Shown here in pieces: positions 1-42,171 of a stretch of 42,171 bases of DNA. A program made the translations under genes and the position numbers. Every line of letters starts with the position of its first letter. The first letter of the stretch is position 1. This DNA comes from Campylobacterales bacterium (GTDB lineage Bacteria > Campylobacterota > Campylobacteria > Campylobacterales > QNZT01). Under the pieces are notes generated by a model. It made no database searches. It was not told where the DNA came from and was given only the letters and a program-made list of their open reading frames with translations. The DNA is taken from NCBI GenBank assembly GCA_027068765.1, contig JAMOMC010000054.1, positions 1-42,171 on the forward strand. The letters are read 5' to 3'.

Positions 1-2
1 GA

Positions 3-101
3 GGCGATTTTAAGGTTATAGATCTAAAAAATCAGTTATTTATTGATGAAAAAATTCTTCCCAGACTCTTTTTTAAGGGGTCTGGAAAGTCGGTATTATA
101 G
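3..101 (+). CDS. Possible 3' end of an open frame entering from the left (unidentified)
   Basis: Frame 3 is open from the window edge for 32 codons and stops with TAG at 99-101, inside the first CRISPR repeat. The residues include GDFKVID and DEKILP. I do not recognise the protein. Its place next to a type II-C array, reading towards it, is where cas2 lies in cas9-cas1-cas2-array loci, so a Cas2 C-terminus is possible, but nothing in these residues proves it. The frame also covers a minus-strand terminator hairpin, which argues for either compact convergent genes or a chance open frame. Confidence 0.25.
   Translation, partial: GDFKVIDLKNQLFIDEKILPRLFFKGSGKSVL
49..89 (-). terminator. Rho-independent terminator reading leftwards out of the CRISPR array
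   Basis: Arms 57-66 (CTTCCCAGAC) and 80-89 (GTCTGGAAAG) form a 10-bp stem with one mismatch and a 13-nt loop. Reading on the minus strand, the stem is followed by AA and then six Ts (positions 54-49), the form of an intrinsic terminator for minus-strand RNA. It lies just past the last repeat and supports right-to-left transcription of the array. Confidence 0.6.
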
Positions 102-262
102 CATATCGAAGTGGAAAAGGGTGCTATAACTCTCTATCAAGTAGGTCTAAAACTGTATCCATTATAGCATATCGAAGTGGAAAAGGGTGCTATAACCCTG
201 AATAGGAAGTACCTCTTACTATTTCAATTATAGCATATCGAAGTGGAAAAGGGTGCTATGAA
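95..262 (-). CRISPR. Type II-C-like CRISPR mini-array, three 36-bp repeats and two 30-bp spacers
   Basis: Repeats lie at 95-130, 161-196 and 227-262, with spacers at 131-160 and 197-226, an exact 66-bp period. Repeats 1 and 2 are identical. Repeat 3 diverges over its last few bases (GCTATGAA instead of GCTATAAC), as terminal repeats often do. A 36-bp repeat with 30-bp spacers, beginning ATTATAGCAT and ending GGGTGCTATAAC on the plus strand, closely parallels the C. jejuni type II-C repeat. Each repeat has 8-bp inverted ends (TTATAGCA/TGCTATAA). On the minus strand each ends in TGCTATAAT, a perfect extended -10, so each spacer should be transcribed leftwards from its own promoter, as described for Neisseria and Campylobacter II-C arrays. 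Cas genes and tracrRNA are not in the window. Confidence 0.92.
227..235 (-). promoter_or_regulatory. Extended -10 promoter inside CRISPR repeat 3 (copies at 161-169 and 95-103)
   Basis: The minus strand reads TGCTATAAT at the end of every repeat. Initiation about 7 nt further would fall near 220 for repeat 3 and near 154 for repeat 2, leaving about 24 nt of each 30-nt spacer in the crRNA. This matches the 24-nt guides known for type II-C systems with promoters in the repeats. The plus strand has the weaker TGCTATAAC at the opposite end of repeats 1 and 2. Confidence 0.6.
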
Positions 263-396
263 TTTTACCAAATATCATAGATATTCTGAGTAACTAAACA
301 GGAAAAGAGATTACTAATACTTTATTATATAAACCACACTTTACAAAAACATAAAATTATTGTAAAATACACTTAATAAAATAAAAAAGGTTTTGT
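263..396 (+). promoter_or_regulatory. Intergenic region with probable promoter of the AAA ATPase gene
   Basis: This AT-rich stretch separates the array from the ATPase gene. TTGTAAAAT at about 360-368 is a TGnTAAAAT extended -10, and AAAAAGG lies just before the ATG at 397 as a ribosome binding site. I searched it for an anti-repeat (tracrRNA) and found only a short GGAAAAG similarity, which is not enough. No other gene is visible. Confidence 0.45.
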
Positions 397-1620
397 ATGA
401 TAGATTTTACACGATTTTTTGAGGAGCAACAGCGACTTCTTAATAACATAAACTTAACACATAAACGCTATTTATATGAACAGATAAATTGGTCTACAAG
501 ATGTATGCTTATAGTGGGACAAAGAGGAGTTGGTAAGACAACTTTGATGTTGCAACATCTTCGGCAAACCTATATTAACAATCCAAAAGCACTTTATATC
601 TCAGTGGACAATCCTTATTTTGAAAATATATCACTTTATGAGTTTGCTATAGAGTTTGAAAAATTTGGAGGAGAGGTACTGTATGTTGATGAGATACACA
701 AATATAAAAAGTGGTCAACACATATAAAAAGCATCTATGATTCTAGCTCTTTAAAACTCATCATCTCTGGCTCATCGATGATACAGATACATACACAAGA
801 GGCAGATTTAAGCAGAAGGGTAATGCTTTATAGATTGGCAAATCTCTCTTTTAGGGAGTATTTAAAATTTAAAGATATAGCCGATTTTTCGGCATATAGT
901 ATAGATGAGTTGTTTGAAAAACATATAAATATTGCAAGTCATATTGCACAAAACATCAAGCCTCTTGAGCATTTTAAAGAGTATTTAATATATGGTTGTT
1001 ACCCATTTATGCTTGAAAATAGTGAAAATTATAACCATCAGCTTATTGGTATCATTAATCAAATATTAGAAGTTGATATGCCTTATTCAACCAATATCAA
1101 ACATTCCCAAATAGATAAGATAAAAAAATTGATTTATCTACTTAGTACTTCGGTTCCACTCAAACCAAATATCTCTAAATTAGCCTCTGCTATAGAAGTA
1201 TCCCGTCCAACATTGATGGAGTATATCTACTATTTGGAGTTAGGAAGTTTGCTAAATTGTGTCAACCAAAAAGCTAGAGGTTATGGCATGCTAAATAAAC
1301 CAGATAAACTCTACCTATACAATACAAACCTTATGAATACCATCTCACAAAATGCAGACAAAGGAACCCAAAGAGAGACATTTTTTTTAAATCAGATAAA
1401 AAGCTCTCTCTATAACAAATCTCAACTAATAGATGAAAATGTACTTTTACCCACACAAGGAGATTTTAAAATCCTAAACAGATATACTATAGAGATAGGC
1501 GGAAAAAATAAAAGTTTCAAACAGATAAAAGATACTAAAAATGCTTTTGTGGTTGCAGATGATATAGAGGTTGGATTTGGAAACAAAATACCACTTTGGC
1601 TTTTTGGGATGTTGTACTAA
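397..1620 (+). CDS. AAA family ATPase with C-terminal DUF4143-type region
   Basis: A 407-residue P-loop ATPase. Walker A is GQRGVGKTT (41-49), the Walker B strand is VLYVDEIH (94-101), and SGSS (about 124-127) is the sensor-like motif typical of the AAA_14/DUF4143 family. The C-terminal part has the family's winged-helix and nuclease-like region, with IEIGGKNKS near residues 368-376. The cellular role of this widespread family is unknown; members are common in accessory regions of Campylobacterota and some sit in toxin or defence loci. It follows the CRISPR array as a single gene with its own promoter and terminator, so it is not co-transcribed with the array, which reads the other way. Length and motifs look intact. 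The family call is secure; the function is open. Confidence 0.85.
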   Translation: MIDFTRFFEEQQRLLNNINLTHKRYLYEQINWSTRCMLIVGQRGVGKTTLMLQHLRQTYINNPKALYISVDNPYFENISLYEFAIEFEKFGGEVLYVDEIHKYKKWSTHIKSIYDSSSLKLIISGSSMIQIHTQEADLSRRVMLYRLANLSFREYLKFKDIADFSAYSIDELFEKHINIASHIAQNIKPLEHFKEYLIYGCYPFMLENSENYNHQLIGIINQILEVDMPYSTNIKHSQIDKIKKLIYLLSTSVPLKPNISKLASAIEVSRPTLMEYIYYLELGSLLNCVNQKARGYGMLNKPDKLYLYNTNLMNTISQNADKGTQRETFFLNQIKSSLYNKSQLIDENVLLPTQGDFKILNRYTIEIGGKNKSFKQIKDTKNAFVVADDIEVGFGNKIPLWLFGMLY

Positions 1621-1643
1621 TGGGCGGGGCTTAGATGTTTTTT

Positions 1644-1687
1644 TTACACACGAAAATAATATTTCGTGTGTAATTTATCTTTTTTTA
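1644..1687 (+). terminator. Intrinsic terminator after the AAA ATPase gene
   Basis: A perfect 12-bp stem (TTACACACGAAA at 1644-1655 with TTTCGTGTGTAA at 1662-1673) has a 6-nt loop and is followed on the plus strand by TTTATCTTTTTTT. On the minus strand the hairpin is followed by A residues, so it is a proper intrinsic terminator only for the plus direction, although it also sits just past the dnaK stop codon. Confidence 0.75.
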
Positions 1688-3568
1688 CTCTACTTCAGCA
1701 TCGATAACATCATCGTCATCTTTTTTCTTTTTCTTAGACTCAGAACTCTCACCACCGCCTTCATCTTTTTTATACATAGCTTCTGCTAGTTTGTGGCTAA
1801 CTTCTGTTAATGCTTTGACTTTTTCATCAATTTGCTCTTTTGTAGCATTTTCATCTTTTAAAGTCTCTTTTAGCTCATTTACAGCACTCTCAATCTTCTC
1901 TTTATCTTCTGCTTCGATTTTTTCACCCATCTCATTTAGAGATTTTTCTGTTTGATGTACAAGTGAGTCAGCTTGATTTCTAGTCTCAACTCCCTCTTTT
2001 CTTTTTGCATCTGCATCTTTGTTTGCTTCTGCATCTTGTACCATTTTTTCAATCTCTTCATCACTTAACCCTGAGCTTCCAGTAACTTTAATCTCTTGTT
2101 GTTTTCCACTCGCTTTATCTTGTGCAGAAACTGTTAAGACACCATTTGCATCTATATCAAATGTTACTTCAATTTGTGGCACACCTCTTGGGCTTGGAGG
2201 AATTCCTTCAAGATTGAATTGTCCTAAAGATTTATTATCTCGTGCGAACTCTCTCTCACCTTGAACAACATGGATTGTAACTGCTGGTTGATTATCTTCG
2301 GCAGTTGAGAAAGTCTGCTGTTTTTTTACAGGTATTGTTGTACCTTTATCAATTACTCTAGTTAAAACTCCTCCAAGAGTCTCAATTCCAAGAGATAAAG
2401 GTGTAACATCAAGTAAAAGTACATCTTTAACATCACCTTTTATAACCGCCCCCTGAATAGCAGCACCAATAGCAACAACTTCATCAGGATTTACAGATTT
2501 GTTAAGCTCTTTTCCAAAAAATGCTTTTACTTTCTCTCCAACCATTGGAACACGAGTTGAACCACCAACCATAACAATCTCTTTTATATCAGAAACAGCT
2601 ACTCCAGAATCTTTGATAACTGAATCAATAGTACGAATAGTCTCCTCAACCAAATCCTCTATCAATGACTCAAACTTAGCTCTTGTTAACTTTTTAACAA
2701 GATGTTTAGGACCACTCGCATCTGCTGTTATAAATGGTAAATTTATCTCTGTTTCAGTTGCTGATGAAAGCTCTTTTTTTGCATTTTCAGCAGACTCTTT
2801 AAGTCTTTGCAAAGCCATAACATCACCTTTTAAGTCGATACCACTATCACTCTTAAACTCATCAACTAACCAGTCAATTAATCTATTGTCAAAGTCATCT
2901 CCACCTAAAAATGCATTTCCGCCAGTTGCTAAAACTTCAACAACATTATCTCCAGTCTCTAACACAGTAACATCAAATGTACCACCACCCAAATCATATA
3001 CAACAATCTGCTCTGCCTCTTTTTTATCTAACCCATAAGCTAGAGCTGCTGAAGTTGGCTCATTTATAATTCTTAAAACATTTAAACCAGCAATTGTTCC
3101 AGCCTCTTGTGTAGCTTTTCTTTGAGAATCGTTAAAGTATGCAGGCACAGTTATAACCGCATCTGTAACACTTTCACCTAAAAATGCTTCAGCATCCTCT
3201 TTTAGTTTGATTAAAACTTTTGCACTTATCTCTTGTGGAGTATAGGTTTTACCATCTACCTCAATTGCACAAGCTCCATTTCTATCTACTACATGGTAAG
3301 GAAGTCTCTTTTTGGCTTCTTCTGCTGCATCTTCACTACACATTAGTCCCATAATTCTTTTTATTGAGTAGATTGTCTTCTCTGGGTTTGTTACAGCTTG
3401 TCTTTTCGCAGGATCTCCTACTAAAATCTCTCCTTTATCTGTAAAAGCTACAATTGAAGGAGTTGTGTTTTTCCCCTCTTTATTTGTAACTACTTTACTC
3501 TCACCTCTCTCATATACGGCGACACAAGAGTTTGTTGTTCCTAAATCTATTCCTATTACTTTTGACAT
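1685..3568 (-). CDS. dnaK: Molecular chaperone DnaK (Hsp70)
   Basis: A 627-residue cytoplasmic Hsp70 that binds unfolded segments in an ATP-driven cycle with GrpE and DnaJ. It begins [18 protein letters not shown], the phosphate-1 motif of Hsp70, and has [22 protein letters not shown] (phosphate 2) and [12 protein letters not shown] (adenosine motif). The substrate-binding domain follows, then a helical lid and an acidic tail with lysine-rich and aspartate-rich runs ending VIDAEVE, typical of proteobacterial DnaK. An AGGAGAG ribosome binding site precedes the ATG. It lies 23 nt downstream of grpE and is certainly co-transcribed with it. No dnaJ follows here. Confidence 0.99.
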
Positions 3569-3591
3569 TTTCTCTCCTAAATTTAATTTTT

Positions 3592-4131
3592 TTATTTTGC
3601 TATTGAAACCATCGCTGGTCTTAAAATTCTATCTTTTATTTTGTAGCCTTTTTGAAAAACTTGTACAATCGTACCCTCTTTTTCATCACTATCTACTTTC
3701 ATAACAGCTTCATGAAAATTTGGGTCAAACTCATTTTCAATGCTTACAAGTTCAATTCCGTGTTTTTGAAAAATCTTTTTAAACTGTTCAACTGTTAAGT
3801 CAATTCCCTCTTTAATTTTTGTAGCATCAAGCTCACTATCATCATTCATCATAGCATTTGCACTATCTAGTGAATCTATAACAGATAAAAGATCTCTAGC
3901 AAACCCTTCATGTGAATAGGCTATTGATTGAGTTTTCTCTTTTTCTAACCGCTTTTTAATATTTTCAAACTCAGCCAAATCTCTAAGCCTCAAATCTTCA
4001 AGCTCTGCAATCCTTGCTTCAAGCTCTTCTTTCAAATTGGTCTCTTCTAAGACTTCAACTTGCTCTTCAAGCTCACTCTCATCTTGAAGCTCTACCTCTT
4101 GTTCAACTTTTTTATCTTCTTTTTCGCTCAA
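3592..4131 (-). CDS. grpE: Nucleotide exchange factor GrpE
   Basis: A 179-residue cochaperone that exchanges ADP for ATP on DnaK. The first 55 residues are a highly acidic coiled coil (many E and Q), followed by the dimer helix with [17 protein letters not shown] and the C-terminal beta domain with [12 protein letters not shown] and [16 protein letters not shown], the family signature. The start codon is TTG at 4131, chosen because a near-perfect AAGGAGG lies 5 nt upstream. It is the first gene of a grpE-dnaK operon. In many Campylobacterota hrcA precedes grpE; here the upstream neighbour is instead a divergent metabolic operon. Confidence 0.97.
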
Positions 4132-4184
4132 ATTGTCCTCCTTGTCTATCTATACATTTTAGTAAAATACAAATAGTTGATGAC

Positions 4185-4213
4185 ATTATACAACTTTAGT
4201 CTATCTTTGTCAA
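4185..4213 (-). promoter_or_regulatory. Consensus sigma-70 promoter of grpE-dnaK
   Basis: On the minus strand TTGACA (4213-4208) is followed after exactly 17 nt by TATAAT (4190-4185), a perfect match to both sigma-70 hexamers. Transcription should begin near 4178, giving a leader of about 45 nt that contains the small palindrome ATTTTACTAAAAT. No CIRCE element (TTAGCACTC-N9-GAGTGCTAA) and no HspR-type HAIR repeat is visible, so the usual heat-shock operators are missing from this site. Confidence 0.8.
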
Positions 4214-4269
4214 GTATAGGCTTAGGAATTTTTCTTAATATACTTTAGTGTGTATGGCTAAGGGTGTTT

Positions 4270-4307
4270 AAATTGTAATTTTATCAATAACAATTTTTTG
4301 CTACAAT
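4270..4307 (+). promoter_or_regulatory. Probable promoter of the mtnK operon with an inverted repeat
   Basis: TGCTACAAT at 4299-4307 is an extended -10 (TGnTACAAT), and AGGAG lies shortly before the ATG at 4335. An inverted repeat, AAATTGT (4270-4276) and ACAATTT (4290-4296), spans the -35 position and could be an operator, but AT-rich inverted repeats of this size also occur by chance here. Confidence 0.45.
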
Positions 4308-4334
4308 AACATTATAAACATAGGAGATATCATC

Positions 4335-5558
4335 ATGAAGTACCACATATTAACAGATAAAAACATAAACACTTTTTTACAAAATATACCAAAAATAAGA
4401 GAGTATTTTGATGATAAAGTATTAATCTCCAAAGAGATAGGAGATGGTAATTTAAACTTTGTGTTTTTGGTACAGAGTGAAAAAAATCCTAAAAAAGCCC
4501 TTATCTTAAAACAGGCTGTTCCATATCTTCGTTGTGCTGGTGAATCGTTTGCTCTTTCAAGAGATAGAATGAGTTTTGAGATAAGGGCATTAAGAAGTTA
4601 TGAAAAATTTACACCTTCATTTGTCCCTAAAATTTACCATAGTGATGAAGAGATGAGTTTAGTTGTGATGGAGTATTTGGGGGAGCATATTATCTTTCGA
4701 AAAGCTCTTATGGAGTGTAGGTATTATGAGAATTTTTGTGAACATATCTCCACATTTTTGGCTTACAATCTTTTTTATACCTCCTCTTTGCATCTTGAAA
4801 GTTGTGAAAAACGACAGATGATGGATAGTTTTAATAAAAACAGAGAACTTTGCAAACTTAGTGAAGATTTTGTTTTTACTTTTGCTTATATGGAGCATGA
4901 AACAAATGTCATAGATGCAAATGCTTTAAAAGATGCAAAAGAGCTTTTTTCAAAAATGGAGTTTAGAAAAAATGTTTTAAAGTTAAAATATATTTTTATG
5001 ACCAAATCAGATGCACTTCTTCACGGAGATTTGCATACTGGCTCTATTATGGTAAATGAAAAAGAGAGTTTTGTAATTGACCCTGAGTTTGCATTTTTTG
5101 GACCTTTTGGTTTTGATATAGGGGCATTAATAGCAAATCTTATAAACTCTTATATTTCACATCTTTATGAGAATGAAGATGAAAAATATAGGGAGTGGAT
5201 TTTAAAAACTATTGAGGAGATTTATGAGAAGTTTGAGTTAAAGTTTTTATCTCTTTGGGATAATCAAAAAGAGAGCTCACTTATAGTTTCAAACTTTATA
5301 GATGAAAAGACACTTCTTTTATATAAAAAAGATTTTATGCAAGATATATTTTCTCAAAGCATAGGATTTGCAGGATGCAAAATGGCAAGAAGGGTTTTTG
5401 GCATAGCAGGAGTGGAAGAGATACGAGGTATGAAAGATTTAGAAAAAAGAGCAGATGCAAATAAAAAAGCACTAAAAATTGGGATAAAACTTATAGAAAA
5501 CTATGAAAATATAAAAAACACAAAAGAGCTTATAAAAATCATAAAGGAGTCTTCTTGA
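4335..5558 (+). CDS. mtnK: 5-methylthioribose kinase MtnK (probably also acting on 5-deoxyribose)
   Basis: A 407-residue kinase of the aminoglycoside-phosphotransferase/MTR kinase fold that phosphorylates C1 of 5-methylthioribose. The N-lobe has IGDGNLNFVFLV (35-46), the nucleotide loop region of MtnK, and LILKQAVPYLR (56-66) with the ATP-binding lysine. The catalytic loop is HGDLHTGSI (230-238), the MtnK form of the APH motif, and the metal-binding segment is DPEFAFFGPFGFDIG (249-263). Length is that of the family. It is the first gene of an operon with mtnA (TTGA overlap) and a class II aldolase (ATGA overlap). No mtnC, mtnD, mtnW or mtnX follows, so a full methionine salvage pathway is not indicated here; the kinase more likely feeds the DHAP shunt. 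Confidence 0.88.
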   Translation: MKYHILTDKNINTFLQNIPKIREYFDDKVLISKEIGDGNLNFVFLVQSEKNPKKALILKQAVPYLRCAGESFALSRDRMSFEIRALRSYEKFTPSFVPKIYHSDEEMSLVVMEYLGEHIIFRKALMECRYYENFCEHISTFLAYNLFYTSSLHLESCEKRQMMDSFNKNRELCKLSEDFVFTFAYMEHETNVIDANALKDAKELFSKMEFRKNVLKLKYIFMTKSDALLHGDLHTGSIMVNEKESFVIDPEFAFFGPFGFDIGALIANLINSYISHLYENEDEKYREWILKTIEEIYEKFELKFLSLWDNQKESSLIVSNFIDEKTLLLYKKDFMQDIFSQSIGFAGCKMARRVFGIAGVEEIRGMKDLEKRADANKKALKIGIKLIENYENIKNTKELIKIIKESS

Positions 5559-6631
5559 GGGGAAAATATAGAGCATTTTGGCTAGATAAAGATGATAATT
5601 TAGTTGTAATTGATCAAAGAGTTTTACCATTTGTAGATGCGACAGTTACAATCACAAATACAGATGAGTGTGTTGGGGCTATAAAAGATATGATAGTTAG
5701 AGGAGCTGGAGTTATTGGAAATGTGGCTTCATTTGGAGTTTTTTTAGCAGCAAGAGAGTGCAAAGGAGATATAAAAAAACTTGAAGAAAAAGCAAAACTC
5801 ATAAGATGCTCAAGACCAACAGCTGTAAATCTTATGTGGGCTGTTGATAGAATGATGAAAAAAGCTAGAAGCTCTAGTGATATGATAATAGAGTTAAAAC
5901 TTGAAGCTATAAAGATATGTGATGAGGATTGTGAAGCTAGTAAAAAAATAGGAAATTTTGGTGCAGATATATTTGAAAAAATTTTAAAAGAGAGAAACAA
6001 AACTAAAATAAGCATCTTAACTCACTGTAATGCTGGTTGGTTAGCAATTGCTGACAATGGTAGTGCTTTAGCTCCAATTTATGAAGCTAAAAGAAGAGGA
6101 ATTGACATAGAAGTATTTGTAGATGAGACTAGACCTAGAAATCAAGGGGCAAACTTAAGTGCTTGGGAGTTAGAAAAAGCTGGCATAAAACATACAGTTA
6201 TTGTTGACAATGCAGGAGGGCATCTTATGCAACATCAGATGATAGATATTTGCATAACAGGAGCAGATAGAGTGAGTCGTGGTGGAGATGTGGCAAACAA
6301 GATAGGAACTTATCTAAAAGCATTAGCCGCATATGACAATAATATCCCTTTTTATGTGGCTCTTCCCTCATCTACATTTGATTTTGAGATAGTAGATGGA
6401 GTTAAAGATATAGAGATTGAGATAAGAGATGAGGATGAGATAAAGTTTATAAGAGGAGTAGATGCAGATGGTAAATACTCTAAACTTCAAATAGTCCAAG
6501 ATAACTCACCTTGTCTAAATTATGGTTTTGATGTAACTCCATCAAGATTAATAACAGCTCTTATAAGTGAGAGAGGCATCTGTGAAGCTAATCAAAAAGA
6601 GATACAAAAGATGTACAAAGATATTTTATGA
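5555..6631 (+). CDS. mtnA: Methylthioribose-1-phosphate isomerase MtnA
   Basis: A 358-residue aldose-ketose isomerase of the eIF2B-related fold that converts MTR-1-phosphate (or 5-deoxyribose-1-phosphate) to the ribulose form. The family signature RGAGVIG (49-55) replaces the common RGAPAIG. The catalytic cysteine is C158 in THCNAG and the catalytic aspartate is D238 in TGADRV, positions equivalent to C160 and D240 known from B. subtilis MtnA. TRPRNQGANLSAWEL (192-206) is also characteristic. The start is TTG at 5555, overlapping the mtnK stop as TTGA, with AAGGAG 5 nt upstream. Related ribose-1,5-bisphosphate isomerases share the fold, but the kinase neighbour favours MtnA. Confidence 0.9.
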   Translation: MRGKYRAFWLDKDDNLVVIDQRVLPFVDATVTITNTDECVGAIKDMIVRGAGVIGNVASFGVFLAARECKGDIKKLEEKAKLIRCSRPTAVNLMWAVDRMMKKARSSSDMIIELKLEAIKICDEDCEASKKIGNFGADIFEKILKERNKTKISILTHCNAGWLAIADNGSALAPIYEAKRRGIDIEVFVDETRPRNQGANLSAWELEKAGIKHTVIVDNAGGHLMQHQMIDICITGADRVSRGGDVANKIGTYLKALAAYDNNIPFYVALPSSTFDFEIVDGVKDIEIEIRDEDEIKFIRGVDADGKYSKLQIVQDNSPCLNYGFDVTPSRLITALISERGICEANQKEIQKMYKDIL

Positions 6632-7233
6632 TCGATGGTGTAATAAAATATAATTTTGATTTTAAAAAGTCATCCCCATTAGAAAAATCTCTATATAAAG
6701 AGATACACGAGGTTAGAGAGAGACTGTTTGCACTTGGGCAAATTGGTGAAAAAGATGGTATAGGTTATGGAAACATCAGCCAAAGAGTGAGTAAAAAAAG
6801 CTTTGTCATAACAGGAACACAAACAGGGGCTTTAAAATCTCTAGATGCAAAGCACTATGCACTTATAGAAGATTATGATGATGAGAAGTTTTTTCTAAAA
6901 TCAAGCGGAGCTATAAAACCTAGTAGCGAAGCTTTAACTCATGGAACAATTTATAATTTAAGTCCAGATATAAAAGCTGTTATTCATATCCACTCAAAAG
7001 CGTTGTGGGATTTTATGCTGGAAAAAGATTATAAAAAAACAGCAGATGTTCTTTATGGTTCAACTTTGATGATCAAAGAAGTAAATAGAATTTATAAAAA
7101 TGATAATCCTCTAAAGAACCCAAAGTTTGTTATGAGTGGACATGAAGAGGGGATAATTACTTTTGGAGAAGATTTAAAAGATGCGGAATTAACTCTTTAT
7201 CTGCTTATTTCTGATCTTATCAATAAGATATAA
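6628..7233 (+). CDS. Class II aldolase family protein, candidate 5-(methylthio/deoxy)ribulose-1-phosphate aldolase (Ald2-like)
   Basis: A 201-residue zinc enzyme of the AraD/FucA/MtnB fold. The three zinc ligands are visible as H120 and H122 (VIHIHSKALW) and H172 (SGHEEGI), and the catalytic glutamate is E101 in KPSSEALTHGTIY, as in fuculose-1-phosphate aldolase. It overlaps mtnA as ATGA and ends the operon. With MtnK and MtnA it would cleave the ketose-1-phosphate to dihydroxyacetone phosphate plus acetaldehyde (from 5-deoxyribose) or 2-(methylthio)acetaldehyde, as described for the DHAP shunt of some E. coli and Rhodospirillum strains. The alternative is the dehydratase MtnB, which has the same fold and similar length, but none of the later salvage enzymes are present. 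Confidence 0.75.
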   Translation: MIDGVIKYNFDFKKSSPLEKSLYKEIHEVRERLFALGQIGEKDGIGYGNISQRVSKKSFVITGTQTGALKSLDAKHYALIEDYDDEKFFLKSSGAIKPSSEALTHGTIYNLSPDIKAVIHIHSKALWDFMLEKDYKKTADVLYGSTLMIKEVNRIYKNDNPLKNPKFVMSGHEEGIITFGEDLKDAELTLYLLISDLINKI

Positions 7234-7246
7234 ATTACAATTCTTA

Positions 7247-7275
7247 TATAATCTTATTAAAACTTACACGGAGAC
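7247..7275 (+). promoter_or_regulatory. Promoter and ribosome binding site of the ABC-F gene
   Basis: TATAAT lies at 7247-7252, just after the aldolase stop codon, and GGAG at 7270-7273 precedes the TTG start at 7280 by 6 nt. This separates the ABC-F gene from the salvage operon transcriptionally, though read-through is possible because no terminator hairpin is seen between them. Confidence 0.5.
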
Positions 7276-7279
7276 CTTT

Positions 7280-9217
7280 TTGGCACTATTAGAGCTTATA
7301 TCACTCTCAAAAGCTTATGAGAGTAACAAGATTTTACAAGAGATAGATTTTTCTATCGCTTCAAATGAACGAATTGCTGTTATTGGCAAAAATGGCGGAG
7401 GGAAATCTACTTTGATGAAGATTTGTCAAGGAGTTTTGGATTTTGATGATGGAAGGCGAATTTTACAACAAAATATCAAGATTGAGATGCTAGCTCAACA
7501 GCCTACATTTAAAGAGGGGCTTAGTGTAAGAGATGCAATTTTAGAGGAGTTAAAAGAGCTAAAAAATGCAAAAGATAGATATGATGAGATTAGTTTAGAG
7601 TTGCAAAGTAGTTATGAAGATAAAAAGCTTTTACAAGAGCATTCAAAACTTGGTACTTTTTTAGATGTTCATAATGCTTGGAGTTTGGATGATAAGATTG
7701 AGAGAGTGCTTCAAGAGTTTAACTTAAAAGAGTATGAAAATAGACCTTTGTCACTTTTGAGTGGAGGGGAGCAAAGAAGAGTTGCATTAGCGGGGCTTTT
7801 ACTTAAAAAACCTGATATTTTACTTCTTGATGAGCCTACCAATCATCTGGATGTTTACATGGTTGAGTTTTTGGAAAAGATGCTTTTAAAGGGTAAATTT
7901 ACACTTTTGTTTATCTCTCACGATAGATATTTTTTAGACAATATTGCAACTAGATCTATTGAGATAGAAGATGGAAAAATTCGCTCATTTAAAGGTGGAT
8001 ATAGTGATTATATTGTTGCAAAAGAGGAGATTTTAAGGTCATTAGAGAAGTCTCATAACACACTTTTAAAATATCTAAAACAAGAGGAGCAGTGGCTTAG
8101 TCGTGGAGTAAAAGCTAGGCTTAAACGAAATGAGGGACGAAAACAGAGGGTTTTAAATCTAAGAGAAGATGCAAAGAAAAATCCAACAGCGATAAACAAG
8201 ATGAGGTTAGAGCTACAACGTGAGCAGAAAAACTTTGATGACAGTAAAAATATAAGCCGTAAAAAGATGCTTTTTGAGATTGAAAATATCTCAAAAACTT
8301 TAGGAGATAAGCTTCTTATAAAAGAGTTTTCTATGCGGATACTGCAACAAGACAAGATAGCAATTGTTGGTAAAAATGGAGCAGGAAAGTCCACACTTTT
8401 ACAACTTCTTTTAAATGAGATGAGAGTTGATAGTGGAGTTATTAAAAGTGGAGAGTTTAGTGTTGGGTATTTTGATCAAAAAAGAGTTATGCTTGATGAT
8501 GATAAAAACTTAATTGATACTTTTTGTCCAGATGGAGGAGATATCATAAATGTTCGTGGGAAAAACATGCATGTTTATGGGTATTTGAAAAATTTTCTTT
8601 TTCCAAAAGAGCATCTAGATAAGAAGATAGGACTTTTAAGTGGTGGAGAGAAAAATAGAGTAGCATTAGCTCTTTTGTTCTCTAAAAATTATGATTGTCT
8701 CATAATGGATGAGCCTACAAATGATTTAGATATAAACACTATCAATATACTTGAAGAGTATCTGCAGAGTTTTGAGGGAGCTTTGATATTTGTCTCTCAT
8801 GATAGATATTTTGTTGATAAGATTGCTAAAAAACTTCTCATTTTTAGAGGTTATGGAGAGATTGAGGAGAGTTATCAGAGTTATAGTGAGTATTTGGAGA
8901 TTGAAAAAGAGTTAAAGGAGCTAGATAATTTTACAAAAGAGGTTAAAAAAAGTGAGATAAAACATGTTACAAATAGAGCTATAAAATTAAGTTATAAAGA
9001 GAAAAGTGAGCTTCAAAGCCTCCCTTTGGAGATTGAAAAGTTAGAAAAAGAGATACTAGAGTTAAATACCTGTTTAGAAGATGTGAAGTGTTATGAGAAG
9101 ATAGGTTTAACAAAACTTAGTGAAAAACTCCAAAAATTAGAATCTTTGTATGAAGAGGTGGTTGATAGATTTTTAGAGCTTGAAGAGAAAGTTGAGATGA
9201 TAAACAATTTGGTATAA
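7280..9217 (+). CDS. ABC-F family ATPase (Uup/EttA-like)
   Basis: A 645-residue soluble protein with two ABC domains and no membrane segments. Walker A motifs are GKNGGGKST (36-44) and GKNGAGKST (364-372). The signature and Walker B pairs are [13 protein letters not shown] with [11 protein letters not shown], and [13 protein letters not shown] with [11 protein letters not shown]. The linker between domains is rich in charged residues, as in ABC-F proteins that reach into the ribosomal E site, and the last 90 residues form a charged coiled coil as in Uup. The likely role is relief of stalled translation; the exact subfamily cannot be fixed by eye. The TTG start is supported by its ribosome binding site. 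It sits directly before the ribosomal protein gene rplI. Confidence 0.9.
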
Positions 9218-9218
9218 T
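9210..9218 (+). promoter_or_regulatory. Extended -10 promoter of rplI-hslV-hslU-era
   Basis: TGGTATAAT at 9210-9218 is a perfect extended -10 overlapping the stop codon of the ABC-F gene. Initiation near 9225 would leave a very short leader holding the AGGAG site before the rplI ATG at 9240. TTGAGA at 9192-9197 is a poor -35 with a 15-nt spacer, typical of -10-driven promoters in this phylum. Confidence 0.6.
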
Positions 9219-9239
9219 ATACAAATAGGAGAATTATAT

Positions 9240-9689
9240 ATGAAAGTATTACTTATAAAAGATGTAAAAAGTTTAGGAAAAAAAGGTGAGATTAAAGAGG
9301 TAAAAGAGGGTTATGGAAGAAACTTCTTGATAGGAAAAGGGTTTGCTTTAAGTGCGACAAAAGAGGTTATAGAAAATTGGGAGATTGAACAAGCTGATAT
9401 TTTGAAAAAAGAGAAACAAGAGTTAGCAAGGTTAAAAGAGGTTGAGAAAAGCTTAGGAGAGATTAAGCTAGTGATTAATAAAAAATTAGGTGCAAATGGC
9501 TCTTTATATGGTGCTGTAACAAAAGATGAGATAGCCCAGGAGTTGTTAGCACAACATAAAATAGAGATAGATAAAAAGAGCGTAGAGCTTGAAAAAAATG
9601 CTATAAAAACAACTGGAAATTATGATATCTCTATAAAGTTAGGTTCAGGCATTCATGCAAAACTTACTTTAGAAATTGTAGGAGAATAG
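9240..9689 (+). CDS. rplI: 50S ribosomal protein L9
   Basis: A 149-residue ribosomal protein of normal length. The N-terminal rRNA-binding domain has the L9 signature: [18 protein letters not shown], then [16 protein letters not shown]. The long connecting helix (about 45-75) is rich in K and E, and the C-terminal domain contains [12 protein letters not shown] and [17 protein letters not shown] lies 8 nt before the ATG. Its TAG stop is immediately followed by the hslV ATG, so the two are translationally linked, an arrangement seen in other Campylobacterota. Confidence 0.98.
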
Positions 9690-10238
9690 ATGTTTCATGC
9701 AACTACGATACTTGCAGTAAAGGGAAAAAACAAAGCTGTTATTGGTGGAGATGGGCAGGTTACATTTGGCTCAGCCATACTTAAAAGTAATGCAACAAAG
9801 ATTAGAAGACTTCACAATGGAAAGATACTTGCAGGATTTGCTGGAAGTACAGCAGATGCATTTAATCTTTTTGATATGTTTGAGGGAATTTTGGAAAATA
9901 AAAAGGGTGATCTTTTAAAATCTGTTATAGATTTTTCTAAAGAGTGGCGAAAAGATAAGTATATGAGACAACTTGAAGCTATGATGATAGTTTTAGATAC
10001 TGAACATATCTATATACTTAGTGGAAATGGAGATGTTGTTGAGCCTGAAGATGGAAGCATTGCTGCTATTGGAAGTGGTGGCAATTTTGCAATATCAGCC
10101 GCAAGAGCTTTAGATAGGTTTGCAAATTTGGATGAAGAGAAGTTGATACAAGAGAGTCTGCTAATTGCTAGTGAGCTTTGCATCTATACAAGTGACAATA
10201 TAAAAACTTATACATTAACAAAAGAGGGAAAGAAGTAG
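9690..10238 (+). CDS. hslV: HslV, proteolytic subunit of the HslUV (ClpYQ) protease
   Basis: A 182-residue threonine peptidase that forms double hexamers capped by HslU. The catalytic threonine follows a four-residue prosegment (MFHA), giving a mature start [29 protein letters not shown] and AIGSGGNFA are family motifs, and the C-terminal [11 protein letters not shown] tail is slightly longer than in E. coli, where HslV has only the initiator Met before the Thr. The start directly abuts the rplI stop, with AGGAG 6 nt upstream; hslU follows after 3 nt. It degrades misfolded and regulatory proteins in the cytoplasm. Confidence 0.97.
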
Positions 10239-10241
10239 ATT

Positions 10242-11567
10242 ATGGATATGACACCAAAAGAGATAGTTGCTTATCTTGATAACTATATAATTGGGCAATA
10301 TGAAGCCAAAAAAACGATAGGAATTGCTCTAAGAAATAGACACAGAAGAATGCAGTTAGACCCAGCTATGCAAGAGGATATTATGCCTAAAAATATTCTT
10401 ATGATTGGAACCACTGGGGTTGGAAAAACTGAAATTGCAAGACGGTTAGCTAAGATGATGAATTTACCGTTTGTAAAGGTTGAAGCTAGTAAATATACTG
10501 AAGTTGGATTTGTTGGGCGTGATGTTGAGTCAATGGTTCGAGATCTCGTTGCATCTTCTGTCAATCTTGTAAGAAGTGAACATAAAGAGAGAAATATAAG
10601 TCAAATAGATGCATATGTGCAGAAAAAAATCATAGAGAAACTCCTCCCACCACTTCCATCGGGGGCTAGTGAGCAGAAAAAAGAGGATTATTTGAAGAGT
10701 TATGAGAGGATGAAGAAAAAACTTATTGATGATGAGTTAAATGAGCTTAAGATTGAGATAGAGATTACAAAAGGTTTAGGTGAGATAAATGATGCAACTA
10801 TGCCTCCTGAGATGATAAAAGTCCAAGAGTCTTTTATGAAGATTTTAAGCTCAAAAAGTGATATAGTTAAAAAAGAGGTTACAGTTAAAGAAGCAAAAGA
10901 GGCTTTGAAAGTTGAAGCTAGTGAAAATTTACTAGATTTTGAAGCTATTAAAGCTGAAGCGTTAGATAGGGCTCAACAAGGTGGGATTATCTTTGTAGAT
11001 GAGATTGATAAAGTTGCAGTGAGTGCAAAAGCACAAAGTCGCCAAGATCCAAGTAAAGAGGGTGTACAAAGAGATCTTCTTCCAATAGTTGAGGGAAGTG
11101 AGGTAAATACAAAATATGGTGTCATAAAGACAAATCATGTACTTTTTATCGCAGCTGGAGCATTTCATGTTAGTAAACCAAGTGATCTCATCCCTGAGCT
11201 TCAAGGTCGTTTCCCTCTTCGTGTGGAGCTTAGTTCACTCTCAGAAGAGACACTTTACAAAATTTTAACTCAACCTAAAAATTCACTTTTAAGGCAATAT
11301 GAAGCACTTTTGAAAACTGAAGGAGTTGAGCTTGTGTTTGAAGATGATGCTATAAAAGAGATGGCAAAAACTTCACAAAATGCAAATGAAAAGATGGAGG
11401 ATATAGGAGCAAGACGGCTTCACACAGTTTTGGAGAGGGTTATTGAGGAGATTAGTTTTACAGCAGATGAAAAAAAAGGTGAGAGAGTTGTTATTGATAA
11501 AAAGCTAGTTGTTAGTAAACTTGATCCAATCTCTAATGATGAAGATCTATCAAGATATATTTTATGA
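10242..11567 (+). CDS. hslU: HslU, ATPase subunit of the HslUV protease
   Basis: A 441-residue AAA+ unfoldase. It opens MDMTPKEIVAYLDNYIIGQ, the HslU N-terminal motif, and has Walker A GTTGVGKTE (about 57-65), Walker B GGIIFVDEIDK, and the pore sequence KYTEVGFVGRDVES including GFVG. The inserted I domain lies between roughly residues 110 and 240. The C-terminal sensor 2 is DIGARRLHTVLE, and the C-terminus DEDLSRYIL is the tail that docks into HslV. It follows hslV after 3 nt and overlaps era as ATGA, so all four genes from rplI to era form one operon. Confidence 0.98.
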   Translation: MDMTPKEIVAYLDNYIIGQYEAKKTIGIALRNRHRRMQLDPAMQEDIMPKNILMIGTTGVGKTEIARRLAKMMNLPFVKVEASKYTEVGFVGRDVESMVRDLVASSVNLVRSEHKERNISQIDAYVQKKIIEKLLPPLPSGASEQKKEDYLKSYERMKKKLIDDELNELKIEIEITKGLGEINDATMPPEMIKVQESFMKILSSKSDIVKKEVTVKEAKEALKVEASENLLDFEAIKAEALDRAQQGGIIFVDEIDKVAVSAKAQSRQDPSKEGVQRDLLPIVEGSEVNTKYGVIKTNHVLFIAAGAFHVSKPSDLIPELQGRFPLRVELSSLSEETLYKILTQPKNSLLRQYEALLKTEGVELVFEDDAIKEMAKTSQNANEKMEDIGARRLHTVLERVIEEISFTADEKKGERVVIDKKLVVSKLDPISNDEDLSRYIL

Positions 11568-12448
11568 CAGATAAAAAAGCTGGATTTATTGCCGTTGTAG
11601 GTCGTCCAAATGCGGGAAAAAGCTCACTTTTGAATTTTTTTGTAAATGAGAATATCACAATGGTCTCTCACAAAGCAAATGCTACAAGAAAAAGATCAGA
11701 TGTGATTGTTATGCATGAAGATAATCAACTTATTTTTATAGATACACCAGGACTTCATGAGAGAGAACAGCTTTTAAATCGATACATGATGGAGGAGGCT
11801 ATAAAAGCTATTGGAGATGCGGATTTGATTTTGTTTTTATCTCCTGTTACTGATAACCTTGAACATTATGAGAAGTTTTTAGAGTTAAATTCTAAAAATA
11901 TACCTCATATTTTACTACTTACAAAGATAGATCAAGTTAAAAAAGAGAAATTATTTAAAAAAATAACAACTTTTATGAAGTACCAAGATAAGTATCTTGA
12001 GCTTATACCAACTTCTATCAAAAAAGGTACTGATATTCCCTATGTTTTGGGGACTATATCAAAGCATCTACCTACTCATCCTCCATATTATGATACAGAG
12101 ATTTTAACTACTCAAAAAATGAAAGATATTTACAGAGAGTTAATAAGAGGTGCAATATTTGAAAAAACTTCTAAAGAAATTCCCTACTTTTCCGATGTAG
12201 TCATTGAAGGAGTTGAAGAGTCTCAAGATAGAGAGAAAGTTTTTGCACAAATTGTTGTTGATAGTAAAAGTCAAAAAGGCATCATAATAGGTAATGATGG
12301 AGCGACTTTACAAAGAATTGGCAAGATGGCTAGAGAATCGATAGAGGATTTAAGCGGTAAAAAAACTTTTTTGAAACTTTTTGTAGTTGTAAAAAAAGGC
12401 TGGAGTAAAGATAAAAAATCTCTACAGGAGCTTGGCTACAATTTTTAG
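11564..12448 (+). CDS. era: GTPase Era
   Basis: A 294-residue GTPase that binds the 3' end of 16S rRNA and helps 30S assembly. G1 is GRPNAGKSS (13-21), G3 is DTPGLHE and G4 is TKID, while SHKANATRK marks the Era switch region. The C-terminal KH domain has QKGIIIGNDGATLQRIGKMAR and ends VKKGWSKDKKSLQELGYNF. Length is that of the family. The ATG overlaps the hslU stop (ATGA), indicating coupled translation at the end of the rplI operon. Confidence 0.97.
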   Translation: MTDKKAGFIAVVGRPNAGKSSLLNFFVNENITMVSHKANATRKRSDVIVMHEDNQLIFIDTPGLHEREQLLNRYMMEEAIKAIGDADLILFLSPVTDNLEHYEKFLELNSKNIPHILLLTKIDQVKKEKLFKKITTFMKYQDKYLELIPTSIKKGTDIPYVLGTISKHLPTHPPYYDTEILTTQKMKDIYRELIRGAIFEKTSKEIPYFSDVVIEGVEESQDREKVFAQIVVDSKSQKGIIIGNDGATLQRIGKMARESIEDLSGKKTFLKLFVVVKKGWSKDKKSLQELGYNF

Positions 12449-12489
12449 AGTACTTTTCAACTACCAATTTTATAGGATAGGTAGAAAAG

Positions 12490-14022
12490 ATGTTGAAAAA
12501 AAGTATTCTAAGTCCTGCTAAGAAAAATATTGTAACACTTGATCCGTATGCTTTAAGTTCGTATGAGTATAGTAAAAACATTATTTCTCAAGGTAGTATT
12601 AAAAAATTTGATCAAAAAAGTTTTTATAACTCATATGTTCAGACTAAAGATATTATCTCTAGTACAGTTGATATTGATAATGATGTAAGTGCTGAGGATC
12701 TAAAAGATGCAATTGAAATTAAAGCTTATGATGAGTTAGGATTAGAGGGTTCAAAAGAGTATTCAATATTTTACTTTGAATCTAATCGTGCTGATAGTGA
12801 ATTTAAAGTATTTAATGTAATTGCAATCGATAAAGATAGACTCAATGAGGTTTTTGGTGAGTTAAAAAATATTAAGTATATAGATTATATTACAGCTGCA
12901 CCATTTTTAATGAAATCACTTTATAGTAGAGCTCTTCTTCCGCTTGAGAGTACAGACTGTTTTGTCTACTTTCATAAAGATGATGCTTTTGTTGTTATTT
13001 ATCAAAATGGTGAGTATGTTTTTTCAAAATCAATTCGCTACTCTTTAAAAAATATATCTGATACATTTTCAAAAGAGCTTGGAAAAAGAATTGATGAGTC
13101 TGAATTTTTTCAAATGCTTTCAAAATCTGGTTTAAGAAATGAAAACAGCTCTTACCAACAGCAATTAATGAAACTTTTTGGTGAGGTATTTGTCTATATA
13201 AATGATGTTATTCTATATGCAAAAAGAGCTTATGGACTTGACAAAATTGATCAAATCTTTTTGGGAAGTGAGATAGGAAATATTGTAGGTGTGGATGAGT
13301 TTTGCTATAACTATATAAATATACCTACAAAAAAATTAGAGTTTAAGATATCTAAAAATGCAAATGAGATAGATATTGATCCTCTTCATACACTTTTAAT
13401 TGTGAATGCACAAGATTTTCAAGAAAACCATGATGATAGTTTAAATATCTCAATATTTAAAAAACCACCTCCATTTGGTAAGAGACCTAGTGGAAAGCTT
13501 ATGAAATTGGTGGCTGCTTCGTTTGTAGTTGCTATGGCTTATCCTACTTATCAGTTTGTAGAAAACAATTTTATTCTCAAAAAAAAGTTAGTTGAATTAA
13601 ATGTAAAAGAGAAATCCTTAGGTGCAGATGTAGCAAATATGAAAAAAGAGTTAGCGGTTGTAAAAAAAGATAATGATGCGATTGATAAAAAGCTAGCTGT
13701 TAAAAATAAAGATTTAGAGTTTAGGACAAAGCTTTTAAAAGAGATATATAGTAAGAAAGTATCTTATCCTATGAAAGCAAAAGTCTTGACTGATCTTTTT
13801 GATAAAGTAAATAGACATCAATCAAAAGTTGTTAGAGTTGACAATAATTCTTCTGATATGGTGATTACAGTTAGAAGTAAACAAGATAAATATATGACTG
13901 AACTTATGAAAGATATATCTGTTACAAATGGTTATGATGTAAGTACAGAATTAATTAAAAAAGATGATAATACAACTTATTATCAAAGTGAGATAAAGGT
14001 AGGGCTACATGGCAACTTCTAG
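12490..14022 (+). CDS. GspL-like PilM-PilN fusion (MshI position) of a type IV pilus/type II secretion-type machine
   Basis: A 510-residue inner-membrane protein. Residues 1 to about 320 are cytoplasmic and resemble the actin-like PilM/GspL cytoplasmic domain. After KPPPFGKRPSGK a membrane segment (about residues 336-356, LMKLVAASFVVAMAYPTYQF) leads into a periplasmic coiled coil of about 70 residues rich in K, E and D, then a small PilN-like domain. In type IV pili PilM and PilN are usually separate, and in MSHA they are MshI-type proteins; here one polypeptide carries both. The fold assignment is by architecture, not by a sharp motif. It is the first gene of the operon and overlaps the next by 14 nt. 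Confidence 0.7.
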   Translation: MLKKSILSPAKKNIVTLDPYALSSYEYSKNIISQGSIKKFDQKSFYNSYVQTKDIISSTVDIDNDVSAEDLKDAIEIKAYDELGLEGSKEYSIFYFESNRADSEFKVFNVIAIDKDRLNEVFGELKNIKYIDYITAAPFLMKSLYSRALLPLESTDCFVYFHKDDAFVVIYQNGEYVFSKSIRYSLKNISDTFSKELGKRIDESEFFQMLSKSGLRNENSSYQQQLMKLFGEVFVYINDVILYAKRAYGLDKIDQIFLGSEIGNIVGVDEFCYNYINIPTKKLEFKISKNANEIDIDPLHTLLIVNAQDFQENHDDSLNISIFKKPPPFGKRPSGKLMKLVAASFVVAMAYPTYQFVENNFILKKKLVELNVKEKSLGADVANMKKELAVVKKDNDAIDKKLAVKNKDLEFRTKLLKEIYSKKVSYPMKAKVLTDLFDKVNRHQSKVVRVDNNSSDMVITVRSKQDKYMTELMKDISVTNGYDVSTELIKKDDNTTYYQSEIKVGLHGNF

Positions 14023-14656
14023 TATAGAAAATAAGACAATTTTTGACAAGATTGATGCATATTTTGCAAATAAAAAACCAGCAGAGTCTACTTTGATGTA
14101 TGCGGGAGCTGCTGCATTTGTAGGTTTTTTAGTTTATCAATATGTTTTTTTACAAACAGATGCAAATTTAAAGCAGACTAAAAGTGAGTTAGGTACTGTA
14201 GCAAAAAAAGTGAGTGATCATCAGAGGTATCTTAACTTAAATACAGTGGCAACACTAAATCAGTTAAAGAAAAAAGTGAAACAAAAACATGTTCATTTTG
14301 ATAATACTATTTATAAAATCTCTTATGTTGATAATACATTGACAGAGCTCTCTTATCTTCTATTTGATGATGAGAACTGGGCTGGATTTGTTGATAATAT
14401 CTCATATTTAGCTAAAAAGCATAAAGTAGAGATTAAAGAGATTGCAAATAAATTTTATGAGCCAACATTTCAAAAGATAACTCATGTTGTTGAAATTGAT
14501 GTTGTTTCAAAAGCTAACTTTTCAAGTATGATGAAATTTTTAAATGAGATAGAAGAGAGTCAGTTAGTTATCGATGTGAGTGGGATTGAAATTACAAGAC
14601 CAGATGATAAACTTAATGCATCTTTTAAAATTGCTGTATGGGGGATGAAATACTAA
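14009..14656 (+). CDS. PilO/MshJ-like inner-membrane assembly protein
   Basis: A 215-residue bitopic protein: a cytoplasmic head of about 27 residues, one membrane helix (STLMYAGAAAFVGFLVYQYVF, about 28-48), a coiled coil (QTKSELGTVAKKVSDHQ) and a periplasmic ferredoxin-like domain of the PilO/GspM type. In MSHA and type IV pilus systems this protein pairs with PilN to form the ring under the secretin. It starts inside the end of the PilM-PilN fusion gene and its stop overlaps the next start (TAATG). The call depends on position and architecture. Confidence 0.7.
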   Translation: MATSSIENKTIFDKIDAYFANKKPAESTLMYAGAAAFVGFLVYQYVFLQTDANLKQTKSELGTVAKKVSDHQRYLNLNTVATLNQLKKKVKQKHVHFDNTIYKISYVDNTLTELSYLLFDDENWAGFVDNISYLAKKHKVEIKEIANKFYEPTFQKITHVVEIDVVSKANFSSMMKFLNEIEESQLVIDVSGIEITRPDDKLNASFKIAVWGMKY

Positions 14657-15072
14657 TGAAGAAATTAATAATTTTGCCAATTTTGGCGATATACCTACAA
14701 GCTAACGATAATAGGCTTGCAATGGTAAGTGAATATAAAACAATGTTCTCAAAAATTGGAGAAAAAAGAGTTGGTGTAGATGTGCGAAAGATAGATGCAC
14801 TAAGCTCACCATTTGTAAAGATAAAAAAACCAAAAGTTGTTAAAACAACAGCTGATGGAGAGACCATAGAAGAGGTTGTAACTCCTGAGTTTGTTTTGCA
14901 AGCTATAGTTAATAAAAAAGTTAAAATTAGTGGAAGATGGTATAAGCTTGGAGATGAGGTGGGAGATTTAAAAGTCTCTTCAATTCGTAAAGGTGTTGTG
15001 TGGCTTAAGAGTAGTGATTATAAAAAGAGATTAACAATGAGGAAAGAAAATGCAAAATTTAGTATCAAGTAG
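14656..15072 (+). CDS. MshK/PilP-like periplasmic protein
   Basis: A protein of 138 residues from the preferred ATG at 14656, which overlaps the previous stop as TAATG and puts a signal peptide (MKKLIILPILAIYLQA) at the N-terminus; an ATG 18 nt upstream would hide the signal behind six polar residues. The C-terminal half, with VLQAIVNKKVKISGRWYKLGD and VWLKSSDYKKRLTM, resembles the small beta domain of PilP/GspC/MshK proteins that link the inner-membrane ring to the secretin. It overlaps the secretin gene by 23 nt. Confidence 0.65.
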   Translation: MKKLIILPILAIYLQANDNRLAMVSEYKTMFSKIGEKRVGVDVRKIDALSSPFVKIKKPKVVKTTADGETIEEVVTPEFVLQAIVNKKVKISGRWYKLGDEVGDLKVSSIRKGVVWLKSSDYKKRLTMRKENAKFSIK

Positions 15073-16570
15073 ATTAAAAAAGACGATGTTGGCAATTGGT
15101 ACTGCATCACTACTTTTAGGAAGTGTATCAACTCTTCAAGCTAAAAGTTGTGATAACAGAACTTTTAATATAAAAATTTCAGAAGATGTAGCAGCATTGG
15201 AGATATTAAATCAATTAAGTGATGAGTGTGGATTTAGTATCATATCTAATGATAAAGTATCAGGTGAACTTTTGGGAGAGAAACTTTCAGGTATAAATAT
15301 TAAAAAGATGTCTCTTGAGGAGATTTTTAATGTTTTAGTAGGAACTAAAGGGTTAGAGTATACATATAGCGGTAACCTTTTAAAAATTTCAGGATTAACA
15401 ACAAAGACATTTAAAGTTAATTATGTAAATACTGAAAGAGCAGGGGTTAGTAATACTGATATCTCTTTAACAGGTGATTCAGCAGCTGCTGGAGATGGCG
15501 ATGGCGGAAAAGGTGGATCACTTTCAACTGGTGCTACTATAACTTCAAATGATAAGTTTAGTTTTTGGGAGAAGATGGAAGCTGAGATAGGTTCAATTTT
15601 AAATGCACCTTCTGACAAATTTGAAGCACCCGCTGCTATTGTAAATAAAGAGGCAGGTTTGATAACTGTAAGTGGTACAGCAGCACAAGTTGATAGAGTT
15701 GGAGCATATATAGAAAATATGATGGATTCTCTTCATAAACAAGTTTTAATAGATGTAAAAATTTTATCAGTTAACCTTGATAATTCAAGACAAACTGGTG
15801 TGAATTGGGGAGAGATATATAAGCTTCAAAATATGAAATTAACATATGAGATGCTAAATACAAATAACCTAGATAAACTCACAGGTGATGATATCACATC
15901 TTTTGGAGATTCAAACCCTAGTGCACATGCTACATTTGTGAGATTCAAAGGAAATACAGGAATTACTGATCTTGTTAAGTTTTTGAAAACTCAAGGTGAT
16001 GTTACTTCAATCTCTAATCCAAAGGTTGTAACTTTAAATAATCAACCAGCTGTATTTAGTTCAGGTGACCAGTTATACTATAAATTATCAGCAAGCTCAA
16101 GACAAACAGGTACAAATGCAGGAACAGAGACTTTTTCAAATGAAGTTGTTAAGTCTGTTTTTGCAGGGGTTCTTCTTGATATTACACCTCAAATCACAGA
16201 TGAGGGAGAGATTATTTTGAAAATTAATCCTTCTATCTCTTCTGTTAAATCACAGGTTAAAACAGATGAATCAGGTGTAAGAAGACTTCCGCCTGATCTT
16301 AGTAAAAAACAGATCTCTTCTGTTGTAAAACTTAGAGATGGTGAGAAGATTATTCTTGGTGGTTTAATTAGCTCTAAGCAGGGAAATAAAACATTTAAAG
16401 TTCCAGTTCTTGGTAATTTGCCAGGTCTTGGGTTTATGTTTAAACAAGACCAAATTTCTGAAATTAGAGAAGAGTTGGTTGTTGTAATTACCCCTTATAT
16501 TATAAATCCAAAAAGAGGGATGAGTGGGAGTATATCGTTAAAAGAGTTAGGTTATACAGGTATAAAGTAA
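15050..16570 (+). CDS. mshL: Secretin, MSHA-type MshL/PilQ family
   Basis: A 506-residue outer-membrane secretin with a signal peptide ending near TLQA (about residue 31). An STN-like domain follows (FNIKISEDVAALEILNQL, about 40-110), then a Gly/Ala/Asp-rich linker (about 140-165), N-domains (LITVSGTAAQVDRVGAYIENM) and the C-terminal gate region with DVTSISNPKVVTLNNQPA, LDITPQITDEGEIIL and VPVLGNLPGLGFMF, the secretin signature. GAGGAAAG precedes the ATG. It would form the ring through which a pilus or pseudopilus passes. Its place between MshK-like and MshN-like genes fits MshL. Confidence 0.9.
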   Translation: MQNLVSSRLKKTMLAIGTASLLLGSVSTLQAKSCDNRTFNIKISEDVAALEILNQLSDECGFSIISNDKVSGELLGEKLSGINIKKMSLEEIFNVLVGTKGLEYTYSGNLLKISGLTTKTFKVNYVNTERAGVSNTDISLTGDSAAAGDGDGGKGGSLSTGATITSNDKFSFWEKMEAEIGSILNAPSDKFEAPAAIVNKEAGLITVSGTAAQVDRVGAYIENMMDSLHKQVLIDVKILSVNLDNSRQTGVNWGEIYKLQNMKLTYEMLNTNNLDKLTGDDITSFGDSNPSAHATFVRFKGNTGITDLVKFLKTQGDVTSISNPKVVTLNNQPAVFSSGDQLYYKLSASSRQTGTNAGTETFSNEVVKSVFAGVLLDITPQITDEGEIILKINPSISSVKSQVKTDESGVRRLPPDLSKKQISSVVKLRDGEKIILGGLISSKQGNKTFKVPVLGNLPGLGFMFKQDQISEIREELVVVITPYIINPKRGMSGSISLKELGYTGIK

Positions 16571-16598
16571 ATATAGAAAATTTTTAAAAGGTAAGATT

Positions 16599-17303
16599 AT
16601 GAGTAGAATAAGCACAATAGTATCACAGCCACAAAAGATTAGTGATGATAAAAGTTTTATGTTTAAAATTTCATTTTTGTTAGCTGCTATTATGGGTTTA
16701 TCTGCATATATAATCTTGCAGAATTTTAATTTGGTTGGCTCATCTTTTACAGGTAGTTCCTCAAATTCTAATCTTGTAACTTTAGAATCAATTGAACGAG
16801 AAATAAACGGAAATATTATAAGCTTGGATGTTGTTGAAGATGATTTTTCTGAACTTGCTTTGATAGATTTGAGTGATATCTCTTTTGAAAAGCAGATACA
16901 AGAGCCGTTAATAGTTGAAAAAAATGTTCAGTCAAAACCTAAAGATGAAGTTGAGAAAATAGCTACTTTAAAAGTTAAAGAGAAAAAAGTTTTTATCTCT
17001 TCCCAAGATGGTAACTCATTATCGTTTATTAAGAAGAAGTTTTATGCTACAAATAACTCTTTGTTCTCTGTTAAGCTTTCACAGAGATTTTTTGATGCAA
17101 AAAAGTATGATAGGGCACTAAAATGGGCTTTAATTTCAAATGAAGTTGACTCAAAAAGTGATAAAAGTTGGATAATGTTTGCAAAGATAAAAGATAAAAT
17201 GGGCAAAAAACAAGATGCGATTAATGCATTAACACAATATCTGAAAAATAACAGTTCAAAAGAGATAGCAAAATTATTAAAAAATTTAAAAGCAAGTGTG
17301 TAG
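16599..17303 (+). CDS. MshN-like TPR membrane protein
   Basis: A 234-residue protein with a cytoplasmic N-terminus of about 25 residues, one membrane helix (MFKISFLLAAIMGLSAYIIL, about 22-41), a polar low-complexity region with acidic patches, and C-terminal TPR-like helices (YDRALKWALISNEVDSKSDKSWIMFAKIKDKMGKKQDAINAL). This is the plan of MshN, which sits between the secretin and ATPase genes in Vibrio MSHA operons. In Vibrio mshM lies between mshL and mshN; here only 28 nt separate the secretin and this gene. Confidence 0.6.
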   Translation: MSRISTIVSQPQKISDDKSFMFKISFLLAAIMGLSAYIILQNFNLVGSSFTGSSSNSNLVTLESIEREINGNIISLDVVEDDFSELALIDLSDISFEKQIQEPLIVEKNVQSKPKDEVEKIATLKVKEKKVFISSQDGNSLSFIKKKFYATNNSLFSVKLSQRFFDAKKYDRALKWALISNEVDSKSDKSWIMFAKIKDKMGKKQDAINALTQYLKNNSSKEIAKLLKNLKASV

Positions 17304-17313
17304 GTAAGAGAAG

Positions 17314-19065
17314 ATGAAAAGAAGAGAATCATTAAGTATAGTTGACTTTTTATTTGACAATAAAATAGTAACACAAGAGATAGCGGACGAGATTGAAGAA
17401 GAGCATCTAGAGATAGGTGATGATATCGGTTCAATACTTTTAAAAAGGAATATTGTAAATAGTGATACACTCACTCTTTTACTTATTGAAGCTGTTAAAA
17501 ATGGTATTATTACACTAAATGGTATTTATAAAAACTTTTCACTAGATATGGATAAATTTATTGAGAAGTTTGCACAAAGTAGAAATTGCGATTATGTGGA
17601 TCTTTATAGTGTTGATGTAAATTATACTATTGGTGCAAAAGCTGGTTATGAGAAGATTTCTAAACTTCATATACTTCCATATAAAGAGGATGATTTAAAT
17701 ATCTATATTGCTGCTAAAGACCCATTTGATATGGGACTTCAAGATGCTCTTCATCGGATATTTAGAAATAAGCTTATAAAAGTAGCTATTGCAAATCCAG
17801 ATCAAATTGAGAAGCATCTTCATAATATTGAAGTTAGTGAGAGTGTAAAAGATCTTATCTCTGAGATTAGGCAAGAGTTTACAGCTTCAACTGGTGCAGA
17901 TAATGAGGAGAGTTCAGGTATTTTAAAATTGATTGAGCTTATTTTAAAAACAGCAATTATTAGTGAGGCTAGTGATATTCATGTTGAGCCTACTGAGACT
18001 AACTGTATTATTAGAGCTAGAATTGATGGTATGTTAAAAGAAATTTTTGTATTTGATAAAGATATATATCCTCCGCTTGGCTCTCGTATTAAGCTTTTGG
18101 CAAATTTAGATATTGCTGAGAAGAGAAAGCCACAAGATGGAAGATTTTCAGCAACTGTTATGGATAAACATTATGATTTTCGGATGTCAACTCTTCCTAT
18201 AATGACTGGTGAATCTATCGTAATGAGAATTTTGGATAAGTCAAAAGTCATGATTAAGCTTGAAGAGTTAGGGATGCATCCTGAAAATTTTAAAAAATTT
18301 AGAAAAGCTATGGATGCACCTTATGGAGTTATATTTGTAACAGGACCAACAGGAAGTGGTAAGTCAACAACTCTGTATGCTGGAATGAATGCGATAAAAA
18401 GTGTTAAAAGAAAGATGATTACAGTTGAAGATCCTGTTGAGTATCAGATGTCACTTTTGCAACAAGTTCAAGTTAATAATAAAGCAAACTTGACATTTGC
18501 AACAGCTTTAAAGTCAATTTTAAGACAAGATCCAGATATCATCATGATTGGTGAGGTTAGAGATAAAGAGACTTTGAAAATCGCTATTGAAGCTTCACTT
18601 ACAGGTCACTTGGTACTTTCAACTTTGCATACAAATGATGCTGTTAGTGCAGTTACTCGTATTATTGATATGGGTGTTGAGGCTTATTTGGTTTCTGGTG
18701 CTTTGGTTGCTATTCAGGCACAGAGGCTTATAAGAAAAGTTTGTCCACACTGTAAGGTGAAAATTATTCTTCCTGAAGATATGTTAAAAGATATTAAAAG
18801 TTTTCTACCTGAAACTTATCAATTTTATAAAGCAAAAGGGTGTGATAAATGTATGCAAACAGGTTACTCAGGAAGAGATATGGTTTCAGAGGTGTTGGTT
18901 GTGGATGATAATATTCAAAGTATGATAGCAAGAGGTATCTCAAAAGAGGAGATTTTAAAGTATGCATTAGAGAATGGTTTTGTAACCATGTTTGAGGATG
19001 CGGCCGTAAGGGCTGCTAGTGGGAAGACAACAATTGAAGAGGTATATAGGGTGGCTAAAGGATGA
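17314..19065 (+). CDS. mshE: Assembly ATPase of the GspE/PilB/MshE family
   Basis: A 583-residue cytoplasmic hexameric ATPase that powers pilus or pseudopilus extension. The N-terminal MshEN-type region is about 1-190. ILKTAIISEASDIHVEP starts the core, followed by Walker A GPTGSGKST (344-352), the Asp box ITVEDPVEYQ, Walker B DIIMIGEVRDKET and the His box LSTLHTNDAVSAVTRI. A tetracysteine zinc site (CPHCK and CDKCMQTGYSGR) is typical of extension ATPases and absent from PilT. It overlaps the GspF-like gene as ATGA. MshE-type N-domains can bind c-di-GMP; I cannot confirm the binding motif by eye. Confidence 0.92.
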   Translation: MKRRESLSIVDFLFDNKIVTQEIADEIEEEHLEIGDDIGSILLKRNIVNSDTLTLLLIEAVKNGIITLNGIYKNFSLDMDKFIEKFAQSRNCDYVDLYSVDVNYTIGAKAGYEKISKLHILPYKEDDLNIYIAAKDPFDMGLQDALHRIFRNKLIKVAIANPDQIEKHLHNIEVSESVKDLISEIRQEFTASTGADNEESSGILKLIELILKTAIISEASDIHVEPTETNCIIRARIDGMLKEIFVFDKDIYPPLGSRIKLLANLDIAEKRKPQDGRFSATVMDKHYDFRMSTLPIMTGESIVMRILDKSKVMIKLEELGMHPENFKKFRKAMDAPYGVIFVTGPTGSGKSTTLYAGMNAIKSVKRKMITVEDPVEYQMSLLQQVQVNNKANLTFATALKSILRQDPDIIMIGEVRDKETLKIAIEASLTGHLVLSTLHTNDAVSAVTRIIDMGVEAYLVSGALVAIQAQRLIRKVCPHCKVKIILPEDMLKDIKSFLPETYQFYKAKGCDKCMQTGYSGRDMVSEVLVVDDNIQSMIARGISKEEILKYALENGFVTMFEDAAVRAASGKTTIEEVYRVAKG

Positions 19066-20306
19066 CTTATTTTGAAGTAAATTACATAATAAAAGGTAGA
19101 AGAGGAAATGAGCTTATAAAAGCAAATACCAGATTAGATGCAATTGCAATTGCAAAAGCGAAAATTACTGGTGGTACTATTTTAAAAGCTTTTGAGGTTT
19201 CAGCTCCGTTAGAGAATAGAGTAGAGGATTTAAAAGAGCAGTTTTTTGGAAAGATATCTAAAAAGAAGGTGAAAGTCGATATTTTAATAGCTGCAATTAG
19301 ACAACTTGCAGTTATGACAAATGCTGGTATCTCAATACACGATAGTATAAAAGAGGTTGGAAAATCAACTGTAGATCCTCAACTTAAAGCTATTTTTGAA
19401 GATGCTGATGAGAGTTTGAACTCAGGAAAAAGTTTAACTGAAGCATTTATGCCATATAAGTATCAAATTGGCGATGTATCTTTGGCGATGATTGAGCTTG
19501 GAGAGAGTACTGGTAACATGTCAGAGTCTTTGACAAAGCTTGCTGAGGTTTTAGAAGAGATGATGGAGAATGCTAAAAAGTTAAAAGCAGCTCTTCGATA
19601 TCCTACAACGGTTATTGTTGCAATTGCTGCTGCATTTACTATTTTGATGATTTTTGTTGTTCCTCAATTTAAAGAGATATTTGAAAAATTAAATGCAGAT
19701 CTTCCAGCTCCTACAAAGCTTTTGCTCTTTTTTGAAAATATAATTAATAATTATGGATTGTATGTACTTGCAGGGCTTATTGGCTTGGTTGTTTATCATA
19801 AATATATGTATAAAACAAATGATACATATAAGCGAAAAGTTGACAAATATATACTCAAAGTTTATCTTATCGGAAATGTTATTTTTTTCGCTTCAATGAG
19901 TAGATTTATGTTGATTTTTACTGAGCTTGTTCGTGCTGGTATTCCAGTTGCAGATGCACTTGATACCGCTTTAATGACAGTTGATAATGAAGAGATAAAA
20001 GATAAACTCTCGTCCGTTAAGTATTCTGTTGAGAGAGGTTCAAATTTAACAGATGCTTTTAAAGAAACAGGACTCTATGAGGGGATGCTCATACAGATGA
20101 TAAAAGCTGGTGAGCAAGGTGGAGCTTTAGATAAGATGCTTGAAAAGGTGAGTGACTATTTTAAATCTAGATTTAATGAAATAATTGATAATCTTTCAGC
20201 ATATATTGAGCCTATTTTGATTGGTTTTATTGCTGGTATGGTTTTGATGTTAGCACTTGGAATATTTTTACCTATGTGGGATATGGCATCTGCTGTTAAA
20301 AACTAA
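19062..20306 (+). CDS. mshG: Inner-membrane platform protein GspF/PilC/MshG family
   Basis: A 414-residue polytopic protein with the duplicated GspF cytoplasmic domain: repeat one near DILIAAIRQLAVMTNAGISIHDSI and VSLAMIELGESTGNMSESL, repeat two near FASMSRFMLIFTELVRAGIPVADAL and MLIQMIKAGEQGGALDKML. Membrane helices lie at about 180-200, 225-245 and 385-405. It is the rotor or platform on which the MshE-type ATPase acts. It ends the operon; a terminator follows and no prepilin genes are adjacent. Confidence 0.92.
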   Translation: MTYFEVNYIIKGRRGNELIKANTRLDAIAIAKAKITGGTILKAFEVSAPLENRVEDLKEQFFGKISKKKVKVDILIAAIRQLAVMTNAGISIHDSIKEVGKSTVDPQLKAIFEDADESLNSGKSLTEAFMPYKYQIGDVSLAMIELGESTGNMSESLTKLAEVLEEMMENAKKLKAALRYPTTVIVAIAAAFTILMIFVVPQFKEIFEKLNADLPAPTKLLLFFENIINNYGLYVLAGLIGLVVYHKYMYKTNDTYKRKVDKYILKVYLIGNVIFFASMSRFMLIFTELVRAGIPVADALDTALMTVDNEEIKDKLSSVKYSVERGSNLTDAFKETGLYEGMLIQMIKAGEQGGALDKMLEKVSDYFKSRFNEIIDNLSAYIEPILIGFIAGMVLMLALGIFLPMWDMASAVKN

Positions 20307-20314
20307 ATAATAAA

Positions 20315-20355
20315 AAACCATTGAAGAGTAAGTTCCTCAATGGTTTATATTTTAT
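20315..20355. terminator. Bidirectional terminator between the MSHA-like and Pel operons
   Basis: A 10-bp perfect stem (AAACCATTGA at 20315-20324 with TCAATGGTTT at 20337-20346) has a 12-nt loop. T-rich sequence follows on the plus strand and an A run precedes it, so both strands have a U-rich tail. It lies between the convergent GspF-like gene and the outer-membrane PelB gene and can serve both. Confidence 0.75.
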
Positions 20356-20369
20356 AAAAAGTAATTTTT

Positions 20370-23138
20370 CTAAAAGAGTCTAGTGTAAGTTAAATTTACT
20401 CCAAATTTTTCATCACCTAGATTGTTGAGCCTGCTTAGATAACCAAGCTCTAATCTATACATGTCATTTTTAGAAAATGAACCTTTAAAGCCTGTTGAAG
20501 CGTATGTATAGACTCTATCCCCCACATTGCTATAAAGTCCAGATATATTAAAATATGGCTGAAAAGTTGTTCCTATCTTGTATGAATTGTTCGCATAGTT
20601 AAATCCTATTCCGATATTTTGCGAATTTTGTTCTATTAGTTTTGTATTTTTTTCAGAAGTTGGAAGTACTTTTTTTATACTATTTGTATTGTTGCTTTCA
20701 TTGAAATTTCCTAGAGTATAAAAGAGTTCAAAACCCATATTTGGATTTACATTAAAATCATAATCGAAGCTAAATCGTCCTCTTAATCCCGAGCCAATCT
20801 TCTCATTTTCAAAAGTAGAATAGCTGTGGTATTCACCTAAAAATATGAGAGTTTTATTTGAGCTTATTTTATAATTTGTCTCGATAAAAGCACTATTTTT
20901 TTTACCACTTAAAAGTAAAATTGTACTTGCATCTTCGATTTTAGCATTTGTTTTGGCATTAAATCTTAGATATAGATTATCATTTACTCTTTTATCAGCA
21001 TTCAAGATAAATCCTATAGTACTCTTTTTAGCATCTCTATAAAATAAACTTAATTCAATACTTGCGTTGTAGATGTGTTTTCTTATTCCAACTTGAGCAG
21101 ATATATCAGCTGTTTCAAATATATTTGCTATCTCAATTTTTTTATTTTTATATGTAGATTTTTTAAAATCTACTAAAAATCCTAATCCATTAGAGATATA
21201 GTAAAAACCATTTAAATTAAAACTTTGGCTATTTAATATTCCTTGTTTTGATTTTTTAAAATTTATCTCAATTTTATCTCCATAATTTTCATTAAGAGTG
21301 CTTAGCTTACTGATTAGGTATTGGTTTTTTTTATTGTTTAAAAGAGCAGTTTTTGTTAAATTTATGGCTTTGTGCATCTGGTCACTATTTTCTGCACTTT
21401 CTATTTTCATATATTTAGGTGTTGTATATGAAAATCTTTTCATTAGTGCTTTTTTTGTATCTGTTTTACCTCTTAATCTTGCAATTTCCATTGCAGTTAT
21501 TGGGTTTTTATCTATCATACTTTCTTGTATTTTATAAGCTTTGTTATATTTTTTATACTTTAGAGCATGAGCAATTTGTAGTTGTTTATAATCTTTTGGA
21601 GTCAATTTATCTTTCGATATTTTTAGCAGGTTTAAAAACTTTTTTGATGAGATAATATCTAAAGATGCTTCTAAATATTGTCTTAAAAATTTTTTATCTT
21701 TTTTTAGACTTGGGTTGTTTTTGGCTTGTTTACTTAAGATTTTTGAGATTTTTTTAAGTTCAGCTTTTCTTTTTTTCTCTTCTCCTTGAGAGGCTAAAAT
21801 AGATGCATATAAAAATCTAAGTTCAAGGTTTTTAGGTTCATTTTTTATAGATTTTTTAAGATATTTTATTGCAATATCTGGTTTTTGAAGAACTTGATAA
21901 GCTGCTGCTAGAGGATGGTATAAATTAGGAGATATATTGTTGCTTTTTTCTATTTTTTTTATTTCAAAACTAAGTGCTTTGTACTCAAAATTGTCAATTA
22001 AATACCATAAAGTTTGACTTATAGTTTCAGGAGAACCAGATTTGAGTAAAATAGTGTTTTTTATGCTTTTTCTAGCTTCTTTATCTCTTTTAAAATGTTT
22101 ATCAATACTGGCTTTTATAAGCCAAAATCTTGATTTATCTTTTAAAATATTCATACTTTTCTCATCTTTTAATATTTTGTTAATCTCAAAATCGATATCT
22201 CTAAACTCTTTTTTTTCAATTTTTCTTTGGGCATAATCTAAAAAAAACTTACTATTGTTATGTTGTTTTAAAGCTAAAAGGGACATATCTCTTATGATTG
22301 TTGAATTTGAATTTTTATAAACTTGTGCTATTCTTTGATAATCAACTAACCTTGCAGTTTTACTCTCATAAAGCATAAGTGATCCATAAACTCCACTTTC
22401 ATACTGGTGTAAATACCACCCAAGATCACTAATTTTTTCAAAAAATTTTCTATTTTTTGCTAAAACTTTAATTCTATCTTTTGCATCAATAAGTGTTAGA
22501 TATGATCTATCTAAATCTTTTTTTACAAAATAATACTGAGAAATAGCTAATATAACTTTTGCATCTTTTATTTTCATTCTCTCTAATTTTTTTATAATTT
22601 TTTTAGCTTTGTTGAGTTCACCTGTTTTTAGATAAATCGATAAAATATCACTAAGGTATCTGTTTTGGTTATTTTTTGCATAGAGTTTTCTTAATATCTT
22701 AATACTCTCTTTTGGTTTTCCTACTTTATCATAAATGTCATGCATTAACTCTATATCTTGATCACTATAGTTACTTTGTTGAAGCTTTTTTATTATAAAT
22801 GGAAGAGCTTTTTCATATTGATAACTTGCAAGTAAACGCTTTATTATCTCATCTGCGATTAGAGGGTCGTTGTTGGTTTTATAGATATTGGTTAAATACT
22901 TTATAGACTCTTTGTGCCTTCCTGTCCATAAAGTTACCTCACTCATCTTTTGATTCCAAAAATATGAATTAGGCTCTTTTTCTAATGCACTTTTTGCAAC
23001 TTTGTAAGCATTTTCTAAGTCTTTTGAAAATATAAATGAGTCGTACATGAGAGTAAACTGTTCAGATTCTTCATTTTTTGCATAACAGAAGGTAGATAGA
23101 TATAATAAAAAATAAATTAATAAAATTACTTTTCTCAT
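20370..23138 (-). CDS. pelB: PelB C-terminal protein: secreted TPR plus outer-membrane beta-barrel
   Basis: A 922-residue protein with its own Sec signal peptide (MRKVILLIYFLLYLSTFCYA), then about 580 residues of TPR-like helical repeats, and a C-terminal beta-barrel of about 300 residues with alternating strands ending in aromatic ...NLTYTRLF, the usual outer-membrane signature. This matches the periplasmic TPR and porin parts of P. aeruginosa PelB, which exports Pel and steers PelA. In P. aeruginosa PelB is one chain of about 1,190 residues anchored in the inner membrane; here the anchor is in the separate upstream gene, joined by an ATGA overlap. The independent signal peptide shows this is a true split and not a frameshift. 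It is the last gene of the operon. Confidence 0.8.
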   Translation of the reverse strand: MRKVILLIYFLLYLSTFCYAKNEESEQFTLMYDSFIFSKDLENAYKVAKSALEKEPNSYFWNQKMSEVTLWTGRHKESIKYLTNIYKTNNDPLIADEIIKRLLASYQYEKALPFIIKKLQQSNYSDQDIELMHDIYDKVGKPKESIKILRKLYAKNNQNRYLSDILSIYLKTGELNKAKKIIKKLERMKIKDAKVILAISQYYFVKKDLDRSYLTLIDAKDRIKVLAKNRKFFEKISDLGWYLHQYESGVYGSLMLYESKTARLVDYQRIAQVYKNSNSTIIRDMSLLALKQHNNSKFFLDYAQRKIEKKEFRDIDFEINKILKDEKSMNILKDKSRFWLIKASIDKHFKRDKEARKSIKNTILLKSGSPETISQTLWYLIDNFEYKALSFEIKKIEKSNNISPNLYHPLAAAYQVLQKPDIAIKYLKKSIKNEPKNLELRFLYASILASQGEEKKRKAELKKISKILSKQAKNNPSLKKDKKFLRQYLEASLDIISSKKFLNLLKISKDKLTPKDYKQLQIAHALKYKKYNKAYKIQESMIDKNPITAMEIARLRGKTDTKKALMKRFSYTTPKYMKIESAENSDQMHKAINLTKTALLNNKKNQYLISKLSTLNENYGDKIEINFKKSKQGILNSQSFNLNGFYYISNGLGFLVDFKKSTYKNKKIEIANIFETADISAQVGIRKHIYNASIELSLFYRDAKKSTIGFILNADKRVNDNLYLRFNAKTNAKIEDASTILLLSGKKNSAFIETNYKISSNKTLIFLGEYHSYSTFENEKIGSGLRGRFSFDYDFNVNPNMGFELFYTLGNFNESNNTNSIKKVLPTSEKNTKLIEQNSQNIGIGFNYANNSYKIGTTFQPYFNISGLYSNVGDRVYTYASTGFKGSFSKNDMYRLELGYLSRLNNLGDEKFGVNLTYTRLF

Positions 23139-24184
23139 TTTATCCCTTTTTGTTTTATGATTTTTAAAGATAAATTTTTAGCAAAATCAGCCTCTCCAGC
23201 CTCTAGATATAGTTTTAATAATCTACTTACCATTTTAGGATCTTTAAGATATGAATCTTCATAAACTTTTGCAAATTTTGCAGCACTTTTAGAGTTATTG
23301 TTGGCTCTGTAGATATCTATCGTTTTTATAAAAATTTCTTTTTTCTTTTTTAAATTTTTCTCATCTTTGTAAAGCTGTTTATAGATAACAATAGCTTTAA
23401 TATTTCTGTTTTTAGATATATATAAATTTGCTAAAGTAGCTTTATCCAAGTTCAACTCTGTGGCTAAATCCTCCAAATTTGTATCTACAGCTATTAGCGG
23501 AATTAGTGTATTTAACCACAGTTTACTCTCATTTATATCCTCTTTTACTAATACTTTTAGAGCATAAATATCTTCTTGTATTTCATTTAATTCACTTGCA
23601 AGGTAGTGATAATTTTTAAACCATTTTATTCTTTCTTGCTCTTTTACAAAATCTAAAATATTTTTATTAAATCTTAAAGCACTCTTTTTATCACCACTTG
23701 TAAGGGCTGCATGGTATAGAGTTTTACTTGTGTTTTTATCTCTATTTTTAGAGTAACTTATAGATTTTAAAAGTTGTGAGTTCTCATCTTTTATTTTTTT
23801 TGAAACTAACTCATTTTTCTCCTCTTCTAATCTTGTGTTGTTGATTTGAATATGCAGTAAAATCGCATCTTCGGCTATTTTTTTATCTGGATTTTCATCT
23901 AAAATTTTTAGTAGATTGATTGCTAAATCATATTTTTTTTGTTGGTATAGAGTTTTTGCCATTACTAAGATAAGCTCTCTATCTTCAGGATTTAATTTCA
24001 TCAAATTTTGAAGATAGATTGCGGTTAAATCAAAATTACTCTTCTCTGCTAATACCTGTTTTTGTAAACTCTCTTTTGGGTATAGTAGAAAAAGTATGCC
24101 TAAAAATGAGAAAAAGAGTAGAAAAATCTCTAAATTTGTGATAACTAATTTTCTTTTTTTAGTTTTTGCAATTTGGTGTAACAT
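23135..24184 (-). CDS. PelB N-terminal protein: inner-membrane-anchored TPR protein
   Basis: A 349-residue protein with a short positive head (AKTKKRKLV), one membrane helix (about 16-35, LEIFLLFFSFLGILFLLYP) and then TPR-like repeats facing the periplasm (YLQNLMKLNPEDRELILVMAKTLYQQKKYDLAINLL; ANLYISKNRNIKAIVIYKQLY). This is the plan of the N-terminal part of PelB, including its inner-membrane anchor. It starts at 24184, overlapping the pelA end by 26 nt, with AAGGAAG just upstream, and overlaps the barrel gene as ATGA. It resembles PelB by architecture and position; sequence homology would need profile comparison. Confidence 0.65.
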   Translation of the reverse strand: MLHQIAKTKKRKLVITNLEIFLLFFSFLGILFLLYPKESLQKQVLAEKSNFDLTAIYLQNLMKLNPEDRELILVMAKTLYQQKKYDLAINLLKILDENPDKKIAEDAILLHIQINNTRLEEEKNELVSKKIKDENSQLLKSISYSKNRDKNTSKTLYHAALTSGDKKSALRFNKNILDFVKEQERIKWFKNYHYLASELNEIQEDIYALKVLVKEDINESKLWLNTLIPLIAVDTNLEDLATELNLDKATLANLYISKNRNIKAIVIYKQLYKDEKNLKKKKEIFIKTIDIYRANNNSKSAAKFAKVYEDSYLKDPKMVSRLLKLYLEAGEADFAKNLSLKIIKQKGIK

Positions 24185-26909
24185 AAACTTCCTTTACACT
24201 TTTAAACTTCAATGTAACTATACTCTCTTTTTTTACAAAATTCTTTTTTGATGTTTTAACATTTAGTTCACATCCTTTTTTTAATTTATAAACAAAAGTT
24301 AAAGGCATGGTAGATTTTAGATGCAGAGTATTTTTGTTTTTTGATATAACCCTTGCATTTGATTCTATAAGAAAGTTTTCATTTTTACTCTTTTTTTCTA
24401 AAGTTAAAAATTTACTTTTTTTTGAATCTAAATGAACATATGTATAATTTTTTTCATCCTTGTAACCTGCTATCCCAAAACTCTTATTTAATCTAGGGTA
24501 TCCTAATGTTCTTGGAACTCTTAGTGTTCTTAGGTGGTTAAAACCTCTTAAAAGCCAAGTGTTGTTCTCTTTAGCTAAAGATGCATCATAAAAATCTGTT
24601 ACTTTTGCAGGATATGTACTTGTAAATATATGCATAACATCTTGCTTATTCGCCCAATCATAAATCTCTTTTAGTGCAACATAAGATGCTCTTTTAGATG
24701 CAGAATAGAAGTGATAGTAGATATTAATTGGTTTTAATCTTCTTGGTTTGTTGGTTAAGTTAAAAGTCTGTATTACCTTTTTAAATCCCCAAAATGGACC
24801 TTGCCAATCATTTGTATAGACATTTTCATTTTGTTGACCTGTATAAATCTGATAATAATCTCCAAGTTTTAAACCAAGAGGTTGGATTAGAGATAGCCAT
24901 GGGCGGTCATTTGTTATTGTTGTATCTCCTCCGTTGATATTTATAATATTATTTGCATATGTATACTCTAATACATCTTCACTAGGTGAGCAGTCTCCCG
25001 TCCAGAAGATTGTATTTATTTTTGGTCTGTTTTTTGGTATTAATCTATCGTTGATATAATCCATTGAGCCACCTATCTCTCTATCTGTTGAGTATGTGTA
25101 GTTTTTTATTTCGATATTGTAATTTTTCTTATTTGGGTTTTTTTCAAGTTTTTGCCAGTAAAAAGGGTGGGTAAAAGTGTGAGTTGCTCCCTCAATATGA
25201 GGGAGTTTAAACATCTCTTTTGCGGCTTTTTCTAGCCTTTTTGATAGTTTTGGATAAAGTCCGTGAGGAGCTGTTTCTGATTCAACAATTGAGACTGATT
25301 GGGGGAAAGTGTATGGCTTTATAAATTTTTCAAGTATTAGCTCAATTGAAAATTGTTTTGGATTGTTTTCAACTCTGTTCATTGAGCCATCTCCATCAAT
25401 ATGAATAAACATAAGCCTTTTCCCACTCTCTGTTGTGGTATCAGCAATTGGAATAGAGGCAAGATTTAAAGATTTAGAAAATAGCTTAAATGGATCAACA
25501 ATCCATAAGTTATTGTCATTAAAATAGCTAGTTGTTATATCATTTCGTATATACCCTCCCCATGGCATAAGAGCTGCTAGTGTAGATGTCTGATTTTTAC
25601 TATTTTTATAACTAAAGAGAATTTTGCCACCTTTTGGTGTAATTGTATACTGGTGATGATGTATATAAGGTCTAATTTCAAAGTTAAACATATCATCTTG
25701 TTTTATAATTTTAATTTTGCTATTTGGTTTTGCAAAATTTTTCTCTATATTTAGCCCTAATTTTGTAGAAAGAGGGTGGTTTAATGCCAGTGCACCATTT
25801 CCTATAAAAAGTACTTTTGTATTTTGCAAAATTGCTATTTGTATCCATTTTGCAAATCTATCATAATCTTTATACTCTTCCTCTAACCAAACTATAATCC
25901 CTGCATATCTACTACTTAAGTCTCCTTTTGGTAGAGGAGTATTTATATCGTGAAGAGTTGGGATATAGCCTAAATACTCTAAAGGCATTGAAGCTAAACG
26001 GTGGGCATAACTATAATTAATCATTTTATCTTCTATTTTGTCTCTATCGTAGATTATTAAAACTTCTCTTTTTATAGCATTTTTACTTCCTTTTCCAATA
26101 TCTGTTAACTCTTTTGTAGTTACATAAGGGATAAAGCCTTTTTTTTGAAGTGCTTTTACAGCTTGAAGTTGTCTCTTTTTTTCATTTTTTGGCAAATAAT
26201 CTAATGCAATAATGGGAATATTATAACTTTTTATTTTTTTAAGCCATATATCTAGCCACTCTCTATCTCTATTAGAGACTTTTTTATATTTCATAGTAGA
26301 GGCATTAATTCCATAATAGTATGACTCAAATAAAAATACATCTACATAAGGATGAATTTCATCTATAATCTCAAATCCACGATTTATAATGAGTTTTGAA
26401 TTTGGGTACTTTTGCTTGAATTTTTTTATAAATTTTATTAGACCAAGTCGAAGTTTTTCTTTTTCTTTTTTACTAACTTTAGCAAGTTGATAAGAGTCCA
26501 TTGTGTCAAAAAAGAAGTTTTTAACCCCTTTTTTATAAAGCTCTCCTATAACTCTATCTAATAAAAAATTTTGATAATTTGGGTTTTTGATATCTAAAAT
26601 TAGACTTCCCCAAGCACTGTTTTTGCCAATTATCCATCTTTTATCGATTTCTTTTGCAAAAGGTCTGCTTTTTAACATCTCATTTACACTTACATAAGCA
26701 TAGATATTATCTCTATAAGTTTTAAATCCACTTGTATAAACATTGATAAAATCAGGCTCTAGTATGATATAGTCGTGTATACCAACAAGTGAATATGGGA
26801 TATTGTCTCCATAATAGACTATAGCACTTTTTGATGTTAAAGATGCATTTAAAGAGCTAAAGAGAGCAAACAAGAGTAAAACTATCTTAGCGAAGTAGAA
26901 ATGTTTCAT
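24159..26909 (-). CDS. pelA: PelA, bifunctional Pel hydrolase and deacetylase
   Basis: A periplasmic enzyme of 916 residues from the ATG at 26909; an upstream TTG two codons earlier is open, but AAAGGA sits 8 nt before this ATG. A signal peptide (MKHFYFAKIVLLLFALFSSLNA) is followed by a GH166 alpha-galactosaminidase-like domain (about 30-270, FFFDTMDSY and FLFESYYYG carrying the likely acids), a flavodoxin-like region, and a CE4-like deacetylase with the metal motif HIDGDGSMNR (about 503-512) and GATHTFTHPF. The two His of that motif are spaced four apart, like D528/H600/H604 of P. aeruginosa PelA. A C-terminal beta domain follows. It partially de-N-acetylates the GalNAc polymer and can cut it. 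It overlaps pelG at its start. Confidence 0.93.
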   Translation of the reverse strand: MKHFYFAKIVLLLFALFSSLNASLTSKSAIVYYGDNIPYSLVGIHDYIILEPDFINVYTSGFKTYRDNIYAYVSVNEMLKSRPFAKEIDKRWIIGKNSAWGSLILDIKNPNYQNFLLDRVIGELYKKGVKNFFFDTMDSYQLAKVSKKEKEKLRLGLIKFIKKFKQKYPNSKLIINRGFEIIDEIHPYVDVFLFESYYYGINASTMKYKKVSNRDREWLDIWLKKIKSYNIPIIALDYLPKNEKKRQLQAVKALQKKGFIPYVTTKELTDIGKGSKNAIKREVLIIYDRDKIEDKMINYSYAHRLASMPLEYLGYIPTLHDINTPLPKGDLSSRYAGIIVWLEEEYKDYDRFAKWIQIAILQNTKVLFIGNGALALNHPLSTKLGLNIEKNFAKPNSKIKIIKQDDMFNFEIRPYIHHHQYTITPKGGKILFSYKNSKNQTSTLAALMPWGGYIRNDITTSYFNDNNLWIVDPFKLFSKSLNLASIPIADTTTESGKRLMFIHIDGDGSMNRVENNPKQFSIELILEKFIKPYTFPQSVSIVESETAPHGLYPKLSKRLEKAAKEMFKLPHIEGATHTFTHPFYWQKLEKNPNKKNYNIEIKNYTYSTDREIGGSMDYINDRLIPKNRPKINTIFWTGDCSPSEDVLEYTYANNIININGGDTTITNDRPWLSLIQPLGLKLGDYYQIYTGQQNENVYTNDWQGPFWGFKKVIQTFNLTNKPRRLKPINIYYHFYSASKRASYVALKEIYDWANKQDVMHIFTSTYPAKVTDFYDASLAKENNTWLLRGFNHLRTLRVPRTLGYPRLNKSFGIAGYKDEKNYTYVHLDSKKSKFLTLEKKSKNENFLIESNARVISKNKNTLHLKSTMPLTFVYKLKKGCELNVKTSKKNFVKKESIVTLKFKSVKEVYVTPNCKN

Positions 26910-28260
26910 AAACAATATCCTTTAAAGTTTTTTTAATCACCAATAAGCTACAAGTAAACACAATAAGCAAAGAGAGAGCATACCCATATCCAAAAAAGTA
27001 TGGGCCTAAATGTATAGAGTATAGTGTGAGAAGACCATTTAGTAAAAAAAACATAAGTGACAACCACATAGTTGCACGACGACGATCTAGATAAAATAGT
27101 ATAGCAAGCACTGACATAAATCCAAGTTGTAGTTGAGCTCCTATCATGTCTATATGAAAAAGATTTGTATAAAGAAGAGGTATATTTAAAAAGGAAAATA
27201 TTTGTGGAGTGTAGAGATAAATCATGATAAATAAAATACTCTGTATATATAATACCTCTCTAATAGCTTGGCGAATTACATCAATCATCCCATCTTTATA
27301 ACTCTCTATCGTCTTTAGAGTTCCTCCCTCTTTAACAGCATCAAAAAAGAGTTCATACTTTTGTGAAAAGTATGCTTCAAGTCTAAAGAAAAACAGAGCC
27401 ATACCAGGAACAATTGTCAAATATGCCATAAAAATAGGAACATCATAAACGATAGAACCGTGTAATTTACCAAGAATTTCACTTCCAGTTAAAGGATGAT
27501 ACCAGAAGATAAATTTGTCTATCCAAACACCCAAACTATAAAACAAACCAGAAAAACCTAAAAACCAATAAAAGTTTTTTCGTCTAAAAAAATTAAATGA
27601 TATAAGTGTATGTGATGGATAATTTATAGCTATAAATGATGTCAAGATAATCAAAAGAGCCAAATTACCAAATAAAAATATAGCCATAATTTTCTCAACA
27701 CTATCTCCAAAATAGTATGAAAAAAGTACAATCAGAGTATAAATAATAAAATATGCTATAAAAGTTCCACGATAAAATTTTAAACTTGAGGCTAAAATAT
27801 TTGCAAGCCAAATACTTGTCATTATGATAAAAATATATATAACCAAAAGTATAAAAATTAAAGATTGACCCTCAAATATATAAAATGCTAAAGGTGTTAA
27901 AAATAAAATACCAATAACATTTGTAACAAGAAGTGCCCCAAAAAAAGATGGCAAAACAAGATCTTCTCTATTTTCATAAATCTTATCTGCAACATAACGG
28001 GTAAATGGTAACTGTATAAAACCTGTCAACATAATGCTTGAAGCAAAAGCAAAAGCATAAGTTATGATAAGTTGATATGCAACAACTTTTCCATCTTCAC
28101 TCTCTAAAGAGTTGTTTAAAAAACTTATAATCAATATAGCTATTATAGAGCTAACCCAAGGACCTGAACTAAGAAGAGATGCATATGTGTAAGACTTTGC
28201 TAATGAAGTAAGAGAGTTATCTTTTCTCATCTTTCTAAGCTTAAATCCAATTCCAGCCAT
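26887..28260 (-). CDS. pelG: PelG, polytopic membrane protein of the MOP flippase superfamily
   Basis: A 457-residue protein with about 12 hydrophobic segments, beginning MAGIGFKLRKMRKDNSLTSLAKSY, the conserved PelG N-terminus. It belongs with Wzx/MATE-type transporters and forms the inner-membrane Pel synthase complex with PelD, PelE and PelF, carrying the nascent polymer across the membrane. The start overlaps the pelF stop as TAATG. Length and hydropathy match the family (456 residues in P. aeruginosa). Confidence 0.93.
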   Translation of the reverse strand: MAGIGFKLRKMRKDNSLTSLAKSYTYASLLSSGPWVSSIIAILIISFLNNSLESEDGKVVAYQLIITYAFAFASSIMLTGFIQLPFTRYVADKIYENREDLVLPSFFGALLVTNVIGILFLTPLAFYIFEGQSLIFILLVIYIFIIMTSIWLANILASSLKFYRGTFIAYFIIYTLIVLFSYYFGDSVEKIMAIFLFGNLALLIILTSFIAINYPSHTLISFNFFRRKNFYWFLGFSGLFYSLGVWIDKFIFWYHPLTGSEILGKLHGSIVYDVPIFMAYLTIVPGMALFFFRLEAYFSQKYELFFDAVKEGGTLKTIESYKDGMIDVIRQAIREVLYIQSILFIMIYLYTPQIFSFLNIPLLYTNLFHIDMIGAQLQLGFMSVLAILFYLDRRRATMWLSLMFFLLNGLLTLYSIHLGPYFFGYGYALSLLIVFTCSLLVIKKTLKDIVYETFLLR

Positions 28261-29762
28261 TATATAAACTTCTTGTATAGATTTTTATAAGTTTGTAAAA
28301 ACAGATCTTCTTGATAATAGTTTTTTACTCTCAAAAGTGCACTTTTTTGAGCTTTCTTCCAAAGCTTATCATCATTTAAAAAAAGAACATAATTTTTAGC
28401 AAGTGCTACTTCATCTGCTATAGTTGTAATTTCACCAGCTTTTCCTATCTTTATATCATCTTTATCTAAAGCCCCAAAAATAAGATCTTTACAACTTCCA
28501 ACATCTGTACTAATACAAGGAAGACCACTTGCAAAACCCTCAAGTATAACAAGAGGCATCCCCTCACTTATGGAAGTTAGAGTTAAAAGTCCAGATTTTG
28601 GTAATATATCATCTATCTTTTGAAAGCCTAAAAATGAGATGTTTTTTTCTAAATTAAGAGATTTTACAAGAGAGTTACACTCACTTGCATACTCTTTTTC
28701 TTCATCAGTTGCACCTACAACCCATCCCTCAATCTCAGGGATGCTTTTTTTGGCAATTGCGATTGCACGGATAAAAGTTTTTATATCTTTTATAGATACA
28801 ACTCGTCCAATAAGTGTAACTACTTTAGGAGTTTTAATATCTCTTTTTGCTATAAGAGAGTTAAAGCGAACCATATCGACCCCATTTGGAATTACGATAG
28901 TTTTTTCTCTTTTAGCTCCATACTCAATTTGTATATCTCTAGCCCCTGGATATAAAGATATAACAAGTTTGGCTTTATCGTAACTTAAATGTCCAATCTT
29001 TTCAAAAAAATTAACCCACATTTTTTTGATATAATTTAACTCTTTTGGCTCTTCTTCTAAGAGGGCAGGGGCTAGATAAGATATCCATTTTGCAGAGAGT
29101 AAATCAATTTTTCTCTCTCTTGTATAGATGCCGTGTTCAGTTAAAATAAAAGGGGTATTACTGTTGTTTGAAGATAGATATGCTAAAAATCCTGCATATC
29201 CTGTTGATGGGCTATGTATTAGTTTTGATTTTGGTAGTTTTTTCACAATAGATGATAGTTTCCAAATAGGTGTATGGATATTTCTAAGTGTCCAAAAGTA
29301 GTCTATAAAAGGAATGTCAGGAGAGTTTTTTTTATAAATTTCAGACATAAACCTCCAAGATTCTTTTGAGTATAAAAAATCATCAATAGAGATATTTTTT
29401 CTGAAAAAATTAATATTTTGCATCTGTTTTGGTATATTGAACTCTGATGAGTTTATATTTTGATAAAATTCTCGTATGATTTGAAACGATTTTTTATCAC
29501 CTTCTATTTTTTTTGGTATATGCTTTTTTTCATCAAAGAGATAGTGAACTTCAAGATGTTTTAAATTCTTAGGTAATTCATAAAGTACTTCTCCATAATC
29601 TTCAGCTTTAGAGCCTATAAAAACAATTCCAAAAGTAAACTCTTTTAATCCTACCATCAATTGATGCAGCCATGATGAGACACCACCTCTAACATATGGA
29701 TAAGTTCCCTCAGCCATCAGTATTATGTCGACTTGCTTGCTTTTTAGTATGATTTTACTCAT
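28260..29762 (-). CDS. pelF: PelF, GT4 glycosyltransferase of Pel synthesis
   Basis: A cytoplasmic GT4 enzyme of 500 residues from the ATG at 29762, which overlaps the pelE stop as ATGA; a start 12 nt upstream is possible but less likely. ILMAEGTYPYVRGGVSSWLH is the PelF N-terminal signature with the glycine-rich donor-side loop. PFILTEHGIYTRERKIDL is also typical. The C-terminal GT-B domain has TLIGRVVSIKDIKTFIRA and EGMPLVILEGFASGLPCIST, the ExnE-type motif of GT4. It polymerises UDP-GalNAc (and UDP-GalN-type units) into the Pel chain. Confidence 0.95.
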   Translation of the reverse strand: MSKIILKSKQVDIILMAEGTYPYVRGGVSSWLHQLMVGLKEFTFGIVFIGSKAEDYGEVLYELPKNLKHLEVHYLFDEKKHIPKKIEGDKKSFQIIREFYQNINSSEFNIPKQMQNINFFRKNISIDDFLYSKESWRFMSEIYKKNSPDIPFIDYFWTLRNIHTPIWKLSSIVKKLPKSKLIHSPSTGYAGFLAYLSSNNSNTPFILTEHGIYTRERKIDLLSAKWISYLAPALLEEEPKELNYIKKMWVNFFEKIGHLSYDKAKLVISLYPGARDIQIEYGAKREKTIVIPNGVDMVRFNSLIAKRDIKTPKVVTLIGRVVSIKDIKTFIRAIAIAKKSIPEIEGWVVGATDEEKEYASECNSLVKSLNLEKNISFLGFQKIDDILPKSGLLTLTSISEGMPLVILEGFASGLPCISTDVGSCKDLIFGALDKDDIKIGKAGEITTIADEVALAKNYVLFLNDDKLWKKAQKSALLRVKNYYQEDLFLQTYKNLYKKFI

Positions 29763-30700
29763 GTTAGAACCCACTGCTTATGAATTGGAGCAGTCATGAT
29801 AGAGGTCTCAATAGTTTTTATCTCTTTTAAGAGGGGTTTTATCTCCAAGTAAGCTCTTTTTTCATAGGCAATCTCTGCAAGATAGAAGTTTACAATACTC
29901 TTTTTTACTCCATGAGAGATTGCAAGTTTAAGAGATTTTGTAGCATTATTATAATCTTTTTTATAGAGTTGAACTTTTCCAAGAAGAAGGTTTTGCATCC
30001 CCTTTTCTTCTTCGTTTTTCAAAGCTATATTTAAAAAATGTTCTGTATTTTCGATCAATAAACCTTCGCTCTCAAGGTTACTAAAACCATAGTAGATAAA
30101 ATCCCAATTAAGATGAGCTAACTCACCTGCGATGATGGATCTTTTTTTTTCATCTTTTTCGCTTTTAAACTCTTCAAGCTTAGATGCAATTTTGGAGCTT
30201 AACTCATTTTCAAAAGAGTTTAAAAGTGAAAAACTAAAGAGTCTCACTTCATTATCTTTGTCACTGAGTAATTTTTTTATAATTGGAAAATTTTTTTTAT
30301 CGGGGTTGTTTGATAAAAATACTAAGCTTTTCATTTTTTGTGCAGAGCTATTGGTATTGTTTGATATATTTGTTACAGTTGCTTCTCCAAACACTCTATT
30401 TACAATTGGAAATTTATTGTTTAAAAATTCATCTATATTAAATTTTTTTATCTTTTTTAAATATCTTTTATCTTCTGTATAAGCTAAAATGGATGATAGA
30501 AAAATTGTAATTATGTAAGAGAGTATAGGGAGAAAAACATTAAAAGCAAATATTACTAAAAAAAGCTTATATATTTGGATATTGTAACGATTTTTAAGTA
30601 CTAAGGTGGCAAATATAGAGATTATAGTTGAGATAAAGAGATGTCCATAGATAATTTTATTAGATTCAAAAGCTAAAAAAAGTGGTATAAAATCTTGCAT
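29759..30700 (-). CDS. pelE: PelE, inner-membrane TPR scaffold protein
   Basis: A 313-residue protein with hydrophobic segments in the first 75 residues (about 4-13, 19-36 and 44-73) and a helical cytoplasmic region with TPR-like repeats (FLNIALKNEEEKGMQNLLLGKVQLYKKDYNNATKSLKLAISHG). This is the PelE plan; in P. aeruginosa PelE joins PelD to the PelF-PelG synthase. Its ATG directly follows the pelD TAG with no gap and its TGA overlaps the pelF ATG. Identification rests on architecture and order. Confidence 0.8.
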   Translation of the reverse strand: MQDFIPLFLAFESNKIIYGHLFISTIISIFATLVLKNRYNIQIYKLFLVIFAFNVFLPILSYIITIFLSSILAYTEDKRYLKKIKKFNIDEFLNNKFPIVNRVFGEATVTNISNNTNSSAQKMKSLVFLSNNPDKKNFPIIKKLLSDKDNEVRLFSFSLLNSFENELSSKIASKLEEFKSEKDEKKRSIIAGELAHLNWDFIYYGFSNLESEGLLIENTEHFLNIALKNEEEKGMQNLLLGKVQLYKKDYNNATKSLKLAISHGVKKSIVNFYLAEIAYEKRAYLEIKPLLKEIKTIETSIMTAPIHKQWVLT

Positions 30701-31918
30701 CTAAGTCTCTTTTATATATCTATAAATTAGTTTTTTCTGTTCTATGTCAAAAGACATATATGAAAAATCATCATTTTTTAATTTGCTTTTTTTTGAAACA
30801 TTTTCAATGATATTTAAAGTTGCATCTTTTGGTGAGAGTGGAAGTAAGATTATGATTGTGTTTTTATAATCACCTAAAGTAAAATACTTATCTAAACCTC
30901 TAAGCTCCTTTTCTAATAAGTAGATGAGTTTTTCCTGAATAAAGTCATCTTTTGCTTTTATAACTATCACAGAAGATGCTGTTTTATATCTCTTTTGTAA
31001 ATTTAATGCAAAGTTATAAGAGTGTGTAAAAAGTGCATCGCTATTTAGTCTATCAAATCCTAACTCTTTTATTTCTTTCCATAATTTTTGTTGATCGATA
31101 AAATATGAAAAAATTATTGCAATATTTATGATAGTATTTTGGTTGAATTCTAAAAATGGCATATTTTCAATTGCCAATAGGTTAGTTATAATATCATCTT
31201 CATTTTTTATAGGTATTATTGCTATATACAGGTTGTTTTTCATATCCTCTACTTGATTTATATAGCTTGCTTCACCACTTTGTAGAGTTTTTTCTACTAA
31301 AAGATCTTTAAGATTTAATGTTTTGTGTTTTGAAGTTGATGCTAGAGTGTTAAATGTATCATTTTTTAATTCTGCTATAGCTACACCTTGAAGATGAAAC
31401 TCTTTTGAAATTAAATTTAAAAAATCCTCATAATTTAACTCATCTTTGAAGTAGAGACTCTCTAGTTCTTTTATAGATGTTCTTAAACTTTGTGGTTTTA
31501 AAGCATAACTTTTTTCTAAAATATTGTGAGAGATTTTTAGAGCATAAAATGCATGGCTTAACTCTTTTAATCTTTTTTTTGTAAAAGCTGATTCATGGAG
31601 AGATTTTTCGTTTTTATTATACCAGTAGTGATAAAATTGTCCAAGTATCAAAACAAGCAGAAGATGTGATAAAAATAGAGATAACATATCTTGATGATAA
31701 TCTAAATAAAACATAGATCCAACTAAAACTAAAGAGACTACACCATGCTTTGAACCATTAAAAAGTGTAATAACTATCAAAAGAATTGATAAAAATGGAA
31801 TATCACTATGTAGGATTAATGGGTCTTTAGGAAAGAAGTAAATTCCTATCGATATATAAACTAAGGTAATTACTATCGTTTCGATATAAGAAAAAATATA
31901 TTTTGAAATTGCCCACAA
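30701..31918 (-). CDS. pelD: PelD, c-di-GMP receptor of the Pel synthase complex
   Basis: A 405-residue protein with four membrane helices in the first 100 residues, a GAF-like domain (about 150-275) and a degenerate GGDEF domain (about 285-405). The inhibitory-site motif RxxD is preserved as R340-G-L-D343, and the GGDEF position is decayed to LGDYK (348-352), so the domain should bind c-di-GMP but not make it, as shown for P. aeruginosa PelD. The start is TTG at 31918; no better start exists upstream. It leads the Pel operon and faces the GH114 gene across 60 bp. Post-translational control of Pel by c-di-GMP is inferred. Confidence 0.85.
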   Translation of the reverse strand: MWAISKYIFSYIETIVITLVYISIGIYFFPKDPLILHSDIPFLSILLIVITLFNGSKHGVVSLVLVGSMFYLDYHQDMLSLFLSHLLLVLILGQFYHYWYNKNEKSLHESAFTKKRLKELSHAFYALKISHNILEKSYALKPQSLRTSIKELESLYFKDELNYEDFLNLISKEFHLQGVAIAELKNDTFNTLASTSKHKTLNLKDLLVEKTLQSGEASYINQVEDMKNNLYIAIIPIKNEDDIITNLLAIENMPFLEFNQNTIINIAIIFSYFIDQQKLWKEIKELGFDRLNSDALFTHSYNFALNLQKRYKTASSVIVIKAKDDFIQEKLIYLLEKELRGLDKYFTLGDYKNTIIILLPLSPKDATLNIIENVSKKSKLKNDDFSYMSFDIEQKKLIYRYIKET

Positions 31919-31978
31919 ACTTTCTAACCTTATTTTTATGATATAGTATAACTAAACTTAACTAAGGAAATGTAACTT
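31919..31978. promoter_or_regulatory. Divergent promoter region between pelD and the GH114 gene
   Basis: Two -10 boxes overlap face to face. On the plus strand TGATATAGT (31939-31947) is an extended -10 followed by AAGGAA (31964-31969) before the TTG start. On the minus strand TATACT (31950-31945) would serve pelD. The overlap means a polymerase on one promoter should exclude the other, or one regulator could control both. Confidence 0.5.
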
Positions 31979-32746
31979 TTGAAAATATTTTTACTAATTA
32001 TGTTTACTTTATCCTGCTATGGAGATAAAAATGAATGGTATAAACCAAGTGTAGATGCAACTTGGCATTGGCAATTAAAGGGAGATATTGATTTAAATAA
32101 AGATGTAGATGTTTATGTGGTTGATCTTTTTGATACAAAACTTTGGCAAATTAAACATCTTCAAAAAAGAGAAAAAAAAGTTATTGCCTATTTTTCAGCT
32201 GGCTCATATGAAGATTGGAGAGTAGATGCAAAATCATTTAAAAAATCTATTATTGGCAAAAAAATGTCTGGTTGGGATGAAAGATGGTTAGATATAAGAT
32301 CTAAAAACATAAGAGATATTATGAAAAGGCGTTTAGATTTTGCTAAAAAAAAGGGTTTTGATGGTGTTGAGATCGATAATGTTGATGGGTATATAAATGA
32401 GACGGGATTTGCTCTAACATATGATAATCAGTTAAAATATAATATTTTTCTATCACAAGAAGCTCATAAAAGAGGACTTGCAATTGCACTTAAAAACGAT
32501 GTTGATCAGATTGTAGAGCTTGAGCCATATTTTGATTTTCATATAAATGAGGAGTGTTTTGAATATAATGAGTGTGGAAAACTTATGCCATTTATAAGAG
32601 CTAAAAAACCTGTATTTCATGCAGAATATAATAGAAAAAATAGAGATAAAATTTGTAAAGAGGGTAATAAAAGAGGTTTTCAGACACTAATCTTACCACT
32701 TGAGCTAGATGGCTCTTTTAAAATAGATTGTAAATTATTAAAATAA
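31979..32746 (+). CDS. GH114 family exported glycoside hydrolase (endo-alpha-1,4-polygalactosaminidase-like)
   Basis: A 255-residue TIM-barrel hydrolase with an N-terminal export signal (MKIFLLIMFTLSCYG); Cys13 might be lipidated, but TLSC is a poor lipobox. WHWQLKGDIDLNKDVDVYVVDLFD, VIAYFSAGSYEDWR, GFDGVEIDNVDGY (127-138, with the likely catalytic Asp) and INEECFEY (189-196, with the likely Glu) are GH114 motifs. Characterised GH114 members cut alpha-1,4-linked galactosamine polymers. Lying divergent from pelD, it probably trims or degrades the Pel made by the neighbouring operon; the substrate is inferred. The TTG start is supported by AAGGAA 9 nt upstream and by the signal peptide. Confidence 0.85.
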   Translation: MKIFLLIMFTLSCYGDKNEWYKPSVDATWHWQLKGDIDLNKDVDVYVVDLFDTKLWQIKHLQKREKKVIAYFSAGSYEDWRVDAKSFKKSIIGKKMSGWDERWLDIRSKNIRDIMKRRLDFAKKKGFDGVEIDNVDGYINETGFALTYDNQLKYNIFLSQEAHKRGLAIALKNDVDQIVELEPYFDFHINEECFEYNECGKLMPFIRAKKPVFHAEYNRKNRDKICKEGNKRGFQTLILPLELDGSFKIDCKLLK

Positions 32747-32771
32747 AGTTTAAATTATTTAATAATTCTGA

Positions 32772-32785
32772 TATACTCATTGTTA
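32772..32785 (+). promoter_or_regulatory. Extended -10 placed for a leaderless mRNA
   Basis: TGATATACT ends at 32777 (hexamer TATACT at 32772-32777), with the ATG at 32785 lying seven bases further, the normal start-site distance. No Shine-Dalgarno sequence lies before the ATG. Transcription may begin at the start codon itself. Confidence 0.45.
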
Positions 32786-33651
32786 TGAAAAAAACAGTAA
32801 TGAGTATTTTAACAATTTTGATGATGAGTGGATGTGGAAGTGATGATTTTAAAAAAGATAATCTCTTACAAAATAGTGAAGTTAATATAAGTGGAGATGT
32901 TACTAAGAGTATAATTAGCAGTGAGTTTGACTGGAGATTAGATAAAATTCAAAGTAATACTACCAAAGTTACTGCAAAAACTATTGATGTGGATGCTTTT
33001 TTTACAACAAAAGAGAGCATTAAGAAGTGGCAAGAAGAGGGTAGAGTTGTGATAGCTTATGTATCTGTTGGTACATATGAGTCACTTCGTCCAGATGCAA
33101 AAGATTTTCCCACATCCATAATAGGAGCTGCTTATCCTGGTTTTGAAAAAGAGTATTTTGCTGATATAAGAGAGATAGATATTTTAAAACCTATCATAAA
33201 AGCAAGATTTAATATGATAAAAGAGAAAGGTTTTGATGGAATTGAACCTGATAACATGGACTCATATATAAGAGATGTGTATGGAGATAAAAATGGAACA
33301 GGGTTTTCTCTCACAAAAAAAGATGGAAAAGAATATATTGATTTTATAATAAAAGAGGCTAAAGATAGAAATTTATCAATTGGGCATAAAAATGCTTATG
33401 AACTTGCTGATGATTATGTTGATAAATTTGATTGGGCATTAACTGAAGGTATATTTCATGAAGGTTTTGAAGAGAGAATGAGAGTTTATGTTGATAAAAA
33501 TAAAACTGTTTTTGCAACTGAGTATACAGACTCTATGACAAAAGAGCATTTTTTATCAGATGTATGTCCTAAAGCTGAACAGTTAGGATATGTAGCAATT
33601 TTAAAAGATAGAAATTTAACTGAGTATATTGTAAATTGTCCAAAAAATTAG
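32785..33651 (+). CDS. GH114 family lipoprotein hydrolase
   Basis: A 288-residue paralogue of the preceding enzyme. The signal peptide ends in MMSGC, with Cys17 as the likely lipidated residue, so it should sit in the outer (or inner) membrane facing the periplasm or surface. FDWRLDKI, VIAYVSVGTYESLRPDA, GFDGIEPDNMDSY (149-161, catalytic Asp region) and LTEGIFHEGF (219-228, Glu region) match GH114; IEPDN replaces the IEIDN of its neighbour. It is 38 bp downstream, but has its own -10 box and no ribosome binding site. A role in keeping or releasing Pel at the cell surface is inferred from context. Confidence 0.85.
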   Translation: MKKTVMSILTILMMSGCGSDDFKKDNLLQNSEVNISGDVTKSIISSEFDWRLDKIQSNTTKVTAKTIDVDAFFTTKESIKKWQEEGRVVIAYVSVGTYESLRPDAKDFPTSIIGAAYPGFEKEYFADIREIDILKPIIKARFNMIKEKGFDGIEPDNMDSYIRDVYGDKNGTGFSLTKKDGKEYIDFIIKEAKDRNLSIGHKNAYELADDYVDKFDWALTEGIFHEGFEERMRVYVDKNKTVFATEYTDSMTKEHFLSDVCPKAEQLGYVAILKDRNLTEYIVNCPKN

Positions 33652-34079
33652 AATTTTTTTAACTCTAATTTAAACCACTCTGATATAATTTTTTTATCCT
33701 CTTCACTCAAAATGGCATAATCGTGAATTTTTAGATAACCAGCTGGTGGCATTAAATCGTTGTTTGTTGTTTTGATTGCTCTTTGTAATCTTTTTATTTT
33801 TATATCACTCGGTATATCTTCCCATTGTGAAAAGTTTAAAGCTTTTCTTCCATTTTTTACATTAGAGATAACAAACCAAGAAAAAGGGGCGATATTGCTA
33901 TATATTGGCCATTTTGTCTCATTTGAGTGGCAATTGTAACAGCTTTTTTTAAGTACCTTTAAAACTTCACTTTTTGTATTTAGATTTAACTTTTCATCCA
34001 CTGGTGGATTTGTTTTGGTAGTTGGTATAAACTGTATAGATATTACAAGTGCTATAAAAAGAAATAGAGTTTTTTTCAT
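33648..34079 (-). CDS. Small exported c-type haem-binding protein (Haem_bd family)
   Basis: A 143-residue protein with a signal anchor (MKKTLFLFIALVISIQFIPTT) and one CYNCH haem motif at 47-51. Following ETKWPIYSNIAPFSW, a pattern common in Haem_bd (DUF-type cytochrome) proteins, Met110 in NDLMPPAGY is the probable second axial ligand. It would be a periplasmic monohaem protein of unknown partner. Its stop overlaps the GH114 lipoprotein gene end by 4 bp in tail-to-tail orientation. The ATG is at 34079. Confidence 0.85.
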   Translation of the reverse strand: MKKTLFLFIALVISIQFIPTTKTNPPVDEKLNLNTKSEVLKVLKKSCYNCHSNETKWPIYSNIAPFSWFVISNVKNGRKALNFSQWEDIPSDIKIKRLQRAIKTTNNDLMPPAGYLKIHDYAILSEEDKKIISEWFKLELKKF

Positions 34080-34111
34080 AAAATACCTTAAGTTTTTTTT
34101 AAATCTGTCGA

Positions 34112-34140
34112 TATTATAGGTAGAGAAACTTAAAAGGAGT
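34112..34140 (+). promoter_or_regulatory. Promoter and ribosome binding site of the small exported peptide gene
   Basis: TATTAT at 34112-34117 is a plausible -10, and AAAAGGAG at about 34132-34139 is a strong ribosome binding site 6 nt before the ATG at 34146. Together they support real translation of the short frame that follows. Confidence 0.5.
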
Positions 34141-34145
34141 TAGTT

Positions 34146-34283
34146 ATGAAATATAAGAGAGTATTATCATTTTCACTTGCTTTAGCATTTGTGGCTATAT
34201 CTATGTTAGATTTTGAGAGTGATTTTAAATCAGATACAAATCAAGTAAAACAGTTAAATTATGTGGAGCAAAAGGTAGCTTAA
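34146..34283 (+). CDS. Small exported or membrane peptide of 45 residues (unrecognised)
   Basis: A short open frame filling the gap between the haem-protein gene and gmhA. It encodes MKYKRVLSFSLALAFVAISM, a positive head with a hydrophobic core like a signal peptide or anchor, followed by an acidic and polar tail ending EQKVA. Its AAGGAG ribosome binding site is among the best in the window and the stop at 34281-34283 directly abuts the gmhA stop, so the frame fits the space exactly. I do not recognise a family. It could be a small secreted peptide or a membrane microprotein. Confidence 0.55.
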   Translation: MKYKRVLSFSLALAFVAISMLDFESDFKSDTNQVKQLNYVEQKVA

Positions 34284-34850
34284 CTACTCTATCACATCAT
34301 CAATAGCTTGACACAAAATATGTCCTATCAAAATATGCATCTCTTGAATTCTAGGTGTATTATCTGAAGGAACTATGATATTTACATCACATAGATCACT
34401 CATGCTTCCTCCACCTTTGCCACTAAAACCAATAGTTCTACATCCTAATTCTTTTGCTTTTTTCAAAGCATTATTTACATTTTTAGACTCTCCACTTGTT
34501 GAAATGCCGATGAGTAGATCACCCTCTCTTGCTAATGCTTCAACCTGCCTATCAAAAACTCTATCATACCCATAATCATTTCCAATAGCAGTCAAAGCAG
34601 ATGTATCAGTAGTGAGAGCAATACCAGCTAATCCTCTTCTCTCACTCTTGTATCTTCCAGTTAATTCAGCTGCTATATGTTGTGCATCTGCAGCTGAGCC
34701 ACCATTTCCACATAGTAGCACTTTGTTTCCTTTAGCAAGTACATCTGTGATAATCACACAAGCTGTATAGATATAGCTTTGTAACTCATCTATACTTTTT
34801 TCTATCGTCTCTTTATGCAACTGCATTTCAGACTCTATCATCCCCATCAT
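34284..34850 (-). CDS. gmhA: Sedoheptulose-7-phosphate isomerase GmhA
   Basis: A 188-residue SIS-domain isomerase that makes D-glycero-D-manno-heptose 7-phosphate, the first step towards ADP-heptose for lipopolysaccharide core. LLCGNGGSAADAQHIAAELTGRY, ALTTDTSALTAIGNDYGYD, GISTSGESKNV and IQEMHILIGHILC hold the phosphate-binding and zinc-site residues. Its ATG overlaps the hldE stop (ATGATG), so it is the third gene of an hldD-hldE-gmhA operon. Confidence 0.97.
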   Translation of the reverse strand: MMGMIESEMQLHKETIEKSIDELQSYIYTACVIITDVLAKGNKVLLCGNGGSAADAQHIAAELTGRYKSERRGLAGIALTTDTSALTAIGNDYGYDRVFDRQVEALAREGDLLIGISTSGESKNVNNALKKAKELGCRTIGFSGKGGGSMSDLCDVNIIVPSDNTPRIQEMHILIGHILCQAIDDVIE

Positions 34851-36277
34851 AATAACTTCATCCTCTGTATAATTTTTGTTGTACTTTTTCCATCTACAAA
34901 CTGAACCAATCTTGTCTCTTTTGCTATATCACTTCCAACTACATCTTTACCCTCATAATCTCCACCTTTTACCAAAATATCTGGCTTAAATGCTTTTACT
35001 AACTCATAAGGTGTATCTTCATCAAACTCTACAACAAAATCAACACTCTCTAATCCTGCTAAAACTAAAGCTCTATCTTCTAAAGTATTTATAGGTCTGC
35101 TCTCACCTTTTAGCTTTTTAACAGAGTTATCAGAGTTTAAACCAACTATCAAAATATCTCCATAACTTTTAGCCTCTTCCAGATACTTTACATGACCTGC
35201 ATGTAAGATATCAAAACAGCCATTTGTAAAGACTATTTTTTGAGTTTTGTAATTAAGAGTTGCTAAAACTTCTTCAACTTTTTTTATCTTTGTACTGCTT
35301 TGCCTATGTAAAGATGACTCATACTCTGATATCTCTTTTAAACTAACAGTTGCACTTCCAACTCTACTAACAGCAACAGCAGCAGCAGAGTTTGCAAAAT
35401 TTGCTGCCCAAAATATATCTTTTCCCAAACTAAGAGCAAATCCTAAAGATGCTAAAACGGTATCTCCAGCTCCTGTGACATCATAAACCTCTCTTGCAAC
35501 AGTTGGAATTTTTGTCATCTGTTTTTCAAAAATAGCCATACCATCTTCTGAAAGTGTGATTAGAGCATATTTTAAATCTAAATCATTTTTTAATTTTACA
35601 CCAGCAATTTGTAACTTTTCATCATCTAATATCTCTATATTTGTTGCAATTTGTGCCTCTTTTTTATTTGGTGTTATAAGAGTTGCACCTGTATATTTTT
35701 TATAATCACTCCCTTTTGGATCAACTAATACCATCTTTTTCTTTGAGTTTGCAAGCTCTATAATTGAAGAGGTAAGCCAAGGAGTTAAAACACCTTTTGC
35801 ATAGTCACTAAGTAAGACAATATCATAAAACTCAAGTATAATTTTTACTCTCAAAAGTATCAACTCTTGTGAAGATTTTGAGATATCATCCTTATTCTCT
35901 TTATCAACTCTAACAATCTGCTGTTGTTGAGCGATAACTCTACTCTTTTTAGTGGTTTTTCTACCTTTTTGAATAGTCAACCCCTCTTTTCTAACCCCTT
36001 TTTGTCCAAGCCTCTCACTGATAAACTCTCCACCTTCATCATCTCCGATAACAGAGCAAATTCCCACATTTGCTCCAAGGGCTAAAAGGTTATTTACTAC
36101 ATTTCCAGCCCCACCCATAAGATACTCCTCTTTTTGCACATCTACAACTACAACAGGTGCTTCGGGAGAAATTCTCTCACACTTTCCCCAAAGATAATGA
36201 TCAATCATCAAATCACCAATGACTAAAATATTTGGAGATTTATTTTTTAAATTATCCACCTTTAACCTCTTTCTCAT
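34847..36277 (-). CDS. hldE: HldE, bifunctional heptose-7-phosphate kinase/heptose-1-phosphate adenylyltransferase
   Basis: A 476-residue two-domain enzyme. The N-terminal PfkB-type kinase (about 12-325) has GDLMIDHYLWG, MGGAGNVVNNLLALGA and DVTGAGDTVLA, the last with the catalytic Asp. The C-terminal cytidylyltransferase-like domain has FTNGCFDILHAGHVKYLEEAK (HxGH) and ends with the GGDYEGKDVVGSDI and KSTTKII region. The ATG at 36277 overlaps hldD by 26 nt; a GTG at 36259 with AGAGG upstream is an alternative start that would drop six residues (MRKRLK). It provides steps 2 and 4 of ADP-heptose synthesis. Confidence 0.96.
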   Translation of the reverse strand: MRKRLKVDNLKNKSPNILVIGDLMIDHYLWGKCERISPEAPVVVVDVQKEEYLMGGAGNVVNNLLALGANVGICSVIGDDEGGEFISERLGQKGVRKEGLTIQKGRKTTKKSRVIAQQQQIVRVDKENKDDISKSSQELILLRVKIILEFYDIVLLSDYAKGVLTPWLTSSIIELANSKKKMVLVDPKGSDYKKYTGATLITPNKKEAQIATNIEILDDEKLQIAGVKLKNDLDLKYALITLSEDGMAIFEKQMTKIPTVAREVYDVTGAGDTVLASLGFALSLGKDIFWAANFANSAAAVAVSRVGSATVSLKEISEYESSLHRQSSTKIKKVEEVLATLNYKTQKIVFTNGCFDILHAGHVKYLEEAKSYGDILIVGLNSDNSVKKLKGESRPINTLEDRALVLAGLESVDFVVEFDEDTPYELVKAFKPDILVKGGDYEGKDVVGSDIAKETRLVQFVDGKSTTKIIQRMKLL

Positions 36278-37262
36278 AAATTAATTTAATCTCAGTCAGA
36301 TATGCTTTTATGCCATCTTCTAGTGAAAATCTTGGAGAGAAGTTTAAAAACTCTTTTGTATCTTTTATATCTGCTTTAGTATAAGTCTGATAAGCACTAT
36401 AAGGATTTTCAAAATACTCACTCTCTATCTTTTTACCCATCTGTGTTTGTAAAACATCTGCAATATCTTGAAAACTTCTAGGAGTGGCTGTTCCTACATT
36501 ATAAACTCCATTTTTTGAAGCACTCATAGCTTTTATATTTGCTTGTATAACATCTTCTATATAGATAAAATCTCTTAAAATCTTATCTGAATTATAAAAG
36601 AGTCTAGGAGTTTTACCTGAAAGTATTTGAAGTCCAAGCTGTAAAACCATAGATGCGGTTGTATTTTTAAAATACTCCCTTTCACCATAAACATTAAAAT
36701 ATCTAAGCCCTACAATTTTCATATCTGGATACTTTTCCATATATTCATAAGCGATATTATCCATCGCTAATTTACTAAATCCATAAACATTTTGAGGAGA
36801 TTCAAAACCCACTCTAAAAGGGGAGGGTGCATCTCCATAAGTTGCTGCACTTGAAGCATAAATCATTACTATCTCTTGCTTTTTTGCAAAATCAAGATAG
36901 GCTTTAAAAGCATTTACATTTGTCTTTAACATGATATTTTGATCTTGTACGGTTGTATCTGAGATAGCAGCTTGGTGAAAAATATAGTCAAAATTGTAAC
37001 TCTCTAGTTTCTTTAATAGTTTTTTATCGTTTATATCACCTGCTATAATTTCACCTTTAAATCCAAGTAGATTTTTAAAGTGTCCAAAACTTTTTAAATT
37101 TCCATTTTTAAATACCTCTTCATCTCTAAAAATATCAAGAATAACAACTTTTGCCAAAGGGTGATTTTTTTGAAAATAAAAAGCTAAATTACTCCCTATA
37201 AAACCAGCCCCTCCCGTTATAAGAACTACTTTTTCACTCAAATCTAAATCTGTATAAATCAT
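36252..37262 (-). CDS. hldD: ADP-L-glycero-D-manno-heptose-6-epimerase HldD
   Basis: A 336-residue extended short-chain dehydrogenase. The Rossmann motif is GGAGFIGSN (17-25), YASSAATYG carries the catalytic Ser/Thr region, and VYGFSKLAMD the YxxxK catalytic pair. KILRDFIYIEDVIQANIKAM is the usual epimerase motif. It converts ADP-D,D-heptose to ADP-L,D-heptose, the donor for inner-core heptosyltransferases. First gene of the operon. A hairpin lies upstream at 37291-37318. Confidence 0.96.
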   Translation of the reverse strand: MIYTDLDLSEKVVLITGGAGFIGSNLAFYFQKNHPLAKVVILDIFRDEEVFKNGNLKSFGHFKNLLGFKGEIIAGDINDKKLLKKLESYNFDYIFHQAAISDTTVQDQNIMLKTNVNAFKAYLDFAKKQEIVMIYASSAATYGDAPSPFRVGFESPQNVYGFSKLAMDNIAYEYMEKYPDMKIVGLRYFNVYGEREYFKNTTASMVLQLGLQILSGKTPRLFYNSDKILRDFIYIEDVIQANIKAMSASKNGVYNVGTATPRSFQDIADVLQTQMGKKIESEYFENPYSAYQTYTKADIKDTKEFLNFSPRFSLEDGIKAYLTEIKLIYEKEVKGG

Positions 37263-37290
37263 TTTAAAAATTAACCTCTGTATCTTAAAT

Positions 37291-37318
37291 TAACTCTATT
37301 GTATCTAAAATAGAGTTA
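37291..37318. terminator. Hairpin between the VWA gene and hldD
   Basis: A perfect 10-bp stem (TAACTCTATT at 37291-37300 with AATAGAGTTA at 37309-37318) has an 8-nt loop. It lies 17 bp past the VWA stop codon and upstream of hldD. The U tail on the minus strand is weak (ATTTAAG), so it may be a poor terminator or an RNA stabiliser. Confidence 0.4.
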
Positions 37319-37334
37319 GGTGTTAATTCAACAA

Positions 37335-39047
37335 CTATCTTTTACTCTGCCAATCGTCAATAATTTTATCTTCTACCTTTTTTCTCAAAAGAAGTGTTGA
37401 GAGTGCATCTAACTCTTTTTCAAATTTATCATTTTTAAACTCTAAAGCTCTGTCTTTAAAATCTCTTTTAAAAAGTGAAAGGAGTTTTTTATAACCTTCA
37501 CTTACTCTTAACTCACAAGACTTTCTCTCCCAAGTTTTTAGCATCTTAAAATTTGGTCTACTTGGAGGAAATAACATCGATCTTTTATAAGGTATTAACT
37601 CCTCATTTTGTATAACTTTATCTTGACATCCCTCTCTCATATCAAGCATCCAGTTTTGAAGCAAGGTCACATAATCACTTAGGAGTATAGCTTTTTGTAA
37701 AGCTTCATCTTTATCCTCTTTAAAAGAGATTTTTTCCTTAACTTCATAACTTTTACCTTCTCTATCTTTATAAGTAACTTTAAGAGTTAAATCTTTAGTG
37801 TTATCAACTTTTAATAAAATCACTCCCCCTTTTACTTCACCACTCTTTGTAGGGCTTGGAAAAAGTGTGTTTACATACATAATCTCTTTAGTTGCAAGAT
37901 TAGCTTCGGGTGAACCGTAAATCGCCTCTATTTTTGTATCTCCTTCAACTCTCAAAGCCAAATCAAAAACCAAAGGAGTAACCATAAAATCAAACTCTTC
38001 ATCTAATCTTTTAGAGAACTCCTCATCTGAGTGTACAGCAAAGTAGTTTGCCCCTTTTGTTTTAGAGATACTCTCAACTAAATCACTGTTAAAATCAACA
38101 CCAATACCTATGAAGGTAGTGTAAACTCCTTTTTCACTTGCACTTTTAACTAAACCAAAAAGTCCATCAGAGCTTAACTCTCCACGATTTGGCATCGCAT
38201 CTGTTAAAAATATAACTCTATTTTCATAGATTTTTGGATCTTTAAAACTACTTTTTATAGTTTGAAATTGATCTAATCCTTTTTTGTATCCATCAGACCA
38301 GTTTGTGCCACCTTTGCTTTTTAGCTCTAATATATGTTTTTTTGTAGCATCTATTTTTGTATTTTTTATAAGACGAAGAGGCTTTGCTAAATATGCATCA
38401 TTATCAAAAAGCACAACTCCAAGTCTATCTTCATCTTTTAAATGATCTATCATACTAACTAAAGATCTATTTGCAATTTGCATCTTAGAGGTTTGCTCTT
38501 GGTTGTTTGTATTTTTTTTATTATCATAATAATATTTGTCAAATGAAGCATTCATTGAGCCTGAAATATCTAAAACTACAACGATATTTAACTTTTTTCT
38601 TGCAAAATCTTTGGCTTTTATATTTGAGTTTAATCCTACACTTAAAAAGTGCTCTTTTTGTTTTGTATATGGGTTTACTCTTGATGTTGTTTTATAACTT
38701 GGACAAAATAGACTTTCACAATTTTTATCATATGAACTCTTAAAATAGTGATCATAAAAAACCCCCTCATATGTCAAAGAACTAATTTTTGGCAGGTATC
38801 CATTTTTTATATTTTCATAAAAATTATCTGCATCTTTTGCTCCTCCTACTGAAAATCCAATACTCTCAGCTGACATCATTTTAGCTTGTGTTGCTATCAT
38901 TGGCATATTTCTAGACATTTTATTTTTACTACTTTTAGTTGTTGCATTGTAGTCCCAATCATCAATCTTTTTTTCAATATCTCCCTCTTTTTGTGTCATT
39001 GCAGATAGTGTAAAAATTGCAAAAATTAATAAAAATAGTGCTCTCAT
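37335..39047 (-). CDS. Exported von Willebrand factor A domain protein
   Basis: A 570-residue protein with a signal peptide (MRALFLLIFAIFTLSAM), a region of about 140 residues before the VWA domain, and a full MIDAS: DISGSM (about 168-173), the GGTN threonine and LTDAM aspartate. Cysteines in NCESLFCPS and later REGCQDK and KSCEL could form disulfides in the periplasm. After the VWA domain the C-terminal half has a beta-rich part (LTLKVTYKDREGKSYEV) and a helical tail. It resembles the YfbK/CoxE-like exported VWA proteins, but no partner such as a MoxR ATPase is nearby. Function not known. Confidence 0.85.
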   Translation of the reverse strand: MRALFLLIFAIFTLSAMTQKEGDIEKKIDDWDYNATTKSSKNKMSRNMPMIATQAKMMSAESIGFSVGGAKDADNFYENIKNGYLPKISSLTYEGVFYDHYFKSSYDKNCESLFCPSYKTTSRVNPYTKQKEHFLSVGLNSNIKAKDFARKKLNIVVVLDISGSMNASFDKYYYDNKKNTNNQEQTSKMQIANRSLVSMIDHLKDEDRLGVVLFDNDAYLAKPLRLIKNTKIDATKKHILELKSKGGTNWSDGYKKGLDQFQTIKSSFKDPKIYENRVIFLTDAMPNRGELSSDGLFGLVKSASEKGVYTTFIGIGVDFNSDLVESISKTKGANYFAVHSDEEFSKRLDEEFDFMVTPLVFDLALRVEGDTKIEAIYGSPEANLATKEIMYVNTLFPSPTKSGEVKGGVILLKVDNTKDLTLKVTYKDREGKSYEVKEKISFKEDKDEALQKAILLSDYVTLLQNWMLDMREGCQDKVIQNEELIPYKRSMLFPPSRPNFKMLKTWERKSCELRVSEGYKKLLSLFKRDFKDRALEFKNDKFEKELDALSTLLLRKKVEDKIIDDWQSKR

Positions 39048-39072
39048 GTAAATTTCCTTTACTTTTTTGCAT

Positions 39073-39081
39073 ATTATAACA
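39073..39081 (-). promoter_or_regulatory. Extended -10 promoter of the VWA gene
   Basis: The minus strand reads TGTTATAAT (39081-39073), a perfect extended -10. It is followed by an AAAGGA ribosome binding site shortly before the ATG at 39047. Confidence 0.65.
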
Positions 39082-39109
39082 TTAAAAATTGGTAAAAATT
39101 GTGAACTTA

Positions 39110-39125
39110 TGATAAAATCAAAGCA
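39110..39125 (+). promoter_or_regulatory. Extended -10 placed for a leaderless mRNA
   Basis: TGATAAAAT at 39110-39118 is an extended -10 (hexamer TAAAAT at 39113-39118), and the ATG at 39125 lies at the expected transcription start distance. No Shine-Dalgarno sequence precedes this ATG, so the mRNA may begin at the start codon. Confidence 0.45.
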
Positions 39126-39661
39126 TGAGAGAGATAGTTGTAGTTATTTTTAGTTTATTGATATTTTCTGGTTGTGTGTTTCAGCCACCTGTTGCGGTTG
39201 TGGATAATAGTGTTGAAGTGTATGAAGAGATAGAGTTGGCTCCCAATGTAGTAGATTTAAATGTACAAGATTTGTTAGTTGATGATGAAGTTGAGAGGCT
39301 GTTATCTTTGGCTTATGCACAGATGGGGACACCTTATCTTTATGGTGGGAATGACTATTTTGGTTTTGATTGTTCGGGTTTTGTATGTTATGTTTATAAA
39401 AATGCAGTTGGCAAAAATCTTCCAAGAACCTCTCTTGCACAGTCTCAATTATCTGATCAATTAGATAGGCATGAGCTTACTCCTGGAGATATAGTTTTTT
39501 TCGATACTGCAAAAAAAGGTTATATAAACCATTGTGGTATCTATATAGGAAATGGTAATTTTATTCACTCTTCAAGTGGAAAAGTAAAGGCAGTAACTAT
39601 ATCAAATTTAGATCGTGGATTTTATAAAAAGAATTTTAGATGGGGAGGGAGAGTAGAGTAG
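39125..39661 (+). CDS. NlpC/P60 family lipoprotein peptidase
   Basis: A 178-residue lipoprotein with lipobox FSGC (Cys17) and an NlpC/P60 papain-like domain from about residue 56. The catalytic triad is visible: C83 in FDCSGFVCY, H136 in INHCGIYIG, and H148 in FIHSSSG. GTPYLYGG and LTPGDIVFFDT are typical family motifs. It should cut peptidoglycan stem peptides from its place in the envelope, like Spr/MepS. A single gene reading towards the flavoprotein gene 1 nt downstream, so the two are probably co-transcribed. Confidence 0.93.
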   Translation: MREIVVVIFSLLIFSGCVFQPPVAVVDNSVEVYEEIELAPNVVDLNVQDLLVDDEVERLLSLAYAQMGTPYLYGGNDYFGFDCSGFVCYVYKNAVGKNLPRTSLAQSQLSDQLDRHELTPGDIVFFDTAKKGYINHCGIYIGNGNFIHSSSGKVKAVTISNLDRGFYKKNFRWGGRVE

Positions 39662-39662
39662 T

Positions 39663-40793
39663 TTGAAAAAATTTGATATTGTTGTTATTGGAGCGGGAGC
39701 AAGTGGTTTGATGTTTGCAACTTTTAATAAAGATAAAGATATTGCCATAATTGAAGGAAATTCACAAATAGCACAAAAGATTAAAATCTCAGGTGGAAAA
39801 AGATGTAATATCACAAATGAAAATGTAAGTGAGCAAAATTATCTAGGAGATAAAAAGTTTGTAAAGTCTGTTTTAGACTCATTTTCAAATATAGACCTTT
39901 TGGAATTTTTAAAAAAGAGAGGTTGCGAAGTCGTTTTGAGAAAAGATAATCAATATTTTTGTAAAACTTCCTCACAGCAGATTATTGATGTTTTTCAAAA
40001 TGAGATAAAAGATGTGCCAATTTTTTTAAATCATAAAGTTACAAAAGTTAGTAAAAATGGCAACTTTTTCATAGAGACAACTAGAGGTAATTTTGAAGCT
40101 GAAAAAGTAGTAGTTGCAAGTGGTGGGGAGAGTTATCCTAAAATTGGAGCAACCTCTATAGCAAAAGAGATAGCCAAAAGTTTTTCTCATAAAGTCACTA
40201 CAACTTCACCTGCTTTGGTTGGCTTTACCTTGCAAAAAGAGCAGTTTTGGTTTAAAGAACTTAGTGGAGTTTCAATGCTTGTTAAGATGAGAGTAGGGGA
40301 AAAAGAGTTTTGTCAAGATCTTCTTTTTACACATCGTGGTATCAGTGGCCCTGTTATTTTAAATAGCTCTGTTTATTGGACCAAAGGAGATATAGAGATA
40401 GATTTTTTGCCATATGCTAACTTGAAAAAATATCTTAAAAACTCCAAAAAGCTTATAAGTACGGCTCTTCCTTTGCCAAAGAGGTTTATGAAGATGTTCT
40501 TATCTAAAATAAATTTAAAAGATAAAACAGTTGATACACTTTGTGAAGAGGAGATTGAAAAACTATCACTTTTAAAAAAGTATATCTTCTCACCTGCTGG
40601 AAATTTTGGTTATCAAAAAGCAGAAGTTACAAGAGGTGGTATCTGTACTGATGGTATTTGCTCAAAAACTATGATGAGCAAATATATTCCTAATTTATAC
40701 TTTATTGGGGAGTGTTTAGATGTGACTGGTGAGCTTGGAGGTTATAACTTTCAGTGGGCTTTTAGTAGTGGAGTTAATCTTGAAATTTATTAA
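39663..40793 (+). CDS. HI0933/BaiN-type FAD-dependent oxidoreductase
   Basis: A 376-residue flavoprotein. The dinucleotide motif is VVIGAGASGLMFA (about 7-19), followed by GNSQIAQKIKISGGKRCNIT, the family hallmark, and VVVASGGESYPKIGATS. TRGGICTDGIC, PNLYFIGECLDVTGELGGYNFQWAFSSG is the C-terminal FAD signature. The start is TTG at 39663, right after the NlpC/P60 stop, with GGAGGGAG upstream. The family includes BaiN and proteins annotated as aminoacetone oxidase; the substrate here is unknown. Confidence 0.9.
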   Translation: MKKFDIVVIGAGASGLMFATFNKDKDIAIIEGNSQIAQKIKISGGKRCNITNENVSEQNYLGDKKFVKSVLDSFSNIDLLEFLKKRGCEVVLRKDNQYFCKTSSQQIIDVFQNEIKDVPIFLNHKVTKVSKNGNFFIETTRGNFEAEKVVVASGGESYPKIGATSIAKEIAKSFSHKVTTTSPALVGFTLQKEQFWFKELSGVSMLVKMRVGEKEFCQDLLFTHRGISGPVILNSSVYWTKGDIEIDFLPYANLKKYLKNSKKLISTALPLPKRFMKMFLSKINLKDKTVDTLCEEEIEKLSLLKKYIFSPAGNFGYQKAEVTRGGICTDGICSKTMMSKYIPNLYFIGECLDVTGELGGYNFQWAFSSGVNLEIY

Positions 40794-40876
40794 CTTTTAT
40801 TTTATTAATATTAAATAAATACTCTCTTCATAATTTCTCCTTTACAACATGATAGGATGTTATTGTTAATCAAGTG

Positions 40877-42171
40877 TTACTTTAGGACAACTCTAAATCT
40901 TAAATTTCCAGAACTCTCCAAGTCCTGATATCTAACCCACTCTCTTTTGGCAAATTCATCTGCTTTTTCTAAAAAAGTTTTTGCAAGTTTTGGATCTATT
41001 CTTTCAACCATTTTAAAACGATTTTCACTATACATATACTCTTTTACAGGAGTTTTTGGCTCTTTATAATCTAAAGAAAATGGATTTTTGCCCTCCTCTT
41101 TTAAGGCTGGATTATAACGAAACAGTGGCCAAAGTCCTGATTTTACTGCCATTTCTTGGTGTTTCATACCAAATTTAAGATCATATCCATGTGCTATACA
41201 GTGACTATAAGCTATGATAAGTGATGGTCCACTATAAGCTTCAGCTTCCAAAAAAGCGGTTAGAGTTTGTTTATCATTTGCACCCATTGCAACTCTTGCA
41301 ACATAAACATCATCATAATCCAAAGCATGAAGAGCTAAATCTTTTTGTACCTTTTTTTTGCCTTCAGCCGAAAACTTTGCTACCGCACCTAATGGCGTTG
41401 CTTTAGAAGTTTGACCTCCTGTATTTGAATAGACCCCTGTATCTAAAACCAAAATATTGATATTTGCCCCACTTGCCAATACATGATCTAACCCTCCATA
41501 TCCTATATCATATGCCCAACCATCACCACCTACTGCCCAAATTGATTTGACGATGAGATAGCTAAGCACCCCTTCCAATAATCTTGCATCGTCTCCTTTA
41601 ATATTAGATAGTTTTGATTTAATTTTTGCAATATTTTCTCTTTGTACTTTAATACCCTCTTCACTTTTTTGATCAGCGTTTATCGTATCTTCTACCAATT
41701 TTTTACCGATTTTGTCTTTTAATTTTAAAAGAAGCTCTTTGGCAAAACTATTTTGTTTATCGACACTTGTACGAAATCCCAATCCAAACTCCGCATTATC
41801 CTCAAATAACGAATTTGACCAAGCAGGTCCTCTACCATTTTCATCCATTGCCCAAGGTGTTGTAGGCAAATTACCACCATATATAGAAGAGCATCCCGTG
41901 GCATTTGCAATCATTAACCTATCTCCAAAAAGTTGTGAAAGAAGTTTCAGATATGGTGTCTCTCCACATCCAGGACACGCACCTGAAAATTCAAAAAGAG
42001 GTCTTAGTAGTTGAGCCTCTTTGGTTTTAGTCACATCTAGTTTGGTTCTATCAAATTCTGGAATTTTCATAAAAAAGTTCCAATTTTCTACAGACTCTTC
42101 AACTCTTGGTTCTATATCTTGCATATTTATCGCTTTTTTACCTCTATCCTCTTTATCGATTGCAGGACACT
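40877..42171 (-). CDS. nifJ: Pyruvate:ferredoxin (flavodoxin) oxidoreductase, C-terminal part, cut by the window edge
   Basis: The frame stays open from the right edge (42171) to TAA at 40877. An ATG at 42124 exists but is internal, because the residues before it, CPAIDKEDRGKKAINM, continue the iron-sulfur domain of single-chain PFOR. What follows is the thiamine-diphosphate domain VI: FSGACPGCGETPYLKLL with two cluster cysteines, IANATGCSSIYGG, GDGWAYDIGYGGLDHVLASG (TPP-binding GDG motif) and VLDTGVYSNTGGQ. The enzyme interconverts pyruvate and acetyl-CoA plus CO2, and can run as pyruvate synthase with reduced ferredoxin. It is oxygen-sensitive. The N-terminal two thirds lie outside the window. 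Confidence 0.95.
   Translation of the reverse strand, partial: CPAIDKEDRGKKAINMQDIEPRVEESVENWNFFMKIPEFDRTKLDVTKTKEAQLLRPLFEFSGACPGCGETPYLKLLSQLFGDRLMIANATGCSSIYGGNLPTTPWAMDENGRGPAWSNSLFEDNAEFGLGFRTSVDKQNSFAKELLLKLKDKIGKKLVEDTINADQKSEEGIKVQRENIAKIKSKLSNIKGDDARLLEGVLSYLIVKSIWAVGGDGWAYDIGYGGLDHVLASGANINILVLDTGVYSNTGGQTSKATPLGAVAKFSAEGKKKVQKDLALHALDYDDVYVARVAMGANDKQTLTAFLEAEAYSGPSLIIAYSHCIAHGYDLKFGMKHQEMAVKSGLWPLFRYNPALKEEGKNPFSLDYKEPKTPVKEYMYSENRFKMVERIDPKLAKTFLEKADEFAKREWVRYQDLESSGNLRFRVVLK

Follow-up and report, generated by a model that had tools for sequence, protein, structure and literature searches.

A single PelB chain has been proposed to connect the two membranes, and the ring protein PelC has been described as essential in Pseudomonas. 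In P. aeruginosa, PelB (PA3063; 9h80 and 5wft) is a single chain of 1193 aa with an inner-membrane helix, TPRs, PelA-binding TPRs, a helical region and a 16-strand barrel, and it is accompanied by a PelC dodecamer. Residues 1–36 form the inner-membrane helix, residues 332–436 and beyond bind PelA, and in the model for this organism TPRs 1–9 receive the polymer from PelDEFG and TPRs 9–15 hold PelA (PMC12022489). The need for PelC was called puzzling in the 2025 PelBC paper (PMC12141448). Division of pelB is itself already known, as the legend to Fig. 5 iii of a 2020 operon survey names a 'pelB fission' (Bundalovic-Torma 2020, PMC7112194). Within the incomplete coverage of our literature search, we found nothing on the break point or the spread of such a split, and no Gram-negative pel operon in which PelB occurs without PelC. 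The operon analysed in the present study has the same parts as P. aeruginosa PelB, but on two chains broken at approximately residue 280 and with no PelC.

The window, i.e. the whole stretch of 42,171 nt that was analysed, comes from a Campylobacterales bacterium and carries a pel operon with the gene order pelD-E-F-G-A-BN-BC on the minus strand (Table 1). Thus pelA, D, E, F and G were all found together with pelB, which is represented by the last two genes, pelB-N and pelB-C. The encoded PelA matched a GH114-type domain (E 1.3e-13). The first gene beyond pelB-C lies on the plus strand and ends at 20306; judged by eye from the ORF sequences, it closes a type IV pilus/MSHA-like set (secretin, ATPase and inner-membrane protein; 12490–20306, plus strand) that stands tail-to-tail with the pel operon. 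At the other end, a second divergent gene beside pelD (32785–33651, plus strand) encodes a lipoprotein resembling by eye its GH114 neighbour at 31979–32746, and GH114-like genes adjoin pelD or pelC also in the loci L195, L197 and L198.

Table 1. Features of the pel operon in the window
Feature	Position	Strand	Description
pelB-C	20370..23138	-	922 aa, ATG start; signal peptide, TPRs and 16-strand outer-membrane barrel; corresponds to P. aeruginosa PelB from ~residue 285 to the end
ATGA stop/start overlap, pelB-N/pelB-C	23135..23138	-	Plus strand reads TCAT
pelB-N	23135..24184	-	349 aa, ATG start; uncleaved TM helix at residues ~17–34 and TPR solenoid; corresponds to P. aeruginosa PelB to ~residue 280
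pelA	24159..26915	-	GH114/GH166-type hydrolase and deacetylase motifs DGDG (507) and HTFTH (579); 26-nt overlap with pelB-N
pelG	26887..28260	-	PF16933 E 4e-123
pelF	28260..29774	-	NF038011 E 2.8e-184
pelE	29759..30700	-	
pelD	30701..31918	-	c-di-GMP receptor-like; PF16963 22 bits (below the 27-bit cut-off); RGLD = RxxD motif, residue 340
60-bp gap, pelD to divergent GH114 gene	31919..31978	.	pelC site in sister locus L197 (~475 bp); pelC absent here
GH114 (endo-alpha-1,4-polygalactosaminidase-type) gene, divergent, flanking the pel operon	31979..32746	+	E 2.4e-84

A first-pass annotation of this DNA had proposed that PelB is divided here into an inner-membrane TPR protein of 349 residues and a secreted TPR-barrel protein of 922 residues. 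Both ORFs and their ATGA overlap were confirmed, and the summed length without the signal peptide (349 + 922 residues, giving ~1250 aa) is close to the 1193 aa of P. aeruginosa PelB. PelB-N has one hydrophobic helix (residues 17–34 in the AF2 model) followed by LYPKES without a small-residue signal-peptidase site; a Y/F-P-K/E motif directly after the helix is conserved, again with no cleavage site, and the helices of the model continue to residue 346 (mean pLDDT 89.5). The N-terminus of P. aeruginosa PelB shows the same arrangement of an uncleaved hydrophobic helix (PMC12141448). PelB-C starts with a signal peptide, for which a cleavage site between STFCYA and KNE was assigned by eye using the −3/−1 rule. 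Its AF2 model comprised ~36 helices of the TPR type and a barrel of exactly 16 strands, the sequence matched Pfam PF24604 'PelB, C-terminal beta barrel' above the cut-off (E 1.6e-17), and Foldseek gave 9h80 PelBC as the best match (TM 0.78 over the target). These features suggest that PelB-N would be retained in the inner membrane and PelB-C secreted. Instead of a single polypeptide spanning the periplasm, the window thus has two genes with separate export signals.

Profiles were then built from 27 PelB-N and 26 PelB-C proteins and compared with 177,635 sequences of solved structures in the PDB. The top match of the PelB-N profile was P. aeruginosa PelB (residues 49–99 and 170–278, E 1.4e-11), with the next unrelated TPR protein about seven orders of magnitude behind (1.2e-4), and the top match of the PelB-C profile was the adjoining, non-overlapping remainder of the same protein (residues 285–1177, E 9.4e-97). 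The PelB-C profile also matched the crystal structure of the PelA-binding TPRs, 5wft, at profile positions 77–181; a region homologous in sequence to these TPRs (P. aeruginosa 332–436) is therefore present in PelB-C, where PelA binding is predicted. The 349-residue sequence alone, without a profile, found the N-termini of fused PelBs, one from Campylobacterota at E 2.4e-31 and many from Pseudomonadota at 1e-7 to 1e-3, so that the similarity to the PelB N-terminus on which the proposed division hinged is present. Among the fused PelBs tested, all 23 had their match to the PelB-N profile at the N-terminus, in most cases with almost the full length of the profile; in 22 this match ended before the start of the PelB-C profile, the exception being L155 with weak overlapping ends. 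The adjoining profile matches and the collinearity with fused PelBs therefore identify the window pair as PelB cut at approximately residue 280 and support the division proposed in the first-pass annotation.

The survey of other Campylobacterota covered 397 genomes, 21 of which had a strong PelG match. The pel loci of 15 of these shared the break site of the window, two had PelB in three pieces, two were split at a second site and two were fused (L025, 1213 aa; L039, 1204 aa). In the three-piece loci (L029, 361+548+573 aa; L035, 350+526+565 aa), consecutive TM-TPR, SP-TPR and SP-barrel genes (L029:9294-13737 and L035:5074-9403) combine both break points. The second-site loci L071 (723+413 aa) and L072 (702+455 aa), of family f5, have PelB split just before the barrel; the barrel chain carries its own signal peptide, and pelC is kept upstream of pelD. 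Among named GTDB loci, the split at the window site was found also in Geobacteraceae and other Desulfuromonadia-type genomes, Moraxellaceae, Agitococcus, Alloalcanivorax and another gammaproteobacterium; in the betaproteobacterial and Pseudomonas pel loci examined, PelB was fused. On a PelF+PelG tree of 99 loci, unrooted and with some weak deep forks, the state changed at least six times, counted without a direction of fission or fusion, and in one same-genus pair, L201 (split) and L204 (fused), the junctions differ essentially by the signal peptide. The spacing of the two genes in 43 split loci was a 4-nt overlap in 23, a 1-nt overlap in eight, within ±20 nt in a further eight and a gap of 52–92 nt in the remaining four.

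Two adjacent, ordered ORFs adding up to one PelB might also be expected if a sequencing frame error or a recent mutation had interrupted a single gene. However, the downstream ORF has a signal peptide that is absent from fused PelBs, and breaks at this position were found in 43 loci, which come from independent assemblies and several phyla; on these grounds the frame-error reading was rejected and retains practically no probability, and the split was taken to be functional, as first proposed, and conserved. It is also very improbable that PelB-C is the whole of PelB and that PelB-N, as a LapB- or YfgM-like membrane TPR protein unrelated to it, lies in the operon by chance. TPR similarity is generic, PelB-N gave only weak generic TPR matches in Pfam/NCBIfam, and Foldseek of its model returned generic TPR solenoids only, but its similarity to fused-PelB N-termini is specific and collinear, and no separate PelB-N gene was seen in loci with fused pelB. 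The further claim that the two halves must meet through TPR contacts was not borne out as a necessity, as fused PelBs bridge the same boundary by a linker of ~10–140 residues, ~10–15 residues in Campylobacterota and 25–140 residues of variable sequence in Pseudomonadota. The break site is thus a boundary between modules, at which a short linker, a long linker or no covalent link at all is tolerated, and stacking of the halves through their TPRs is plausible in the window but not forced. Given the frequent long linkers, these sequences do not appear to require the TPRs to continue as a rigid rail from one half to the other. Contact could instead run through PelA or the polymer, and it is possible, though less likely than not, that the halves do not touch at all and are joined only through PelA, PelG/PelE or the polymer. 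The long variable linkers of many fused PelBs and the docking of PelA on PelB-C only (PMC12022489) point in this direction, but the short linkers of the Campylobacterota proteins, in which the repeats follow directly, fit stacking.

The first-pass account of the operon was right about the split of PelB. It missed that such splits are common and had been described before, and that pelC is absent from both the operon and the genome. A PelC profile detected PelC beside pelD in 19 of the 21 Campylobacterota pel genomes, at about E 1e-30 or better, and in whole-genome searches did not find it in the window genome (99.98% complete) or in G047. Within the family of the window genome, PelC was present in six of ten pel-bearing genomes, again at about E 1e-30 or better; neither the general profile (A2) nor a Campylobacterota-only profile (A9) found it in G000, G412, G398 and G047, of which G398 and G412 are draft genomes and G412 is 81% complete. 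With the latter profile, the best E in these four was 0.018, compared with 1e-55 or better in positive controls. The window and its three relatives without pelC form one supported clade, and its sister L094 (the record matching L197) has PelC, so that one loss suffices. The 60 bp that separate pelD from the divergent GH114 gene in the window mark the site that pelC occupies in L197. This PelC-less clade is the previously unreported part of our finding.

Sequence alignment of the barrels showed that PelBs accompanied by PelC share conserved residues in three turns on the periplasmic side (YPD, YTRxWRP and DHL), and these positions map to turns 10/11, 12/13 and 14/15 of the window AF2 model. The YTR arginine aligns with R1122 of P. 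aeruginosa PelB, one of the arginines that contact PelC (PMC12141448). PelC-less barrels keep 0–1 of five conserved turn residues, whereas 72 of the 77 others keep three or more. A link between this loss and the absence of PelC is suggestive only, since the three sequences concerned are related and some residues on the extracellular side are missing too. That the clade has a working exporter, in which a split PelB does without the lipoprotein ring and the barrel is remodelled at the PelC-docking periplasmic turns, we consider an evenly balanced proposition.

Other readings of the PelC result were also weighed. Divergence of PelC beyond both profiles in these draft genomes retains a small probability. 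It is unlikely that the window genome encodes a PelC that escaped recognition, or that another lipoprotein, such as the LpoB-like one on contig C154, has replaced it: this one lipoprotein scored E 0.003 with the general PelC profile, but it is a clear LpoB (PF13036, E 1.4e-28), gave 0.33 with the Campylobacterota profile, in the same search in which true PelCs gave 1e-55 or better, and was rejected as PelC. Moreover, PelC is missing from the three related genomes too, and nothing occupies its place next to pelD. Slightly less likely still is that the pel cluster of this clade is non-functional and decaying after the loss of PelC. With PF24604, the window barrel reaches only 68 bits (95 for G047 and 105–152 for most others), and it has lost conserved residues, but the window and L198 have all seven genes intact, all pel genes present in L195 and L093 are open, the clade spans several genera, and the catalytic and ligand motifs of PelA and PelD are kept in the window.

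Several other variants were noted among the pel loci. The net charge of the PelB TPR part spans about −20 to +64 among pel loci, an observation that concerns window pelB-C, L039, L205, L204, L115, L202 and L114. Several Campylobacterota clades, including that of the window, are strongly basic although Pel is cationic in P. aeruginosa; AT-rich composition explains only part of this, L114 and L202 having ~52% GC. For the window the value is +57, the usual range being about −20 to +15. A tie between PelC loss and a basic TPR part was rejected because several PelC-bearing clades are equally basic. In 11 loci (L120, L111, L102, L096, L099, L108, L104, L030, L029, L035 and L072), the signal peptide of PelB-C or of the barrel chain is followed by ~80 additional residues with the pattern CYTVQL...TVRCGC, which are absent in the window; only one of 13 N-termini matched PF05036 (E 0.003), and these residues are possibly SPOR-like and could anchor the outer-membrane half to peptidoglycan. 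A second type of pel locus in the window family (L114, L202, L115 and L205; e.g. the genes L114:7771-8649 and 12826-15486) has a short GH114-only gene at the pelA position, although in L205 no such gene was found there. In L114 and L202, a large ORF after pelB has a deacetylase-like HxxxH motif, as if PelA were divided too, and the idea that some loci of the family lack a deacetylase was therefore not supported for these two. Sulfurimonas-type loci have a second full-length PelA-like gene (~900 aa) directly 3′ of pelB (L024, L026, L028, L032, L037, L096, L101, L104, L105 and L111). In an alphaproteobacterial pel operon on a plasmid of Azospirillum thermophilum, two TPR genes (L045:2102-5158 and 5244-6824; 1018 and 526 aa) occupy the pelB position, and neither matches the barrel model used.

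Taken together, the most probable reading, which we hold with high confidence as a whole, is that of a complete Pel-type exopolysaccharide operon in which an inner-membrane PelB-N and an outer-membrane PelB-C act as a split PelB exporter working without PelC. In this operon, PelB-N would be anchored by its uncleaved N-terminal helix and hold the first TPR repeats as the polymer-receiving unit, and PelB-C, secreted by its own signal peptide, would provide the PelA-binding TPRs and the 16-strand barrel as the PelA-docking and export unit at the outer membrane. The break at approximately residue 280 falls between the TPR units: judged by position, about six TPRs, the first of the array, stay with the inner-membrane half, and every PelA-binding TPR belongs to the outer-membrane half. 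The two chains together would replace the single periplasm-spanning PelB, the inner-membrane receiving unit presumably passing the chain to the modify-and-export unit; pelB-N and pelB-C may be translationally coupled and therefore probably made at ~1:1. In the window lineage, PelB-C most likely exports without PelC.

Covalent continuity was repeatedly gained or lost at the same fixed boundary, which shows that the membrane bridge need not be one chain. The boundary marks two functional modules, one receiving the polymer at the inner membrane and the other docking PelA and exporting at the outer membrane. The PelC-less clade provides natural material for asking what the PelC ring is for, and PelC-independent export, if true, would make the PelC requirement testable by comparison of sister lineages.

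Separate chains for a TPR scaffold and an outer-membrane barrel are also found in alginate export (AlgK/AlgE), where AlgK is an outer-membrane lipoprotein. In the window, by contrast, the break lies inside the TPR array and the N-terminal part is predicted to be anchored in the inner membrane. The second-site split of L071 and L072 is the closer analogue; AlgX–AlgK–AlgE has been given as the alginate counterpart (PMC12022489). The 'pelB fission' named for aquatic thermophiles likewise has pelB as separate genes in the pel operon, and to what that legend names (PMC7112194) the present work adds the position of the break, its recurrence and the loss of PelC. BcsC and PgaA also combine TPRs and a 16-strand barrel without a PelC-like ring (PMC12141448), but each is a single secreted chain with no inner-membrane-anchored TPR half, unlike the PelB of the window.
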